In this document: positions 1 through 64,000 of the stretch, in pieces
Numbering within the stretch: the first letter of the stretch is position 1
Layout of the letters: each line of letters opens with the position of its first letter
Source: Pimelobacter simplex
GTDB taxonomy: Bacteria; Actinomycetota; Actinomycetes; Propionibacteriales; Nocardioidaceae
Assembly (NCBI RefSeq): GCF_024662235.1
Contig: NZ_CP096276.1
Span: 4,836,001 to 4,900,000, forward strand
Length of the DNA stretch: 64,000 nt
Direction of reading: 5' to 3'
The notes under the pieces: generated by a model
Told to the model about the DNA's origin: nothing
The model's database searches: none
What the model saw: only the letters and a program-made list of their open reading frames with translations
Translations under genes and position numbers: made by a program

Positions 1-245
1 TCGACGAGGCGGGTGCACGACTCCGGGTCGCTGACGTCGGTGGCGACGGTGAGGGCGCGGCGTCCGGTGGCCTCGACCAGCGCCGCGGTCTCGGCGAGGC
101 GGTCGACCCGGCGGGCGCCGAGGACGACGTCCGCGCCGGCCTCGGCGAAGGCCTGGGCGAAGGCGATCCCCAGACCGCTGGACGCACCGGTGACGACGGC
201 GACCTTGCCGTCGAGGCGGAACAGGTCGGTGACAGGCTGGCTCAT
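1..245 (-). CDS. SDR-family oxidoreductase, N-terminal part (cut by window edge)
   Basis: Only the first 81 codons are present; the rest lies beyond base 1. The reading begins MSQPVTDLFRLDGKVAVVTG and continues ASSGLG, which is the TGxxxGxG cofactor loop of classical short-chain dehydrogenases. The later ATDVSD segment is the usual acidic motif after beta-3, and GARRVDR follows beta-2. The expected role is NAD(P)-dependent oxidation or reduction of a hydroxy or keto group. The gene starts 8 bases after the thiolase gene on the same strand, so the two are probably co-transcribed. The context suggests a 3-hydroxyacyl-CoA or ketoacyl step, but the substrate cannot be read from this fragment. Confidence 0.85.
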   Translation of the reverse strand, partial: MSQPVTDLFRLDGKVAVVTGASSGLGIAFAQAFAEAGADVVLGARRVDRLAETAALVEATGRRALTVATDVSDPESCTRLV

Positions 246-253
246 CGTCGTCC

Positions 254-1468
254 TCAGATCCGCTCGAGGATGAGGGCCATGCCCTGGCCGCCGCCGACGC
301 ACATGGTGATCAGCCCGGTGGACTTGTCGTGCCAGTCGAGCGAGTTGAGCATCGTCGCCTGGAGCCGGGCGCCGGTCATGCCGAACGGGTGGCCGACCGC
401 GATCGCGCCGCCGTTGATGTTGAGCCGGTCGATGTCGATCCCCAGGTCCTGGTACGACGGCACGACCTGCGCCGCGAACGCCTCGTTGATCTCGACGAGG
501 TCGATGTCGTTGATGCTCATGCCCGCGTGCTTGAGGGCGTTGCGCGTGGCCTCGACCGGGCCCAGGCCCATGATCTCGGGCGAGAGACCCGAGACGCCGG
601 TCGCGACGACCCGCGCCAGCGGCGTCACACCGAGCTCGGCGGCCTTGGTGTCGGACATCATCACGACCGCGGCGGCGCCGTCGTTGAGCGCGCAGCAGTT
701 GCCGGCGGTCACCACGCCGTCCTCGCGGAAGACCGGCTTCAGCCCGGCCAGGGCCTCGTACGTCACGCCGGCGCGCGGGCCGTCGTCGGCCGAGACGACG
801 GTGCCGTCGGGCAGCGTGACCGGGGTGATCTCGCGGGCCCAGAAGCCGTCGTTGATCGCCTTCTCGGCCAGCAGCTGCGAGCGCACGGCGAACTCGTCGA
901 GCTCGCGGCGCGAGAGCCCGCGCAGGCTGGCGACGTTCTCGGCCGTCTGGCCCATCGCGATGTAGACGTCGGGCAGCAGCCCGTCCTCGCGGGGGTCGTG
1001 CCAGACGGTCTGCTCCTCGGCCGTGCGCGCGGTGCGCGACTGGGCGTCGTCGAAGAGCGGGTTGACCGTGTGCGGGATGTGGTCGGAGGTGCCCTTGGCG
1101 AAGCGCGAGACGGTCTCGACGCCGGCGGAGACGAAGATGTCGCCCTCGCCGGCCTTGATCGCGTGGAACGCCATCCGGGTGGTCTGCACCGACGAGGAGC
1201 AGTAGCGGGTCACCGTCGCGCCGGGCACGCTGTCCCAGCCGTTGAGGACGCTGACCACGCGGGCCATGTTGTTGCCGGACTCGCCGCCGGGCAGGCCGCA
1301 GCCGAGCAGCAGGTCGTCGATGGTGCTCGGGTCGAGACCCTCGACCTTCTCGACGGCCGCACGCACCGCGAACGCGGCGAGGTCGTCGGGACGCAGGTCC
1401 TTGAGGGATCCCTTGTTGGCCCGGCCGATCGGCGTACGGGCGGCGGAGACGATGACGGCTTCAGGCAT
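254..1468 (-). CDS. Acetyl-CoA C-acyltransferase (thiolase)
   Basis: 404-residue thiolase of normal length that should cleave 3-ketoacyl-CoA to acetyl-CoA and a shortened acyl-CoA, or run in reverse. Visible catalytic elements are the nucleophile Cys90 in RYCSSS, the NxxGGAIAVGHPFGMTGAR motif with the active-site His, and the C-terminal CVGGGQGMA motif with the second Cys. I start it at the ATG at 1468 (MPEAVIVSAARTP), because GGGAG lies 7 bases upstream and the family normally begins there; a longer frame adds six residues. It is divergent from the TetR gene, with two matching palindromes in the gap, and is followed by the SDR gene. The set SDR, thiolase and acyl-CoA dehydrogenase looks like a fatty-acid or branched-acyl/sterol side-chain degradation module. 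Confidence 0.93.
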   Translation of the reverse strand: MPEAVIVSAARTPIGRANKGSLKDLRPDDLAAFAVRAAVEKVEGLDPSTIDDLLLGCGLPGGESGNNMARVVSVLNGWDSVPGATVTRYCSSSVQTTRMAFHAIKAGEGDIFVSAGVETVSRFAKGTSDHIPHTVNPLFDDAQSRTARTAEEQTVWHDPREDGLLPDVYIAMGQTAENVASLRGLSRRELDEFAVRSQLLAEKAINDGFWAREITPVTLPDGTVVSADDGPRAGVTYEALAGLKPVFREDGVVTAGNCCALNDGAAAVVMMSDTKAAELGVTPLARVVATGVSGLSPEIMGLGPVEATRNALKHAGMSINDIDLVEINEAFAAQVVPSYQDLGIDIDRLNINGGAIAVGHPFGMTGARLQATMLNSLDWHDKSTGLITMCVGGGQGMALILERI

Positions 1469-1501
1469 TGAACAACTCCCAGACATGAGCGAACGCTTAG
1501 G

Positions 1502-1515
1502 TAAGCAGACGCTTA
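1502..1515. promoter_or_regulatory. Inverted repeat, candidate TetR operator 1
   Basis: The 14-mer TAAGCAGACGCTTA is a near-perfect inverted repeat (TAAGC/GCTTA) upstream of the thiolase gene. A further half-site GCTTAG lies at 1495-1500. It matches the second site at 1565-1576 in layout. Assignment to the adjacent TetR protein is inferred from position and symmetry. Confidence 0.55.
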
Positions 1516-1562
1516 GCCTGGCACAGGGTCAGGCGCGCCGTCTACGGGTGATGACACCATTC

Positions 1563-1578
1563 CTAAGCATCTGCTTAG
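1563..1578. promoter_or_regulatory. Perfect palindrome, candidate TetR operator 2
   Basis: CTAAGCATCTGCTTAG is a perfect inverted repeat with 7-base arms and a 2-base centre. Its core has the same half-sites (TAAGC/GCTTA) and length as the site at 1502-1515. Together they bracket the gap between the divergent thiolase and TetR genes, so one regulator could control both sides. The assignment is inferred. Confidence 0.6.
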
Positions 1579-1660
1579 ATCCTCTCCAGCCAGCCCCTCA
1601 CCCCTGGAGACGATCGTCATCACCGCCACCGCCGCCCAGCAGCGCATCCTCGATGCCGCC

Positions 1661-2221
1661 GTGGACGTCTTCGCCGAGCAGGGCTACGGCGGGACGAGCA
1701 CCCGCGACATCGCGGTGCGCGCCGGCCGCAGCCCCGCCGCGGTCTACGTGCACTACCCGTCCAAGGAGGACCTGCTCTTCGCGATCAGCGTGCAGGGCCA
1801 CACCGAGGCGCTCGCGGCGCTCCAGGCGGCGTACGACGACCACAGCGACCCGGTCGCCCGGCTGCACCGGATGATCGACGCGTTCTGCCAGTGGCACCTC
1901 GGCCACACCCGGATCGGCCGGGTCGTCCAGTACGAGCTCAACGCCCTCAGCCCCGAGCACCGCACGGTCATCGTCGCGCTGCGCCGCGACTTCCACCGGC
2001 TGATGACCTCCGCCCTCGACGCCGGCGTCCGGCACGGCGTCTTCGAGGTCGAGGACGTCGACCGCACCGCGCACGCCCTGCTCTCCCTCGGCGTCGACCT
2101 GGTCCGCTGGTTCGACCCGGACCTCGACTCCGAGCCCACCCGCATCGCCCACCTCAACGCTGACCTCGCCGTGCGCATGGTCCGGCGCATCCCCGCCCCG
2201 TCCCAGGAGGACTCCCGATGA
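1661..2221 (+). CDS. TetR-family transcriptional regulator (true start unclear)
   Basis: The DNA-binding domain is plain: VDVFAEQGYGGTSTRDIAV leads into the helix-turn-helix RAGRSPAAVYVHYPSKEDLL, followed by a C-terminal ligand-binding region of about 130 residues. It probably represses the flanking acyl-CoA genes through the palindromes at 1502-1515 and 1563-1578. GTG 1661 is the first usable canonical start in frame, but coding similarity continues upstream. The in-frame reading from about 1604 gives LETIVITATAAQQRILDAA, which is the normal first helix of a TetR protein, and no ATG, GTG or TTG exists there. GGAG at 1606-1609 would suit an ATC at 1619. The stop overlaps the acyl-CoA dehydrogenase start (ATGA), so the two are one operon. 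Confidence 0.85.
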   Translation: MDVFAEQGYGGTSTRDIAVRAGRSPAAVYVHYPSKEDLLFAISVQGHTEALAALQAAYDDHSDPVARLHRMIDAFCQWHLGHTRIGRVVQYELNALSPEHRTVIVALRRDFHRLMTSALDAGVRHGVFEVEDVDRTAHALLSLGVDLVRWFDPDLDSEPTRIAHLNADLAVRMVRRIPAPSQEDSR

Positions 2222-3363
2222 ACCGCGACATCTACGACGACGACCACGAGGCCTTCCGCGCCTCGGTGCGCGAGTTCCTCGAGCGCTCGGTGATCCCGCA
2301 CGTCGAGGAGCACCAGGCCAAGAAGGGCCTGCCCCGGGAGTTCTGGCTCGACGCCGGCCGCAACGAGCTGCTCGGCCTGGAGATCCCCGAGGAGTACGGC
2401 GGCTCCGGCGCCGGCGACTACCGCTTCAACGCCGTGCTCACCGAGGAGCTGAGCAAGGTCACCGCCTCGCTCGCCTCGTGCTGGGGCATCCACGCCGACA
2501 TCTGCGCGCCGTACCTGGTCGAGCTCGGGACCGAGGAGCAGAAGCAGCGCTGGCTCCCCTCGATCGCCTCCGGCGAGACCGTCCTCGCCATCGGCATGAC
2601 CGAGCCCTCCGGCGGCTCCGACCTCGCCGGCCTCAAGACCACCGCCGTGCGCGACGGCGACCAGTGGGTGATCAACGGCTCCAAGACGTTCATCACCAAC
2701 GGCTTCTCCGCCGACCTGATCATCACCGCCGTCCGCACCAGCCCGGAGAAGAAGGCCCGCGGGATCACGCTCTTCGCCATCCCCGCCGACGCCGACGGCT
2801 TCAGCCGCGGCCGCAAGCTCGACAAGGTCGGCCAGGACGAGTCCGACACCGCCGAGCTGTTCTTCGAGAACGTCCGCCTCGGCGACGACCACGTGATCGG
2901 CGAGGTCGACGGCGGCTTCATCCACATGATGCAGAAGCTCCCCCAGGAGCGCCTCGGCGCCGCGATCTCCAATATTGCCCACGCGAAGCAGATCCTCGTC
3001 GAGACCCTGCAGTACACCAAGGACCGCCAGGCGTTCGGCGCCCCGATCGGCACCTTCCAGCACAACAAGTTCCTCCTCGCCGAGCTGTTCACCCAGATCG
3101 AGGTCAGCGAGGCGTACGTCGACAAGTGCGTCCTCGCCCACAACGCCCGCGAGCTCACCCCGGTCGAGGCCGCCAAGGCCAAATGGTGGACCAGCCAGGT
3201 CCAGAACGAGGTGCTCGACCACTGCGTCCAGCTGCACGGCGGCTACGGCTTCATGAACGAGTACCGCGTCGCCCGCGCCTGGCGCGACGCCCGGGTCACC
3301 AAGATCTGGGCCGGCTCGAACGAGATCATGAAGGAGCTCATCGGCCGCGACCTGGGGCTCTGA
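2218..3363 (+). CDS. Acyl-CoA dehydrogenase
   Basis: 381-residue FAD-dependent acyl-CoA dehydrogenase that introduces the alpha-beta double bond. The signature GMTEPSGGSDLAGLKTTA (substrate/FAD loop) and the C-terminal LHGGYGF and WAGSNEIMKELIGR segments are present. At the position where MCAD has its catalytic Glu (before GT/GS) there is Ala. The base is instead probably Glu244 in KLPQERLGA, as in long-chain and isovaleryl-CoA dehydrogenases. That placement is by recalled family knowledge, not by alignment. It overlaps the TetR gene by four bases and follows no other promoter. Substrate is unknown; a long or branched acyl-CoA is the best guess. Confidence 0.93.
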   Translation: MNRDIYDDDHEAFRASVREFLERSVIPHVEEHQAKKGLPREFWLDAGRNELLGLEIPEEYGGSGAGDYRFNAVLTEELSKVTASLASCWGIHADICAPYLVELGTEEQKQRWLPSIASGETVLAIGMTEPSGGSDLAGLKTTAVRDGDQWVINGSKTFITNGFSADLIITAVRTSPEKKARGITLFAIPADADGFSRGRKLDKVGQDESDTAELFFENVRLGDDHVIGEVDGGFIHMMQKLPQERLGAAISNIAHAKQILVETLQYTKDRQAFGAPIGTFQHNKFLLAELFTQIEVSEAYVDKCVLAHNARELTPVEAAKAKWWTSQVQNEVLDHCVQLHGGYGFMNEYRVARAWRDARVTKIWAGSNEIMKELIGRDLGL

Positions 3364-3405
3364 GCCGCAGGCTCCGCCCCCGCCGACACGCCCTAGGCTG
3401 AGCCC

Positions 3406-4074
3406 GTGCTCTACGAGGTCCTCCACACGGTCGTCCCGCCGCTCGCCCGAGCGGCGTGGCGACCGCGCATCGAGGGCATCGAGAACGTGCCCCTCACCGG
3501 CCCGGTCCTGCTCGCGAGCAACCACCTCAGCTTCGCCGACAGCGTGGTCATCCCGATCGTCGCGCCCCGCAAGGTCGTCTTCCTGGCCAAGGCCGAGTAC
3601 TTCACCGGCTCCGGCCTGCGCGGACGGCTCAGCAAGGCCTGGTTCGAGGGCCTCGGCATGGTCCCCGTCGACCGCACCGACACCCGCGCCGCCCTCAACT
3701 CCCTCGACGTCGCCCTCGACGTCCTGGGCCGCGGCGACGCCTTCGGCATCTACCCCGAAGGCACCCGCTCCCGCGACGGCCGCCTCTACCGCGGGCGCAC
3801 CGGCGTCGCCCAGCTCGCCCTCACGGCCGGCGTACCCGTCGTACCGGTGGGGTTGGTGGGCACCGCCGACCTCCAGCCCGTCGACGCCCGCTGGCCCCGC
3901 CTCGCCAAGGTCACCGTCCGCTTCGGCACCCCGCTCGACTTCACCGGCCGGTTCGAGGGCGTCGCACCCGGCCGGGCGCGGCGCGAGGCGACCGACGAGA
4001 TCATGACGGCGATCCAGGGGCTGACCGGGCAGGAGCCGGCGGGGGTCTACAACGACCTGCCGGTCGAGGCCTGA
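3406..4074 (+). CDS. Lysophospholipid acyltransferase family protein (PlsC-like)
   Basis: 222 residues, close to the family norm. The acyltransferase motifs are in order: NHLSFAD (the HX4D catalytic motif, residues about 43-49), a central FEGLGMVPVDR segment, and YPEGTRSRDG. It should transfer an acyl chain from acyl-CoA to 1-acyl-glycerol-3-phosphate or a related acceptor at the inner face of the membrane. The GTG start at 3406 is the only reasonable one. It lies 42 bases after the acyl-CoA dehydrogenase on the same strand and may be read from the same message. Confidence 0.9.
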   Translation: MLYEVLHTVVPPLARAAWRPRIEGIENVPLTGPVLLASNHLSFADSVVIPIVAPRKVVFLAKAEYFTGSGLRGRLSKAWFEGLGMVPVDRTDTRAALNSLDVALDVLGRGDAFGIYPEGTRSRDGRLYRGRTGVAQLALTAGVPVVPVGLVGTADLQPVDARWPRLAKVTVRFGTPLDFTGRFEGVAPGRARREATDEIMTAIQGLTGQEPAGVYNDLPVEA

Positions 4075-4086
4075 GGCGGTACGCCG

Positions 4087-4782
4087 CTACCGGCGCTCGG
4101 CGTAGCGCGCCCACTGGGCGTCGACGAACGCCGTGAGCAGGTCCCGCGCCTCGACCGCGCCGTCGTCCTCGAGGCCCGTCGTCCGCCAGCTCAGCAGGTG
4201 CTGGCCGTCCCGGACGAGCACTCGGTGCTCGTGCTCGTCGATGGGCTCCTCCTCGTCGATCTCGTGGGTGCGCAGCCCGAACGCGAGCGCCTCGTCACCC
4301 AGCGGCGGCGCCGTGTCGCGCACGACGTCGAGGACCACGTACCTCCGGATCAGCTCCGCGGCGAAGCCGTTCGCGCAGTCGTCGATCGCGCGGTCGACGG
4401 CGGCGAAGACCTTCGCGGCGTCGTCGCCGGCGTACGTGAGGACCTGGACGTCGCCGTACGGCGAGATCCAGCGCGGGCTCGCCTCCACCCGGTCGCTGTG
4501 AACCGGGTGCGGCTCGAGCCTGATGATCGACGACAGCGGCTGGCAGGACTCGGGCGACGCCCGTCGGTCGTCGATGAAGTTGATCCCCGCCTTGCGATTG
4601 ACCGTGGCGTCCCCGACGGTCGCTCCCACCGGGAGCAGGATGTCCTCGATCTGGTCGACCGACAGCACCCCCGCGGGCTCGGCGGACCGGCCGTCGTCCT
4701 CTCCGTCGCCGCAGCCGCCCGCGGCGAGGGCGGCGACGAGGACGAGCGCACGGGCGAGCAGCGGGGCGGGGCGACGACGCAT
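4087..4782 (-). CDS. Putative lipoprotein
   Basis: 231 residues beginning MRRRPAPLLARALVLVAALA and continuing AGGCGDGEDD. This is a signal peptide with a lipobox ending at Cys, so the protein should be lipid-anchored outside the membrane. The mature part resembles the actinobacterial extracellular sensor-like domains (VDQIEDILLP near its start, two Cys further on), but I do not assign a function. I prefer ATG 4782 over an in-frame GTG eight codons earlier, because the signal peptide then starts normally. It lies 20 bases downstream of the Lrp gene on the same strand. Confidence 0.7.
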   Translation of the reverse strand: MRRRPAPLLARALVLVAALAAGGCGDGEDDGRSAEPAGVLSVDQIEDILLPVGATVGDATVNRKAGINFIDDRRASPESCQPLSSIIRLEPHPVHSDRVEASPRWISPYGDVQVLTYAGDDAAKVFAAVDRAIDDCANGFAAELIRRYVVLDVVRDTAPPLGDEALAFGLRTHEIDEEEPIDEHEHRVLVRDGQHLLSWRTTGLEDDGAVEARDLLTAFVDAQWARYAERR

Positions 4783-4802
4783 GGGGGCACTCTCTCTCAC
4801 TC

Positions 4803-5273
4803 TCACGGGCCGTCCACCGGCAGCGGCGAGACCGGCTTCGTCGTACCGAACGCGAAGGTGGTCTCGATCGAGGCGAGCGACGGGATGCCGCGCAGCCGGT
4901 CCCGCACGAACGCCTCGTACGCCGAGAACGACGGGACGACGACCTTCACCAGGTAGTCCTGGTCCCCCGCGAGGAGGTAGGCCTCGACGATCTGGGGCAC
5001 CCCGCGCAGCTCCTCCTCGACCGCGTCGACGACGTCGGTCCCGTGCGAGGAGAGGGTGAGCCGGACGAAGGCGGTGATGCTCAGCCCGACCGCCTCGGGC
5101 GAGACGACGGCGCGGTAGCCGGTGATGACGCCGGCCTTCTCGAGGGCGCGGACGCGGCGCAGGCAGGGGGACGGCGAGAGGCCGACCCGGTCGGCGAGCT
5201 CCTGGTTGGTCAGGCGGCCGTCGAGCTGGAGCTCCAGCAGGATGTGGCGGTCGGTGTCGTCGAGGGTCGTCAC
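4803..5273 (-). CDS. Lrp/AsnC-family transcriptional regulator
   Basis: 156 residues. The N-terminal helix-turn-helix reads LDDTDRHILLELQLDGRLTN followed by QELADRVGLSPSPCLRRV. The RAM effector domain with its beta-alpha-beta pattern (VEAYLLAGDQDYLVKVVV) follows. Such proteins sense amino acids and control transport or metabolism genes. GTG 5273 gives the usual start a few residues before LDDTD; an upstream frame adds eight unlikely residues. It is divergent from an EamA-type exporter, the classic arrangement for an amino-acid exporter controlled by its neighbour (inferred). Confidence 0.92.
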   Translation of the reverse strand: MTTLDDTDRHILLELQLDGRLTNQELADRVGLSPSPCLRRVRALEKAGVITGYRAVVSPEAVGLSITAFVRLTLSSHGTDVVDAVEEELRGVPQIVEAYLLAGDQDYLVKVVVPSFSAYEAFVRDRLRGIPSLASIETTFAFGTTKPVSPLPVDGP

Positions 5274-5310
5274 GTGGCAGATTCTGCTACAGATCAACTG
5301 ATTTGGGGCA

Positions 5311-5323
5311 CGATTGGCAATCG
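5311..5323. promoter_or_regulatory. Inverted repeat in Lrp-exporter divergent region
   Basis: CGATTGGCAATCG is a perfect inverted repeat with 6-base arms around one central base. It lies 38 bases upstream of the Lrp gene and about 60 bases upstream of the exporter start. Its size and place fit an Lrp/AsnC binding site, but no second copy was found. Confidence 0.45.
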
Positions 5324-5383
5324 CGTGCTCCGCCGATTTCCCTATCGTTGCTCCGCAGGTCGGATCAGCGAGAGGGCGGCGAC

Positions 5384-6355
5384 GTGGTGGGCGAGAGCAG
5401 TGCGCGGACGACGGGGTACGCCGCGCTGGCCATGACCGTGGTGCTGTGGTCGTCGTTCGCGCTGACCTCGCGCGGCATCGGTACGTCGAGCCTCACCGAT
5501 GCCGACGCGGCGCTGATCCGGTTCGTCGTACCGCTGGTTCTGCTGGCGCCGCTGGTGCCGCGGACCGTGCGCGCCCTCGCCCGCGAACGTACGACGACCG
5601 TGCTGCTCCTGCTGGCCGGCGGACTGCCGCACTACCTGGTCATGGCGTTCGGCGCCGGCCTGACCAACGCGGGCCTGACCGGGCTGCTCGTGCCGGGCAC
5701 GGTGCCGCTCTTCGTGACGCTGCTGCTCCTGCGCCGCCAGCGCGTCCCGGCCCGTGCGGTCGCCGCACTCGCGACGATCGTGGCGGGCGTCGTCGCCAGC
5801 GCGACGCTGGTCGGGACGGACGGCGGCACCACCGGCATCGTGCTCCTGGTCGGCGCCGGCGCCATCTGGGCCTGCTACACGCTCGGCCTGCAGCGGACCG
5901 GCCTGGCGCCGCTCGAGATCGTCGTCGCGGTCTGCGCGCTGTCGGCGCTCGGGGGCCTGGTCCTCACCCTGTCCGGGCTGCTGCCCTCGCACCTGCTGAG
6001 CTCGCCGGGCACGGTCCGGGTCGGCGACGTGCTGACCTTCGCCGTGCTCCAGGGCATCGGGACCGGGCTGCTCTCCACGCTCTGCTACGCCCACGCCGTC
6101 CGGGCGCTCGGCAGTAGCGTCGCCGCCGTCGGGGGTGCGCTCAGCCCGGTCCTCACCGCCCTCGCGGCGGTCCCGCTCTTCGGCGAGACCATCGGCGGGG
6201 GCTTGGGCGTCGCCCTTGCGCTCGTCGTCACCGGTGTCCACGTCTTCAACCGGACGCCCCCAGTCCCCCGGACCACCCGAGCGGCCTGGCCGACCGCGCG
6301 CGGCCCACGACCCGGTCCAGCGGCCCTGATGCGCGCCGCCGAGGTCCGGCTCTAG
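5384..6355 (+). CDS. EamA/DMT-family transporter
   Basis: 323 residues with about ten hydrophobic segments and the two tandem EamA halves typical of drug/metabolite exporters (first half about 15-140, second about 150-290). Both halves end in a GALSP- or GLLVPG-type turn. The C-terminal tail after FNRTPP is basic and not membrane-spanning. I start it at GTG 5384 (VVGESSARTTGYAA) after a GAGAGGG ribosome site; a longer frame from 5303 would cross the likely promoter. Probable role is efflux of an amino acid or similar metabolite under control of the divergent Lrp gene. Confidence 0.88.
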   Translation: MVGESSARTTGYAALAMTVVLWSSFALTSRGIGTSSLTDADAALIRFVVPLVLLAPLVPRTVRALARERTTTVLLLLAGGLPHYLVMAFGAGLTNAGLTGLLVPGTVPLFVTLLLLRRQRVPARAVAALATIVAGVVASATLVGTDGGTTGIVLLVGAGAIWACYTLGLQRTGLAPLEIVVAVCALSALGGLVLTLSGLLPSHLLSSPGTVRVGDVLTFAVLQGIGTGLLSTLCYAHAVRALGSSVAAVGGALSPVLTALAAVPLFGETIGGGLGVALALVVTGVHVFNRTPPVPRTTRAAWPTARGPRPGPAALMRAAEVRL

Positions 6356-6830
6356 CTGCCACCGAGCACCGCAGTCGTCACCGAGCGCAGCGAGCAATTC
6401 AAGCGAACGCCATGGTCAACGGAAATCGTTGACAGGAGATATCTCACATGCCAACATGGCGTATCGCTTGACGTGAATAGGGTTCTGCAAGCGGTCGAGA
6501 TGTAGATCGACGGTCACGGTGATGCCGAGTGCCCCGGTGGCCGACCTTCTGCTGACGTATCCAACCGTTCGATGCACGCCGTGAATGGCGCGTGACGGAC
6601 GCTACGTCAGGAAGGAGTCGATCCGAATACCTCACCATCTCTTGCGGCTCATCCCCTTTGGGTCGCACTCGCCGCTCAGTATCCGGGCCGTCGTCGGCCG
6701 TTACTGAGAACGCGACCCCCCGTCTCTGATTCGACGTCGTTCCCGCGACGTCTTTTCGTGACGCCCTGAATTTGGGCCCGAGCCTCTTTGGCGACCCAAA
6801 AATCCGATCGCTGCCTACAAGTGAGGAACG
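6356..6830 (+). promoter_or_regulatory. 475-base leader upstream of the ABC/HD/enolase operon
   Basis: No convincing gene lies here. Base composition is richer in A+T than the neighbourhood. TTGACA occurs near 6430, but I see no strong -10 at the right distance. Several short inverted repeats occur, and the last one is terminator-like (6733-6756). The message probably has a long untranslated leader, so control by attenuation or a ligand-binding RNA is possible. I do not recognise a known riboswitch class. Confidence 0.4.
6733..6756 (+). terminator. Terminator-like hairpin in the leader
   Basis: GACGTCG and CGACGTC form a perfect 7-bp stem around a 6-base loop (TTCCCG) and are followed at once by TTTT. 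It lies 75 bases before the first gene of the operon and could act as an attenuator. It could equally end a transcript from upstream. Confidence 0.5.
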
Positions 6831-7952
6831 ATGAAGACCATTTCAAAGTTTGTGCTCAGCGGATTGACCGTTGTTCTCGGATTGACCATCAGCGCGTGTG
6901 GTTCGGACTCGAACACCGCCGACAAGTCGGCCCGCCAGCCGGTGGAAGGCGTGGCCGACATCGCGGGCTACGCCCCCGACGACGAGGCATGTCAGCGGAA
7001 CAAGGATGCCGGGAAGATCACCTACATCTCGTCCTACAGCTACGCCGCCAGCGGCTCGATCATGGACGTCTTCATGGCGCGAGACCTGGGCTACTACGAC
7101 GCCCTGTGCCTCGACGTCGAGATGAACACCGCCGGCGCATCGGGCCAGCAGCTGGTCAACGCCAACAAGGCCCAGTTCACCTCCGTGGGGTCGGCGCCGA
7201 GCGTCCTGGACACCGTGGCGAACGCCGACAACATCACCGCGGTGGCGACCTACGGCACCACCGACCCCCACTGCATCCTGGCCAACAAGAGCATCAAGAC
7301 CCTCAAGGACCTGGAGGGCAAGCGGCTCGGCTACTTCACCCAGGTCGCCCCGGTCGCCCGGGCACAGCTCGCCAAGGCCGGCGTCGACCTGGACAAGGTG
7401 AAGTTCACCAAGATCACCAACTACGACCCCACCATCGTCACCCGGGGCACGATCGACGCCGAGATCGCCTACGCGTCGAGCCAGTGCGCCAGCCTCAAGG
7501 AGCAGGGCATCGAGTTCAGCGAGTTCCTGCCGGCCGACGCAGGCGTCGAGAGCACCTACAGCGTGATGGAGGTGAACTCGACGTTCCTGAAGGAGCACCG
7601 GGAGACCGCCGCCGACTTCATGCGGGCCACGCTGAAGGCGCTCCAGTACTGCCTGGACAACGAGGACAAGTGCGTGGAGCACGTGACCGAGCTGGCCCAG
7701 GAGGACAACCAGGGCGACTCGTTCCCGTTGGACCAGCAGAAGCGGACCTGGGCCGTGGAGTCGCAGTGGATCCGGGACAGCACGGTCAAGCCGCTGGGTG
7801 CCCACACCCGCGAGGAGTGGGAGGCGGCCGCTGCGCTGACCCTGGAGTTCAGCGACGTCAAGGAGATCCCGGATCTGGACACCGTGGTCGACTTCGACCT
7901 GGTCACGGACTTGTACGACGCCGACGACGTGCTGATCTGGCCGGGCGAATGA
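6831..7952 (+). CDS. ABC transporter substrate-binding lipoprotein (NMT1/NitT-TauT type)
   Basis: 373 residues. The signal peptide MKTISKFVLSGLTVVLGL ends in ISAC, with the lipidated Cys at residue 23. The mature part has the NMT1-like pattern: YISSYSYAASGSIMDVFMA, a GLYE-like segment (DLGYYDALCLDVEM), and DLEGKRLGYF. It should capture a small solute outside the cell for the next two proteins. A good AGTGAGGA site precedes ATG 6831. The stop overlaps the ATPase start (ATGA). Several Cys residues are present, which is unusual for this family. The ligand is not known; neighbours hint at an organophosphonate, polyol or similar compound. Confidence 0.88.
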   Translation: MKTISKFVLSGLTVVLGLTISACGSDSNTADKSARQPVEGVADIAGYAPDDEACQRNKDAGKITYISSYSYAASGSIMDVFMARDLGYYDALCLDVEMNTAGASGQQLVNANKAQFTSVGSAPSVLDTVANADNITAVATYGTTDPHCILANKSIKTLKDLEGKRLGYFTQVAPVARAQLAKAGVDLDKVKFTKITNYDPTIVTRGTIDAEIAYASSQCASLKEQGIEFSEFLPADAGVESTYSVMEVNSTFLKEHRETAADFMRATLKALQYCLDNEDKCVEHVTELAQEDNQGDSFPLDQQKRTWAVESQWIRDSTVKPLGAHTREEWEAAAALTLEFSDVKEIPDLDTVVDFDLVTDLYDADDVLIWPGE

Positions 7953-8755
7953 ACGCGGCGCTGACCACCACGGGTGCCGAGGTCCTGGCACGAGGAGTCA
8001 CCAAGCGGTTCGGCGTCCGGGGCCAACCGGTGACGGTTCTCGATGACGTCGATCTGCGGATCGCCCCGGGCGAGTTCGTCTCGGTGATCGGCCCCAGCGG
8101 CTGCGGGAAGTCCACCCTGCTGCGCATCATCGCCGGCCTCCTGGACGCCGACGAGGGCTCGGTCGCGATCAACGGCGAGACAGTTCCCCAGGCGATCCGC
8201 CACAAGACGATGGGACTGGTGCCGCAGACCCCGGCCCTGCTGCCGTGGCGCTCGGTGCGCGACAACGTCCTGCTGCCCACGCAGGTGAACACCGCTGCAA
8301 ACGCGGGCCGCAACCTGTTGGACGTCGACGAGCTGCTCACCTCCTTCGGCTTAGGCAAGGACCTGCGCAAGTACCCGCGGCAGCTGTCCGGTGGCATGCA
8401 GCAGCGCGTCGCGATCGCTCGCGCCTTCGTGTTCGACCCACCCGTCCTGCTCATGGACGAGCCGTTCTCGGCCCTGGACGAGATCACGCGCGACCAGCAA
8501 CGACTGGGGCTCCTGGACTTCTGGCAGTCCAACCGGCGCTCGGTCATGTTCATCACGCACTCGGTCCCCGAGGCGATCCTGCTCTCCGACCGCGTGGTGC
8601 TGATGGCGGCTCGACCGGGACGAATCGCCGAGATCACCGAGATCGACCTGCCCCGACCCCGGGACGAATCGGTGTTCCTGAGTCCGCAATTCCGTGAGTA
8701 CGAGATCCGCATCCGCGAGGGGCTGAGGAGGGTGATGAAGAATGCCGAGCACTGA
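7949..8755 (+). CDS. ABC transporter ATP-binding protein (NitT/TauT type)
   Basis: 268 residues. Walker A GPSGCGKST (about 48-56), Q-loop VPQTPALLPWRSV, signature LSGGMQQR and Walker B VLLMDEPFSALDEI are all intact, and THSVPEAILLSDRV contains the switch His. It powers import through the membrane protein that follows. Its start overlaps the binding-protein stop and its end overlaps the permease start by 14 bases, so the three are tightly coupled. Confidence 0.95.
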   Translation: MNAALTTTGAEVLARGVTKRFGVRGQPVTVLDDVDLRIAPGEFVSVIGPSGCGKSTLLRIIAGLLDADEGSVAINGETVPQAIRHKTMGLVPQTPALLPWRSVRDNVLLPTQVNTAANAGRNLLDVDELLTSFGLGKDLRKYPRQLSGGMQQRVAIARAFVFDPPVLLMDEPFSALDEITRDQQRLGLLDFWQSNRRSVMFITHSVPEAILLSDRVVLMAARPGRIAEITEIDLPRPRDESVFLSPQFREYEIRIREGLRRVMKNAEH

Positions 8756-9626
8756 GAACGTGTCCAGCGCGATCGTGGAGCTGGAGCAGACGCGTCGACC
8801 ACGTGCCGGGAAGGCCGCCGGAAAGTCCGTGAGGAGTGCGGCGCCCAAGTCTTCCGCCCTGGCGCGGTGGCGTTTCGGTCTCTGGGTTCCGCCCCTGGTC
8901 ACCTTTGTGCTGCTGGGGATCTCGTGGGAGTACGTGGCCCACTCGAACCCCTTCGTCATCCCGCCCCTGGGCAATGTCGTCGAGAGCATCACCAACGACC
9001 CGAGCGCCTACTGGAACAACCTCCTGGTCACCCTGAAAGAGGTGGCGGTCGGAGGCGGGGCCGCGATCGTCCTGGGTTATCTGCTGGCCGTTCTGATGTG
9101 CGAGTTCAAGATCCTGGAACGCGCTCTCATGCCGGTCGTGATGGTCATCATGGTGACCCCGGTCATCGCGATCGCTCCGGCCCTGGTGGTGGCCTTCGGA
9201 TTCGGGATGCTGCCCAAGTACATCGTCACCATCATCGTGGCGATCTTCCCGATCCTGATCAACTCGCTGGCCGGGCTCAGGGCGGTGGACCCGGGCACGC
9301 TGGACGTGCTCCGGGTGGTCGACGCGAGCAGGTGGGAGATCTTCTGGAGGCTGCGGTTCCCGGGGAGCATGCCCTACTTCTTCGCCGGGCTGAGGATCGC
9401 CATCCCCTTCGCCATCATCGGGGCCGCGGTCGCCGAGTTCGTGGCTGCCGGAGAGGCGGCCGGCTTGGGAGCCATGGTCTCCATCGCCGCATCCCAGGCG
9501 AACCTCGAGGTGACCTGGGCCGGGATCTCGATGTTCTGCGTGCTCGGGCTGCTCTTCGTCGCCGCGTTGACGCTCCTGCGCCGTCGGATCTTGTGGTGGG
9601 ACAACCACGGCCGCGCCCCCAAGTAG
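8742..9626 (+). CDS. ABC transporter permease (NitT/TauT type)
   Basis: 294 residues with a polar N-terminus of about 45 residues and six or so membrane segments. The EAA-type loop for contact with the ATPase is visible in VDASRWEIFWRLRFPGSMPY (about residues 186-205). It belongs to the binding-protein-dependent permease family seen with nitrate, sulfonate and pyrimidine importers. It overlaps the ATPase gene and is followed by a hairpin before the HD gene. Confidence 0.93.
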   Translation: MPSTENVSSAIVELEQTRRPRAGKAAGKSVRSAAPKSSALARWRFGLWVPPLVTFVLLGISWEYVAHSNPFVIPPLGNVVESITNDPSAYWNNLLVTLKEVAVGGGAAIVLGYLLAVLMCEFKILERALMPVVMVIMVTPVIAIAPALVVAFGFGMLPKYIVTIIVAIFPILINSLAGLRAVDPGTLDVLRVVDASRWEIFWRLRFPGSMPYFFAGLRIAIPFAIIGAAVAEFVAAGEAAGLGAMVSIAASQANLEVTWAGISMFCVLGLLFVAALTLLRRRILWWDNHGRAPK

Positions 9627-9633
9627 TGCCAGA

Positions 9634-9667
9634 GCCGGCCCGAGGCCCGCGCACACGGGCGGCCGGC
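9634..9667 (+). terminator. Bulged hairpin between permease and HD gene
   Basis: GCCGGCC plus GCCCG on the left pair with CGGGC plus GGCCGGC on the right, with a 4-base bulge and a 6-base loop. No T-run follows. It is more likely an intercistronic processing or stability hairpin than a full terminator. Confidence 0.4.
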
Positions 9668-9716
9668 AGTGACGTTCAAGAGTCCACACATGAGTGAGAG
9701 AAGAAGGTGTTTCGTT

Positions 9717-10271
9717 GTGAACGACGGAGTCAAGTTCACCAGCATGATCGAGTCCACGAAGGAGGACTGGGACCTCATCACGCCGGGCTGGGCGACCGAG
9801 CAGAGCAAGGTGCCCGAGCACGCCCTGCAGATGTTGCGGACCCTGGGGGACGCCAAGGGCGAGTTCCCGATCACCCGGCTCGAGCACTCCCTGCAGACGG
9901 CCACCCGCGCCGAGGCAGATGGTCGGGACGAGGAGTACATCCTCTGCGCCTTGCTGCACGACATCGGGGACGTGATGGCTCCGGCCAACCACCCCGACAT
10001 CGCCGCGGCGATCCTGAAGCCGTTCGTCTCCGAGGCGAACCACTGGATGGTCGCCAACCACGACGTCTTCCAGGGGTACTACTTCTGGCACCACCTCGGG
10101 TGGGACCGCAACACCCGGGAGAAGTTCCGTGGCTCCGAGTACTTCGAGTACACCGAGGAGTTCTGCTTCAAGTACGACCAGGCCGCGTTCGACCCGGACT
10201 ACACGAGTGCCCCGCTGGAGCACTTCGAGCCGCTGGTGCACAAGATCCTGTCCCGCAGGAACTCGTTCTGA
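9717..10271 (+). CDS. HD-domain protein resembling mixed-valent di-iron oxygenases (PhnZ/TmpB-like)
   Basis: 184 residues from GTG 9717, which has AGAAGG nine bases upstream; ATG 9690 is an alternative. The HD fold shows RLEHSLQTA (His57), LLHDIGD (His81-Asp82), NHPDIAAAILKPF (His92), ANHWMVANHDVFQ (His109, His115) and KYDQAAFD (Asp154), all candidate metal ligands. This pattern recalls the oxygenases that cleave hydroxyalkyl-phosphonates (PhnZ, TmpB) and, more distantly, inositol oxygenase, rather than nucleotide phosphohydrolases. That placement rests on pattern memory. It follows the importer and precedes an enolase-superfamily enzyme, so it probably acts on the imported compound or its product. 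No 2-oxoglutarate hydroxylase partner is present. Confidence 0.72.
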   Translation: MNDGVKFTSMIESTKEDWDLITPGWATEQSKVPEHALQMLRTLGDAKGEFPITRLEHSLQTATRAEADGRDEEYILCALLHDIGDVMAPANHPDIAAAILKPFVSEANHWMVANHDVFQGYYFWHHLGWDRNTREKFRGSEYFEYTEEFCFKYDQAAFDPDYTSAPLEHFEPLVHKILSRRNSF

Positions 10272-10378
10272 CCGGTGGGGTCGGGGCTGGCTCGGGCCGG
10301 CCCCGCCCCCGCGTGCCGCGCCCCGGCCAGGTGTCGCCGGGGAGCTCGTTCATCACGTTCCGGAGTGGAGGAGGAGAG

Positions 10379-11548
10379 ATGTCGCTGCCTGCGTTCAGGG
10401 TCGAGGACCTGCGTGTGTACGACTTCGAGTTCGACGGGTTGCCCCACGCCATGGTGCGGGTGCGACTCGACCAGGGGGTGACGGGATTCGGCGAGGCGAG
10501 CGACGGATACGGGTTCGCCCATCCCGGCCTGCTGCGCACGATCGTGCAGGACGTGCTGGCTCCGCTGCTGGGACGACCGGGCCTGGTCTCGGTGCCCCAG
10601 GTCGCCGGTCTCCTGAAGTCGGAGCTGCGGCGCCGCCCCGGGCTCGCCGGCCCGGTCGGCCACGCCGTGAGCGCGGTCGAGATGGCCCTGTGGGACGCGG
10701 TGGGTCGCCGGGACGGGCGCAGCGTGCGCAGCATGCTGGGCGGCCACCGGGAGCGGCTCGGGGTCTACGCCTCCAGCCACTTCCTCTTCCAGGGCGATGC
10801 CGACTGGCACGTGCACCACCTCGAGCCCTGGCTGGCGTGCGGGGTGAGTGCGGTCAAGCTCCGGCTGGGGCTGGACTGGCGTGCGGACCTGGCGACCCTG
10901 GCTCAGGTGCGCGAGCGACTGGGGCCGGCGGTCGACGTCTTCGTGGACGGCACCGAGCACTACAGCCTGGACACGGCCCTGCGGGTCAGCCGAGCCCTGG
11001 CCGACCTGGGGGTCTCGATGTTCGAGGAGCCCATCCCCCAGGAGCGGCACCTGGGCGTGCAACGGCTGGTGGATCAGTCCGCGGTGGCGATCGGGTACGG
11101 CGAGCACTTCGGCATGGCGGGGGACTATGACCGCGCCGTCAGGGACGGGCGTGCCGACGTCCTCCAGCCGGACCCGGCCACCTCCGGCGGGCTGCTCGAG
11201 ATGGTGCGGATCGGGGAGATCGCCGAGCGGGCCGGCGTCCCGGTGATGCCGCACTCGGCCGCCGGCCCGGTAGCCTTCGCGGCGAACCTGCACGCCTCCA
11301 GTGCCCTCACGACGCTCCGCCTGGTCGAGTTCCCCTACTCGATGGCGGCGCCGTGGCACGAGATCCTCGACACGAACCCCTTCACCCTCGAGCACCTGGA
11401 AGCAGGTGCGTTCGCGGTGCCGACGGGGCCGGGACTGGGCATCGAGGTGGATGAGGCCGCACTGGTCGAACGCTCCACCCGGGTCGTCGACATCGAGGTG
11501 CCGGCCAGCACGGCTGCCTGGACCGACTGGTCCCAGGGCAACGTCTGA
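10379..11548 (+). CDS. Enolase-superfamily enzyme, mandelate racemase/muconate lactonizing type
   Basis: 389 residues with a strong GGAGGAG site before ATG 10379. The N-terminal capping domain is followed by the barrel. Metal ligands are Asp190 (FVDGTEHY), Glu216 (MFEEP) and Glu242 (GYGEHFG). The second-strand motif is Lys160-Leu-Arg162 (KxR), and His292 (MPHSAAGP) with Asp265 (LQPD) forms the usual His-Asp pair. These fit the mandelate-racemase subgroup, which abstracts a proton alpha to a carboxylate, giving racemisation, epimerisation or dehydration of a hydroxy acid. It is the last gene of the operon, about 100 bases after the HD gene and just before a strong palindrome. Confidence 0.88.
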   Translation: MSLPAFRVEDLRVYDFEFDGLPHAMVRVRLDQGVTGFGEASDGYGFAHPGLLRTIVQDVLAPLLGRPGLVSVPQVAGLLKSELRRRPGLAGPVGHAVSAVEMALWDAVGRRDGRSVRSMLGGHRERLGVYASSHFLFQGDADWHVHHLEPWLACGVSAVKLRLGLDWRADLATLAQVRERLGPAVDVFVDGTEHYSLDTALRVSRALADLGVSMFEEPIPQERHLGVQRLVDQSAVAIGYGEHFGMAGDYDRAVRDGRADVLQPDPATSGGLLEMVRIGEIAERAGVPVMPHSAAGPVAFAANLHASSALTTLRLVEFPYSMAAPWHEILDTNPFTLEHLEAGAFAVPTGPGLGIEVDEAALVERSTRVVDIEVPASTAAWTDWSQGNV

Positions 11549-11564
11549 CCTGCGCTGAAAACGC

Positions 11565-11596
11565 ACGAAGCCCCAGGTGATCACCTGGGGCTTCGT
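11565..11596. terminator. Perfect 32-bp palindrome, bidirectional terminator
   Basis: ACGAAGCCCCAGGTGA is followed directly by its exact reverse complement, with no unpaired loop base. It lies 16 bases after the enolase-type gene on the plus strand and 6 bases past the 3' end of tRNA-Leu on the minus strand, so it can end both transcripts. Confidence 0.8.
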
Positions 11597-11602
11597 TCAC
11601 GT

Positions 11603-11685
11603 GCGCGAGGGGGGAGTTGAACCCCCACGTCCTTTCGGACACACGGACCTGAACCGTGCGCGTCTGCCTATTCCGCCACTCGCGC
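11603..11685 (-). tRNA. tRNA-Leu (anticodon CAG)
   Basis: 83 bases with the long variable arm of tRNA-Leu. The acceptor stem GCGCGAG pairs with CTCGCGC. The anticodon arm reads CACGG-TTCAGGT-CCGTG, placing CAG at 34-36. The T-arm is GGGGGTTCAACTCCCCC. CCA is not encoded. In Actinobacteria a tRNA-Leu commonly sits beside fhaA, as here. Confidence 0.95.
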
Positions 11686-11801
11686 GTGAAGCCCCGCAAG
11701 GTTAGCCCAGTCCGGCCGCCGCACCCAAAACCAGGCCGCACCGACCCCCACCTGCCGACGGTGAGAGGGTGAAGGTCCCGGGGGGACGGGGGCGTCACCG
11801 A

Positions 11802-11807
11802 TACGAT
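11802..11807 (+). promoter_or_regulatory. Possible -10 element for the fhaA operon
   Basis: TACGAT fits the actinobacterial TAnnnT -10 consensus and lies 59 bases upstream of the fhaA start, in a gap with no gene. A clear -35 is not visible. Weak evidence only. Confidence 0.3.
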
Positions 11808-11865
11808 CGACAGACCCGTCGACGGCGGGACCGTCGAGCGAGCCGTGCGAGAGGAGGGCAGGGAC

Positions 11866-12615
11866 GTGGGGGGTTTGCAGCGCTTCGAGCAGAAGCTCGA
11901 GCAGGCGATCTCGGGCGTGTTCGCGCGCACGTTCCGCAGTGCCGTCCAGCCGGTGGAGATCGCGGCGGCCCTCCAGAGGGAGCTCGACAACAAGGCGCAG
12001 GTGCTGTCGCGGCAGCGGCGGCTGGTGCCCAACAGCTTCGTGGTGGAGCTCTCCGAGGGTGACCTCGAGCGGCTCTCGCCGTACGACTCGACGCTGGCCG
12101 GTGAGCTGGGAGAACAGCTGACCGAGCACGCGGAGCTGCAGTCGTACGTCTTCCCCGGGCCGATCCGGATCGGGTTCGAGTCCGCGGACGACCTGGGGAC
12201 CGGGCGGTTCCGGGTGCGGAGCCAGGCGGAGGCGGCGGTGACGGGGCACTCCCGGCGCGCCGGGGGACAGCGGACCCGGGCGGTCCTCGAGGTCAACGGC
12301 ACGCAGCACCCGCTGCAGGCGCCGGGCCTGGTGGTCGGCCGGGGGAGCGAGGCGGACCTGCGGATCAACGATCCCGGGGTGAGCCGGCGGCATGCGGAGT
12401 TCCTGATCACGATGGAGCAGGCGGCCGGAGTGGCGCCGGGCGAGGGTCCGGTGCACGTCGAGGTCCATGACATGGGCTCGACCAACGGCATCCGGGTCGA
12501 TGGGCAGAAGGTCGCGCGGGCGACGCTGCGGGACGGGTCGCGGGTGCAGATCGGGCACACGTCGCTGGTCCTGCGGTTGCTCCAGGAGGCGGACCGAGAG
12601 GTGGACGTTGTCTGA
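11866..12615 (+). CDS. fhaA: FhaA, DUF3662 and FHA domain protein
   Basis: 249 residues from GTG 11866, which follows GAGGAGGGCAGG; a frame seven codons longer is less likely. Residues about 1-110 form the DUF3662 domain (GGLQRFEQKLEQAISGVFAR). The C-terminal FHA domain (about 160-240) has the phosphothreonine-binding elements VVGRGSEADLRI, VSRRHAEF and GSTNGIRV. In mycobacteria FhaA binds phosphorylated MviN and regulates peptidoglycan synthesis. Here it opens the conserved kinase/phosphatase/cell-wall operon. Linker residues between the two domains are shorter than in the mycobacterial protein. Confidence 0.95.
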   Translation: MGGLQRFEQKLEQAISGVFARTFRSAVQPVEIAAALQRELDNKAQVLSRQRRLVPNSFVVELSEGDLERLSPYDSTLAGELGEQLTEHAELQSYVFPGPIRIGFESADDLGTGRFRVRSQAEAAVTGHSRRAGGQRTRAVLEVNGTQHPLQAPGLVVGRGSEADLRINDPGVSRRHAEFLITMEQAAGVAPGEGPVHVEVHDMGSTNGIRVDGQKVARATLRDGSRVQIGHTSLVLRLLQEADREVDVV

Positions 12616-13072
12616 GCTGACCCTGTTCCTGGTCAGGATCGCGTATCTGGCGATCCTGTGGATCTTCGTGCTCTCGGCCATCTCGGTGATCCGCTCCGAC
12701 ATGTTCGGGGCGCGGGTCCCGGCGCCGGCCGCGCCCGGCAAGCAACCGAAGCCGCCCAAGACCTCCTCGCCGCGCCGTGGGCAGCCCACGCACGTCGCCG
12801 TCGTCCAGGGCGTCAACACGGGCATCACGGCCGACCTGGCGCAGGCGCCGATCCTGATCGGGCGCGGGAACGACGCCGCGATCCGCCTGGACGACGACTA
12901 CGTCTCCACGCGGCACGCGCGGATCGTGTCCTCCGGCGGCCAGTGGTACGTCGAGGACCTCGGCTCCACCAACGGCACCTATCTCGGCAGCCAGCGGCTC
13001 ACCCAGCCGGTCCCGGTGGGCCTGGGCTCGCAGATCCGGATCGGGAAGACCATCGTGGAGCTGAGGAAGTAG
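12608..13072 (+). CDS. fhaB: FhaB (FipA-type) membrane FHA protein
   Basis: 154 residues. I place the start at TTG 12608 (LSELTLFLVRIAYLAILWIF), which follows GAGAGG and overlaps the fhaA stop by eight bases; longer frames run antisense-like. A single N-terminal membrane segment (about 5-28) and a Pro/Lys-rich linker precede the FHA domain (about 70-150: LIGRGNDAAIRL, STRHARIV, GSTNGTYL). In mycobacteria this FHA protein interacts with FtsZ/FtsQ under kinase control. Confidence 0.93.
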   Translation: MSELTLFLVRIAYLAILWIFVLSAISVIRSDMFGARVPAPAAPGKQPKPPKTSSPRRGQPTHVAVVQGVNTGITADLAQAPILIGRGNDAAIRLDDDYVSTRHARIVSSGGQWYVEDLGSTNGTYLGSQRLTQPVPVGLGSQIRIGKTIVELRK

Positions 13073-13075
13073 GGC

Positions 13076-14611
13076 ATGTCCGAACCCGGCAACGAGGCCT
13101 CCCCCGACGCGCTGGCCCCGGACGAGACGTCCGGCGCTGCGCCCGAGACGCCTCCCGAGGCGCCGCCCGAGACCGTCGACGTCCCCACGCCGGCGGCCCG
13201 GCCGCTGCTCCAGCTCCGCTTCTCCGCGGTCTCCGACGTGGGCCGGGTCCGCAAGGACAACCAGGACTCCGGGTACGCCGGCCCCTGGCTGCTCGCCGTG
13301 TGCGACGGCGTCGGCGGCGCGGCCCGCGGTGACATCGCCTCCAGTACGGCGGTTGGCGAGCTCCGCCAGCTCGACGAGCCGCCCGGCTCGGCCGACGTCC
13401 TCGACCGGGTCAACGACGGCATCCACGAGGCCCACAACGCCATCGGCGCCCAGGTCGACCACGACCCCGCCCTCAACGGCACCAGTACGACGGCCACGGT
13501 CGCCCTCTTCGACGGCAACCGCCTGGCGATCGGCCACGTCGGCGACTCCCGCGCCTACCTCCTGCGCGACGGCGAGCTCTCCCAGCTCACCAACGACCAC
13601 ACCTTTGTCCAGAGCCTCATCGACGAGGGCCGGATCACCGAGGCCGAGGCCCGGGTCCACCCCCACCGCAACCTCATCCTCAAGGCCCTCGACGGCCTGC
13701 ACGAGGTCGAGCCCGACCTGTTCGCGCTCGAGGTCGTCGCCGGCGACCGCCTGTTCCTGTGCAGCGACGGCGCGTGCGGCGTCCTCGAGGACGACCGGAT
13801 CACCGAGCTGCTCTCCGACGGCTCCCCCGAGTTCACCGCGATCGAGCTGGTCCGGGCCAGCCTCGACGCCGGCAGCTCCGACAACGTCACCTGCGTCGTC
13901 GCCGATGTCGTCGACCCGGCCGCCACCGCGGCGGAGTCCCCCGCCGACCTGCCCGCTCCTCAGGAGCCGCTGGTCGTCGGTGCGGCCGCCGACCTGGGCC
14001 GGCGCCGGCCGCGTGCGCTGTTCCGCGGGCACCGCTCCGGTGACACCGGTGAGCTCGAGCCGGTCACCGCCGAGATCCCCGAGGGCATCGACCGGGCGAT
14101 CCCGGCCGACCCGCCGCTCGACAGCGAGGCGCTGCGCTACGCGCCCCAGCCGCCGCCCCGCTTCGTGTGGGCCCGCCGGCTGCTGGCGGCGGCCGTGGTG
14201 ATCGGTCTCGGCTGGATCGCCGTCGGTACGGCGTACTGGTGGAGCCAGCAGCAGTACTACATCGGCGAGGACGACGGCCACGTCGTCATCTACCGCGGCC
14301 TCAACGTGCCCGGCCTGTCGAGCGTCTACCAGGTCTCCGACCTCGAGATCGAGCAGCTCCGCGACTCCACCCAGGAGCAGATCCGCGGCGGCGACATGAT
14401 CTTCGACAGCTTCGAGCGCGCCCGCGACGAGGTCACCCGGATCGGCCAGAACGCCCGCCAGAGCGACCCGGCCACCGACCCGAGCACCGACCCGAGCGCG
14501 CCCACGACGACGTCGACGACCGCGCCCCCCGCCTCGGAGGCACCGACCGCGCCGTCGACCCAGGGCGGCGCCGCCGACCTGACCAGCGTCGCCCCCGGTG
14601 GCGGTTCGTGA
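13076..14611 (+). CDS. pstP: PstP, Ser/Thr protein phosphatase (PP2C)
   Basis: 511 residues. An acidic, Pro-rich N-terminal extension of about 45 residues precedes the PP2C domain (about 48-285). Its metal-binding motifs are VGRVRKDNQDS, AVCDGVGGAARG, GHVGDSRAYLL, CSDGACGV and SDNVTC. A membrane segment (about 365-385) is followed by an extracellular region and a Thr/Pro-rich tail. It reverses phosphorylation by PknA and PknB. The N-terminal extension is longer than in mycobacterial PstP. Its stop overlaps the rodA start (GTGA). Confidence 0.96.
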   Translation: MSEPGNEASPDALAPDETSGAAPETPPEAPPETVDVPTPAARPLLQLRFSAVSDVGRVRKDNQDSGYAGPWLLAVCDGVGGAARGDIASSTAVGELRQLDEPPGSADVLDRVNDGIHEAHNAIGAQVDHDPALNGTSTTATVALFDGNRLAIGHVGDSRAYLLRDGELSQLTNDHTFVQSLIDEGRITEAEARVHPHRNLILKALDGLHEVEPDLFALEVVAGDRLFLCSDGACGVLEDDRITELLSDGSPEFTAIELVRASLDAGSSDNVTCVVADVVDPAATAAESPADLPAPQEPLVVGAAADLGRRRPRALFRGHRSGDTGELEPVTAEIPEGIDRAIPADPPLDSEALRYAPQPPPRFVWARRLLAAAVVIGLGWIAVGTAYWWSQQQYYIGEDDGHVVIYRGLNVPGLSSVYQVSDLEIEQLRDSTQEQIRGGDMIFDSFERARDEVTRIGQNARQSDPATDPSTDPSAPTTTSTTAPPASEAPTAPSTQGGAADLTSVAPGGGS

Positions 14612-15993
14612 GCGCCAACTCCGCCCTGATGGGTTTCGTGCACCGCCGCCGGCGGGGTGCGGAGCTCTTCTTGCTGATCCTGGCGCTCATCGTCGGGATC
14701 GGCGCCTACGCCGCGGTCGGCCTCGGCGTCGACGGCGAGGTCCCCACCAACCTCCTCGGGTACGGCGGCTGGCTGGCCATCCTCGTGGTCGGCGCCCACA
14801 TCGCGGTCCGCCTCGTCGCGCCGTACGCCGACCCCGTGCTGCTCCCCGTGGTCGCGGCCCTCAACGGCCTCGGCCTCGCCGTCATCCACCGGATCGACCT
14901 GGCCCGCGACACCAGCCTGGCCAGCCAGCAGCTGACCTGGATGACGCTCGGCGTCGCCCTCTTCATCGGCACGCTCATCGCGCTGCCCGACCACCGCCTG
15001 CTCGCGCGGTTCACCTACACCTCGGGCCTGGCCGCCATCGTGCTGCTGATCCTGCCGATGATCCCGGGCCTGGGCACCTCCATCAACGGCGCCAAGATCT
15101 GGATCTCCCTGGGGCCCTTCAGCTTCCAGCCCGGCGAGGTCGCCAAGCTGCTGCTGGTCATCACGTTCGCCGGCTACCTCGTGGTCCACCGCGACGCGCT
15201 CGCGCTCGCCGGACGCCGGGTCGTCTTCGTCGACCTGCCCCGCGGCCGCGACCTCGGCCCGATCCTGATGATGTGGGTGGTCAGCCTCGGCATCCTCGTG
15301 CTCCAGCGCGACCTGGGCTCGAGCCTGCTGTTCTTCGGCCTCTTCCTGATCATGCTCTACGTCGCCACCGAGCGACCGGGCTGGCTGGTGGTCGGCGGGC
15401 TGCTCTTCTTCGGCGGCGCGACGGTCGCCTTCCGGATCTTCGCCCACGTGCAGAACCGGGTCGACATCTGGCTCGACCCGTTCGCGGACCCCAACGGCAA
15501 CGGCTACCAGCTCGTCCAGGCGCTCTACGGCTTCGCCTGGGGCGGCCTGATGGGCCGCGGCCTCGGCGAGGGCATGCCCCAGCGGGTGCCCTACGTCGAG
15601 TCGGACTTCATCCTCGCCGCCATCGGTGAGGAGCTCGGTCTCACCGCGGTGATCGCGATCCTGCTGCTCTACGGCCTCGTCGTCGAGCGTGCGCTGCGCG
15701 CCGCGCTGATCTCGCGCGACGGCTTCGGCAAGCTCGTCGCGACCGGCCTGGCCGCGGTCGTCGCGCTACAGGTCTTCGTCGTCATCGGCGGCGTCACCCG
15801 GCTGATCCCGCTGACCGGTCTGACCACACCCTTCCTGTCCTACGGCGGCTCCTCGCTCGTCGCCAACTGGGTGATCGTGGCGATCCTGCTCCGCATCTCC
15901 GACCAGGCCCGGCGGCCGCTGCCCGACCTGACCGCCGATGCCGACGACCCCGACGTGGAGGCCACCCAGGTGGTCAAGGCGGTGCCGCGATGA
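14608..15993 (+). CDS. rodA: RodA/FtsW-type SEDS peptidoglycan glycosyltransferase
   Basis: 461 residues from GTG 14608, overlapping the pstP stop by four bases. It has about ten to twelve membrane segments and the SEDS family hallmarks: LGTSINGAKIWISLGPFSFQ, PGEVAKLLLVI and, near the end, TGLTTPFLSYGGSS. It polymerises lipid II together with the penicillin-binding protein encoded directly downstream (overlap ATGA). The C-terminal tail of about 30 residues is cytoplasmic and acidic. Confidence 0.96.
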   Translation: MSANSALMGFVHRRRRGAELFLLILALIVGIGAYAAVGLGVDGEVPTNLLGYGGWLAILVVGAHIAVRLVAPYADPVLLPVVAALNGLGLAVIHRIDLARDTSLASQQLTWMTLGVALFIGTLIALPDHRLLARFTYTSGLAAIVLLILPMIPGLGTSINGAKIWISLGPFSFQPGEVAKLLLVITFAGYLVVHRDALALAGRRVVFVDLPRGRDLGPILMMWVVSLGILVLQRDLGSSLLFFGLFLIMLYVATERPGWLVVGGLLFFGGATVAFRIFAHVQNRVDIWLDPFADPNGNGYQLVQALYGFAWGGLMGRGLGEGMPQRVPYVESDFILAAIGEELGLTAVIAILLLYGLVVERALRAALISRDGFGKLVATGLAAVVALQVFVVIGGVTRLIPLTGLTTPFLSYGGSSLVANWVIVAILLRISDQARRPLPDLTADADDPDVEATQVVKAVPR

Positions 15994-17519
15994 ACAAGCC
16001 GATCCGCACGGTCTCGATCTTCTGCATGTTCCTCTTCCTCGCGCTGATGGCGAACGTGACCTACGTGCAGTTCTGGAAGGCCGAGGACTACAACACCGAC
16101 CCGCGCAACGCCCGCGTCGCCGAGGCGTCGTTCAGCCGCGAGCGCGGCCAGATCCTGGTCGGCGACGAGCCGGTCGCGACCAGCCGGCCCTCCGACGACC
16201 GCTACAAGTACCTGCGCGTCTACCCGGCCTCGGGCGCCCGGATGTTCGCGCCGATCACCGGCTACCTCCAGCTCGGCAGCCAGACCGGCATCGAGCGCAG
16301 CCAGAACGCCGTGCTCACCGGCGAGGACCCCCAGCTGTTCGTGACCCGGCTCGTCGACCTGCTCAAGGGCGACCAGACCCAAGGCGGCAATGTCGTGCTG
16401 ACCCTCAACGCGGCGGCCCAGAAGGCCGCCTTCGAGGGACTGCGCGACACCCTCGGCCCGCGCGGCGAGGGCTCGGTCGTGGCGATCCAGCCCAAGACCG
16501 GGCGGGTGCTGGCGATGGCGTCCTACCCGTCGTACGACCCCAACGAGCTGGCCACCCACGACTTCAAGAGCGCGGCCTCGGCCTACGAGCGCCTCGACAA
16601 GGACCCGCGCGACCCGCTGGTCAACCGGGCCATCCAGACCCGGCTGTTCCCGGGCTCGACGTTCAAGCTCGTCACCGCCGCGGCGGCGATCGAGAGCGGC
16701 AAGTACCACGGCGACGACCAGGTCCCGGCCGGGGCGACGTACCAGGCGCCGGGGACCACGCGCACCATCGGCAACGACGGCCGCAGCCAGTGCAACCCGA
16801 GCAAGATCTCGTTCGCGACGGCGCTCGACTGGTCGTGCAACACGACCTTCGCGCACCTCGCCGTCGAGGTCGGGCCCGAGAAGATGCGCGAGCAGTCCGA
16901 GAAGTTCGGCTTCAACAGCAACTACCTGCTCGACCTCAAGGGTCAGGCCCAGTCGGTCTACCCGACCGGCGTCCCCCTCAGCGAGAAGGACGGCGGCGGC
17001 ACCCGCGAGCTCAGCGACGCCGAGACCGCGCAGACCGGCATCGGCCAGTTCGAGGTCCAGTCGACGCCGCTCCAGATGGCCATGGTCACCGCCGCGATCG
17101 CCAACCAGGGCACGCTCATGCGGCCCTACCTGGTCGAGCAGGTGCAGACCGCCGGCTTCGACGTGCTGCGCACCACCGAGCCCGACAAGCTCAACGACGC
17201 GGTCTCGCCCCAGACCGCCCGCGAGCTGACCGACCTGCTCGTCTCGGTGGTCGACAACGGCACCGCCTCGCCCGCGGCGATCCCCAACGTCAAGGTCGCC
17301 GGCAAGACCGGTACCGCGCAGCGCACCTCCACCCGGTGCTCGGCGGGCGGCAAGCCCCCCTACGCGTGGTTCGTCTCGTACGCCCCGGCGGACAACGCCG
17401 AGGTGGCCGTGGCCGTCATGATCGAGGAGGCGCCCGACCGGGCGTGCAACGAGATCGCCGGCGGCCAGCTCGGCGGCCCGATCGCCAAGGCAGTGATGGA
17501 AGCGGTGCTCAAGAAGTGA
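15990..17519 (+). CDS. pbpA: PbpA, class B penicillin-binding protein (transpeptidase)
   Basis: 509 residues. An N-terminal membrane anchor (about 5-27) is followed by a dimerisation domain and a transpeptidase domain. Catalytic motifs are Ser223 in STFK, Ser282-Cys-Asn284 (SxN) and Lys439-Thr-Gly (KTG). It crosslinks stem peptides in partnership with RodA. The start overlaps the rodA stop. About 160 bases with no gene separate it from pknA. Confidence 0.96.
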   Translation: MNKPIRTVSIFCMFLFLALMANVTYVQFWKAEDYNTDPRNARVAEASFSRERGQILVGDEPVATSRPSDDRYKYLRVYPASGARMFAPITGYLQLGSQTGIERSQNAVLTGEDPQLFVTRLVDLLKGDQTQGGNVVLTLNAAAQKAAFEGLRDTLGPRGEGSVVAIQPKTGRVLAMASYPSYDPNELATHDFKSAASAYERLDKDPRDPLVNRAIQTRLFPGSTFKLVTAAAAIESGKYHGDDQVPAGATYQAPGTTRTIGNDGRSQCNPSKISFATALDWSCNTTFAHLAVEVGPEKMREQSEKFGFNSNYLLDLKGQAQSVYPTGVPLSEKDGGGTRELSDAETAQTGIGQFEVQSTPLQMAMVTAAIANQGTLMRPYLVEQVQTAGFDVLRTTEPDKLNDAVSPQTARELTDLLVSVVDNGTASPAAIPNVKVAGKTGTAQRTSTRCSAGGKPPYAWFVSYAPADNAEVAVAVMIEEAPDRACNEIAGGQLGGPIAKAVMEAVLKK

Positions 17520-17679
17520 TCCCCTCCCTCGATCCGACGTGCGGCCCGCACCCCGGGCACGCACCTCGCCGCGTTGGCGACGCTCGACAGGCGATCCGGC
17601 CTGCCTTCGCGCCGCCGCCTTGCGATGCACGCACCCGGGGCACGGTCCGCAGCCGCCGGAACGAGCGAGGAGATCACTC

Positions 17680-19205
<1,526 letters not shown>

Positions 19206-19209
<4 letters not shown>

Positions 19210-21212
19210 GCACTCCCCCGACCGAACCCGGTTCGGGCCGGCCCGTCGTCGGCGGGCGGTACGAGCTCGGCGAGCTGCTGGGCCGCGGCGGCATGGCGGA
19301 GGTCCGCAAGGGCACCGACACCCGCCTCGGCCGCGTCGTGGCGGTCAAGCGACTGCGCTCGGACCTGGCCAGCGACCCCACCTTCCAAGCCCGGTTCCGC
19401 CGCGAGGCGCAGTCGTCGGCCTCGCTCAACCACCCCGCGATCGTCGCCGTCTACGACACCGGCGAGGAGCGCACGGCGCAGCCCGACGGCAGCACCGAGG
19501 TGGTCCCCTACATCGTGATGGAGCACGTCGCCGGCCGGACGCTGCGCGACATCCTGCGCGAGGGGCGCAAGATCCTGCCCGAGCGCGCCCTCGAGATCAC
19601 CAGTGGCGTGCTCTCGGCGCTCGACTACAGCCACCGCGCGGGGATCATCCACCGCGACATCAAGCCCGGCAACGTGATGCTGACGCCGTCCGGCGACATC
19701 AAGGTGATGGACTTCGGCATCGCGCGCGCGATGAGCGACGCCCAGTCCTCGATGACCCAGACCGCGGCCGTGGTCGGCACCGCGCAGTACCTTTCCCCCG
19801 AGCAGGCGCGCGGCGAGACCGTCGACTCCCGCTCGGACGTCTACTCCGCCGGTTGCCTGCTCTACGAGCTCCTCACCGGGCGGCCGCCGTTCGTCGGTGA
19901 CTCGCCGGTGGCCGTGGCCTACCAGCACGTCCGGGAGCCCGCCGTACCGCCGTCGCGGCACGAGGACGACCTCACGCCCGAGATCGACGCGATCGTGATG
20001 AAGTCCCTCGCCAAGCGCGTCGAGGACCGCTACCAGTCCGCCGCGCAGATGCGCGCCGACATCGAGCGCTACCTCGCGGGCCGTCCGGTCCAGGCCGTCG
20101 CGCCGGAGTCGACCGGCGTCACCGCCGCCGTCCCGCCGACCCCGCCGCCGCCCGCCGGCGGCGAGACCGCCATCCGGCCGCCGCTGCCGCCCGCGCGCGA
20201 CGACGAGCGGCGCAGCAAGGTCGGCCTGTGGGTGGTCCTCGGCCTGCTCATCGCCGCCATCATCGCCACCGCCTACATCGTGTGGCCCCGGCTCTTCGAC
20301 GACACCCCGACCGACAAGCGGGTGCCCAACGTCGTGCGGATGAGCGAGGAGGACGCGCGCAACGCCATCGGCGAGGCCGGCCTCCAGGTCGGCACGGTCA
20401 GCGTCCGCAATGACGACACCATCGAGGCCGGACAGGTCATCGAGCAGGACCCCGCGGGCGACGACTACGTCGCGCCCGACACCAAGATCAACCTCGTCGT
20501 CTCGATCGGCCCCGGCCAGTTCGCGCTGCAGTCGGTGGTCAAGATGCCCAAGAAGGAAGCGATCCAGACGCTCCTCGCCCAGGGCATCCTGCGTCGCAAC
20601 ATCACCGAGAAGGAGTGCGACACCGACGACGAGAAGGGCACCGTCGTCGAGCAGGTGCCGCCTGCCAACACGATGATCGAGAAGGACGCGACCGTCGAGC
20701 TGTGCATCTCCGACGGGCCTGAGGAGGTTCCCTCGCTGGTCGGTCTCAAGCAGGCCGACGCGGTCCAGAAGATCAAGGACGCCGGCTTCGAGCCGGTCGT
20801 GCGCGACGCCTCGGCCGACGACTCCAGCCAGAAGAAGGGCCGGGTCACCGAGCAGGACCCCGCGCCGGGCGAGCCGCTCGACCAGGGCAACCGGGTCTAC
20901 ATCTTCATCTCGACCTACACCGCGCCGCCGACCCCGGTCGACACCGACGGCGACGGGCTGCCCGACACCGACGAGGCCACCCGCGGCACCGACCCGAACA
21001 ACCCCGACACCGACGGCGACGGCATCTCCGACGGCGCCGAGGTCCAGGCCGGGACCGACCCGCTCAACCCGCTCGACCCGCCCCCCGTCCCGGGTGGCGG
21101 CGGACAGAGCAACGGCCGGGTGCCGGCGCTGCCGCCGACGCCTAGCGGAGCGGCTTCGCGTAGTGCAGGTCGACGACGCCGTCGTACGCCGGCGCCTCGA
21201 CCCGCTCCTTGA
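19206..21212 (+). CDS. pknB: PknB Ser/Thr kinase with three PASTA domains and a TSP3-type tail
   Basis: 668 residues. The kinase domain (about 15-280) has [24 protein letters not shown] and DFGIARA. A membrane segment at about 338-360 precedes three PASTA repeats at about 373-437, 440-507 and 508-575 (VPNVV, a variant lacking VP, and VPSLVG), which bind muropeptides or lipid II. After them comes an Asp-rich block, [12 protein letters not shown] then [12 protein letters not shown] (about 579-610), the calcium-binding thrombospondin type 3 pattern. This is not found in the mycobacterial protein. The last 20 or so residues are Arg/Pro-rich and antisense to the DUF881 gene: the 3' ends overlap by 71 bases. 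Confidence 0.93.
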
Positions 21213-21948
21213 AGTCCAGCGACCAGCCGATCCCGATCTCCGGGTTCTCGGAGTCGGTGCGGTAGCCGGCGACGATGTGGTCGGTGGCGACGCTCGAGTA
21301 GAGCTCGGACGGGTCGCCGACCGCCTCGATGACGTAGGGCTGCGGGTAGGGCACGCCCTGGAGCTGGACCGCATTGCCCTCGCACTTGATGCCGGTCGTG
21401 GAGATGACCCGCTGACCGGCGATGGTCACCGCGCTCGCGCCGCCGTTCCACAGCGCGTTGACCAGCGCCTGGATGTCCTGCTGGTGGACGACGAAGCGGT
21501 TGAGGTTGACCCGCTTGTCGGGCTCGGCCTGCTTGTTGCGCTCGACCGCGTCGTCGACGAGGTCCTCGGGCGCGTCGGACAGCGTGATCCGCAGGCCCGG
21601 GCCGGCGTGCGGGGTCATCCCCGCGGGATCGCGCAGCTGGGCGATCTCGCCGCGGGCCTCGTCGACGCTCTTGTCCTTGACGCCGGCGCTGAGCCGCTCG
21701 ACCTCGTCGGAGAGCTTGTTGAACCGGTCCTCGACCGTCCGGTAGTTCGCGGCCTCGCCCTCGACCAGTCCCGCGAGGTCGGTGTAGCGGCCCGGACGCA
21801 GGTCGGTTCCCTCGCTGTTGGTGGCCGAGACGGCCAGCAGGCTGCCGCTCAGCAGGGCCACGACAGGCGTGCCGATCCGCCACCCCAGGGACCGGCGCCC
21901 GGACCCGGTTCGGCGGCCCGTCGTACCTCCGGCGTGGCTACCCGTCAT
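21142..21948 (-). CDS. DUF881 family membrane-anchored protein
   Basis: 268 residues from ATG 21948 ([15 protein letters not shown]); an in-frame start 19 codons earlier is less likely. A basic N-terminus and one membrane segment (about 25-45) precede a coiled-coil region (about 70-105, [20 protein letters not shown]). The DUF881 domain then reads [33 protein letters not shown] and GAVAVTI-like [12 protein letters not shown]. Members sit beside crgA in many Actinobacteria and are thought to act in division or envelope assembly; biochemical function is unknown. It is divergent from crgA and convergent with pknB. Confidence 0.92.
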
Positions 21949-22028
21949 ACTGACAGTGTCCACCACTGGTCGAGCGCGCGCCCGCAGGGGCGAGCGAGCG
22001 GCCACCGAGTCTCACCGAGGAGCCCCCT

Positions 22029-22535
22029 GTGGCCAAGCCGACCCGCCTGTCGAAGCGCAAGGAGCGCGAGGTCTTCGGCGACCCCGACCGCGGCCCGGTG
22101 ATGAGCCTGCGGTTCGCCATCGCCCTGCTGCTGATCCTCGGTGGTATCGCCTGGATCCTGTACTACTACTTCGGCATCCGGCCCACCGACGGCTTCGGCA
22201 GCATCAACGCCAAGGGCAAGCCCAACCCGGCCGGCGGCCCGTCGTTCCTCCAGGACCTCGAGGGCAAGAACTACCTGATCGGGTTCCTGCTGTTCTTCGC
22301 CGGCCTGATCTTCTCGGCGCACCCCAAGACCCCGCTGGGCCGCGGCCGCGGCGTCGTGGTCGGCATGCTCGGCTGCTTCCTCATCGGCCTGCTGTGGATC
22401 TGTGTCTTCTACATCTTCCTCACCGGCAACGACCCGGCCGACATCCCGATCATGACCGACCTCGGACAGAAGAACCTGTTCGTCGGCATCGGCTTCATGG
22501 CCGTGGGCTTCGCCTTCGCCACCCGCTGGGAGTAG
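22029..22535 (+). CDS. crgA: CrgA-like cell division protein, internally duplicated
   Basis: 168 residues from GTG 22029 with GAGGAG upstream. CrgA is a small two-helix septation protein, usually about 85-95 residues; this one is nearly twice that and has four hydrophobic segments (about 26-47, 82-100, 108-131, 150-166). The two halves share one plan: a first helix ending in WILYYY or WICVFYIF, a polar stretch, then KNYLIGFLLFFAGLIFS or KNLFVGIGFMAVGFAFA with a basic or acidic end. The C-terminus (ATRWE) matches the usual CrgA end. This looks like a tandem duplication within one polypeptide. Family identity rests on position and end motif. Confidence 0.85.
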   Translation: MAKPTRLSKRKEREVFGDPDRGPVMSLRFAIALLLILGGIAWILYYYFGIRPTDGFGSINAKGKPNPAGGPSFLQDLEGKNYLIGFLLFFAGLIFSAHPKTPLGRGRGVVVGMLGCFLIGLLWICVFYIFLTGNDPADIPIMTDLGQKNLFVGIGFMAVGFAFATRWE

Positions 22536-22614
22536 GCCCCGCGCCCACCCACCCACCCGCACGTCGTACGCCGCGCCGGTCGCCCGCCAGGGCACCGGCG
22601 CGGCGCTCGTTTTC

Positions 22615-22685
22615 CCCCAGGTTTCTCCACAGCTGGGGAGAACTACACCCCTGTCATTCATCCACATCGGTGGAGAAACCTGGGG
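22615..22685. terminator. Stem-loop with 16-bp perfect arms, likely bidirectional terminator
   Basis: CCCCAGGTTTCTCCAC at 22615-22630 is the exact reverse complement of 22670-22685, with a 39-base loop that can pair further (GGGG with CCCC). It lies between convergent genes, so a bidirectional terminator is the simplest reading. TTCTCCACA in the arm differs at one base from the actinobacterial DnaA box TTGTCCACA. Confidence 0.6.
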
Positions 22686-22800
22686 ATAGCCGCCGCCCAC
22701 CCGACGAAGTAGCAGGGTTCGACCGGCGAAGGAGCGAGGTTCGCCCCTCGAGGTGGCAGGTTCCGGCGGGCCGAGGGCGCACGAGACCCACACCTCGACC

Positions 22801-22842
22801 CAGCAACCACCTGACTTCGGCCCAGCAACCGCCCGACTTCGG
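22801..22842. repeat. Direct repeat, two 20-base units with 22-base period
   Basis: CAGCAACCACCTGACTTCGG at 22801 is repeated at 22823 as CAGCAACCGCCCGACTTCGG, with two differences. It lies just past the 3' end of the rhomboid gene. Function is unknown. Confidence 0.6.
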
Positions 22843-22855
22843 CGGCGGGGGTGGG

Positions 22856-23758
22856 TCAGACCCGGAGCGCGACCCCGGCCAGGACGACGGCCGCCAGCGC
22901 CGCGAGCCCCGCGGTCTGGATCAAGGTGCGGTGCTCACCGCGGGGCGCGAAGGCGAGGATCGCCGCGGCGAGGCCGCCGCCGATGAACCCGCCGAGGTGG
23001 CCCTGCCAGGAGATCCCGGGCAGGACGCTGATGATGACCGCCAAGATGATGGTGGTGCGGAAGATCGAGAGGTCCGCGCCCGACCTCCAACCGGCGACGA
23101 GGATCGCGGCCAGGAGGCCGAAGATCGCCCCGGAGGCTCCGACGGTGATGGTGAGCTCGTCGGCGAGCCAGTAGACGGCGAGGGCGCTCGACGCACTGGA
23201 CACCAGGTAGAGAACGACCAGGCGACCCCGGCCGACGAGCCGCTCCACGATGGGACCGAGCTGCCACAGCGCGATCATGTTCATCGCGATGTGCCACGGC
23301 TGGACGTGAACGAAGGAGCCGGTGACGAGCTGCCACCAGGCGCCGTCCTGGAGTCCGGGGATCCAGGTCGCCTGGATCCCCGCATCGCAGATCTGCTGGC
23401 TGGTGCGGAAGACCGACTCGCCGTCCTGGCACCGACCCACGAAATGAACCGACAGCCAGGTCATCAGGGGGCTGCGGCTGCCGCCGGTGGCCGTGATCGC
23501 CACCCAGACGGCGACGTTGATCGCGATGAGCACCGCGGAGGTGACGCCGGGGTTGTACGAGATCGCGCCGCCGTACGCCGTCTTGGCCTGGCGTACCGAG
23601 CGCTGGCCCTCAGCCACGCAGTCAGGGCACTGGAAGCCCACGGAGGCGTCGCGCATGCAGTCCGGACAGATCGGACGCTCGCAGCGCTGGCAGCGGATGT
23701 AGGTCTCGCGGTCGGAGTGCCGGTAGCAGGTCGGCACTCCGACCGGAGGGGTGCTCAT
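22856..23758 (-). CDS. Rhomboid-family intramembrane serine protease
   Basis: 300 residues from ATG 23758 (MSTPPVGVPTCYRHSD). The N-terminal 50 residues form a Cys-rich zinc-binding segment (CYRH, CQRCERPICPDCM, FQCPDC), followed by six membrane helices. The active site is visible as TVGASGAIFGL (nucleophile Ser) in helix 4 and WQGHLGGFIGGGL (His) in helix 6, and HIAMNMIALWQLG carries the conserved oxyanion His/Asn. It cleaves membrane-spanning substrates. The position beside ppiA and crgA is conserved in Actinobacteria. Confidence 0.94.
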   Translation of the reverse strand: MSTPPVGVPTCYRHSDRETYIRCQRCERPICPDCMRDASVGFQCPDCVAEGQRSVRQAKTAYGGAISYNPGVTSAVLIAINVAVWVAITATGGSRSPLMTWLSVHFVGRCQDGESVFRTSQQICDAGIQATWIPGLQDGAWWQLVTGSFVHVQPWHIAMNMIALWQLGPIVERLVGRGRLVVLYLVSSASSALAVYWLADELTITVGASGAIFGLLAAILVAGWRSGADLSIFRTTIILAVIISVLPGISWQGHLGGFIGGGLAAAILAFAPRGEHRTLIQTAGLAALAAVVLAGVALRV

Positions 23759-23777
23759 CGTGAGATCGCGGAGGGGT

Positions 23778-24287
23778 TCAGCCGACGAGCTCGACGGACT
23801 CGATGACGACCGGCTCGACGGGGCGGTCCATCGCGCCGGTCGGGACGGCGGCGATCGCGTCGACGACGTCGCGGCCGGCCTGGTCGGCGACCTCACCGAA
23901 GATGGTGTGCTTGAAGTTGAGCCAGGTGGTCGCGCCGACGGTGATGAAGAACTGCGAGCCGTTGGTGCCCGGGCCGGCGTTGGCCATGGCGAGCAGGTAG
24001 GGCTTGTCGAAGACGAGCTCGGGGTGCGGCTCGTCCTTGAACTGGTAGCCCGGGCCGCCGGTGCCGGTGCCGAGGGGGCAGCCGCCCTGGATCATGAAGC
24101 CCGGGATGACCCGGTGGAAGGTCAGGCCGTCGTAGAACGGACCGGTCGCGCCGTTGCCGGCGTCGTACGCCTTGTCGCCGCTGGCGAGGCCGGTGAAGTT
24201 CGCGACCGTCTCCGGTGCGTGGTTCGGGAACAGGTTGAGCGTGATGTCGCCCTTGTTGGTCTTGAGGACGGCCTGCTGCGCTGCCAT
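23778..24287 (-). CDS. ppiA: Cyclophilin-type peptidyl-prolyl cis-trans isomerase
   Basis: 169 residues from ATG 24287 with GAGG upstream; longer frames are spurious. The cyclophilin core is intact: FHRVIPGFMIQGG, GTGTGGPGYQFKDE, LAMANAGPGTNGSQFFIT and FKHTIFGEV, including the catalytic Arg of FHRVI. There is no signal peptide, so it is cytoplasmic. It catalyses proline isomerisation during folding. It is transcribed with the rhomboid gene, 19 bases apart. Confidence 0.96.
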   Translation of the reverse strand: MAAQQAVLKTNKGDITLNLFPNHAPETVANFTGLASGDKAYDAGNGATGPFYDGLTFHRVIPGFMIQGGCPLGTGTGGPGYQFKDEPHPELVFDKPYLLAMANAGPGTNGSQFFITVGATTWLNFKHTIFGEVADQAGRDVVDAIAAVPTGAMDRPVEPVVIESVELVG

Positions 24288-24444
24288 GGAAGTGCCTCGT
24301 CTCCGGCTGATCGGGGTGAGTGGTGCATCGGTGATGCGGACGCCCTCGATCCTACTGACCTCGTGTCCTGGCCCCGTCCCGTGCCATGGTGGGATGGACG
24401 AACGGCCCGACCGGGTCGCCCCACTGGTCGAAGGAGAGCTCGGG

Positions 24445-24765
24445 ATGAAGAAGCTGAAGAAGCTGGTGGTGCTCGGCGCGCTGGGTGCGCTCGTCGCCAC
24501 CATCGCCAAGAAGCTGCAGGCCGGCGGGGCCGACGACGCGTCGCTGTGGCAGTCCGCCCCCGAGCCCGCCGGTACGACGCCGCCGCCCCCGGCACCGTCC
24601 GTCCCGACCCCTCCGCCCGCGCCGACGCCGCCGCCGGTCCCCGAGCCGCCGGCGCCCCCGGCCCCTCCGGCCGTGGAGCCCCAGGCGGTCGACAACGCGC
24701 CGGAGCCGGCCGCGACGCCGGACCCGCTGACCGACCCGCTCCCGGAGGAGCCGCAGCAGGGCTGA
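24445..24765 (+). CDS. Small membrane-associated protein with Pro-rich tail (DLW-39-like N-terminus)
   Basis: 106 residues, with AAGGAG eight bases before ATG 24445. The first 40 residues are MKKLKKLVVLGALGALVATI then AKKLQ..DDASLWQSA: a lysine start, one hydrophobic helix, and an acidic-LW motif. The remainder is almost entirely Pro/Ala/Glu/Thr. The N-terminal layout matches the DLW-39 family protein encoded at 44747-44872, so this may be an extended paralogue. Function is unknown. Confidence 0.7.
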   Translation: MKKLKKLVVLGALGALVATIAKKLQAGGADDASLWQSAPEPAGTTPPPPAPSVPTPPPAPTPPPVPEPPAPPAPPAVEPQAVDNAPEPAATPDPLTDPLPEEPQQG

Positions 24766-24792
24766 GGCTGAGGCCCGCGCCCGGAGAGCTGA

Positions 24793-25128
24793 CTAGCTGC
24801 GGGCGAGCTCCGGGTGGTCCTCGCGCAGGCGGACGGCCACCCGGTGCTCGACCCAGAAGATGAGTCCCGGGATCAGCCCGGCGATGAGCATGAGCAGCAG
24901 CTGCGGGATGCTCCAGCGCGCCTTCTGGCTCAGCAGGAACGCCACGACGACGTAGACGATGTAGATCCAGCCGTGCACCAGCCAGATCGGCGTCAGGTCG
25001 TCGCCGAGCTGCTGCAGGGTGGAGCCGTCCTCGAGCAGGTACTTCAGCAGCGAGCCGAGGGTGCCGACGAGGAGCAGCACGCCGACCACGAGCGCCAGCG
25101 CGCGATAGGCGGTGAAGAGCTTGGTCAC
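24793..25128 (-). CDS. DUF3817 family integral membrane protein
   Basis: 111 residues from GTG 25128 (VTKLFTAYRALALVVGVLLL). Three membrane segments (about 8-28, 45-65, 75-95) and the family segment WLVHGWIYIVYVV are present, and the C-terminal tail is charged. The start overlaps the SURF1 stop, so the two are co-transcribed. Function is unknown; the family is common in Actinobacteria. Confidence 0.88.
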   Translation of the reverse strand: MTKLFTAYRALALVVGVLLLVGTLGSLLKYLLEDGSTLQQLGDDLTPIWLVHGWIYIVYVVVAFLLSQKARWSIPQLLLMLIAGLIPGLIFWVEHRVAVRLREDHPELARS

Positions 25129-25919
25129 GGCTTCGAGGGTACGGCGTCGTCCCCGGCGTCCTCGGCGTCGGCCTCCTCGAGGTCCGGCTCGGCCGTGGCG
25201 TCGCGCACATAGCGGAACCAGATGAAGGCCGCGAAGGCGGCGAAGACCCACCACTCGATCGCGTAGAGGATGTTGCGCAGCGCGGTGAACCGGCTCGCCT
25301 CGGGGAGCTGGTCGAGGGTGGCGTGGTCGACCCCGGCGGCGGCGTCGGCCGGCAGCGGGGCCTCGGCGACGACGTAGGCGCCGTAGAGGTCCTGGTCGAC
25401 GCGCTGGACCAGGTCGGCGATCCGCAGCTCGGGCAGGACGTCGTCGTTCGGGTCGTCGTCGACCTTGCCGGTGCCCTCGGGCGGCTGGAGCCAGCCGAGG
25501 ACGTCGACCTCACCGGTCGGCGGGGCCGGCAGGGAGGCCGGGTCGGTGCCGTCGGGGACCCACCCCCGCACCACCGGTACGGCGGGCGCGGTCGCGTCGC
25601 CGACGGTCAGCGGGGTGACCAGCCAGGAGCCGGAGCGCCCGTCGTCGCTGGGCCGGTCGGCGACGAGCACCGTGCCGGCGGGCAGGAAGGTCCCGCGGAC
25701 CTCGACCGGGCGGCCCAGGCCGGCGGTCGGGAACGGGTCGTCGGAGCCGATCACCTCGGCGATCGGGACGGGCTCGGACTTGGTCAGGTCGACCCGCTCG
25801 GCCGCGCGCCGGGTCTGCCAGGCGTCGTACTGCCACAGGCCCATGCCGACCGCGATGCTGACGCAGAGGAGTCCGAGCAGGTGGGCACCCCACAACCGCA
25901 CGCTCCACCACCGCACCAC
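25125..25919 (-). CDS. SURF1-family cytochrome oxidase biogenesis protein
   Basis: 264 residues with a membrane helix at each end (about 10-28 and 215-237), as in SURF1. Family features include GLWQYDAWQTRRAAERVDL after the first helix, GRPVEVRGTFLP, and, before the last helix, FTALRNILYAIEWWVFAAFA. It takes part in assembly of haem-copper oxidase in the membrane. The C-terminal tail is acidic. It shares a start/stop overlap with the DUF3817 gene. Confidence 0.92.
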   Translation of the reverse strand: MVRWWSVRLWGAHLLGLLCVSIAVGMGLWQYDAWQTRRAAERVDLTKSEPVPIAEVIGSDDPFPTAGLGRPVEVRGTFLPAGTVLVADRPSDDGRSGSWLVTPLTVGDATAPAVPVVRGWVPDGTDPASLPAPPTGEVDVLGWLQPPEGTGKVDDDPNDDVLPELRIADLVQRVDQDLYGAYVVAEAPLPADAAAGVDHATLDQLPEASRFTALRNILYAIEWWVFAAFAAFIWFRYVRDATAEPDLEEADAEDAGDDAVPSKP

Positions 25920-26258
25920 ACCAGCAGCCTACGAGGCGGCTCCTCGGCGTCGCGGCGCGGGGCGGAGGGTGTGGTTCAGCGCACGCGCGGGATCCGGAGC
26001 GGAAGATCTCGCGGCCCGACCGTCAGGTTCGCGGTCGCTGGTGCGTCTCCCCGGGTACCGGGCGAGGCCAGTCCCTCTGTATCTCTCGTCCGGGGCGGGC
26101 CGCCGGGGGGCGGTCCCCACCCTTCGTCGCCGGGCTGCTCGGTCCCCACGGCTCCAGCTCGGCGGCGGAGGTCACGCTCAGATCCCCGCGGTTTGGTCCC
26201 AAACCGCACGGAGGTAAGACCACTTGACCACCGGACCAGCCAGGTCTACGTTCCCTCC
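25920..26258. other. 339-base divergent gap between SURF1 and GntR genes
   Basis: No gene is supported; open frames here are high-GC shadows. A perfect palindrome lies at 26188-26207, close to the GntR gene. The rest holds the promoters of both flanking operons, not individually recognisable. Confidence 0.5.
26188..26207. promoter_or_regulatory. Perfect palindrome, candidate GntR/FadR operator
   Basis: GCGGTTTGG and CCAAACCGC form 9-base perfect arms around TC. It lies 52 bases upstream of the GntR gene start, with a GGAGG-like site between. Autoregulation is inferred from position and symmetry. Confidence 0.55.
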
Positions 26259-26981
26259 ATGGCCCTGCGTCCCGTCACCCGCCGCACCCTGTCCGACGAG
26301 GTCTTCGAGCAGCTGCTCGACAGCGTGGTCGACGGCGAGCTCACCGTCGGCGAGTCCATGCCCAGCGAACGCCGCCTCGCCGAGGTGCTCGGCGTCTCCC
26401 GGCCCGCGGTGCGCGAGGCGCTCCAACGGATCGCGCAGACCGGGGTGGTCGAGGTGCGCCAGGGCGGCGCGACCCTGGTCCGCGACTACCGCCGGGCCGC
26501 GGGCCTCGACCTACTGCCCCGGCTCCTGGTGCGCGGCGGCCGGCTCGACGCGGCGATCGCCCGGAGCGTGATCGAGGCCCGGGCCGAGGTCGGGCCCGGG
26601 ATCGCGGCGCTCGCCGCGACCCGCGGCGGGCCGGTGCTGGCCACCGAGCTCGACGAGCTCCTCACCCGGATGGGTACGACGACTGACCCGGTCACCTGGC
26701 AGCTCGGCGCCCTCGACTTCTGGGACCTGCTCGTCGACGGCGCCGACTCGATCGTCTTCCGGCTCATGTTCAATAGCCTGCGCACGGCGTACGAGCCGGC
26801 GCTGCCCGCGCTCGGGACGCTCCTCGCCGAGGAGGTCGGCCAGGTCGAGCCCTACCGCCTGCTCGCCGCCGCGATCCGGGCCGGCGATGCGGCGACGGCG
26901 CGCGCCGCGGCCACCCGGGTGCTCACCCCGACCGCCGAGGCGCTGCTGTCGGCGTTCGCCGCGGTAGAGGCGGACCAGTGA
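26259..26981 (+). CDS. GntR-family regulator, FadR type
   Basis: 240 residues. The winged helix-turn-helix (about 10-75) reads MPSERRLAEVLGVSRPAVRE followed by ALQRIAQTGVVEVRQGG. The all-helical FCD-like effector domain follows (about 90-235, EARAEVGPGIAALAA and RAGDAATARAAATRVL). It probably controls its own operon with the fatty-acid hydroxylase and MBL genes. The stop overlaps the next start (GTGA). Confidence 0.92.
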   Translation: MALRPVTRRTLSDEVFEQLLDSVVDGELTVGESMPSERRLAEVLGVSRPAVREALQRIAQTGVVEVRQGGATLVRDYRRAAGLDLLPRLLVRGGRLDAAIARSVIEARAEVGPGIAALAATRGGPVLATELDELLTRMGTTTDPVTWQLGALDFWDLLVDGADSIVFRLMFNSLRTAYEPALPALGTLLAEEVGQVEPYRLLAAAIRAGDAATARAAATRVLTPTAEALLSAFAAVEADQ

Positions 26982-27673
26982 GCCCGCGCGAGGTCGAGGC
27001 CTTCGCCGAGCAGCAGGTCGCCAGCGACGCCCGTCGTACGAACCTCACGATGGGTCAGGTGCTGCGCGAGTTCTGGCGGCACCCGAGTCCCTACCTGCTC
27101 ACCGCGGCCCTCGGCGCCGCGATCACCGGACGGGTCCTCGCTGGCCCGGGGAGCTGGTGGGAGCTGGCGATCCCGGTCGGCCTGGTCGCGATCCTGCCGG
27201 TCGTGGAGTGGGTGGTCCACGTGGGCATCCTGCACTGGCGTCCCCGCCGGGTCGCCGGGGTGCGCATCGACCCCCTCCTCGCCCGCAAGCACCGCGCCCA
27301 CCACGCCGACCCGCGCGCCCTCCCGCTCGTCTTCATCCCCTGGCAGGTCCAGCTCTACCTGGCGCCGACCTGGGCCGCCGTCGCCTGGTTGGTCACGCCG
27401 ACGACGAGCTCGATGTTCACGCTGCTGGTGGCGGTCTACGCGATCAAGTCCGGCTACGAGTGGACGCACTACCTGCTCCACAGCGACTACCGGCCGCGCT
27501 CGGAGCGCTACCGCAAGATCTGGCGCAACCACCGGCTGCACCACTACAAGAGCGAGCACTACTGGTTCACCGTCACCTCCGCCGGTACGGCGGACCGGCT
27601 GTTCGGCACTGCCCCCGACCCGAGCACCGTGCCGACCTCGCCGACCGCCCGCAACCTGCACGGATCCGTGTGA
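26978..27673 (+). CDS. Sterol desaturase/fatty acid hydroxylase family protein
   Basis: 231 residues, membrane-bound, with the His clusters that hold the di-iron centre: RKHRAHH (about 102-108), HYLLHSDY (about 162-169) and RNHRLHHYKSEHYWF (about 182-196). Four hydrophobic segments flank them. It should hydroxylate or desaturate a lipid acyl chain or isoprenoid using O2; the exact substrate is unknown. It is translationally coupled to the FadR-type regulator, which supports a lipid substrate. Confidence 0.9.
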   Translation: MSPREVEAFAEQQVASDARRTNLTMGQVLREFWRHPSPYLLTAALGAAITGRVLAGPGSWWELAIPVGLVAILPVVEWVVHVGILHWRPRRVAGVRIDPLLARKHRAHHADPRALPLVFIPWQVQLYLAPTWAAVAWLVTPTTSSMFTLLVAVYAIKSGYEWTHYLLHSDYRPRSERYRKIWRNHRLHHYKSEHYWFTVTSAGTADRLFGTAPDPSTVPTSPTARNLHGSV

Positions 27674-27675
27674 GG

Positions 27676-28479
27676 ATGCACGGCGTGCGGATCCACCACC
27701 TCAACTGCGCGACCATGCGCCCGGCCCTCGGGCCGGCGATGGTCGCCCACGTGCTGCTCCTGGAGCGTCCGGACGGTCTCGCCCTGGTCGACACCGGCTT
27801 CGGCACCGACGACCTGGCCCAGCGCCGGCGGCTCGGCCTGCCCTTCCTGACCACCGTCCGGCCCGTCCTCGACCCGGCCGAGACCGCGCTGGCGCAGGTC
27901 AAGGCGCGCGGCTTCGCGGCGGCCGACGTCACCGACATCGTGCTCACCCACCTCGACCTCGACCACGCCGGCGGGATCGGCGACTTCCCGCAGGCGCGGG
28001 TGCACGTGCACGCGCGCGAGCACGCCGCCGCGATGGCGCCGAGCGCCCGCGAGAAGGCCCGCTACGTCTCCGGCCAGTGGGCGCACGGTCCGCGCTGGAC
28101 GCCGCACACCGAGGGCAGCGACGCGTGGTTCGGCTTCCCGTCGGTCACCGCACTCGACGATGACGTCCTGATCATCCCGCTGCCCGGGCACACCCGCGGG
28201 CACGCCGGGGTCGCCGTACGACGCGACGACGGGACCTGGCTGCTCCACGCCGGCGACGCCTTCTTCCACGGCGGTCAGCTCGACGTACCGCCGCGCTGCC
28301 CGGCGTCGCTCACCGCCTTCCAGCGGCTGATGGCGGTCGACAACCGGCGCCGGCTCGACAACCTCGCCCGGCTCCAGGAGCTCGCCCAGAGTCGCTCCGG
28401 CGAGGTCACCATCGTCTGCGCCCACGACCAGGCTCAGTACGACGCCCTGCGCACGGGGATCAGTCCGGGCACACCGTGA
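27676..28479 (+). CDS. MBL-fold metallo-hydrolase
   Basis: 267 residues from ATG 27676, two bases after the hydroxylase stop. The metal-binding motif is LTHLDLDHAGG (HxHxDH variant H-L-D-L-D-H), with further ligands in PLPGHTRGHAGV, HAGDAFFHGG and CAHDQAQYD. This pattern is that of lactonase/glyoxalase II-like hydrolases. It probably hydrolyses an ester, lactone or thioester produced in the same pathway. The 3' end overlaps the convergent lipoprotein gene by 20 bases. Confidence 0.9.
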   Translation: MHGVRIHHLNCATMRPALGPAMVAHVLLLERPDGLALVDTGFGTDDLAQRRRLGLPFLTTVRPVLDPAETALAQVKARGFAAADVTDIVLTHLDLDHAGGIGDFPQARVHVHAREHAAAMAPSAREKARYVSGQWAHGPRWTPHTEGSDAWFGFPSVTALDDDVLIIPLPGHTRGHAGVAVRRDDGTWLLHAGDAFFHGGQLDVPPRCPASLTAFQRLMAVDNRRRLDNLARLQELAQSRSGEVTIVCAHDQAQYDALRTGISPGTP

Positions 28480-29419
28480 ACGGCAGGTGGTGGGTCCGGG
28501 TCAACCGGGCCGCCGCCGCCGGGTCCGCGAGCACGTAGCCCAGCCGGCCGCTCGCCGGGTCGGCCACGCCGCGGCTCATCACGAGCCCGAAGTCCGGGTC
28601 GGTCGGCGGCATCACGTCGGCCAGCCGGGCGCGCTCGAAGGCGTCGGAGCGCTCCGCGCCGAGCCGCGCGGTGACCAGGTCGGTGCCGAGCGCGACGGAG
28701 TAGGCGTTCAGCGGGTCCAGGCTGTCGAGCGCGGCCGCGGGCGCGGCGGCCAGCTGGGCCTGCATGCCCGCACCGAAGACGGTGTCGAACGGGTCGCACC
28801 CCCGCTGCAGGTACGTCGCCACGGCCTCGCCGCCGCTCAGCGCGACCAGGTCCGGCTCGGCCGCCCACGACTGCGCGGCCTCGGGCGGCGCCACCGAGGT
28901 GACCAGCCGCCGGTCGACGTCGACCACCGCGCCGCGCAGCGGGCCGGCACCGGCCTCCACCGCACGCCGTACGGCGGCCATCGCGATGTCGTCGCGGAAC
29001 GCCAGCACCCAGCCGTCCGCGCCGCCACCGGAATAGGTCGCCTCCCAGGCAACATCGTCCTGGCCGAAGCCGAACCGGTCGCGCAGCTGGGCCTCGGCCG
29101 GGCGGAGCAGGCCGGTCGACAGGCTGGCCGTGCGCGGCACCTGGCGCCAGAATCGCTCCCTCTCGGGAGCCGGGCTCGCGCCCTTGAGCGTGGCGAAGCC
29201 GAGGACCAGGCGGAGCTGGTCGAAGTCGGTGACCGCGAGGGTGGTCGCGGCGGTGGGCACGAGGGCCAGCACGGCGGCGGACGGCTCCTGCGATCCGTCG
29301 TACTCGCTGACCACGGCCTGGGGCTCGGCAGAGCGCTGGTAGACGGGCTTCGGGTCGCTGCTGCAGGCGGCCAGGAGGACCACCCCCGCAAGCGCCGTCC
29401 CCATCCGGATGCCCCTCAC
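28460..29419 (-). CDS. Putative lipoprotein, function unknown
   Basis: 319 residues. The start MRGIRMGTALAGVVLLAAC gives a signal peptide and lipobox with Cys at residue 19; an ATG five codons in has a better ribosome site but leaves a signal without positive charge. The mature protein has no motif I recognise. It contains a distal CD pair (RGCDPFDTVFG and TVCPD near the end), suggesting a disulfide. It converges on the MBL gene. Confidence 0.72.
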   Translation of the reverse strand: MRGIRMGTALAGVVLLAACSSDPKPVYQRSAEPQAVVSEYDGSQEPSAAVLALVPTAATTLAVTDFDQLRLVLGFATLKGASPAPERERFWRQVPRTASLSTGLLRPAEAQLRDRFGFGQDDVAWEATYSGGGADGWVLAFRDDIAMAAVRRAVEAGAGPLRGAVVDVDRRLVTSVAPPEAAQSWAAEPDLVALSGGEAVATYLQRGCDPFDTVFGAGMQAQLAAAPAAALDSLDPLNAYSVALGTDLVTARLGAERSDAFERARLADVMPPTDPDFGLVMSRGVADPASGRLGYVLADPAAAARLTRTHHLPFTVCPD

Positions 29420-29444
29420 CAGCCAGATCTTGCCAGAGAAGCAG

Positions 29445-29480
29445 GCAGGGGCGCCGACATCTCGGTGTCGACGCCCCTGC
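29445..29480 (-). terminator. Hairpin terminator after the TAP-type hydrolase
   Basis: GCAGGGGCGCCGACA at 29445-29459 pairs with 29466-29480 with one mismatch, around a 6-base loop. It lies 31 bases past the stop of the hydrolase gene and separates it from the lipoprotein gene. Confidence 0.7.
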
Positions 29481-29511
29481 GCGCGGTGTTCTCTTGGTGG
29501 TGCGGGGTGGC

Positions 29512-31119
29512 TCAGCGGCCGATCAGCTGTGCCTCGATGAGGAGGTCACGGAAGCCGTCGGAGCCGCTGCGGCGCTCGGCTCCGGCCGACGCGGGCGGCG
29601 GCGGAACCGGGTCGCACTTGCGGTCGCTGCGCTTGCCGGGCTTGCGCGCCGGCAGCTTCCCGGTGTCGAGATAGCTCGCGACCAGGTCGTCGGTGCAGGC
29701 GATGCCCGAGAGCGAGCCCGAGTGCGTCGTACCGCCGACGCCCTCGATCAGGAAGGACGACGGGAAGACCTGGCGCGTGGCGAGGGCACCGGTGAACACG
29801 GTGGCCGCGTCCCGGGTCTCGCCGATGAGCAGGATCCGCGACTTCACCTTCTTGCCGTTGACCTTGAACGCCTTGCTGGAACGGGCCGGCCAGTTGAGGC
29901 AGGGCGCGTTGTACCAGGTGTTCCCCCAGGTCAGGAACGGGTGCTTGCGGTGGATCCGCCAGGCGTCGGCCTTGGTCTTCTGCCAGCCCGGCCACTGCGC
30001 GTCGGTGCACTGCACGCCGTTGTAGACCGCGAACCCGTTGTCGTCGCCGGGACCGGCGTACTGGGCGAGGACGTCGGCGCCGTCACCGGTCCGGACCAGC
30101 TTGGCGTACGCCGCACCGATCTCGGCCCAGCCGTAGACGTAGTAGCCGGCCCCGAGCATCACGTCGTCGAGCTCGTCGGGACCGAGCTTGCCACCCGCCG
30201 CGGGCGTGCGGTCGAGCTTCTTGCGGAGCTGGTAGTAGCCCTTCTTGATGGCCTTCCAGCTGCCGCCCAGGTGGTAGGTCGCGTCGTTCTTGGCGAGCCA
30301 GCGGAAGTAGACGTCCATGTTCTTGTCGAACTGGACGTTCTGCTCGAGGTTGGCCTTGTAGAAGGCATTCTTGGCGTTGAGCACGCCGTCCCACACGAAC
30401 CGGCCGACCCGCTTCGGGAACATGGTCGCGTAGACCTGGCCGAGGTAGGTGCCGTAGGAGAAGCCGTAGTAGTTCATCTTCTGCTGCCCGACGGCCTTGC
30501 GCAGGCTGTCGAGGTCGCGCGCCACGTCGGTCGTCTTCATGTGGGGCAGCAGGCGCCGCGCGTCGGCCTTGCCGCACGCCTTGGCGTAGTTGCGGGTGAC
30601 CTTGCGCCACCAGTTCATGATCGACGGCTTGGTCGGCACGTAGTTGGGGCGGTTGAACCCGGCGCCCTTGTAGTTCGGGTTGCAGCTCAGCGCGGGCTCG
30701 CTGCTGCCGACACCGCGGGGGTCGAAGCCGTACCAGTCGTACTTGGCGCCGACGCCGTCGGGGATGACGCCACCCAGGGTGACCAGGCCGAGGCCCGAGC
30801 CACCGGGACCACCCGGGTTGACCGCGATCATGCCCTTGAAGTCGGCATCGGTGTGCAGGATCCGGCTGACCGCGATCTTGATCTTCTTGCCGGCCGGCTT
30901 GGCGTAGTCGAGCGGCACCGTCAGCATCGTGCACTGGGCGCCGGCGCTCTGCAGCCCCTGGCTCTCGCACGCGCCCCAGACCAGCGGGGCCCGCTCAGCG
31001 GCGCTCGCCGCGCCCGTCGCCGTCGTACGCGTGGCGGGGGCGGCGGTGCTGCCGGCCGCCGGCACCAGCACCGCGGCGCCCACCGCGAGCGAGGCGAGGA
31101 TCGTGAGTGGTCTCTTCAC
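29512..31119 (-). CDS. Secreted alpha/beta hydrolase, tripeptidyl aminopeptidase-like
   Basis: 535 residues. I start at GTG 31119 (VKRPLTILASLAVGAAVLVP), because GGAGG lies ten bases upstream and a signal peptide follows directly; ATG 31128 is too close to that site. The hydrolase core shows NPGGPGGSG, FDPRGVGSS and the nucleophile elbow GFSYGTYLGQ. A cap region and a C-terminal TAP-like domain follow, with LIGETRDAAT (Asp) and GGTTHSGSL (His). Cys pairs suit an exported enzyme. It resembles Streptomyces SlpD/E and tripeptidyl aminopeptidases, which trim N-terminal peptides outside the cell. Confidence 0.9.
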   Translation of the reverse strand: MKRPLTILASLAVGAAVLVPAAGSTAAPATRTTATGAASAAERAPLVWGACESQGLQSAGAQCTMLTVPLDYAKPAGKKIKIAVSRILHTDADFKGMIAVNPGGPGGSGLGLVTLGGVIPDGVGAKYDWYGFDPRGVGSSEPALSCNPNYKGAGFNRPNYVPTKPSIMNWWRKVTRNYAKACGKADARRLLPHMKTTDVARDLDSLRKAVGQQKMNYYGFSYGTYLGQVYATMFPKRVGRFVWDGVLNAKNAFYKANLEQNVQFDKNMDVYFRWLAKNDATYHLGGSWKAIKKGYYQLRKKLDRTPAAGGKLGPDELDDVMLGAGYYVYGWAEIGAAYAKLVRTGDGADVLAQYAGPGDDNGFAVYNGVQCTDAQWPGWQKTKADAWRIHRKHPFLTWGNTWYNAPCLNWPARSSKAFKVNGKKVKSRILLIGETRDAATVFTGALATRQVFPSSFLIEGVGGTTHSGSLSGIACTDDLVASYLDTGKLPARKPGKRSDRKCDPVPPPPASAGAERRSGSDGFRDLLIEAQLIGR

Positions 31120-31231
31120 GTGGTTCATCCCTCCGAGTGAGAACGGCCGGGATCTACCCGGCACCCGACCGACCTTGCCTCGTCCCCGGGGTCCGCGTCC
31201 ATACCCAATCCCGGGAAAAATTGCGGTCGGT

Positions 31232-32209
31232 TCAGGACTTGACCGCAAGAGTCAGCGCGAAGTCGCCGCCCGGGTCGGTCCACACCCGCGCCACCCCGAG
31301 CCCGGCTCCCTCGAGCTCGGCCGCGATCCGGCTGACCCGGAACTTGGTCGAGATCTCGATCCGGATCTCCTCGCCGACGGCGAGGTCGAGGACCAGCTCG
31401 GCGCCGGGGATGGTGACCCGCTGGGGCACCTCGACCCGCAGCCGCAGGTCCATCCGCTCCATGTGCGGGTCCCAGAAGGGCACGTAGGAGAAGCCGTCCG
31501 GGTCGAAGTCGCCGCCCAGCTCGCGGTTGACGACGACCAGCGCGTTGCGGACGAACGCCTCCGTCACGCCCTGGCTGTCGTCGTAGGCCGCGATGAGCCG
31601 GTCGGCGCTCTTGACCAGGTCGGTGCCCAGGAGCAGCGAGTCGCCCGGCTCGAGGACGTCGGCGACGGCGCCGAGGAAGGCGCGGCGCTCCTCGAGGTAG
31701 AGGTTGCCGATGGTGCCGCCGAGGAAGGCGACCATGCGCCGTCCGCCGGCGGGCAGCTGGGCGAGGTGGAGCGTGAAGTCGCCGACGACGGCGACCACCT
31801 CGAGGTCGGGATAGCGCTCCGCGATCTGGTCGGCCGCCTCGCGCAGCGTCGCCTCGGAGACGTCGACCGGCGCGAAGCGGGTCAGCTGGCCCGCGCGGGT
31901 GAACGCGTCGAGCAGGAGCCGGGTCTTCTCGCTGGTGCCGCTGCCGAGCTCGATGAGCGAGGTCGCTCCGCTGGCGGTGACGATCTCGTCGGCATGGGTC
32001 TCGAGGATCGCCCGCTCGGCGGTGAAGGGGTAGTACTCCGGGAGCCGGGTGATCTGGTCGAAGAGCGCGGAGCCGTGGTCGTCGTACAGCCAGCGCGGCG
32101 GGAGGGTGCGCGGGTGCCGGGTCAGCCCCCGTCGTACGTCGTCGGCGAGGCTGCCGCTGGCCCAGTCGGGCTCGAGCAGCACGGTCACCTCGGGCTCGCG
32201 GCGGCTCAT
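31232..32209 (-). CDS. egtD: EgtD, L-histidine N-alpha-methyltransferase
   Basis: 325 residues. The protein transfers three methyl groups from SAM to histidine to make hercynine, the first step of ergothioneine synthesis. The SAM site is ELGSGTSEKTRLLL (about 87-100). The preceding RWLYDDHGSALFDQITRLPE segment and GTIGNLYLEERRAFL are characteristic. Its start overlaps the egtB stop (ATGA), so it is the second gene of a two-gene operon. Confidence 0.95.
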   Translation of the reverse strand: MSRREPEVTVLLEPDWASGSLADDVRRGLTRHPRTLPPRWLYDDHGSALFDQITRLPEYYPFTAERAILETHADEIVTASGATSLIELGSGTSEKTRLLLDAFTRAGQLTRFAPVDVSEATLREAADQIAERYPDLEVVAVVGDFTLHLAQLPAGGRRMVAFLGGTIGNLYLEERRAFLGAVADVLEPGDSLLLGTDLVKSADRLIAAYDDSQGVTEAFVRNALVVVNRELGGDFDPDGFSYVPFWDPHMERMDLRLRVEVPQRVTIPGAELVLDLAVGEEIRIEISTKFRVSRIAAELEGAGLGVARVWTDPGGDFALTLAVKS

Positions 32210-33492
32210 GCGGCCACCCCGCCGTCGGCGAGCCGGACACCGCTCAGCGCCCACCGCGCCCCCGGTGGGAAGAAGTTGCGGTAGCTGGCGCGCGCATGGC
32301 CCGGCGGGGTCAGCGCGCAGCCGCCGCGCAGCACCATCTGGTTGGACATGAACTTGCCGTTGTACTCGCCGATCGCGCCCGCCGCGGGGTGGAAGCCGGG
32401 GTAGGGCAGGTAGGCCGACGACGTCCACTCCCAGCAGTCGCCGTAGACCTGGCGCAGCCGTCCGGTGCTGGGTCCGGCGGCGCGGGGGTGGTAGGTCGCG
32501 GTGTCGGCGAGGTTGCCCTCGACCGCGGCCGCGGCGTCCTCGTCGCGGTGGACGGCGTGCTCCCACTCGGCCTCGGTCGGCAGCCGCTTGCCGGCCCAGG
32601 TGGCGTAGGCGTCGGCCTCGTAGTGGCTGACGTGGCTCACCGGGAGACCGGGATCGACGGGAAACGTGCCGTGCAGCGTGTGCTCGAACCACGTCCCGTC
32701 GACCTCGGCCCAGTAGAAGGGCGCCTGCCAGCCGTGGGTCTTGACCTGCGCCCAGCCGTCGGAGAGCCACAGCTCGGGACGCCGGTAGCCGCCGTCGGCC
32801 ATGAACGCGCGCCACTCGCCGTTGGTGACGAGCCGGTCGGCGAGCCGGAAGGGCTCGAGCCAGACCTGGTGCGGCGGCAGCTCGTTGTCGAAGGAGAACC
32901 CGGCGCCGCGGTGCCCGATCTCGACCAGACCGCCCTCGACCTCGACCCAGCCGAGCCGGTCGGGCTCGCTGCTGGGCGCGGGTGCGCCGGCGTAGGCCGG
33001 GCGGAGGGGGTTGAGCGAGAGCACGTGCTTGATGTCCATGAGGAGCAGCTCCTGGTGCTGCTGCTCGTGGTGGAAGCCGAGCTCGATCGTGCCGGCCAGC
33101 TTGTCGATGCTGCCCTGGTCGAGGCGGGCGACCAGGTCGCGCATCCGCTCGTCGACGTTGCCGCGGTAGAGGCCGACGTCGTGGGCCCCCGGCCGGCTGA
33201 TCACGCCGCGCTCGGCGCGGTTGTAGCGCGGCCCGACGGCCTCGTAGTAGCTGTTGAACAGGAACCAGTACTGGTCCTGGTACGGCGCGAATCCGCTCTC
33301 GTTGTCGGCCAGCACGAACGTCTCGAAGAACCACGTGACGTGCGCCCGGTGCCACTTTGTCGGCGACACGTCGGGCATCGACTGGACCGTCTGGTCCTCC
33401 GGCGAGAGCGGCGCGGCCAGCCGTTCGGTGTGTCCGCGCACCTCGTCGTACCGGGTCAGGAGAGCATCTGCCGTCCACTGGGTAACGGTCAT
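32206..33492 (-). CDS. egtB: EgtB, hercynylcysteine sulfoxide synthase
   Basis: 428 residues from ATG 33492. The N-terminal DinB-like domain carries the iron ligands His51 (WHRAHVTWFFE) and His142/His146 (HHEQQHQE). The C-terminal formylglycine-enzyme-type fold has WEWTSSAYLPYPGF and EYNGKFMSNQMVLRGG, where the Tyr probably corresponds to the catalytic tyrosine of mycobacterial EgtB. It joins hercynine to a thiol donor with O2. No egtA, egtC or egtE lies nearby, so whether the donor is gamma-glutamylcysteine or cysteine cannot be told here. Confidence 0.95.
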   Translation of the reverse strand: MTVTQWTADALLTRYDEVRGHTERLAAPLSPEDQTVQSMPDVSPTKWHRAHVTWFFETFVLADNESGFAPYQDQYWFLFNSYYEAVGPRYNRAERGVISRPGAHDVGLYRGNVDERMRDLVARLDQGSIDKLAGTIELGFHHEQQHQELLLMDIKHVLSLNPLRPAYAGAPAPSSEPDRLGWVEVEGGLVEIGHRGAGFSFDNELPPHQVWLEPFRLADRLVTNGEWRAFMADGGYRRPELWLSDGWAQVKTHGWQAPFYWAEVDGTWFEHTLHGTFPVDPGLPVSHVSHYEADAYATWAGKRLPTEAEWEHAVHRDEDAAAAVEGNLADTATYHPRAAGPSTGRLRQVYGDCWEWTSSAYLPYPGFHPAAGAIGEYNGKFMSNQMVLRGGCALTPPGHARASYRNFFPPGARWALSGVRLADGGVAA

Positions 33493-33545
33493 GGTTTCGA
33501 CAGTAGGCCTGCCCACCGACAATGCCCAGGGGGTCGGGTCAGGCG

Positions 33546-34214
33546 TCAGGAGATGTTCACGAGCCCGCTGCGGTAGGCGACGACGACGGCCTGCGCGCGG
33601 TCGCGGGCGCCGACCTTGGCCAGGATCCGCTTCACGTGGGTCTGCACCGTCGACTCGGCGAGGGTCAGCGTCGCGGCGATCTCCCGGTTCGACAGACCCT
33701 CTCCGACGAGCGCGAGGACCTCGACCTCGCGCTCGGTCAACGCCGCCAGCACCGCCGCCCGCGCGCCGTCGTCCCCGGCCGGGCGCGGCGCGCTGTCGAG
33801 CGAGCGGGCGATGACGGCGCGGGTGACCGCCGGGTCGAGGAGCGACTCACCCCGGGCGACCGTGCGGACTGCCTCGAGGAGCCGCTCGGGCGCGACCCGC
33901 TTGAGCAGGAAGCCGGACGCTCCGGCCCGCAGTGCCCGGGCGACGTACTCGTCGTCGGGGAAGGTGGTGAGCACCAGGACCCGCGCCGGGCTGCCGCTCG
34001 CGACGATCCGGCGGGTGGCCTCGATGCCGTCGACGCCGGGCATCCGGACATCCATCAGGACGACGTCGGGCTCGTGCTCCTGGGTCAGCCGGACGGCGTC
34101 GAGCCCGTCGGCCGCCTCACCGACGAGCGCCAGGCCGGGGTCGGTCCCGATGACCACGGCGAGCCCGGCGCGGAGCAGGGCGTCGTCGTCGGCGACGAGC
34201 ACGCGGACGGTCAT
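33546..34214 (-). CDS. NarL/LuxR-family response regulator
   Basis: 222 residues. The receiver domain (about 1-120) has the acidic pair in VADDDALLRAG, the phosphoacceptor Asp in VVLMDVRMPGVDG, and Thr/Lys in LTTFPDDE and FLLKRVAPE. The C-terminal helix-turn-helix is LTEREVEVLALVGEGLSNRE followed by IAATLTLAESTVQTHV. It is coupled (ATGA) to the histidine kinase upstream. Targets may include the adjacent DUF2306 gene. Confidence 0.95.
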   Translation of the reverse strand: MTVRVLVADDDALLRAGLAVVIGTDPGLALVGEAADGLDAVRLTQEHEPDVVLMDVRMPGVDGIEATRRIVASGSPARVLVLTTFPDDEYVARALRAGASGFLLKRVAPERLLEAVRTVARGESLLDPAVTRAVIARSLDSAPRPAGDDGARAAVLAALTEREVEVLALVGEGLSNREIAATLTLAESTVQTHVKRILAKVGARDRAQAVVVAYRSGLVNIS

Positions 34215-35335
34215 GACGCCGATCCTCCCGTGGCCCGCGGGATCCTGGCGAGGACCCGGAAGCCGCCCTCGGGGCCCGGCCCGACCTCGACGGTGCCGCC
34301 GAGCCGGGCCGCGCGCTCGCGGATCCCGCCGAGCCCGCGGCCCTCGGTCCAGCCGGGCCCAGGGCCGGGGCCGTCGTCCTGGACGGTGACGACGAGGTGC
34401 GCGGCGGCGTCGCGTCGTACGGTCACCGTGGCGGCGCACGGCGTCGCGTGCTTGAGCGCGTTGGTGAGCGCCTCCTGGACGATCCGGTAGACCTCGCGGC
34501 CGGTCCGGCCCGCGGCGAGGTCCGCGGCCGCCGGGTCGAGGTCGAGGCTGACGACCACCCCGGAGCCGGCGAAGCGCCGGACGAGCTCGGGCAGGTCGCC
34601 GATGCCCACCGTGGTCGGCCGCAGCTCGCCCTCGGCGGACGCCTCCCCCAGCATGCTGATCGCGTCGTCGAGGTCGGCGAGCGCGTCGCTGCCGACGCCC
34701 TCGATCTGGCGCAGCAGGTCGCGGCTGGTCTCCGGAGCTGCATCGATCGAGAGCCGGGCCGCGCCGGCGTGCACCACGACCACATTGAGCGTGTGCCCGA
34801 TGATGTCGTGCAGGTCGCGCGCCATCTGGGTGCGCAGCTCGGCCAGCAGCAGCGCCCGGTCCGCCCGGCGGGCCCGCTCCGCCTCCTCGTCGCGCCGGGC
34901 CCAGGCATAGGCGACGCCCCAGAACCCGCCGTACGCCGCCAGTGTCGCGACGAGCTCGGCCGGCGACCCCGGCGGGCTGAAGGCGTAGTAGCCCAGCACG
35001 CTGACGATCGCCACCACCAGCCCGACCACCGCACGCCGTCGGTCCGCGAGCCGGCCCACCACGAAGATGCTCACCAGCGTCGCGGCCGGCGAGATCGCGA
35101 CGTCGGCGTGCGTCGCGGACTCGACGGTGATCGTCGCACCGGCGATGAGCAACGCGGTCAGGGGCACGCGGGGCGCGACGACCATGGTCGCGCTCAGCAC
35201 CAGCGTGCCCGCGACGCCCACCGCGACCTCACCGGCGGACCGGGTCCCGTCGCCGAGCAGGTCGGTCAGCGCGACCGCCGCATAGGCCGCAGCCAGCAGC
35301 GGGAGCAGGCGACCCAGGGCGTCACGCACGCGCAC
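34211..35335 (-). CDS. Sensor histidine kinase (HisKA_3 type)
   Basis: 374 residues from GTG 35335, which has AGGTGA seven bases upstream; an in-frame GTG six codons earlier would overlap the preceding stop. Five to six membrane segments (about 10-145) form the sensor. The dimerisation helix carries the phospho-His in MARDLHDIIGHTL, and the ATPase domain has QEALTNALKHA and DDGPGPGPG followed by GRGLGGIRERA. It phosphorylates the partner regulator encoded next. Confidence 0.94.
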   Translation of the reverse strand: MRVRDALGRLLPLLAAAYAAVALTDLLGDGTRSAGEVAVGVAGTLVLSATMVVAPRVPLTALLIAGATITVESATHADVAISPAATLVSIFVVGRLADRRRAVVGLVVAIVSVLGYYAFSPPGSPAELVATLAAYGGFWGVAYAWARRDEEAERARRADRALLLAELRTQMARDLHDIIGHTLNVVVVHAGAARLSIDAAPETSRDLLRQIEGVGSDALADLDDAISMLGEASAEGELRPTTVGIGDLPELVRRFAGSGVVVSLDLDPAAADLAAGRTGREVYRIVQEALTNALKHATPCAATVTVRRDAAAHLVVTVQDDGPGPGPGWTEGRGLGGIRERAARLGGTVEVGPGPEGGFRVLARIPRATGGSAS

Positions 35336-35342
35336 GAGTGAA

Positions 35343-36029
35343 TCACCTGGCACGGCGCTCCCGCCGCAGGTACCACTCGGCGACGAGCAGGTTCGGCACC
35401 CAGCACGAGAACGTCACGACGTAGTAGGCGCGGTCGAAGGCGGCCCCCGCGTCGGCGCCGAACGCGACCTGGAGCGTGACGAACAAGATCGTCTGCAACC
35501 GCAGGGTCACGCCGGCGTACGTCAGGGCGAAGGTGCGGATCGCCCAGCGCCGGTGGGCGCCGAAGTCGCGACGCCGCGCGGCCCGGTAGGCCTGGGTCGC
35601 GCTGACCAGCCAGACGACCGCGAGCCCCCCGAACCCGAAGACCCCGATCAGCCCGGCCTCGTTGACGAACGACAGCACCAGCCCCGCGACGCCCGCGATC
35701 GCAATCGCGGCGAGAACGACCTTGCCGATGGTGCGGTGGAGGCGGGGGTTGCGGCGTCGGATGCGGGCTGCGAACTGGAGTGGGGACAGCAACAGCGCCA
35801 GTCCGGCGGCGCCGGCGTGGACGTAGAGCGCGCCCTGGAGGAACGCCGGGCGGTCGACGTAGTTGCTCGCGACGCCGTGGTCGTCGGCGCTGAGCTGCGC
35901 AAGCGAGGCGGTGAGGTAGGGGCCGACGGCGAGGACCGTGATCGCCAGTGAGCTGAGGGCGAACCAGCCCCACCACCCCCTGTTCCTGGGGCTTCTGGTG
36001 GGCTCGCGGGTGGGGAGCGTGGCGGTCAT
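35343..36029 (-). CDS. DUF2306 family membrane protein
   Basis: 228 residues from ATG 36029 (MTATLPTREPTRSPRNRGWW). Seven hydrophobic segments are visible. The DUF2306 region includes LQGALYVHAGAAGLALLLSP, RIRRRNPRLHRTIGKV (the HRxxGK motif) and FGAHRRWAIRTFALTYA, all with conserved His. Function is unknown; ligand or haem binding by the His residues is possible. It is directly upstream of the two-component system on the same strand. Confidence 0.85.
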   Translation of the reverse strand: MTATLPTREPTRSPRNRGWWGWFALSSLAITVLAVGPYLTASLAQLSADDHGVASNYVDRPAFLQGALYVHAGAAGLALLLSPLQFAARIRRRNPRLHRTIGKVVLAAIAIAGVAGLVLSFVNEAGLIGVFGFGGLAVVWLVSATQAYRAARRRDFGAHRRWAIRTFALTYAGVTLRLQTILFVTLQVAFGADAGAAFDRAYYVVTFSCWVPNLLVAEWYLRRERRAR

Positions 36030-36156
36030 GGCTCCACCTTCGCGGCGGCGGGCCGGCCGATCGTCCCTCTGGGTGGGTGGATCCACGTACCCCAGCGCAG
36101 GTACGTGGCCGTTCTGTTCACGACCGCGGTCGGTGCCGGCCTCTAGCGTTGCGGGC

Positions 36157-36561
36157 ATGGCACTGCGACTCGGCTTCATCGGCATCGTCACCCAGGACAT
36201 GGGCGCGTCCCTCGCCTTCTACCGCGCCCTCGGCGTCCCCCTCCCCGACGACATCGACCCCACCGCCCCCCACGTCGACGCCCACCTCGAGGACGGCACC
36301 GCCCTCGCCTGGGACACCGTCGCCACCATCCGCGGCTTCGACCCCCCGTTCGAGCCGGCGACGGGTGGGCACCGGATCGCCCTCGCCTTCGACCAGGAGA
36401 CGCCCGCGGCCGTCGACGCGACGTACGCCGCGATGGTCGCGGCCGGCCACACCGGCCATGTCGCGCCGTGGGACGCCTTCTGGGGGCAGCGCTACGCGAC
36501 GCTGCTGGACCCGGACGGCAACGCGGTCGACCTGTTCGCGCTGCTCGCTCCCACGAGCTGA
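36157..36561 (+). CDS. VOC-family (glyoxalase/bleomycin resistance type) protein
   Basis: 134 residues from ATG 36157. Paired beta-alpha-beta-beta-beta units of the vicinal oxygen chelate fold are visible: IGIVTQDMGASLAFYRALGV at the start and GQRYATLLDPDGNAVDLFAL at the end. Such proteins are lyases, isomerases, dioxygenases or binding proteins. The 3' end overlaps the convergent AraC gene by 70 bases, and the pairing suggests related regulation. Confidence 0.88.
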   Translation: MALRLGFIGIVTQDMGASLAFYRALGVPLPDDIDPTAPHVDAHLEDGTALAWDTVATIRGFDPPFEPATGGHRIALAFDQETPAAVDATYAAMVAAGHTGHVAPWDAFWGQRYATLLDPDGNAVDLFALLAPTS

Positions 36562-37211
36562 GCCGGGCTGACGCCCGCGAGGCGGCGGAGCTCGCGGGAG
36601 AGGTGCGGCTGGTCGGCGTACCCGGCTCGCGCGGCGGCCTCGGCGGGCGTCACGCCCTTGGTCAGCAGGCGGTGCGCATGCTGCCCGCGCCGGATCCGCA
36701 CCAGCGTCGCGTACCCGTAGCCGAACGCCTGGCCCATCCGGCGACGGAAGGTCCGCTCGGACCAGCCCAGCTCGCGCGCAACGTCTTCCGCCGAAACGCC
36801 TCCGGCCGCGCGCGCTCTGACCGCATCAGCCCAGCCCTCGCCAGGTCGCAACGCCCGCTCGACCAGGTCCGGGCTCGCCGTCGCCGTCGCCCGCGTCTCG
36901 AGCAGGACCCCGCGCCACCGCCGGACCTCCGGCGGGCCGACCAGATCGGCGAGCGGCACCAGCCGGTCACTGATCTCCCCGAGGTCCACCCCCAGCGCCC
37001 TCGCCCCGGTCCCGGGCGCGAGCCGCACCCCCAGCGTGCCCTCCCCGCCGTCGGCCTCCGTCGCGATCGACCGCGTCGACGGACCCGCCACGGCGACCTC
37101 GTCCCCGCGCAGGATCAGGTCGACGCAGCCGTCGGCGGGGATCAGCGCCGCGCGGGCGTCGTACGAGTGCCAGAGGGCGGCGCCGTGGGTGAGCGGTGAC
37201 TCGTCGTACAT
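36492..37211 (-). CDS. AraC-family transcriptional regulator
   Basis: 239 residues. The N-terminal half (about 1-130) is a ligand-sensing domain with DGCVDLILRGDEVAVAGP. The C-terminal double helix-turn-helix is visible as VSAEDVARELGWSERTFRRR and TPAEAAARAGYADQPHLSRE. The last 23 codons are antisense to the VOC gene. Confidence 0.88.
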   Translation of the reverse strand: MYDESPLTHGAALWHSYDARAALIPADGCVDLILRGDEVAVAGPSTRSIATEADGGEGTLGVRLAPGTGARALGVDLGEISDRLVPLADLVGPPEVRRWRGVLLETRATATASPDLVERALRPGEGWADAVRARAAGGVSAEDVARELGWSERTFRRRMGQAFGYGYATLVRIRRGQHAHRLLTKGVTPAEAAARAGYADQPHLSRELRRLAGVSPAQLVGASSANRSTALPSGSSSVA

Positions 37212-37229
37212 GGGGACAGGGTGGCAGGC

Positions 37230-38957
37230 CTACCGACCGTCCGTGGACAGGTAGGGGCGCAGGTGCTCACGGAGGTCCGGGTCGCACACATAGACGTAGG
37301 TCCCGAGCATGCCGCGCGTCAGGAGCACGGAGTAGATGTTGCGGACGAAGCGCAGGATGTCCTCGTCGCTGTAGGTGATCCCGCGGATCCGGTTGTTCTC
37401 CTTGCCCTTGGCGTCGTAGTAGTGGTCGCGGTCGAAAACGATGGCCCGAGCCTTGCGGTCGTACCTCAGGTCACGGCCGATGATGACGCCGGCGTAGTTG
37501 AGGTCATACCCCTGGATCGTGTGGATCGAGCCAACCTCGTTGATCGAGCCCGGGGAATTGATCCAGTCGACGTCGGTCTGGTTCCAGCGCAGCTGGAGTC
37601 CGTCGACGACGATGTCGTACGCCGACTTGTCCTTCTTGGTCTGCCACCGCCAGGCGTAGCCGGCCACCAGGCGGGCGAGGCCGGATTCGTTGTCACGTCG
37701 GCGGATCGCCTGGTACATCTCGCCCAGGTCGTCGTACATCCGAAGGTCGTAACCGCCGAACTGCTGGGGTCCTGGCGGGAAGTCGGAGATGACCCTCCGG
37801 ATGTACCCGACGTAGTCGGAGCCGGCCTGAACCCTCATCTGCGTGGACAGGCGGTAGCGACGGTGCTGATCATCGACCTGGGTCACGAGCTCCGCGAGGT
37901 TCTCCTCGCTGACGTCGTGGGGGCGGACGCTCTGGGCCGAGTCGAGAAGGAAGACCTGGTGGTCGCTCTTGGCGATGATCCAATTGAGCTGGGTCTTGGT
38001 CAGGTCGTCCTGACCGAACAGGCGCTCGTTGATCGTCCGGAACTGGGTGTTCTTCTGTCCGGAGGCCTGGCTGGACCGCTGGTTGAGCCGATGTGTCTCG
38101 TCGACGATCAGCAGATCGAAACGGCCACTGTCCTCACCAACGTCGAACGGCGTCAGGACCATCGACGGATCGAGCCCCGGGGTCTTCTTGAAGACCTTCT
38201 CGATCGACTTGCGCAACGACTGTTGCGGCACGACCAAGCCGATGCGGAAGCCCTGCAGCAGCTCGGGATAGCCCTCGACGAAGAACTCGGAGAGAACTGA
38301 CTCGCCGTCGGACGGCTCGGTGAGATCGGCGTCCCTGATGTCCTGCAGGAGCTTGACGAGATAGACCGCGACGACGGTCTTGCCGGTCCCGGGATCGCCC
38401 TGGATGACGATCCGGCTGCCGCGCCGAGCGGCGATGTCCTCGAACAGCCCGTTGAGGATGTCCTCGACCGCGATCGCCTGGTCCTGCGACAGGGCCTTGA
38501 ACGGCGAGAGCTTGAAGAGATCGGTGTTCTCGATCTGTCGCACAGGGCGAGTGAACGCGCCACGGGAGCGAAGGGCTTCGAAGATCGCGTCGAAGGCCTG
38601 TTGGTACTCCGCGCGCCGGTAGTAGTCGGAGTTCGTCACGCCGTCGTTGCGGTTGAGGACGCGGTACTTCCCGTCACCTGCGAAGAGCCGGATGAGGAAC
38701 GACTCCAGGTCGAGGCAGACGGACTTGTTGAAGGTGGGGTCGACGATCACTCGTGCTGCGACCAGATCCTTCTTGCTCTTCGAGTCCAAGTGCTGCCGGA
38801 TGCGCGCCACGGTGTTGAGGGACTCGCCCACGTAGATCTCGGCAGGGTTGTCGAGGAGGTAGACCACCGGCCAGTTGCGGAAACGTGGGTCCCCGGTCGC
38901 CCAGGTGCTGAGGCTCTGCTGGTCGAGGGTGAACTCCTCGATCTCAAAGCCGGTCAT
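37230..38957 (-). CDS. GIY-YIG nuclease plus DUF2075 (SF1-helicase-like) protein
   Basis: 575 residues from ATG 38957. Residues about 25-110 form a GIY-YIG nuclease-like domain (VVYLLDNPAEIYVGESLNTV, RIRQHL, with Glu in DLESFLIRLF). The DUF2075 ATPase domain starts at about 165. Walker A is GDPGTGKTVVAVYL, Walker B LLIVDETHRLN, then FLLDSAQSVRP, STQMRVQAGSDY and, near the end, NSVLLTRGMLGTY-like SVLLTRGMLGTYVYV. It probably couples nucleic-acid translocation to cleavage. It overlaps the MazG-like gene by 14 bases. Such nuclease-helicase fusions beside a nucleotide hydrolase are suggestive of antiviral defence (inference). Confidence 0.88.
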   Translation of the reverse strand: MTGFEIEEFTLDQQSLSTWATGDPRFRNWPVVYLLDNPAEIYVGESLNTVARIRQHLDSKSKKDLVAARVIVDPTFNKSVCLDLESFLIRLFAGDGKYRVLNRNDGVTNSDYYRRAEYQQAFDAIFEALRSRGAFTRPVRQIENTDLFKLSPFKALSQDQAIAVEDILNGLFEDIAARRGSRIVIQGDPGTGKTVVAVYLVKLLQDIRDADLTEPSDGESVLSEFFVEGYPELLQGFRIGLVVPQQSLRKSIEKVFKKTPGLDPSMVLTPFDVGEDSGRFDLLIVDETHRLNQRSSQASGQKNTQFRTINERLFGQDDLTKTQLNWIIAKSDHQVFLLDSAQSVRPHDVSEENLAELVTQVDDQHRRYRLSTQMRVQAGSDYVGYIRRVISDFPPGPQQFGGYDLRMYDDLGEMYQAIRRRDNESGLARLVAGYAWRWQTKKDKSAYDIVVDGLQLRWNQTDVDWINSPGSINEVGSIHTIQGYDLNYAGVIIGRDLRYDRKARAIVFDRDHYYDAKGKENNRIRGITYSDEDILRFVRNIYSVLLTRGMLGTYVYVCDPDLREHLRPYLSTDGR

Positions 38958-39267
38958 ACTTCGCGCTCCGCCCTCGCGCACGCTCGACCGGGTACTTGCG
39001 CCGGCTCTCGTCGAGCTTGTCGAGGACGATCTGGTCCGGGTCGAGGTCCAAGCGCGTCGCAAGCAGGTGGCAGTACGTCAGCACGTCGGCGAGCTCGTCA
39101 CGCACCTCATTCACGTCGGCCCCCTCGTCGGCCCACTGGAAGCACTCGAGAAGCTCGGCTGCCTCGATGACGATGCTCTTCGCGAGGTTGGCGGGAGTGT
39201 GGAACTGCGCCCAGTCACGCTCGGCCACGAACTCCTCGAGGGCGCTGCGCACACGGTCGTCCGGCAT
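38944..39267 (-). CDS. MazG-like nucleotide pyrophosphohydrolase
   Basis: 107 residues from ATG 39267. The magnesium-binding motifs are EAAELLECFQW (ExxE) and EVRDELADVLTYC (ExxD), in the all-alpha NTP-PPase fold of the RS21-C6/dCTPase type. It should hydrolyse a (d)NTP to the monophosphate. It is the first gene of an operon with the GIY-YIG/DUF2075 protein and begins only about 33 bases left of the decayed tRNA-Ala fragment. Confidence 0.9.
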   Translation of the reverse strand: MPDDRVRSALEEFVAERDWAQFHTPANLAKSIVIEAAELLECFQWADEGADVNEVRDELADVLTYCHLLATRLDLDPDQIVLDKLDESRRKYPVERARGRSAKYDRL

Positions 39268-39299
39268 GCCGTGAGCATAGTTGCGAGGCCCGTCTGGTC

Positions 39300-39340
39300 G
39301 AGCGTAGGGGACTCGACCCCCTGACGCCTGCTTGCAGAGC
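39300..39340. repeat. Decayed copy of tRNA-Ala 3' half, candidate left attachment site
   Basis: Bases 39300-39340 align with 44645-44686 of the tRNA-Ala gene in the same orientation, about 36 of 41 positions identical with one gap. The copy spans the acceptor end, T-arm (TAGGGGACTCGA) and anticodon stem-loop (CCTGCTTGCA). This is the expected remnant when an element integrates into a tRNA 3' end. With the intact tRNA it frames a block of about 5.3 kb. Confidence 0.65.
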
Positions 39341-39535
39341 CACAAAATCATCCAGTATCCCGTCAATGCCAAACGTAAAACCGCAGGTCAGAGGTGGACC
39401 AAATGGACCGAAACCGCCATCTTTCCCCTACGGGTCTCCCTGCCACACCTACCTCGCGAGCATGGGATTCGTAGCAGGAGGTTGGAAGGGCGCCAGGGAC
39501 CAGTCCCCAAGCGACGATTTCGGGAGGTTTGCACC

Positions 39536-40281
39536 TTGGCAGGAAGACGGGGATTCGGGGAGGTCGAGCGCCGCACCCGGGAGCAGCGGCGTCACCTACC
39601 GCACGAGGTACGCGATGCCCGGCGAGACCTCACTACTCGCGCAGCTTCGGCGCCAGGATGGACGCCGAGGCCTGGCTCGAGCAGTCGTTGATCGACCGCG
39701 AGGAGTGGTCAGCTCCGGCCGCACGTCGGATGGCCGCCGAGCGCCGCGCCCTGGAGGCGGCGAGCAACACGGTGGCCGCCTACTCCCAGCGCTACGTTCG
39801 CGAGCGCGATCTCCGGCTGACGGCGGCGGCAAGGTACACAGGACTCCCGCGCACCCGGATGCTCCCCTACTTCGGGAGGTGCCGCTGCGCGACGTGACCC
39901 TGCCGGAGATCAAGCGCTGGCGGACGACGCTGGCCCCTGAGACGGAGTCGACGAACGCGGCCGCATACCGCCTGCTGCGCTCGTTACCGCCTTTCCTCTC
40001 GATACTCCAGCACCACCTGCTCGAGGTCACGGCCGACGGCAACAAGGGTCTGCTCTTCACGGGTCATCGCACCGACCAGATGAGCGCCCACTACCACGGA
40101 CCGCTACCGCCCCGCGGGCGAGAAGGCCGGTCGGCCGGACCTCACCATCCACCACTTGCGCCACACGGCGTTGACCATGGCCGGCCAACACGGCGCAACC
40201 GCCGCCGAGCTCCAGGCCCGCTCCGGCCACGCCTCTTCTGGCCCACAGCGGGCCTACGCCTTGCGACCTACCGCCCACTAA
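39536..40281 (+). pseudogene. Decayed tyrosine-type phage integrase
   Basis: No single frame is intact, but pieces of one integrase lie in order across several frames. TTG 39536 (LAGRRGFGEVERR, after GGGAGG) is the usual N-terminus. SGVTYRTRYAMPGE and HYSRSFGARMDAEAWLEQ are the arm-binding region. RRMAAERRALEAASNTVAAY, then PLRDVTLPEIKRWRTTL, is the core-binding domain. The C-terminal catalytic part is IHHLRHTALTMAGQHGATAA and LQARSGHAS, ending at TAA 40281. The segment with the first catalytic Arg is missing. Frameshifts and a deletion make it non-functional. It lies just inside the candidate left attachment site. Confidence 0.8.
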
Positions 40282-40354
40282 GACGCACGTTCTCATGCCT
40301 CTCCGAGTTTCCTCGGCGCCCAAGCCTCGTTCGCGCCCGACCTTGCTCAGGCTG

Positions 40355-41818
40355 TCAGCGGTTGAGCAGCCGCTCGATGATCGTGTCGATGCGGTCATGA
40401 AGTCGACGCCGGAGCCAGGTGAGACCGTCCCCCTCCTGGGAGGTCCAGGGTCCGTCCGCCCGGCACAGGTCGATGCGGGCATCTCCGAGTCCTGTCCGCC
40501 GCTCCGTCTCGCAGTACGTCTGCGAGGGGGCCAGCATCTGCTCGAGGTGGTGCAGGGCGAGAATGAACCGCAAGGGATTGGCGACACCGCGCCCGGCGGG
40601 GTGAGCGAAGAGGCTGACGAAGAGTTCGAGCTGGCTCGCGCTGACTCCGGCGCACAGGGCAGCGACGTTCGGTCGCCCGGAGACGGGCTCCCGCCCAGCG
40701 CGCTTGATGTACTCGGGGTCGTCGAGGTCGCCACTCATCTCAAGGGTCACGTCCTGCATGTTGATCTGGCCGGAGCAGGCAATGCAGGCGATGCCCGGCG
40801 TGGCAGCCTGGGTGCGCCGCGTCGCACCGCGCATGCCGCCGGTCTCGAACGTGTCGATTGCGATGCCGCCGTCGATCACGGGGATGAGGTCGGCGTAGGC
40901 GATCGAGTTGAGCACCGCGCGCGGCCACGGGCGGTCGACGCAGGAGAAGATGACGTCGTAGTCGAGCGCGGCAGTGAGCCCCTCGGGGCTGCAAATGCTC
41001 ATGTGGTGGGGGTTGGCCTTGAACTCGTCGGCCGTGGCCGCGAGACGCGCTAGCCGTGCCGCGACGTCGACCTTCCGTCGACGCAAGCGAGCATCGCGCC
41101 GGGTGGCGCCGATCATCCGGTCACGATTCACCACGTGCACCCGATCAAAGTCCATGATGCCGATCTCGACGATGCCGGTCGCGGCCAGGCGCTGGACGAC
41201 GTCCAGCGCAACGCTGCCGGCCCCAACAACCAGGACTCGAAGGCGGGCGATGTCCCGCTGAAGGTCGTCTCCCCACGCCGAGATGGTCCGGACCTGCGAT
41301 ACCTCGAGACGTGCCGGCGGGACGAGCTCGTCGTTCCACGACACCGCCAGCATCGTCCCCACGCGTCGGACCGAGCTCGCCCACTGCGGCCGTCCGTCGT
41401 TCCAGGTACGTGCCGACCAGGTGCTGTCACCAGCGAGCGTCAGGCCGACCAGCGGCAGTCCGGTGATCTGCTCGACCAAGCGTGCATAGGAGCTCTCGGC
41501 GTCAGCGTCCGGGCCACTGAGCCGCTGCCACCCACGGCCACCGGGGTGGCTGTGGAGGATCGCGACGCCATGTCCGCGCTGCGCGGCCAGTACGGCGATT
41601 CGCAGGACGTAGCTGCCCTGGATGGTCGCGTTGCCGTGCACCTGTCGGTCGCCCTCGATCGGTAGGTGCACCTCGTGGAGGAGATGGGTGGTGCGCATGG
41701 CCCCCGTGGAGACGGTGTACGTGGCGAGGCAGATGTCCTCCTGCCCGTCGCGCCGGAGGAGATGTGCGCTCAGGGTGTCGTGCACGCCCTGAGTCATGGC
41801 GACCGAGCGGGCGTGCAC
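40355..41818 (-). CDS. JAB protease-E1 (ThiF) fusion of a prokaryotic ubiquitin-like system
   Basis: 487 residues from GTG 41818, after AGGTGA. Residues about 10-150 form a JAB/JAMM metalloprotease domain with ILHSHPGG (His89, His91) and SGPDAD (Asp104), the metal ligands of a deubiquitinase fold. Residues about 190-420 form the ThiF/E1 adenylation domain: VLVVGAGSVALDVVQRL, IGIMDFDRVHVVNRDRM, then Arg/Lys-rich RRDARLRRRKVDVA and IFSCVDRPWPRAVLN. Cys pairs in IACIACSG and ALCAGVSA are candidate zinc or thioester sites. It should activate a Ubl C-terminus and process or remove the modifier. It is the last gene of the cassette, one base after the E2-like gene. Confidence 0.85.
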   Translation of the reverse strand: MHARSVAMTQGVHDTLSAHLLRRDGQEDICLATYTVSTGAMRTTHLLHEVHLPIEGDRQVHGNATIQGSYVLRIAVLAAQRGHGVAILHSHPGGRGWQRLSGPDADAESSYARLVEQITGLPLVGLTLAGDSTWSARTWNDGRPQWASSVRRVGTMLAVSWNDELVPPARLEVSQVRTISAWGDDLQRDIARLRVLVVGAGSVALDVVQRLAATGIVEIGIMDFDRVHVVNRDRMIGATRRDARLRRRKVDVAARLARLAATADEFKANPHHMSICSPEGLTAALDYDVIFSCVDRPWPRAVLNSIAYADLIPVIDGGIAIDTFETGGMRGATRRTQAATPGIACIACSGQINMQDVTLEMSGDLDDPEYIKRAGREPVSGRPNVAALCAGVSASQLELFVSLFAHPAGRGVANPLRFILALHHLEQMLAPSQTYCETERRTGLGDARIDLCRADGPWTSQEGDGLTWLRRRLHDRIDTIIERLLNR

Positions 41819-41819
41819 C

Positions 41820-42188
41820 TCAGATCACCTGCCCGAGTACGCACCGGACGTGGCTGATCCAGAGGTGGATCGGCTTGCGGCTCATGTCCCAGTGGCCGGT
41901 GTCGCGGGAGTGTCGCCGCCAGCCCTCGGGGCAGTCCTGGTTGTCGGCGTTGGTCTGGGCGAAGTTGACCTCGTCCTCGAGGTGGATCCAGTGCGGCGGC
42001 GTCATCGGCCATCCCTGGAGCTCGCTCACGCCGATGCCGGTGAGGACCTTCTGGCCCGCGCGAGCGCCCGCGGCGGGGACGACGTAGTACCTCACGACGT
42101 CCCCGCACACGGCGGGCTCGTGGCCCTCCTCCTCGAGGTCGGCGATGAACCGAGCCACGCCGTCCATTGGGATCGGGGCGACTGCCAT
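41820..42188 (-). CDS. Prokaryotic E2-like protein (Prok-E2 family E type)
   Basis: 122 residues. The sequence has the compact pattern of bacterial E2/UBC-like proteins associated with multi-ubiquitin genes: MTPPHWIHLEDEV, NQDCPEGWRRHSRD, GHWDMSRKPIHLWISHVR. Cys86 (DCPEGW) is the best candidate for a conjugating cysteine; Cys116 near the end is another. Assignment rests on pattern and on lying between a Ubl gene and a JAB-E1 gene. It would carry activated Ubl from the E1 to a target. Start and stop overlap the neighbours by one base or leave one base, so the three genes are tightly coupled. Confidence 0.75.
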   Translation of the reverse strand: MAVAPIPMDGVARFIADLEEEGHEPAVCGDVVRYYVVPAAGARAGQKVLTGIGVSELQGWPMTPPHWIHLEDEVNFAQTNADNQDCPEGWRRHSRDTGHWDMSRKPIHLWISHVRCVLGQVI

Positions 42189-42436
42189 CAGGCGACCTGG
42201 GCGCTCTGGCGCACGGTGACGAAGGCGTCGCCGTCCTTGAGCTCGATGACCTTGTCGTCGTGGCGGTAGACCTTGGTCTCGCCGTTGTGCTTGATCTTGG
42301 CGAGGTCGTACTGCGCCGGGTCGACGCCGGCGAGTCGCAGGAGAGCCGCGGCCTCCTGGTCGTCGTCGCGGGTCGTGTACGGCACGCCGTCGATCGTGAT
42401 CGTCAGCTTCTTCCTGAACTCCTGGTGGTCGTGCAT
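42188..42436 (-). CDS. Ubiquitin-like protein (single multi-ubiquitin-type domain)
   Basis: 82 residues from ATG 42436 with AAGGAGG five bases upstream. One beta-grasp-like domain is visible: KLTITIDGVPYTTRDDDQEA, LLRLAGVDPAQYDLAKI, and VIELKDGDAFVTV. This matches the multiubiquitin family, which usually occurs as tandem copies; here there is one. The C-terminus is QSAQVA, with no Gly-Gly or any terminal Gly, which is odd for a conjugated modifier. It opens the cassette, and its divergent neighbour is the HigB gene. Confidence 0.8.
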   Translation of the reverse strand: MHDHQEFRKKLTITIDGVPYTTRDDDQEAAALLRLAGVDPAQYDLAKIKHNGETKVYRHDDKVIELKDGDAFVTVRQSAQVA

Positions 42437-42632
42437 CTGGGCCTCCTTATGGCCTCGACGTCCGCCTTCTGCGAACTTGTTTCTCCACGGTACTCGACTT
42501 ATGCTCTTCGGTGCAAGGGTGAAGAGGAGATGGCGACTTATCTAGAACTCTGGTCGGCGTGCCGCGTTCTCGATCTCGACGTCGTGCCGATAGGTTCGCG
42601 GCATCAGCCGATGGGTGATGGAGCGAGTCCGA
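42437..42632. promoter_or_regulatory. Divergent promoter region of the Ubl cassette and HigBA pair
   Basis: 196 bases, richer in A+T than the surroundings. It must hold promoters for both operons; TTATGC near 42508 and TATCTAGA near 42540 are weak -10 candidates. No clear operator palindrome for HigA was found. Confidence 0.4.
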
Positions 42633-42932
42633 GTGAAGATCGAGTACGGCGACGAGGAGCTGCGTCGTCTGGCGGAGGAAGCCGACTTCCGTCCCAAGCA
42701 ATGGGGCCGCGACGTGGTCGTCGCCTACCGCAAGAAGATCCAGGTGCTCGACAGCGCGCTCGACGAGAGGGACCTGCGGGCGATGAGGTCCCTGAACCTG
42801 GAGAAGCTCAAGGGCGACAGGGCGGGGCAGTACTCCGTCCGGCTCAACGATCAGTTCCGGCTGATCCTGACTTTCCACACCGGGGACGACGGCAGGGTTG
42901 TCGTGGTCCTCGAGTTGGTCGACTATCACTGA
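42633..42932 (+). CDS. higB: HigB/RelE-family toxin
   Basis: 99 residues from GTG 42633 (VKIEYGDEELRRLAEEADFR), which has GGAG nine bases upstream; frames starting at 42615 or 42618 lack a site. The ParE/RelE fold features are present: VVAYRKKIQVLDSA, LNLEKLKGDRAGQYSVRLND and FRLILTFH. Such toxins are ribosome-dependent mRNA endonucleases. The antitoxin follows 14 bases later, giving the toxin-first order typical of higBA. Confidence 0.9.
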   Translation: MKIEYGDEELRRLAEEADFRPKQWGRDVVVAYRKKIQVLDSALDERDLRAMRSLNLEKLKGDRAGQYSVRLNDQFRLILTFHTGDDGRVVVVLELVDYH

Positions 42933-42946
42933 AAGGAGGCGTCGCG

Positions 42947-44023
42947 ATGAGTGCTGCCCTAGCCGAGGTCTTTCCTGTCGGCGAGGTACTTGCTGACGAG
43001 CTGGAGGCTCGGGGATGGACCCAGGCCGAGTTCGCCGAGATCCTGAGCCGGCCCGCACAGTTCGTGTCCGAGATCATCTCGGGCAAGAAGGAGATCACCC
43101 GCGAGTCCGCCACCCAGATCGCCGCAGCCCTCGGCACGTCGCCGGAGATGTGGCTGACCATGCAGGACCGCTACCACCTGTGGCGACAAGGTCAGAACGC
43201 CCAGGCCCAGGAGCAACTGAGCGACGTGCGCCTGCGGGCACGCCTCAAGGACCTAGCCCCAATCGGCGTCATGTTGCAGCGGGGCCTGCTCAAGGGGTCG
43301 ACGGCGTCTGAGCACGAACTCGAACTCAAAGAGCTGTACCGAATCGACGACATCTACCAGGAGCCCGAGCTGCTGCTGGCTGCACGCCGATCGAAGGCGG
43401 ACGAGGAGGTTTCAAGCACCCAGCTTGCATGGGTCGCCTGTGTCCGCCGGGCCGCGGAAGGGATCGAGGTCGAGAAGTTCGACCCGGACGTCTTGGCGGA
43501 CCTAGCCAGCCGCCTCACTCAGATCGTCGCCAAGCCCCAAGACTTCGCTGGCCTGCCCGAACTGTTCGCCAAGGTCGGTGTCCGCCTGGTCTTTGTCGAG
43601 GCATTCCCGGGAAGCAAGATGGACGGCTGCTCCTTCCTTCTCGACGATGGCGGCCCCGTGATCGGGATCTCGGGCCGAGGCAAGCGCTTCGACAAGGTGC
43701 TTTTCACGCTTCTCCACGAGGTGGCTCACATCAACCTCGGCCACTTGGACGGAGACTCACTGGTCATCGACGACCAAGCAGAGAGCCCCACCCTTGGGCT
43801 CGAGGAACCGGCGGATCAACAAGCGGCCTCATGGGTGCTGCCCAAGGACATCCCACCGGTACCCGAGCGCATCAACCAGGGATGGGTAACTGCGGTCGCC
43901 ACGGATCTCGGCATCAACCCAATCGTCCTGATCGGACGTCTTCAGAACGAGGGCCGGATTCCTTGGAAGACCACCCTGGTCAGAAACGCGCCGTCCGTGC
44001 TCCCCGTGCTGGCGAAATGGTGA
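42947..44023 (+). CDS. higA: HigA antitoxin fused to ImmA/IrrE metallopeptidase
   Basis: 358 residues with a strong AAAGGAGG before ATG 42947. The N-terminal helix-turn-helix (about 10-75) is GWTQAEFAEILSRPAQFVSE followed by IISGKKEITRESA, the HigA type. The C-terminal half (about 205-310) is an ImmA/IrrE-like peptidase with the zinc motif LLHEVAHINLGH. It neutralises the HigB toxin and represses the pair. The peptidase half may cut a repressor or the antitoxin itself under stress (inference). Confidence 0.9.
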   Translation: MSAALAEVFPVGEVLADELEARGWTQAEFAEILSRPAQFVSEIISGKKEITRESATQIAAALGTSPEMWLTMQDRYHLWRQGQNAQAQEQLSDVRLRARLKDLAPIGVMLQRGLLKGSTASEHELELKELYRIDDIYQEPELLLAARRSKADEEVSSTQLAWVACVRRAAEGIEVEKFDPDVLADLASRLTQIVAKPQDFAGLPELFAKVGVRLVFVEAFPGSKMDGCSFLLDDGGPVIGISGRGKRFDKVLFTLLHEVAHINLGHLDGDSLVIDDQAESPTLGLEEPADQQAASWVLPKDIPPVPERINQGWVTAVATDLGINPIVLIGRLQNEGRIPWKTTLVRNAPSVLPVLAKW

Positions 44024-44561
44024 GGCCCTTGGCCACACTGGGAACGTGCTGCTGCTGATGCGAAATCCCTCACCCAACCCGCTGGCGTGAGCAGACCGTT
44101 GGCGCCCGGAGTAGGGCACCCTGCCCGTCTCACGATGACGCACACGCTAAGCGCCAATACCGTAGAACTAGATGCGCCTTCGATCGAACAGTTCACACAT
44201 CGTGACGTAGAGGTCGAGATCGTTGCCCGCGTCGCCGACGACCGCTTCGCCCTGCAGGCAATTGCCGGCTCGGCCGGGGTTCGATGTGATGGTCGCGTGA
44301 ACAGAGCAAACTCTCGAGCCCGCGCCCCGATGCCGTCACCAAAGCCGGTAGTCGGGTTGAGATTGCGGCCCGTCACCTTCGTAGTCGATCCCCGGGAAGT
44401 CGAAGCCGCCGCCCGCATGTCCGTGAGTGACTAGGTGGGGAATCGACGTGAACGCACCCTTGCTCACGCGATCGGTCCCGCGGTAGTTCTGCTGCTCCCA
44501 GCCTGACGGGTCGGACCGACCCCGCCAGAGCACGTAGCAGGTAGGCCCCACAGTTGCGGGC
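44024..44561. other. 538-base stretch without a supported gene at the island's right end
   Basis: Open frames here (for example 44336-44551 minus and 44087-44434 plus) lack ribosome sites, and I recognise no family. Codon usage is not convincing. The stretch probably holds gene remnants between the HigA gene and the tRNA-derived repeat. Confidence 0.5.
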
Positions 44562-44672
44562 GGGTTAGGGGTTCGAGTCCCCTAGGCGACGCTGAAATGA
44601 CGAAAGCCCGGCCGCGCTAGCGGTCGGGCTCGTCATTTTCAGTGGAGCCTAGGGGACTCGAACCCCTAACCC
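44562..44672. repeat. 26-bp perfect inverted repeat: inverted copy of tRNA-Ala T-arm
   Basis: Bases 44562-44587 are the exact reverse complement of 44647-44672, the T-arm and acceptor end of tRNA-Ala. The similarity continues inward (GCTGAAATGACGA facing CGTCATTTTCAG). So a second, head-to-head copy of the tRNA 3' end plus its downstream sequence sits about 60 bases from the gene. No tRNA body is attached to it. Confidence 0.85.
44605..44630 (-). terminator. Terminator hairpin after tRNA-Ala
   Basis: AGCCCG pairs with CGGGCT and CCGC with GCGG, with a G-T wobble between the two stem segments and a GCTA loop. Read on the minus strand it follows tRNA-Ala by 12 bases and is succeeded by TTTCGT. 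Confidence 0.6.
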
Positions 44673-44715
44673 CCTGCTTGCAAAGCAGGTGCGCTACCAA
44701 TTGCGCCAAGGCCCC
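44643..44715 (-). tRNA. tRNA-Ala (anticodon TGC)
   Basis: 73 bases without encoded CCA. The acceptor stem is GGGGCCT with AGGCTCC, discriminator A. The anticodon stem-loop CCTGC-TTTGCAA-GCAGG places TGC at 34-36. The T-arm is AGGGGTTCGAGTCCCCT. It occupies the conserved place near gyrA and is the apparent integration target of the island to its left. Confidence 0.96.
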
Positions 44716-44746
44716 CACCCCAGCCGTACGACGGCCGGGCGGTGTG

Positions 44747-44872
44747 TCAGTTCTTCGGAAGCGTGTCGGTGGCCTCGGCCCACAGGGCCTGCTCGGCCTT
44801 GCTCTCCTGGAGCTTCTTGCCGGCGATGACGACGCCTGCGGCGGCCAGGACGGCGAGGAGGATCTTCTTCAC
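44747..44872 (-). CDS. DLW-39 family small protein
   Basis: 41 residues from GTG 44872 with GGGAGAG six bases upstream. The sequence starts [20 protein letters not shown] and continues [15 protein letters not shown]. It has a lysine start, one hydrophobic helix, and the acidic/LW motif that names the family (here ALW rather than DLW). The family is usually about 39 residues and is found next to the gyrA-side tRNAs in Actinobacteria. Function is unknown. It lies between tRNA-Ile and tRNA-Ala. Confidence 0.85.
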
Positions 44873-44913
44873 TGTGCACTCTCCCTTCGACGAGATGTCC
44901 CGTCATTCGAAAG

Positions 44914-44947
44914 AAGCCCCGGTCCGCGGGATGCGCGGCCGGGGCTT
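44914..44947. terminator. Terminator hairpin between tRNA-Ile and DLW-39
   Basis: AAGCCCCGG pairs with CCGGGGCTT and CCGCG with CGCGG around a short loop, followed by TTTT on the plus strand and by CTTTC on the minus strand. It lies 5 bases past the 3' end of tRNA-Ile. Confidence 0.7.
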
Positions 44948-44952
44948 TTCCG

Positions 44953-45026
44953 TGGGCCTAAGAGGACTTGAACCTCTGACCCCCACATTATCAGTGTGGT
45001 GCTCTAACCGTCTGAGCTATAGGCCC
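44953..45026 (-). tRNA. tRNA-Ile (anticodon GAT)
   Basis: 74 bases, no encoded CCA. The acceptor stem is GGGCCTA with TAGGCCC, discriminator A. The anticodon arm CCACA-CTGATAA-TGTGG gives GAT. The T-arm is AGAGGTTCAAGTCCTCT. Its position after gyrA and DUF3566 is conserved in Actinobacteria. Confidence 0.96.
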
Positions 45027-45121
45027 GGGTGGCTAGCCGCTCTGGGTGGAAGCCCCTCGGCAGCAAGCCGAGGACAGACACTACCGGAGGCGGTGAGCCG
45101 GGGACAAAACGGGGCGGGTGG

Positions 45122-45642
45122 TCAGTTGCCGTCCTCGGCGAGGGTGATCTCGACGCCGCCGAGGAGGGCGGCCGACATGTTGTAGAGGAAGGCCGTGAGG
45201 GTGGCGGCGGCGGTGATGAGGACGACGTCGATGGCGGCCACGAGCATGGTGAAGCCGAGGACGCGGCTGGTGCCGAGGTAGTCCTCGATGCGGAAGGACT
45301 GGACGTCCTTGCCGCCGATGCCCTCCTGGATCGTGGAGTTGATCGAGTCCCAGACGCCGGCGGCGCCGAGGACCTGCCAGACCATCGCGACGGCGACCAC
45401 GGTGACGACCGCGAAGGCGATGGAGAGCAGGAAGGACGTCTTCATCACCGACCAGGGGTCGACCCGGGTGAGGCGGAGCCGGGCCCGGCGGGGCGCCCGG
45501 CCGCGGGCGGCGGCCGGGGCGTCGGTGGCGCCGGGGACCGGGGGCGGGCCGCTGGGGGCCGGGTGGGTCGGGGACGGTGCGCCCGCCGGGCGGCCGCCAT
45601 CGGCCGTCGGTCGGATCACGGTGTCCTCGACGCGCTCGGTCA

Positions 45643-45643
<1 letters not shown>
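45122..45643 (-). CDS. DUF3566 domain membrane protein
   Basis: 173 residues. A Pro/Ala-rich cytoplasmic N-terminus of about 55 residues precedes the DUF3566 domain: LRLTRVDPWSVMKTSFLLSI, a first helix (about 68-92), an outside loop, and a second helix (about 130-155) before LLGGVEITLAED. The protein is always coded next to gyrA in Actinobacteria; function is unknown. Its ATG overlaps the gyrA stop by one base. Confidence 0.93.
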
Positions 45644-48342
<2,699 letters not shown>

Positions 48343-48369
48343 GATTGCTCTCTCTGGTGTCGTCTATCA

Positions 48370-48401
48370 ATATCTAGGAAAGGTGTTAGAGACCTAGATA
48401 T
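48370..48401 (-). promoter_or_regulatory. Small hairpin between gyrB and gyrA
   Basis: ATATCTAGG and CCTAGATAT form 9-bp perfect arms around 14 bases. One arm contains the gyrB stop codon, and the gyrA start lies 28 bases further. It may tune expression of gyrA relative to gyrB. Confidence 0.4.
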
Positions 48402-50478
48402 CGAGGAAGCGAACGTCCTTGGCGTTGCGCTGGATGAACGAGCGCCGCTGCTCGACGTCCTCGCCCATGAGGATCGAGAAGATCTCGTCGGCCTGGGCCG
48501 CGTCCTCGAGGTTGACCTGCAGCAGGACGCGCTGGTCGGGGTCGAGCGTGGTCTCCCACAGCTCGTCGGCGTTCATCTCGCCCAGACCCTTGTAGCGCTG
48601 GATCGGTGCTTCCTTGGGCAGCTTCTTGCCCTGCTCGAGGCCGTCGCGCATGACCGCGTCGCGCTCGGCGTCGGAGTAGACGTACTCGTGCTCGGCCGGC
48701 TTGTTCCACTTGATCCGGTAGAGCGGCGGCTGGGCGAGGTAGACGTGCCCGGCCTCGATCAGCGGACGCATGAAGCGGAACAGCAGCGTCAGCAGGAGCG
48801 TGTTGATGTGGTGGCCGTCGACATCGGCGTCGGCCATCAGCACGATCTTGTGGTAGCGCAGCTTGTCGAGGTCGAACTCCTCGTGCACGCCCGTGCCGAG
48901 CGCGGAGATGATCGCCTGGACCTCCTGGTTGGCCAGGACCTTGTCGATGCGCGCCTTCTCGACGTTGAGGATCTTTCCGCGGATCGGGAGGATCGCCTGG
49001 ATCCGGTTCTCCCGGCCCATGACGGCCGAGCCGCCGGCCGAGTCACCCTCGACGATGAAGACCTCGCACTCCTCGGGGTTGCGCGAGCTGCAGTCGCGCA
49101 GCTTGCCCGGGAGACCGCCGCCGCCGAGCAGGCCCTTGCGGTTGCGGGCCAGGTCGCGCGCCTTGCGCGCGGCGATGCGCGCGGTGGCCGCGGCCTGGGC
49201 CTTGCGGATGATCTCCTTGCCCTCGTTGGGGTTCTGCTCCAACCAGGCGCCGAGCTCGTCGTTGACGGCCGACTGCACGAAGCCCTTGGCCTCGGTGTTG
49301 CCGAGCTTGGCCTTGGTCTGGCCCTCGAACTGCGGCTCGGAGATCTTGAGGCTGATGATCGCGGTGAGACCCTCGCGGATGTCGTCACCGGTCAGCCGGT
49401 CCTCCTTCTTCTTGATCAGGCCCCACTCCTCGCCCCACCGGTTGACCAGCGAGGTGAGCGCGGCGCGGAAGCCCTCTTCGTGGGTGCCGCCCTCGGGGGT
49501 GTTGATCGTGTTGGCGAAGGTGTGCACCGACTCGTTGTACGACGACGCCTGCCACTGCATGGCGATCTCGAGGCTCATCGGGTTGGCCGCGTCGTCCGCG
49601 GTCTGGTCCTCGAAGGCGATGATCGAGCTGATCGGGGTCTTGCTGCGGTTGAGGAAGTCGACGTAGTCGGCCAGGCCGCGCTCGTACTGGAAGACCTGCT
49701 CGAGCGCCTTGTGCCCGTCGACGTCGACCGCGTGGACGGCAGACGCCGCCGCCGCGACGCCGGCCGCCTCGTCGACGGTGCCGTCCTCGACCGCGTCGGC
49801 GAGGTCCTCGGCCTTGGGCCGGGCGTCGCGCAGCTCGATCCGCAGGCCCTTGTTGAGGAAGGCCATCTCGCGGAACCGGGTCGAGATCGTCTCGAGGGTG
49901 TAGTCGGTGGTCTCGAAGATGTCGTCCGAGGCGAACCAGGTGACCGTCGTACCGGTGCGCTCGCCCTCCTCGAGGGGGCGCACCTGGCGCAGGTCGAAGT
50001 CGGGCACGCCGAGGGAGAAGTCCTGCTCCCAGAGGTAGCCGCGGTTCTTGATCTCCAGCCGCAGTCGGGTCGAGAGCGCGTTGACCACCGACGAGCCGAC
50101 GCCGTGCAGACCGCCGGAGACCTTGTAGCCGCCGCCGCCGAACTTGCCGCCCGCGTGGAGCACGGTCAGCGCCAGCGTCGCGGCGGGCAGCTCCTGCCCG
50201 GGCGCGGTGTCGGTCGGGATGCCACGGCCGTTGTCGGCCACGCTCACCGAGCCGTCGGGGTTGAGGGTCACCTTGATCGTGTCGCAGTAGCCGGCGAGCG
50301 CCTCGTCCACCGCGTTGTCGACGATCTCCCAGATCAGGTGGTGCAGGCCCCGCTCACCGGTCGAGCCGATGTACATGCCGGGTCGCTTGCGGACCGCCTC
50401 GAGACCCTCGAGGACCTGGATGGCGGACGCGTCGTACTCCGGGGACTCCGGCTCGAGGGACTGGTCGTCAGTGGACAC
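48394..50478 (-). CDS. gyrB: DNA gyrase subunit B
   Basis: 694 residues from GTG 50478 ([20 protein letters not shown]) with GAAGAGG upstream; a GTG five codons earlier lacks a site. The GHKL ATPase shows [13 protein letters not shown] and GRGIPTD, with the QTK-type lysine in GQTKAKLGN. The Toprim domain has EGDSAGG and DADVDGHHI, and the C-terminal contact region ends [20 protein letters not shown]. It supplies ATP-driven strand passage with GyrA. Normally the gene follows recF and dciA; here an 11-kb block separates them. Confidence 0.97.
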
Positions 50479-50734
50479 GCGGGACCTCTTCACTTCGATC
50501 GTTCGTGAGCGCCTGCCGGGAGCATGGCGAAGGCCGAGTCAGACGTCCCGAAACGCATTCCCGGCCCAGTTGTCCATTCTAGCCTCCTGAGGGCCTGCAG
50601 ACACGTCTTGCGGGCGCGCAAACAGGGGTCGGTCTGCGAAAAAGGGCCCTGGACGGCCCATAAACGGGGTTCGGAGGCCCGAGCAGGGGTGTCGACAGGT
50701 CCCCGTACGTCGAAGCGGCTCCCAGCGCGCCCTG

Positions 50735-51883
50735 TCAGCCGGCCGTGCCGAAGAGCCCGGCGCCCAGCGGGCGGTCCTCCGCGTGACCGGGCAGCACCAG
50801 GAAGGTCCCGGTCGCGGTCGTGGTCGCGAAGTCGAGCATCCGGTCGCTCTCCTCGAGGCGCTGCATCGTCGCGGTGAACGCCCGCAGCGTGCTCTGGAAG
50901 CTCACGAACAGCAGCCCGGGGTCCGGGTCGTCGATGGAGTACGAGCGCCGCAGCATCAACGGCACCCCGGCGTCGCGGGCGTGGGCCCGGCGCACGTGCG
51001 CGTCGGCCGGGACCAGGTACTGCCCGTCGGGCGTCTTGGCGCCCAGGTCGATGTCGGCACCGCCGGAGAGCGCGAGCGACGAGTCCCGGCGCCGGCCGAC
51101 CGCGGCCTCCTGGCCCTCGACGCCGAGGCGCCGCCACCCGGCGACGTCGATCCGGAACCGGCGCAGCACGGCGATGGTGCCGCCGGCCACCGGTACGGGT
51201 CCGGCCAGCCACACGCCCTCGGCGAGCTCGTCGGCCGAGCGCGGCGCGACGATGCCGTCCTGGAAGCCCTGGACGTTGCGGGTCGCCTGGTGGTCCCCCG
51301 GCGTCGCGGCATAGGCGCCCCGCCAGCCGCGCTGGGCCCACCGCAGCCGCGCGGAGCCGCGCAGCTGCTCCTCCAGGGTCGCCACGGCGAGCGCCACGAC
51401 GAGCGGGTCGGAGGCGCAGACCTGGAGCCACAGGTCGCCGCCGCGCTCGCGCTCTCCCATCTCCTCGCGCCGGTACGACGGCAGGTCGGTCGCGCCGGGC
51501 AGGTCGGCCCCGGCCCGGCGGACCAGCGACGGCCCGACGCCCACGGTGACGGTCAGGTCACCGGGGTCCAGCCCGTCGGTGGCCTCGGTGGTGAGCGTGC
51601 GGATCGTGGTCCCCAGCGCCGCGAGCAGCGGCCCGGGCGGGACGTCGAGGTCGAGGACCAGCGAGGTCAGGTGGGTCTGCGGGAGCACGGGGCGGTCGAT
51701 GCCCGCCTGGGCGGTGCCGTCGGCCGCGACCGGGCCACCGGCCTCCCCCGCGGCGCCGGCGCCCCCCGGCACCGGCGCCGCGGAAGGACCCGGCGTCCGG
51801 TCCGCACCGCAGCCCGCGACACCCATCGCGGTCACGGCGGATCCGAACGCGAGCAGGCCCCGCCGGCTCGTGCGGGCGGTCAC
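50735..51883 (-). CDS. Dyp-type peroxidase, Tat-exported (EfeB-like)
   Basis: 382 residues from GTG 51883, overlapping the sortase stop (GTGA). The N-terminus TSRRGLLAFGSAVTAMGVAG then CG combines a twin-arginine signal with a lipobox-like end. The Dyp signature is VQGFQDGIVAPR (GxxDG), and the proximal haem His is probably in the AHVRRAHARDAG segment. It is a haem peroxidase acting outside the membrane on an unknown substrate. No EfeU or EfeO genes lie next to it; the neighbours are a sortase and surface proteins. Confidence 0.9.
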   Translation of the reverse strand: MTARTSRRGLLAFGSAVTAMGVAGCGADRTPGPSAAPVPGGAGAAGEAGGPVAADGTAQAGIDRPVLPQTHLTSLVLDLDVPPGPLLAALGTTIRTLTTEATDGLDPGDLTVTVGVGPSLVRRAGADLPGATDLPSYRREEMGERERGGDLWLQVCASDPLVVALAVATLEEQLRGSARLRWAQRGWRGAYAATPGDHQATRNVQGFQDGIVAPRSADELAEGVWLAGPVPVAGGTIAVLRRFRIDVAGWRRLGVEGQEAAVGRRRDSSLALSGGADIDLGAKTPDGQYLVPADAHVRRAHARDAGVPLMLRRSYSIDDPDPGLLFVSFQSTLRAFTATMQRLEESDRMLDFATTTATGTFLVLPGHAEDRPLGAGLFGTAG

Positions 51884-52473
51884 CGGGGCACCACGGCGAG
51901 CGGCACGGCGTACCAGACCGTCCGCCGGGTCCACTTGCCCGGCCCGAGCCGGCGACCCGAGCACACCACGATCACGGCCTGTTCCGACCCCCAGTCGCGG
52001 AACGCCTTGGCGCGGGGCACCCGGGCCGCCGGGTAGCTGCGCCGCGCGTGCACCCGGTAGCAGACGGTCCGTCCGTCGGCAGCGCGCAGCGAGAAGGTGT
52101 GCCCGGCACGCAGCGTGTTGAGCAGGGAGTTGCCCAAGGCCGAGCCGTCGGGCCAGGTGTGGGCGTCGAGGATGACCGAGCCGACCCCGGCGCCGGGGCG
52201 GACCTGGCGGTCCCAGCCGACCATCTTCTTGCCGGCCTTGGTGACCGGCGGGGTCCCGATCGCACCGCTCGCCGTACGGCGCACGCGGACGACCCGGAAC
52301 TCCCGGCCGAGCACGTCGAAGCGGGCGCCCACGGGACGGATCCCGGACGACGCGGTGGTCGCGCAGGTGGTGGTGCGCGGGGCCGGGTCGGCCGCGGGCG
52401 CAGCGGGAGCGGCGGACGCCGGTCCGGGCAGCAGCGCGGCCACCGTGGCCAGCGCGAGCACGACGTACCTCAT
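51880..52473 (-). CDS. Class F sortase
   Basis: 197 residues with signal peptide MRYVVLALATVAALLPGPAS. The sortase core carries the catalytic His in VILDAHTWPDGSA, Cys in AVIVVCSGRR, and a following Arg. Its small size and lack of a C-terminal helix fit class F of Actinobacteria. It should cleave a sorting motif and attach a protein to the wall. Cysteines at CATT and VCYRV are extra. It is coupled (ATGA) to the beta-helix gene and lies in a locus with a likely substrate at 54557-57748. Confidence 0.88.
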   Translation of the reverse strand: MRYVVLALATVAALLPGPASAAPAAPAADPAPRTTTCATTASSGIRPVGARFDVLGREFRVVRVRRTASGAIGTPPVTKAGKKMVGWDRQVRPGAGVGSVILDAHTWPDGSALGNSLLNTLRAGHTFSLRAADGRTVCYRVHARRSYPAARVPRAKAFRDWGSEQAVIVVCSGRRLGPGKWTRRTVWYAVPLAVVPR

Positions 52474-53810
52474 CGGACCATCACCCACGCGCTCAGGAGC
52501 GATCGGCCGGGCACCTTCACGGACGCGAGGTCGGGCATCGTGGGGCCTTCCGGTAGCGGCTGCGGGGCGGTCGTGACGTCGGCGAGCCCGGGCAGGGCGG
52601 TCGGCAGCGGCACCTCGAGGAAGCTCATCCCCGGCGGTGCGGCGGCGAGGCGCGCGACCTGCTCCGGCGCGACCGCACGGCCTGCGGTCTGCGCGGTGCA
52701 CCCGGCGCCGGCGGTGCTCAGCCCGGTGGGCAGGGTCGTCGTCCCGGGCTCGGGGCAGTTGCCCGTGCCGAGCACCCGCGCGGAGGAGATGTCGGCGAAG
52801 TCGATCGCGTTGCCGGCGTACGCGTTGCCGGTCAGGGTGTTGCGCAGGGCCGGCAGGTCGCTGGAGCTCGCGATGCTGATCCCGGCCCGGCGGTGCCCCT
52901 CGACGCGGTTGCGGACGAAGCGGTTGTCGGTGCCGCCACTGATCCCGATGCCGATGCCGAAGCCGCCGTCGGCCTGGGCCGGGCTGGTCGCCTCGTTGTT
53001 GTCCACGACCAGGTTGCCGGCGATGACGTCGCCGGTCTGGGGGATGAACGCCTCCTGGTAGTCCGACAGGAAGGTCAACCCGACCCGGTTCGAGCTGAAC
53101 CGGTTGCCGACGACCATGAGCGGGGTCGACGCGTTGGCGTTCTCGAAGCCGACCGCGTTGCGCTCGGCCACGTTGCCGGTGACGAGGATGTCGCAGGCGT
53201 GGCACTGCCCGACGTAGAAGCCGCTGTCGGCGGAGCCGCTGGCGTAGTTGTCGCGGATGACGCCGTGCTGGGCGTTGAAGGCGTAGATGCCGTAGAGCCC
53301 GTTGTTCGCCGCGGTCACGTGGTCGACCTGGAAGCGCTGCAGCGGCGGGAACTTCTCGGGGTCGAAGTTCTCGTAGCCCGAGCCGTCGGTGTTGGCGCGC
53401 GGCCCGTCGCCGTCGTGCAGGCCGGTCACGAGGACGCCGTAGAAGGTGGTGCGCTGGACCGTGAGGTTCTGGATCCGCACCCCGTCGGCGATGCCGACGA
53501 CGCCGTGCGGCCGGATCCCGTCGCCGTCGATGATCACACCCGCGCGGTCGGTGCCGCGCACGGTGACGTCCTCGGTCGCGACGACCACGCTCTCGTGGTA
53601 GGTCCCCGGCGAGACGAGCACCATCCCGCCGGGAGCCACGCGGTCGACGGCCTCCTGGATCGTCGGGGCGTCCTGGGGGACCTCGACGAGCGGGGAGCCT
53701 GCGGGCGAAGGAGCGCCGGGATGAGGGGGGGCGTCGTCCTTCGCGCCGCAGGCGGTCAGCAGGGCCGGCACCAGTGCCAGCGCGGCGACGAGTCCGCGGA
53801 TGCGGCTCAC
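52470..53810 (-). CDS. Right-handed beta-helix lipoprotein
   Basis: 446 residues from GTG 53810 with AGGAGG upstream. The signal peptide VSRIRGLVAALALVPALLTA ends at Cys21 in a lipobox. The mature part has parallel beta-helix repeats (NosD/pectate-lyase-like): APTIQEAVDRVAPGGMVLVS, then successive VIRDNYASGSADS and VVGNRFSSNRVGL type rungs. Such proteins often bind or cleave polysaccharide. No catalytic triad can be assigned. It is coupled to the LppX-like lipoprotein and the sortase gene. Confidence 0.88.
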   Translation of the reverse strand: MSRIRGLVAALALVPALLTACGAKDDAPPHPGAPSPAGSPLVEVPQDAPTIQEAVDRVAPGGMVLVSPGTYHESVVVATEDVTVRGTDRAGVIIDGDGIRPHGVVGIADGVRIQNLTVQRTTFYGVLVTGLHDGDGPRANTDGSGYENFDPEKFPPLQRFQVDHVTAANNGLYGIYAFNAQHGVIRDNYASGSADSGFYVGQCHACDILVTGNVAERNAVGFENANASTPLMVVGNRFSSNRVGLTFLSDYQEAFIPQTGDVIAGNLVVDNNEATSPAQADGGFGIGIGISGGTDNRFVRNRVEGHRRAGISIASSSDLPALRNTLTGNAYAGNAIDFADISSARVLGTGNCPEPGTTTLPTGLSTAGAGCTAQTAGRAVAPEQVARLAAAPPGMSFLEVPLPTALPGLADVTTAPQPLPEGPTMPDLASVKVPGRSLLSAWVMVR

Positions 53811-54553
53811 GAGGTCCTCCTGAGGAAGCGCAGCACCTTGCCGGGGATCGCGGCCGGCTCGCCGTCGCCGACCGTGAAGGTCGCGGGGTCGCCGCCGCCG
53901 ATCTGGGCCTCGAAGCGGACGAGGTGGCCGGTCCGGTCGACCCAGTACGTCGTCCGCGAGGACGCCGCCGCACCCGGGCTGCCGTCCGCGGCCGCTCGGC
54001 CCGGACCGCTCATCACGTACACCGTGTCGTCTCCCTTGCCCTCGACCCGGAGCAGCCGGGCCCCGCTCTGCTGGAGGAGCACCGGGTTCTCCGGCCGGTC
54101 CGCGCCCAGCTGGAGCGCGAGCGCCAGCGCCACGTCGGTCGGCTGGCTCGCGTCCATCGGGCGCTGCGTCCAGGCGGTCGCCGCCGGGACGGCGCCGTCG
54201 GCCGTGCCGCTCGCCGTACCGACCTGGTCGGTGCTCCAGGCGATGACACCCGAGGTCAGCGGCTCGCTGCTCCCGGGCTCGCTCGTCGTGTAGTCGCCGT
54301 AGGCGGCACCGGCACGGAAGTCCACGACCACCCTCGCGCGCAGCGTGACGGCGCCGTGCGCCTCGATCGTCAGCGGGACGCGTCCCGCCGAGAAGTTGTT
54401 GAACCGGAGCACCGCCAAGGCCTGGGCCTGCTCGGTGGTGAGCCGCTTCGGCGGCTCCGCGTCCGGTGAGTTCTGCTGCTGCCCGCACCCGGTCAGGCAG
54501 GCAGCAGCGGCTACGGCCGAGAGGATCAGCCGTAGCCGCCGCTGGTTGCTCAC
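53807..54553 (-). CDS. LppX/LprAFG-like lipoprotein
   Basis: 248 residues from GTG 54553. The signal peptide MSNQRRLRLILSAVAAAACL ends at a lipobox Cys in LTGC. The mature sequence has the U-shaped lipoprotein fold pattern (VLRFNNFSAGRVPLTIEAHG, VYVMSGPGRAA, YWVDRTGHLVRFEAQI) of proteins that bind lipids outside the membrane. It starts three bases after the large surface protein and overlaps the beta-helix gene. Confidence 0.8.
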   Translation of the reverse strand: MSNQRRLRLILSAVAAAACLTGCGQQQNSPDAEPPKRLTTEQAQALAVLRFNNFSAGRVPLTIEAHGAVTLRARVVVDFRAGAAYGDYTTSEPGSSEPLTSGVIAWSTDQVGTASGTADGAVPAATAWTQRPMDASQPTDVALALALQLGADRPENPVLLQQSGARLLRVEGKGDDTVYVMSGPGRAAADGSPGAAASSRTTYWVDRTGHLVRFEAQIGGGDPATFTVGDGEPAAIPGKVLRFLRRTS

Positions 54554-54556
54554 TAC

Positions 54557-57500
54557 TTACCGGATCCCGGGCAGCACCCGAGCACCCGTCGCCGGAACAC
54601 CGGCGAGCTGGCTCGTGGTCGCGTAGAAGCGGTTCTTCGAGGTGAGGCGGGTGCCCTTCGGGTCGGAACCGGTGAGCGTGACCTTGTCACCGTGGAGACG
54701 CGCTCCCGGCTTCATGGTCAGCTTCGCGGTGCACTTGAAGGTGACGCCCGGCTTCCAGGTCTTCGGGTTCGCCCCGAAGCTGGCGGCCCAGCGGACCACA
54801 CCCTTGCGGTTGGCCTTGACCGTCTTGCCGTCGGGGAAGGTGCACCGGAAGTCGGTGACCTTCGCGCCGCTCAGCGTGCGGTCGCTGACCTGGACCCGGC
54901 GGATCGGCGAGGTGCCGAGGTTGGTCGCCGGCATCACGATCTTCCGCGTCTGGCCGGGGCGGAACCGCAGGGCGGTGCCCTTGGTGTCGGCCTCGGCGCC
55001 CGTCGCCTTGTCCTTCTTGGTGATGACGATCTTCGACGTGTACCCGGTCTTGGCGTAGTACTTGTCGGCGTCCGTCACCGGGGCGACGCCCGCGACCGGC
55101 TGGTTGGTGAGCGGGTTGAACTGCTCACCGACGACCTTGATCCGGTCGGCGTGCACCTCACCGGCCTCCAGGTCGATCGTGCCCGTGCAGGGGAACGAGT
55201 CACCCGGCAGGAACATCCCGGCCCAGGTCGTACCGGTGGCGGGGCCACCGAGCGCCGAGAAGTCGCAGGTGAGGCCCTTCATCGCGGGCTTCGAGAGCGT
55301 CTCGTCGGTGACCTTCACGTTGCCCAGGGCCGCGTTGCCGTCGTTGGTGACGATCATCGCGACCGGCTGCGCACCGGTCATGCCGTTCGGGCCGGCCTGG
55401 TAGACCGTCGGCGACGCCTCGTTGTTGGCGTGCGACAGCGGTCCACCGACGGGGCCCTCGAGGCGGCCGTCGTACTTGACGATGTGGATGCTCGGCTTCG
55501 GGGTGAACCCGAAGTCGAGGTCGTGGTTGTTCTCGCCCGGCTTGCCGGTCTTGAGCGAGATCGCCGGGTACCCGTCGCCACCCGCGGTCGCCTTGTTGCC
55601 CTCAGGACCGGTCGCGGTCTTGGAGAGCGCCCAGTCGGCACGGTCGAGCGGACCGCCCGGCTGGTAGTCGGCGGGGTTGTCCATCTTGACGACGTAGTCG
55701 GTCTCGTAGTCGAGGCCCTCGGTGGTGAGCGAGTCGAAGTAGTACTCGCCGCGGTCGTTGGTCGTCGTGGTGGCGACCAGGTTGCCCTGCTTGTCGTACA
55801 GGTTCACCGTGGCACCGACCACTGGGTTCTCCCCGGCGCTCTGCTTGCCGTCGGCCGCGTCGTTGTACCAGACCCGGTTGCCGATCTGGATCGGCGCGAG
55901 GTCGCACAGGACGTCCATGTCGGCCAGGCCCTGGCCCTTGCCGAACTTGAGGCCGAGACCGCTGGCCTCGCCGATCGTCTGACCCGCGGTGTTGTTGCCC
56001 GTGCCGCGGTTCTTGGCGACGATCGCCTGGGTGTGGAACGCGCCGCCGCCGTCCATCTCGTCGATGATCAGGCCGGGCTCGGCGCGGCTCATCGTCATGC
56101 CGGCGAAGACGCCGTTCGGGTGGACGACCTGGGTGTCGTAGAAGCGGTTGACCGGGCTGCCGGCCGCGACCGGAGCGATCCCGCAGCCGCCGTTGCTGTC
56201 GAGGACGTAGGTCCCCGAGCCGCCCAGGCACGCCTTGTTGAGGTCGCCGCCGACCTGGTAGTACGGGTAGACCGTGCCACCGGCGTCGGTGCGGGCCTCG
56301 AGGTTCACGCCGACCTGGTCACCGGTGCGGTCGCGGAAGGCGAGGTTCAGGTCGCCGTTCGCCTCGACCACGATCTTGCCGAGCCACGGCGTCGGGACGC
56401 TGACCTGGCCGTTGTTGCCGCACCACATGTCGTCGTTCCAGCCGAACCAGCCCGCGTCGCCCATGCAGGCGTAGCCGTCACCGGCACGCTCGTAGGAGAT
56501 CGACTCGTCGAGGACCGTGGCGATGCTCGCGTAGGTGGTCTCGTTGAAGGTCTGGACGACCGCACGCATCGTGGTCGCGCGGGCGGTGCCCTCGCTCTCA
56601 CCGCTGCAGACGCCGCCGGCGTACAGCACGCCGTCGGCCTCGCCGAGACCGCCCGGACGCCAGTCACCGGCGTTGGCGCAGCCCGGGTCCGGGATGGCGA
56701 AGGAGGTCAGCGGCGTCGCGGCACCCGAGGTGTCGGTGACGTCGTAGACGTAGACCTTCTTGTCGTTGAGGTTGGCGACGAAGAGCTTGGTGTAGTCGTC
56801 GCTCATGACGATCGCGCCGAGGGACTCCTTGCCGACCACCGTGCGGAAGTCGAAGTCCTCGTTGCCGCCGTTGGCGACACCCGTCGAGTCGTGCAGCGTG
56901 GTGCCCGCGTTGGGGACCGTCGCGAAGGCGCGGGTCAGACCCGTGGCCGGGTCGGTCACGTAGAGACCGCCGGGCCCGAGCGGACCGTAGTCCACGTTGC
57001 GCTTGGCGAAGGCCGCGGAGAAGACGTTCTTGCGGATCCGGTCGTAGGCGATGCCGTAGACCGAGCCCGTGCCGATGTCGCTGCCCGTGGTCTTCGACTG
57101 GGCGAGCTCCTGGTAGGCGCTCGTGTTGTAGTTGGTGAGGAAGACCGTGTCCTTCGACTCGGTGCTGGCGTCAGCGCCCGCACCGTCGTGGACGAACATG
57201 CCCGGCTGGCAGGCGTTGGCGACCTGCGGGTTCGACTGGCAGTAGTCCCGCGCGCGCCAGAAGCCGGTGGTCACGGTCTTGTCCGAGCCCGACGACAGGT
57301 CGACGAACTCCTGGTTCGACGAGAGCCGCGTGGCCGAGGGCGTGTCGGCAGGGTCGGCGGACGACGCGAAGGCCGGCGTGTAGTAGGTCGCGTCGGGGTT
57401 GGCGACGTTGACGCGGTACTTGCCGCCCGTCAGCCGAGGGTCACCCGCCGGCAGCGTCGCGACACCGGTCGCGTCCGTCGTCAGCGACACCGTGTGCCCG

Positions 57501-57748
57501 AAGGCATCGGTCACCGTGACCGCCACTCCCGGCAGGGCCAGGTCGATGACCGGGTCCCAGGCGCCGTTCGCCCCCATGTCGCGGATCACCCGCACGGTCA
57601 GTCCGCCATCGCCACTCGCTGCTTGCGCCGCCGGCGGCGTCGGCACGCCGACACCGAAGGCGAGCGTTCCGGCGCCGAGCGCCAGCGCCGCGATGCGAGC
57701 GGTACGACGGCCGGGCCGACGCCCGATCCGATCAGCACCTGTGTGCAC
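54557..57748 (-). CDS. Large secreted SdrD_B-domain surface protein
   Basis: 1063 residues. I start at GTG 57748 (VHTGADRIGRRPGRRTARIA), since AAGGAG lies six bases upstream; a GTG five codons earlier has no good site. The signal peptide ends in PAAQA. Two SdrD_B-type domains are visible: an N-terminal one (GLTVRVIRDMGANGAWDPVI) and one at about 640-760 (IGNRVWYNDAADGKQSAGEN). A large central region with repeats of unknown type lies between. DUF11/CARDB-like beta domains follow (VTNDGNAALGNVKVTDETL). The C-terminus is AGVPATGARVLPGIR: a VPxTG-like motif, but with no hydrophobic anchor after it. Confidence 0.87.
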   Translation of the reverse strand: MHTGADRIGRRPGRRTARIAALALGAGTLAFGVGVPTPPAAQAASGDGGLTVRVIRDMGANGAWDPVIDLALPGVAVTVTDAFGHTVSLTTDATGVATLPAGDPRLTGGKYRVNVANPDATYYTPAFASSADPADTPSATRLSSNQEFVDLSSGSDKTVTTGFWRARDYCQSNPQVANACQPGMFVHDGAGADASTESKDTVFLTNYNTSAYQELAQSKTTGSDIGTGSVYGIAYDRIRKNVFSAAFAKRNVDYGPLGPGGLYVTDPATGLTRAFATVPNAGTTLHDSTGVANGGNEDFDFRTVVGKESLGAIVMSDDYTKLFVANLNDKKVYVYDVTDTSGAATPLTSFAIPDPGCANAGDWRPGGLGEADGVLYAGGVCSGESEGTARATTMRAVVQTFNETTYASIATVLDESISYERAGDGYACMGDAGWFGWNDDMWCGNNGQVSVPTPWLGKIVVEANGDLNLAFRDRTGDQVGVNLEARTDAGGTVYPYYQVGGDLNKACLGGSGTYVLDSNGGCGIAPVAAGSPVNRFYDTQVVHPNGVFAGMTMSRAEPGLIIDEMDGGGAFHTQAIVAKNRGTGNNTAGQTIGEASGLGLKFGKGQGLADMDVLCDLAPIQIGNRVWYNDAADGKQSAGENPVVGATVNLYDKQGNLVATTTTNDRGEYYFDSLTTEGLDYETDYVVKMDNPADYQPGGPLDRADWALSKTATGPEGNKATAGGDGYPAISLKTGKPGENNHDLDFGFTPKPSIHIVKYDGRLEGPVGGPLSHANNEASPTVYQAGPNGMTGAQPVAMIVTNDGNAALGNVKVTDETLSKPAMKGLTCDFSALGGPATGTTWAGMFLPGDSFPCTGTIDLEAGEVHADRIKVVGEQFNPLTNQPVAGVAPVTDADKYYAKTGYTSKIVITKKDKATGAEADTKGTALRFRPGQTRKIVMPATNLGTSPIRRVQVSDRTLSGAKVTDFRCTFPDGKTVKANRKGVVRWAASFGANPKTWKPGVTFKCTAKLTMKPGARLHGDKVTLTGSDPKGTRLTSKNRFYATTSQLAGVPATGARVLPGIR

Positions 57749-57810
57749 CTTGAACTCCTTCACGTCCCCACTCAGAAAAACTCGGTCGGGCGCGATTCAA
57801 GGGGAAGGAC

Positions 57811-58269
57811 TCAGGTCCGGTGGTCCGAAAAGCCCTTCCCGGCGCCAGATGACCCCCCTTCCGGGGTCACCTCCCGGGACCGCACGACACCCGTCCGCAG
57901 GGGGCGGGCCTCGGCACCCAGTCCGAGCTGGTCCAGCCCGATGCGGCGCCCGCGGCTCAGCTCCGACCAGATGGCTGCGATGAGCTCGTCGTCCGGTCCG
58001 ACGAGGACGCGGAGGCCGGCGAGCATGCCGTCCTGCTGCTGGGCGAGCGGCGCGTCGGCGACCAGGAGCACCGGGTGCTCGGACGGCGCCGCCTCGGCCA
58101 GCCAGGCCGCCAGCTCGCCGGCGGTGCTCCCCGACCACACCAGGTCGAGACCGGGCTGCGCACCGATCAGCTCCTCGCTGCGCCTGCGGTGGCGGGGGTC
58201 CCGGTCGGCCAGCGCGACGCGCCACCGGTACCGCCGCGCACGGGGGCCGAACTCCCGATCTCTCGTCAT
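57811..58269 (-). CDS. Degenerate receiver-domain protein, paralogue of the next regulator
   Basis: 152 residues. Residues about 11-72 closely follow the N-terminus of the regulator at 58417-59103 (RRYRWRVALADRD, EELIGAQPGLDLVWSGSTAG, LLVADAP). The phosphoacceptor Asp is kept at 72, but about 25 residues containing the conserved Lys are missing between VLVGPDDE and IAAIWSELSRGRR. The whole DNA-binding domain is absent. It may be a decaying copy or a decoy receiver. Confidence 0.75.
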   Translation of the reverse strand: MTRDREFGPRARRYRWRVALADRDPRHRRRSEELIGAQPGLDLVWSGSTAGELAAWLAEAAPSEHPVLLVADAPLAQQQDGMLAGLRVLVGPDDELIAAIWSELSRGRRIGLDQLGLGAEARPLRTGVVRSREVTPEGGSSGAGKGFSDHRT

Positions 58270-58388
58270 CTCTGTTCCGCGGTCGAGGGGCGCTCGATCG
58301 CGCCCGCTGGCTGCTGCACCGGCACACAGCCAGGTCGCGCCGAAATGCTAGGGACGACGGGCGGTTCCGGGACCGGAGCGGCGGATTT

Positions 58389-58418
58389 GACCTCCGTTCA
58401 GGGGGCCGCCGGGAGGTC
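58389..58418 (-). terminator. Weak hairpin at the end of the regulator gene
   Basis: GACCTCC and GGAGGTC form 7-bp arms, one of which contains the stop region of the regulator gene. There is no T-run. Low support. Confidence 0.35.
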
Positions 58419-59103
58419 AGGAACGAGACGGCGGATCGAGGTAGCCGTCCTGCTGGGCGACCGTGTTGAGCTCGAGCTTGGTGCCCACCGGGCGCCCGGC
58501 GGTGGCGTACTTGGCCTTCACCCGGCTGAGGTACTTCTTGGCGGTGTCCTTCTTGACGCCGAGGGCGGTCGCGACCGCCTCGAGGGTGAGCCCGGAGGCG
58601 TAGAGGACGAGCGCCCGCTCTTCCTGGTCGCTGAGCTGGGGGCGTTCGGCGTCCCCGGCGATCACGCTGGCGAGCTCGGGGGTCAGCCACTGGCCGCGGC
58701 CGAGCACCGTCCAGATCGCGGCGACGATGTCCTCCTCGGAGTCGCGCTTGCCCGCGATGCCGCCGATGCCGGCGCGCAGGATCTTGCGGACCAGCTCGGG
58801 CGAGGCCATCGCCGACAGCACGAGCACCTTGAGCCCGGAGCGGGTGAGCTCGCGGACGACGGCCGGGTCGGCGCTCGCCCCGCGCTCGACCATCAGGTCG
58901 AGGATCAGCAGCTGCGGGCGCCGGGGCTCGGGCACGGTGTCGAGCCAGGCGGTGAAGTCGCGGAGGGTCTCCCCGCTCCACACCACGCGCAGGCCCGGCT
59001 GGGCGGCCACCAGCTCCTCGGTGCGCTTGCGCTGGAGCATGTGGTCCTCGACCAGCGCCACGCGCCACTCGTAGCGCCGGGCGCCCTGGGAAGGAACGTT
59101 CAC
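58417..59103 (-). CDS. LuxR/NarL-type response regulator
   Basis: 228 residues. The receiver domain has acidic residues in ALVEDHML and phosphoacceptor Asp69 (LLILDLM); Ser and Lys lie in LVLSAMAS and GIAGKRDSE. The C-terminal helix-turn-helix is LSDQEERALVLYASGLTLEA then VATALGVKKDTAKKYLSRVK. It overlaps the histidine kinase stop by four bases. The preceding gene is its degenerate copy. Likely targets are the surface-protein genes downstream (inference). Confidence 0.92.
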   Translation of the reverse strand: MNVPSQGARRYEWRVALVEDHMLQRKRTEELVAAQPGLRVVWSGETLRDFTAWLDTVPEPRRPQLLILDLMVERGASADPAVVRELTRSGLKVLVLSAMASPELVRKILRAGIGGIAGKRDSEEDIVAAIWTVLGRGQWLTPELASVIAGDAERPQLSDQEERALVLYASGLTLEAVATALGVKKDTAKKYLSRVKAKYATAGRPVGTKLELNTVAQQDGYLDPPSRS

Positions 59104-61454
59104 GAGTCCTCATCTCCGATCCTCACGGGTTCCGGCGCCGCCGCCGGGACCACCACCTCGACCAGGTCCTGCGGGCCGAAGCTCTGCACCGACATCTCCA
59201 CGCCGTCCGGCAGCCGCCAGGCCCGCGCCACCGTCGCCAGGTACGGCGCCGGGCCGACCAGCGTGAAGCGCAGGCTCCGCGGAGCCGGGAACAGCGTCGT
59301 CGTCATCTGCTCACCGGCAGGCACGGCGCCCACCGCGGTCAGCAGCAGCTCGCCCAGCGCCGGCGCCACCTCGGCACCCGCGTCGACCGGGCCCGAACGG
59401 ACCGCGAGCGCGGCGTTGCCGGTGCGCGCCTCGGCGAGCGCCCGGGCGAACCAGTCGCCCATCCACACCAGCTCGGGGTTGAGCTGGGTGAGCTGGCGCA
59501 GGTAGGCCTCCTCCTCGACGCAGACCTGCCGCAGCGGCTCCGCCGTGGGATCGGCGTCCCCGTCGGCCACCCGGCGCAGGATCGCCACGGACTCGGCGAG
59601 CCCCGCGGCCGCCCAGCGCCGGCGGGATCGGCTCGCGGCCTCCCGGGTCTCGACCTCGGTCCGCAGCCGGGCCGCGGCCTGCTGGTCGGCGACCACCTGG
59701 CGTCCGATGGTGATGACCATCCGCTGGAAGCCGGCCCAGCCGGCGACGAGGCCCATGCACGCCGCACCGGCGACGAGGACGGAGACCGCGGCCCGGCCGC
59801 TCGACGGCGCCACCAGCGCGGCGACGGTCGCGATCGTCAGCAGCAGCATGCCGATCGGCCAGCCGGCGACGCGGCGCCAGTGCCGGTCACCGAGCACGAG
59901 CAGCACCGGTCCGGCGGGACAGATCGCCTGCCACAGCACGACGTCGTCGCGTCCGAAGTCGACCGACGCAGCGGACAGCACGAACGCTGCCGACGAGCCG
60001 GCGCCGAGCAGCAGCGGCAGCAGGACCCGGCGCGGCCGGGTGTCCCCGCGCAGCCACCAGGCCAGGCCGCACACCGCGGCGACGACGGCGGCCATCGGGT
60101 ACTCCTCGGTCAGCTGCCCGGGGTGGTTGGCGACGGCAAGGTAGAACCCGACCCCGACCAGCGCGAGCGCGAAGACCGCGCTCGCCCGCCGCTGGAGCCC
60201 GTCGACCACGGCCCCCATCATCGCGTCAGTGCCGGCGCGCCGGTCCACCTCGGCCGGCGCGCTCGGGCTGCCGGCCATGGTCCAGGTGAGCGTGACCCGG
60301 GTACCGAAGCCGGGGGTGGAGACCAGCTCGACATCGACCCCGGTGTCACTCAGCCGGCCCAGCACGGACTCGGCGAGGCCGCGCCCGGAGGGCGCGAGGC
60401 CGTCGAAGCCGACCCCGTCGTCGCTCACCGTGACGACCAGCCCGCTCGGCCGGACCTGGACGTCGACGCGGACCTCGGCCGCGCCGGAGTGCTTCTCGGC
60501 GTTGCGCACCAGCTCGCCGGTGGCCCGGGCCAGCGCCTCGAGCACCGCGGGCGGCACCAGTGCCTCGCGCCGGGCGAGCTCGTCGTCGGTGACGCCGGTG
60601 TGGACGATCCGGATGCCGCTCGCGTACAGCCCGTGCCGGATGCCGTGCCCGGCCAGGGGCAGCTCGGCGTCGTCGGTGATCGCCTCGAGCGTGGCGACGT
60701 CGCGGGCGCACCGCGCCCGGACCGCGTCCAGGTCGGTGGTCGCGCCGCCGCCGTTGGCCAGCGCACCGAGGGTGTTGATGACCGTGTCGTGCAGCAGCCG
60801 GGCGTCCTCGGCGGCGCGGCGGCTGGCCGCCCGGCGTACCTCGACGGCGTGGTGCTCCGCGTCGGCGAGCTCGTGCTCGGCGTCGGCGCGGCGCGCGAGG
60901 TCGAGCAGGAAGGTGACCCCGAACCGGCTGGCCACCATGATCGCCAGGGTGGTCGCCGCGACGGCCGGCGGCAGGGTGCTGCCCGAGTCGGGCACGGTGA
61001 GCACCATCAGCACCGGTACGACGACGGCGACGCCGACCGGCCAGACCAGCGCCGTACGCCCCCGCATGAGGAAGGTGGGCAGCCCCGCGGCGAGGTTCGC
61101 CATCCAGCACGAGGCCAGCAGCAGGGGGTTGTCGGGCGAGGCGACCGACGCCCAGTCGGCCACGAAGGCGGCGTACGCCAGCGTCATCACGGTCCACGCC
61201 GGGAGCCGGCCGGAGGCGACGAGCAGCGCGCAGCCGGCCAGGACCAGGTGCCCCACGACCAGCGCGGCGCGCAGCGCCGGCGCGACCGGCTCGATCACGA
61301 CCGTCAGCACCATGACCGCCTGCCACAGCGCCATGCAGCGCAGGAAGGTCCGGCTCATCGACGCCGTGACCGTCCGCATCGTCCAGCCGGCCTGGCCCTC
61401 GTCGCCGAAGGGGTCCTCCAGAAGCCGCCGGCGGACGCGTGCCCACCCCACCAC
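59100..61454 (-). CDS. Histidine kinase with two membrane modules and a degenerate second half
   Basis: 784 residues, about twice the family norm. Membrane segments (about 40-190) precede a coiled coil and a HisKA_3-type helix with phospho-His222 (ARLLHDTVINTLGA). The ATPase domain has Asn318 (TGELVRNAEKHSG) and DDGVGFDG plus GRGLAESVLG. After a linker (about 400-420) a second set of membrane segments (about 425-590) leads to another coiled coil and a domain in which H, N and G boxes are lost (RRRWAAAGLAESVAILRRV, PAPRSLRFTLVGP). This looks like a tandem-duplicated sensor kinase with a decayed second copy. It is coupled to the regulator gene. Confidence 0.85.
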   Translation of the reverse strand: MVGWARVRRRLLEDPFGDEGQAGWTMRTVTASMSRTFLRCMALWQAVMVLTVVIEPVAPALRAALVVGHLVLAGCALLVASGRLPAWTVMTLAYAAFVADWASVASPDNPLLLASCWMANLAAGLPTFLMRGRTALVWPVGVAVVVPVLMVLTVPDSGSTLPPAVAATTLAIMVASRFGVTFLLDLARRADAEHELADAEHHAVEVRRAASRRAAEDARLLHDTVINTLGALANGGGATTDLDAVRARCARDVATLEAITDDAELPLAGHGIRHGLYASGIRIVHTGVTDDELARREALVPPAVLEALARATGELVRNAEKHSGAAEVRVDVQVRPSGLVVTVSDDGVGFDGLAPSGRGLAESVLGRLSDTGVDVELVSTPGFGTRVTLTWTMAGSPSAPAEVDRRAGTDAMMGAVVDGLQRRASAVFALALVGVGFYLAVANHPGQLTEEYPMAAVVAAVCGLAWWLRGDTRPRRVLLPLLLGAGSSAAFVLSAASVDFGRDDVVLWQAICPAGPVLLVLGDRHWRRVAGWPIGMLLLTIATVAALVAPSSGRAAVSVLVAGAACMGLVAGWAGFQRMVITIGRQVVADQQAAARLRTEVETREAASRSRRRWAAAGLAESVAILRRVADGDADPTAEPLRQVCVEEEAYLRQLTQLNPELVWMGDWFARALAEARTGNAALAVRSGPVDAGAEVAPALGELLLTAVGAVPAGEQMTTTLFPAPRSLRFTLVGPAPYLATVARAWRLPDGVEMSVQSFGPQDLVEVVVPAAAPEPVRIGDEDS

Positions 61455-61555
61455 CGTTTGCTCTCCCCGCTTCCCACCCTGGTCGCCGATCGCAACCGGA
61501 GACGGGAGGAACGCTAGTGGACGTGGCCACCGTCGAGCACCGAACCCCGACCCGC

Positions 61556-61573
61556 GACCCCCGTTCGGGGGTC
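61556..61573 (-). terminator. Hairpin at the 3' end of dciA
   Basis: GACCCCC and GGGGGTC pair perfectly around GTTC. It overlaps the dciA stop codon, and the kinase gene begins about 100 bases further, so it may separate the two transcripts. Confidence 0.5.
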
Positions 61574-62165
61574 AGCCGTAGGTGTCGCGCGGACCGCGGC
61601 TGCCGGGCGCCTTGCGGCGTCCGTGCTTCCAGCTCGGCGCGTGCGGGCCGAGCACCTCGACCACGGTCACCGTGCCGTGGCCGAGCTCCTCGTTGAGCCG
61701 CTTGACCACCGTCGCGGCGAGCAGCTTGAGCTGGGTGGCCCAGGCGGTCGAGTCGGTGCGGACCACGAGCGTCCCGTCGACCAGCGACTCCGGCGTCGAG
61801 TGGGCGCCGATCTCGGCACCCACGATCTCGGCCCAGCGGGCGAAGACGCCGCGCACCTGGAGGTCGAGCGCCCAGCCCCGGCCGTCGATCAGCCGGCCGA
61901 GCTCGGAGCCGAGACCCTGGGGGTCGCGACCGTCGGGATAGGCGCTGCTCAGCTGGGCCTCGCCGCGCACCCGACGTCCCCGCGGCGTCCACGTGGACTT
62001 GCTGGCAGAGGACGACCCGGAGCCACGCCGGGGACGCCGGCCCGCGGGCGTGGTGCTCGCCCCGGCCGTCCCGAGCATCTGGGCGCGGGCCAGGTCGAGA
62101 CCGTCGGCCCGGTGCTCCTCGGCGCCCTCGGGCCCCTCCGTCTGGTCCTCGTCGGGCTCAGGCAC
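61572..62165 (-). CDS. dciA: DciA-type DUF721 protein, replicative helicase loader
   Basis: 197 residues starting with GTG and overlapping the recF stop by eight bases. A disordered, charged N-terminus of about 70 residues is followed by the DUF721 domain (about 85-180): [58 protein letters not shown]721 proteins act as the DciA helicase operator in most bacteria. In Actinobacteria the gene is usually between recF and gyrB; here gyrB has been moved 11 kb away. Confidence 0.9.
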
Positions 62166-63279
62166 GGGTCACCTCCCCCGCCGCGACGTGGAAGGTGGTG
62201 CCGGCCAGCTGCTCGGGCACGTCCGCGGCGACCGCGGCGGTCACCAGCACCTGCTCCGCACCGGCGACGAGCCCGGCGAGCTGGACCCGCCGCTCGGCGT
62301 CGAGCTCGGCGAAGACGTCGTCCAGGACCAGGATCGGGTCGTCGCCGTCGGCCCGCAGCAGGTCGTACGACGCCAGCCGCAGCGCCAGCGCGAAGGACCA
62401 CGACTCACCGTGGCTGGCGTAGCCGCGCACGGGCAGCCGCTGCTCGTCGCCCGGCCCCAGGGTGAGCAGCACGTCGTCGCGGTGCGGCCCGACGAGCGTG
62501 AGCCCGCGGCCGATCTCGTCGGACTGGCGGCGCTCCAGCTCGGCCCGGAAGGCCTCGGGCGTCGCCTCGGGCACGCTCGCCTGGTACTCGACCCGGGCGT
62601 CGTCGCGCGAGGCACCACGGGCCACCGCCTCGTACGCCTTGCCGACGTACGGCGCCAGGTCGGTCGTCAGCGCCTGGCGCGCCGCGAGCAGCTCGCTGCC
62701 GGTCGCGACCAGGTGGTCGTCCCACACCGCCAGGGTGGCGATCGCCGCGTCGCGCGAGGAGCCGCGCGCGGCGTAGAGCGTCTTGAGCAGGGTGTTGCGC
62801 TGCTTGAGCACCCGGTCGTAGTCGGAGAGGACCCCGGCGTAGCGCGGGGTGCGCAGCACCAGCAGGTCGTCGAGGAAGCGCCGGCGCTGACCCGGGTCGC
62901 CCTTGACCAGCGCGAGGTCCTCGGGACTGAAGACCACCGTGCGCACGATGCCGGCCAGGTCGCGCGCCCGGGAGAGCGGCGAGCGGTTGATCCGGGCCCG
63001 GTTGGCACGCCCCGGGTTGAGCTCGACCTCGAGGATCGCCGTACGCCCGTCGCGCACCACCGCGGCGCGCACGATCGCCTGGTCGGCACCCGCCCGGATC
63101 AGCGGCGCGTCGGTGGCGACCCGGTGCGAGGAGAGCCGCGAGAGGTAGTCGACCGCCTCGACCAGGTTGGTCTTGCCCTGGCCGTTGCTGCCGACGAAAG
63201 CGGTGACGCCGGGCTCCAGCGCGACGTCGATGTCGGCGTACGAACGGAAGTCGTGCAGCGTCAGGTGCGCCACGTGCAC
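62158..63279 (-). CDS. recF: RecF, DNA replication/repair ATPase
   Basis: 373 residues from GTG 63279, with GGAGG six bases upstream. The SMC-like ATPase shows [14 protein letters not shown], Walker [15 protein letters not shown], the [12 protein letters not shown] segment, signature [14 protein letters not shown], and Walker [18 protein letters not shown]. It binds gapped DNA and loads RecA. dnaN and dnaA, which normally precede it, are not present upstream: a plus-strand gene begins 88 bases away. Confidence 0.96.
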
Positions 63280-63366
63280 CGGTCCACCTCCTCCCGTGAT
63301 CCGATTCTCCCCGATTCTCACCGCGATCGGGTTTGGACCGGGCTGGATCACCCTAGGCTGACCGGC

Positions 63367-63798
63367 ATGACGCAACCACCCACCCCTCCCCCGCCGTACG
63401 GCGGGCCCGGCGCCCCGGGCGGCTACGGCGCCCCGGCCGGGCCGTTCTTCATCAACTACCTCGGCCAGGAGCAGGGCCCGATCGACTTCGGTCAGCTCGC
63501 CCAGATGGCCGTCAGCGGCCAGCTCAAGGCCGACACCGCCGTCCGCACCGCGGAGAGCCAGCAGTACGTCCTCGCCAAGGACGTGCCCGGCCTGTTCTCC
63601 GACAAGGAGTGGGTGATGACGCTGATCTTCACCTGGCTCCTCGGCAGCCTCGGCATCGACCGCTTCTACCTCGGCTACACCGGTCTGGGCATCGCCAAGC
63701 TGCTCACCTGCGGTGGCCTCGGCATCTGGTCGCTCATCGACGCGATCCTGGTCACCCTGCGCAAGATCCCCGACGCCCAGGGCCGTCCGCTCCGCTGA
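63367..63798 (+). CDS. GYF_2 and TM2 domain protein
   Basis: 143 residues. A Pro/Gly-rich start leads into a GYF_2-like domain (about 30-80: [20 protein letters not shown]). This is followed by a TM2 domain with two membrane helices (about 85-135: [20 protein letters not shown] and [14 protein letters not shown]). Function is unknown; TM2 proteins often accompany envelope stress or secretion genes. It is divergent from recF. Confidence 0.88.
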
Positions 63799-63809
63799 CC
63801 TGGTGTGAC

Positions 63810-64000
63810 ATGACCACCACGCAGCAACCGACGACCTCCCGGCGGATCGCGAGCACCGAGGTGCTCGCGGCCGCCGGGATCGTCGCGCTCGGGGCGAGCT
63901 TCGTGTTCTCGCCCGAGCACGTCGAGGACGGGCCGGTCATCTGCCCGTTCCGCAACCTCACCGGGCTCCCGTGCCCGGGCTGCGGTCTGACCCGGTCCTG
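63810..64000 (+). CDS. DUF2752 family membrane protein (cut by window edge)
   Basis: 63 codons are present. A first hydrophobic segment (about 17-33) precedes [19 protein letters not shown], which contains the CPGCGLTR motif that defines DUF2752. The remaining helices lie beyond base 64000. It starts 11 bases after the TM2 gene stop, and the two gene families often occur together, so they are probably co-transcribed. Confidence 0.85.

Follow-up and report, generated by a model that had tools for sequence, protein, structure and literature searches.

Iyer et al. (2006) described operons, designated class 6e, that encode a polyUbl, an inactive E2/RWD-like domain, JAB together with E1, and a metal-binding protein Y (PMC1779556). 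The table row for this class includes one solo ubiquitin-like protein (Ubl), listed under Amac (Alteromonas macleodii), and one actinobacterium (Fsp.), and a footnote on the latter states that some E1s carry domain X, not JAB (PMC1779556). The make-up of the class is also summarized in the accessible part of PMC11354881. In another report, the available sections of PMC13373217 count 544 Bub operons, of which 219 are accompanied by CapW or by CapH and CapP, and contain no demonstration of phage protection by a Bub operon. Bil systems are built from Ubl, E1, E2, and JAB, with JAB (BilC) and E1 (BilD) as separate proteins and a Ubl glycine tail bared by BilC. Their E2 (BilB) has a CEHH motif with the catalytic Cys138 (PMC11354881, accessible text).

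The genes that stand beside such operons have also been described. According to the consulted portion of PMC4963859, pairs of HTH and COG2856/DUF955 genes lie beside 70% of PF14452 (multiubiquitin) proteins; an example is slr6057-slr6056 beside the multiubiquitin cassette of Synechocystis pSYSX, for which a role as an addiction module has been proposed. PD-lambda-2, an abortive defence system, consists of a HigB-like gene, an Xre-peptidase gene, and a third, P4-antitoxin-like gene; its Xre-peptidase is toxic alone and is rescued by the HigB-like protein (PMC9519451, accessible sections). These roles run against those of textbook HigBA.

The cassette reported here lies in a window of 64 kb, which is the whole stretch of Pimelobacter simplex DNA that was analysed. 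With a probability of roughly 0.6, it is a three-gene Bub-like (class 6e-like) Ubl conjugation operon under stress control. The kind of operon and its general M78 neighbourhood are already known, since class 6e, Bub, and HTH plus COG2856/DUF955 pairs are all in print. Within the present searches, two features look new: first, the three-gene actinobacterial group with its -VA tail, and second, a HigB/HTH-M78 pair that shares a palindrome with, and faces, two types of Ubl operon.

Organization of the Cassette

Three minus-strand ORFs spanning 42436-40355 encode an 82-residue ubiquitin-like protein, a 122-residue E2-fold protein, and a 487-residue JAB-E1 fusion (Table 1). Their position, strand, and spacing of at most one base agree with an earlier note on this DNA: the E2-like ORF overlaps the Ubl stop by one base, and the E2 stop lies one base before the JAB-E1 ORF. 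The Ubl ORF starts with ATG and has AAGGAGG five bases upstream, and the JAB-E1 ORF starts with GTG. The E2 fold and the JAB-E1 fusion named in that note were borne out by an AlphaFold model and the BubCD match described below, and the Ubl assignment finds support in homologues. The note does not mention the adjoining HigB and HTH-M78 genes.

Table 1. Features of the cassette, its divergent neighbours, and the surrounding island (window coordinates).
Feature	Coordinates	Strand	Remarks
Left direct repeat, att-like partial copy of tRNA-Ala 3' end	39297..39340	+	
Tyrosine integrase remnant	39529..40290	+	Frames broken by stops; three frames translated apart, recognized by eye
JAB-E1 fusion (BubCD-like)	40355..41818	-	487 aa; JAMM E27/H89/H91/S101/D104, ThiF domain 177-351
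E2-fold protein (BubB-like)	41820..42188	-	122 aa; S94-R95 conserved, C86 not
Ubl (BubA / Multi_ubiq-like)	42188..42436	-	82 aa; tail VRQSAQVA
Divergent promoter region, Ubl/HigB	42437..42614	.	
Decayed second operator-like site	42508..42522	.	8/12; relatives have 11-12/12 there
Palindrome TCAGCCGATGGGTGA	42604..42618	.	11/12 to shared candidate operator; overlaps HigB start
HigB-like toxin gene	42615..42932	+	Divergent from Ubl; PF05015 E 4.2e-10; ATG 42618 also possible
HTH-M78 peptidase fusion (HigA-like)	42947..44023	+	PADLOC PD-Lambda-2_B E 7.8e-32
tRNA-Ala	44642..44715	-	3' end 44642-44686 = right island repeat

The JAB-E1 Chain

ThiF was the sole family found with confidence when the cassette was searched with Pfam (E 2.7e-24), and PADLOC E1-E2 models matched the E1 part of the 487-residue protein (best E 8.6e-10). 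The top PDB match of this protein was Citrobacter BubCD (E 3e-21) over residues 6-324, which run from JAB into the E1 domain. In a residue table of 26 rows representing 25 operons (L009 is the same as L061; the table leaves out L050, L054, and L062 as well as L001, L002, and L010, which are distant or partial), the JAMM residues E27, H89, H91, and D104, which are also found in BubCD, were present in all rows and S101 in 25 of them. The adenylation residues R234, K249, D295, and R300 were likewise conserved in 26/26 rows, as were the cysteines C345, C348, and C436. Considered as candidates for a catalytic E1 cysteine, these three resemble the CxxC metal site of ThiF/MoeB. As ThiF and MoeB models also match the E1, the chain might belong to a sulfur-carrier or cofactor pathway (ThiS/MoaD with ThiF/MoeB) instead of a conjugation pathway. 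Such a role is highly improbable, given that BubCD (E 3e-21) beats MoeB (2.3e-7) and ThiF (0.0037), that the partner has an E2 fold and JAB is fused to E1, and that no biosynthetic neighbours were recognized by eye.

The E2-Fold Protein

The AlphaFold model of the 122-residue protein (pLDDT 91) has BubB as its best PDB match, in keeping with the E2 fold proposed earlier. The expected Pfam family, Prok-E2_E (PF14462), did not match this protein or the E2s of L020 and L061, and matched the cousins L014 and L016 at 4.9e-34 and 1.3e-27. When the 82- and 122-residue proteins were searched one by one against PDB sequences, no relevant match was found. Ser-Arg (S94-R95) is retained in the E2 family and a conserved cysteine is absent, although the window protein itself has C86. 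Of 83 aligned E2s, 61 have this cysteine, and 56 of the 61 are the window protein and its close homologues. Alignment A3 has 16 rows, with L049, L052, L057, L058, and one further row left out and three cousins added. Among the E2s of the fetched loci C86 is found in 5/21, and 8/21 have no cysteine whatever, a count that takes in the near copies L047 and L050.

The Ubiquitin-Like Protein

The Pfam model Multi_ubiq gave a weak match to the 82-residue protein (E 0.029, under the cut-off). Its cut-off was passed by the two-domain homologues L048 (E 2e-13) and P0199 (E 2.1e-9). Among single-domain relatives, L055 and L056 also passed it, L054 and P0195 were under it, and the Ubl protein of L061 had no Multi_ubiq match; P0195, which is 83% identical to the window Ubl, is annotated by NCBI as 'multiubiquitin domain-containing protein'. 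A Multi_ubiq search found none in the window's own genome, but none in control genomes either. A 19-row Ubl profile matched solved multiubiquitin and Ubl-BilA chains (9d5b/8u38) at E 0.0055/0.0068, and the best single domain at about 0.05. The predicted structure of the window Ubl is of low confidence (pLDDT 47.5), probably because the input alignment is too uniform (71% mean column identity). The E2 half of the earlier fold assignment stands on its own model, and by sequence the 82-residue protein is a probable relative of Multi_ubiq through its two-domain homologues.

The tails of these proteins were compared among the best 120 of 199 homologues. Single-domain Ubls end in VA (89/101), VG (11/101), or FA (1/101), and their listed tail heptamers hold a glycine pair at or just before the end in 0/101 cases. 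All 19 two-domain Ubls have a VA end, which reads GGVA in 17, so that removal of the last two residues would expose a glycine pair in most of the two-domain proteins. The earlier note had compared the cassette to Bil. In a Bil-type anti-phage system, the Ubl would be conjugated to virion proteins through a cysteine thioester, and the presence of Ubl, E2 fold, E1, and JAB, the GGVA tails, and the retention of C86 among the close homologues all agree with this. The scarcity of C86 in the E2s of fetched loci, where BilB has a catalytic cysteine, the single-domain tails without a glycine pair, the single ORF for JAB and E1, and the fact that BubCD and BubB are the nearest solved E1 and E2 speak against it and make a Bil-type assignment very unlikely.

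Distribution and Classification

A pattern scan of 84,980 GTDB genomes yielded only two distant ThiF loci, and relatives were collected by six-frame genome searches in its place. Database relatives of the E1 numbered 2,751 at E 1e-3, from 7,999 scored candidates, and the homologues viewed were the best 120 of these, the best 120 of 199 for the Ubl, and all 61 for the E2. By taxonomic rank, E1 matches were found in 18/294 genomes of the family (E 1e-10 or better), 7/391 of the order (E 1e-40), and 13/396 of the phylum (E 1e-12), and an E2 match was found in 6/394 genomes of the class. The phage records searched held no match. An E1 relative is carried by a plasmid of Nocardioides sp. QY071 (110,680 bases), and the E1 coordinates in G177, a genome of the window's genus, are those in this plasmid, in line with the actinobacterial origin proposed earlier. 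The Fsp. of the class 6e table is presumably Frankia. When the fetched neighbourhoods of E1 relatives were searched with the three window proteins, 13/18 had Ubl, E2, and E1 together; at the same threshold, the remaining five had E1 alone (four) or E1 with E2 (one). The grouping of the genes is more than chance, because the three are found together in so many of these neighbourhoods. Genes of fetched loci were called with a GC-bias script, and several families were assigned by eye.

Compared to Bub operons, the cassette has several common features: JAB and E1 in one chain, a W-S-R-like E2 motif, a probable multiubiquitin-type Ubl, and often adjacent HTH and M78 genes, and its nearest structures are those of Citrobacter BubCD/BubB (9ea4, 9eae). 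It differs in that no DUF6527 gene was found, in a Ubl tail of -VA, and in an E2 below the Pfam Prok-E2_E threshold. Furthermore, in an E1 tree of 27 rows (omitting L054, the E1 of which is split by an insertion, L062, L009, L001, L002, and L010), a branch of 2.12 changes per column (100/100) separates 17 rows including the window from the DUF6527-bearing L014, L016, L017, and L019 and six more, with L013 on a flagged long branch. Searches by tblastn with three DUF6527 proteins found none at 36-46 kb in the window and one weak match in L045-L062 (L045, E 1.8e-4), the translation of which has no Pfam match. Compared to class 6e, the cassette has the same three kinds of protein and lacks the fourth, metal-binding gene. 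By sequence, it is best filed with Bub and class 6e operons as a variant, and not with Bil, because its nearest solved relatives are BubCD and BubB; since a search for the fourth gene found none, full membership is not assigned. Neither the JAB-E1 fusion nor the single-domain Ubl, which in the earlier note mark a possible functional variant, is new, as both appear in row 6e of PMC1779556.

The Adjoining HigB and HTH-M78 Genes

Divergent from the Ubl gene lie a HigB-like toxin gene and a gene for an HTH-M78 fusion of 358 residues (HTH_3 1.1e-7; M78 0.0027, below the cut-off). The DUF955 domain is the M78 domain under an earlier name. A Pfam search of the window's own genome did not include its M78 among the matches, and the 59%-identical HTH-M78 protein of L045 passes the Pfam cut-off. 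M78 proteins, fused or separate, adjoin 14 of 19 operons (the window and L045-L062), or 12/17 when near copies (L047, L050, and L062, with M78 83% identical) are merged; three of the 14 (window, L047, L054) are under the Pfam cut-off, and the M78 of L046 comes from tblastn and a genome search and that of L062 from tblastn only. In L046, L047, L050, and L062, the M78 gene is on the operon's own strand. In place of M78, an SMC/RecN-type ATPase is encoded in L051, L052, L058, and L053, the last of which lies at a contig edge; in three of the four it is accompanied by a sigma-70-like gene and a gene of no known family, and in the neighbourhood of L055 neither M78 nor such an ATPase was seen. M78 genes are uncommon, with 46 matches across 16 genomes (70.8 Mb), and 10 of the 46 lie no more than a few kb away from these operons, compared to 0.10 expected in 10-kb stretches.

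HigB, HTH-M78, and the same three genes are also found in a congener, G227 (L045), and on three plasmids of Rhodococcus, of which one species accounts for two. A divergent ImmA/IrrE gene takes the place of the pair on one Rhodococcus and one Pseudarthrobacter plasmid, and a row of HTH, ImmA/IrrE, multiubiquitin, E2, ThiF, and DUF6527 genes is present on a Rhizobium plasmid. Among the papers listed by the literature searches, none named a HigB/HTH-M78 pair with a Ubl operon, although the HTH plus COG2856/DUF955 link is in print (PMC4963859); compared to the Synechocystis pSYSX cassette, which resembles the window in this link, the window's HTH and M78 are fused and follow a HigB toxin gene. With CapH and CapP, the HTH repressor and M78 protease are likewise separate genes, located next to an immune operon, whereas they are fused in the window and come with HigB. 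In L049 they are separate, and PADLOC matches them to capH (1.6e-4) and capP (4.4e-8).

The order and family of HigB and HTH-M78 resemble those of PD-lambda-2, and the PADLOC PD-Lambda-2_B match (E 7.8e-32) raises the possibility that the pair is an independent abortive-infection system of this kind that merely shares the island. In genus genomes, HTH-M78 homologues at E 1e-15 were found in 7/215, with nine matches in total. Each of the five close ones, which include the window's own and are 49-100% identical, is oriented toward a Ubl operon, two of them Ubl-E2-JAB/E1 and three multiubiquitin - DUF6791/ThiF - DUF6527, as judged by Pfam on part of the proteins and by eye on the others. Of the four weaker homologues (27-29%), two, L102 and L103, are opposite Bub-like cousins; L101 is opposite a DUF7665 gene, a gene with a weak Prok-JAB match (E 0.0037, under the cut-off), and a stretch that by eye looks E1-like; and L104 (27%) faces a Dyp-peroxidase gene rather than a Ubl operon. 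The last locus favours an independent system. The constant orientation of the close homologues toward a Ubl operon, unlike in PD-lambda-2, and the lack of a third component recognizable by eye between 44023 and the tRNA render it unlikely.

A Shared Palindrome and the Mobile Island

In each of eight divergent HigB/Ubl regions, the best match to TCACCCnnnGGGTGA is 11 or 12 of 12; four of these loci, including two of one species, supplied the consensus. In the 84 kb of the seven fetched loci there are 10 such palindromes, nine of them inside the divergent regions, and the site at 42604 is the single one this good in the 64-kb window. In L046, L048, and L049, which are without HigB, no such palindrome was found (best 9-10).

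The 5.4-kb island, which contains the integrase remnant, the Ubl operon, and HigB/HTH-M78, is bounded by a tRNA-Ala and a 44-bp copy of its 3' end (84% identity; the next-best sites are a tRNA-Ile gene and then chance). These repeats and the broken integrase, recognized by eye, support the small mobile island of the earlier note; one integrase-remnant ORF scanned with Pfam had no match. In the congeners G129, G256, and G266, near-perfect extra copies of the tRNA end lie 14-16 kb away from the tRNA-Ala. L049, from another genus of the family, has a relative of the operon with the separate HTH and M78 genes at the same tRNA-Ala/gyrA place, and a second copy of the tRNA end was not found within its 18-kb stretch.

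The location of cassettes on an island and on plasmids, together with the proposal made for pSYSX in the consulted portion of PMC4963859, suggests that HigB/HTH-M78 might be an addiction module that stabilizes the Ubl cassette and not its regulator. This is a possible but improbable explanation, as L049 has the HTH and M78 genes with no toxin gene recognized, and the palindrome is found between the divergent units in 8/8 HigB loci. Addiction and regulatory roles may coexist.

Proposed Function and Implications

In the preferred reading of a three-gene Bub-like conjugation operon, the ThiF domain would adenylate the C-terminus of the single-domain Ubl, at its Val-Ala end unless this is trimmed first. 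The E2-fold protein would bind the JAB-E1 chain, by analogy with BubB and BubCD, and may help to hand the Ubl to a target without a conserved E2 cysteine, while the JAB domain in the same chain may trim or remove the Ubl. The divergent HigB/HTH-M78 pair probably switches the operon on: HTH-M78, paired with HigB, would repress expression at the palindrome of the shared promoter region, and activation of the M78 domain upon DNA damage would end repression, by analogy with CapH and CapP, where cleavage activated by ssDNA leads to derepression. The operon may have a role in defence or stress.

It is also conceivable, though rather doubtful, that all five genes form one system in which HigB and HTH-M78 are a dedicated, toxin-armed switch for Ubl operons. 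One protein would then be repressor, toxin partner, and damage-activated protease, and the trigger would release the Ubl pathway together with the toxic pair, either member of which might be the poison. Tagging by the Ubl might temper or direct the toxic response through an E2 that needs no cysteine, perhaps via Ser94-Arg95, and the same switch would drive at least two unlike operons, Ubl-E2-JAB/E1 and Ubl-DUF6791/ThiF-DUF6527.

As a three-gene Bub-like operon, the cassette would provide a small test bed for minimal conjugation chemistry, because conjugation must run with neither the fourth gene nor a conserved cysteine in the E2. Furthermore, the recurrent HigB/HTH-M78 pair with its shared palindrome would offer a concrete trigger and may join a toxin-antitoxin module to a ubiquitin-like pathway.

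Genomic setting of the operon and its relatives

The surroundings of the island's left repeat, with a Schlafen group 3 helicase protein and a MazG-like gene (table below), are defence-like. The N-terminus of the Schlafen protein appeared GIY-YIG-like by eye. The operon relative L086 lies within a defence-like cluster on plasmid pRWAY01. In a further relative, L054, the ORFs inserted into the E1 gene were judged by eye to be transposase-like.

At the tRNA-Ala end of the island, an inverted copy of the tRNA 3' end forms a large palindrome with the tRNA gene. In three congeners (G129, G256 and G266), in which tRNA-Ala adjoins gyrA, near-perfect additional copies of the 3' end were found 14-16 kb away. 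These additional copies suggest that larger islands occupy the same site and that it is an integration hot spot.

Features in the window and at the loci of relatives
Feature	Location	Coordinates	Strand	Remarks
Schlafen group 3 helicase protein and MazG-like gene	window	37230-39372	-	located at the left repeat of the island or beyond it
Inverted copy of tRNA-Ala 3' end	window	44562-44587		~55 bases from tRNA-Ala gene
Interrupted E1 gene	L054 (genome G371)	5239-9269		inserted ORFs
Operon relative	L086, Rhodococcus sp. WAY2 plasmid pRWAY01			one flank: UvrD helicase, DarT and ADP-ribosylglycohydrolase genes; other flank: Abi gene
HTH-M78 locus with facing genes	L101 (congener G225)	2309-6673		HTH-M78 and a small unknown gene opposite DUF7665 gene, JAB-like gene and E1-like stretch

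Putative controllers and their operons

Upstream of several operons, the M78 controller is replaced. In L051, L052 and L058, its position is occupied by an SMC/RecN-type ATPase gene accompanied by a sigma-70-like gene and one unknown gene, and the ATPase of L058 matched PADLOC mad3 (E 5e-21); L053, a locus at a contig edge, carries the ATPase instead. This ATPase arrangement is possibly a second type of damage-sensing switch. A sigma-70-like gene together with an M78 protein, 343 aa long in L050, whose C-terminal tail is cysteine-rich forms a third controller arrangement, seen upstream in L046, L047, L050 and L062.

The divergent HigB/HTH-M78 pair, a putative switch, was also observed opposite a different Ubl operon in three congeners (L098 in G234, L099 in G260 and L100 in G203). 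This operon encodes a multiubiquitin protein, a DUF6791-ThiF fusion and DUF6527, and the shared palindrome also separates it from HigB/HTH-M78. L101 perhaps represents a third Ubl-type operon with the same kind of switch.
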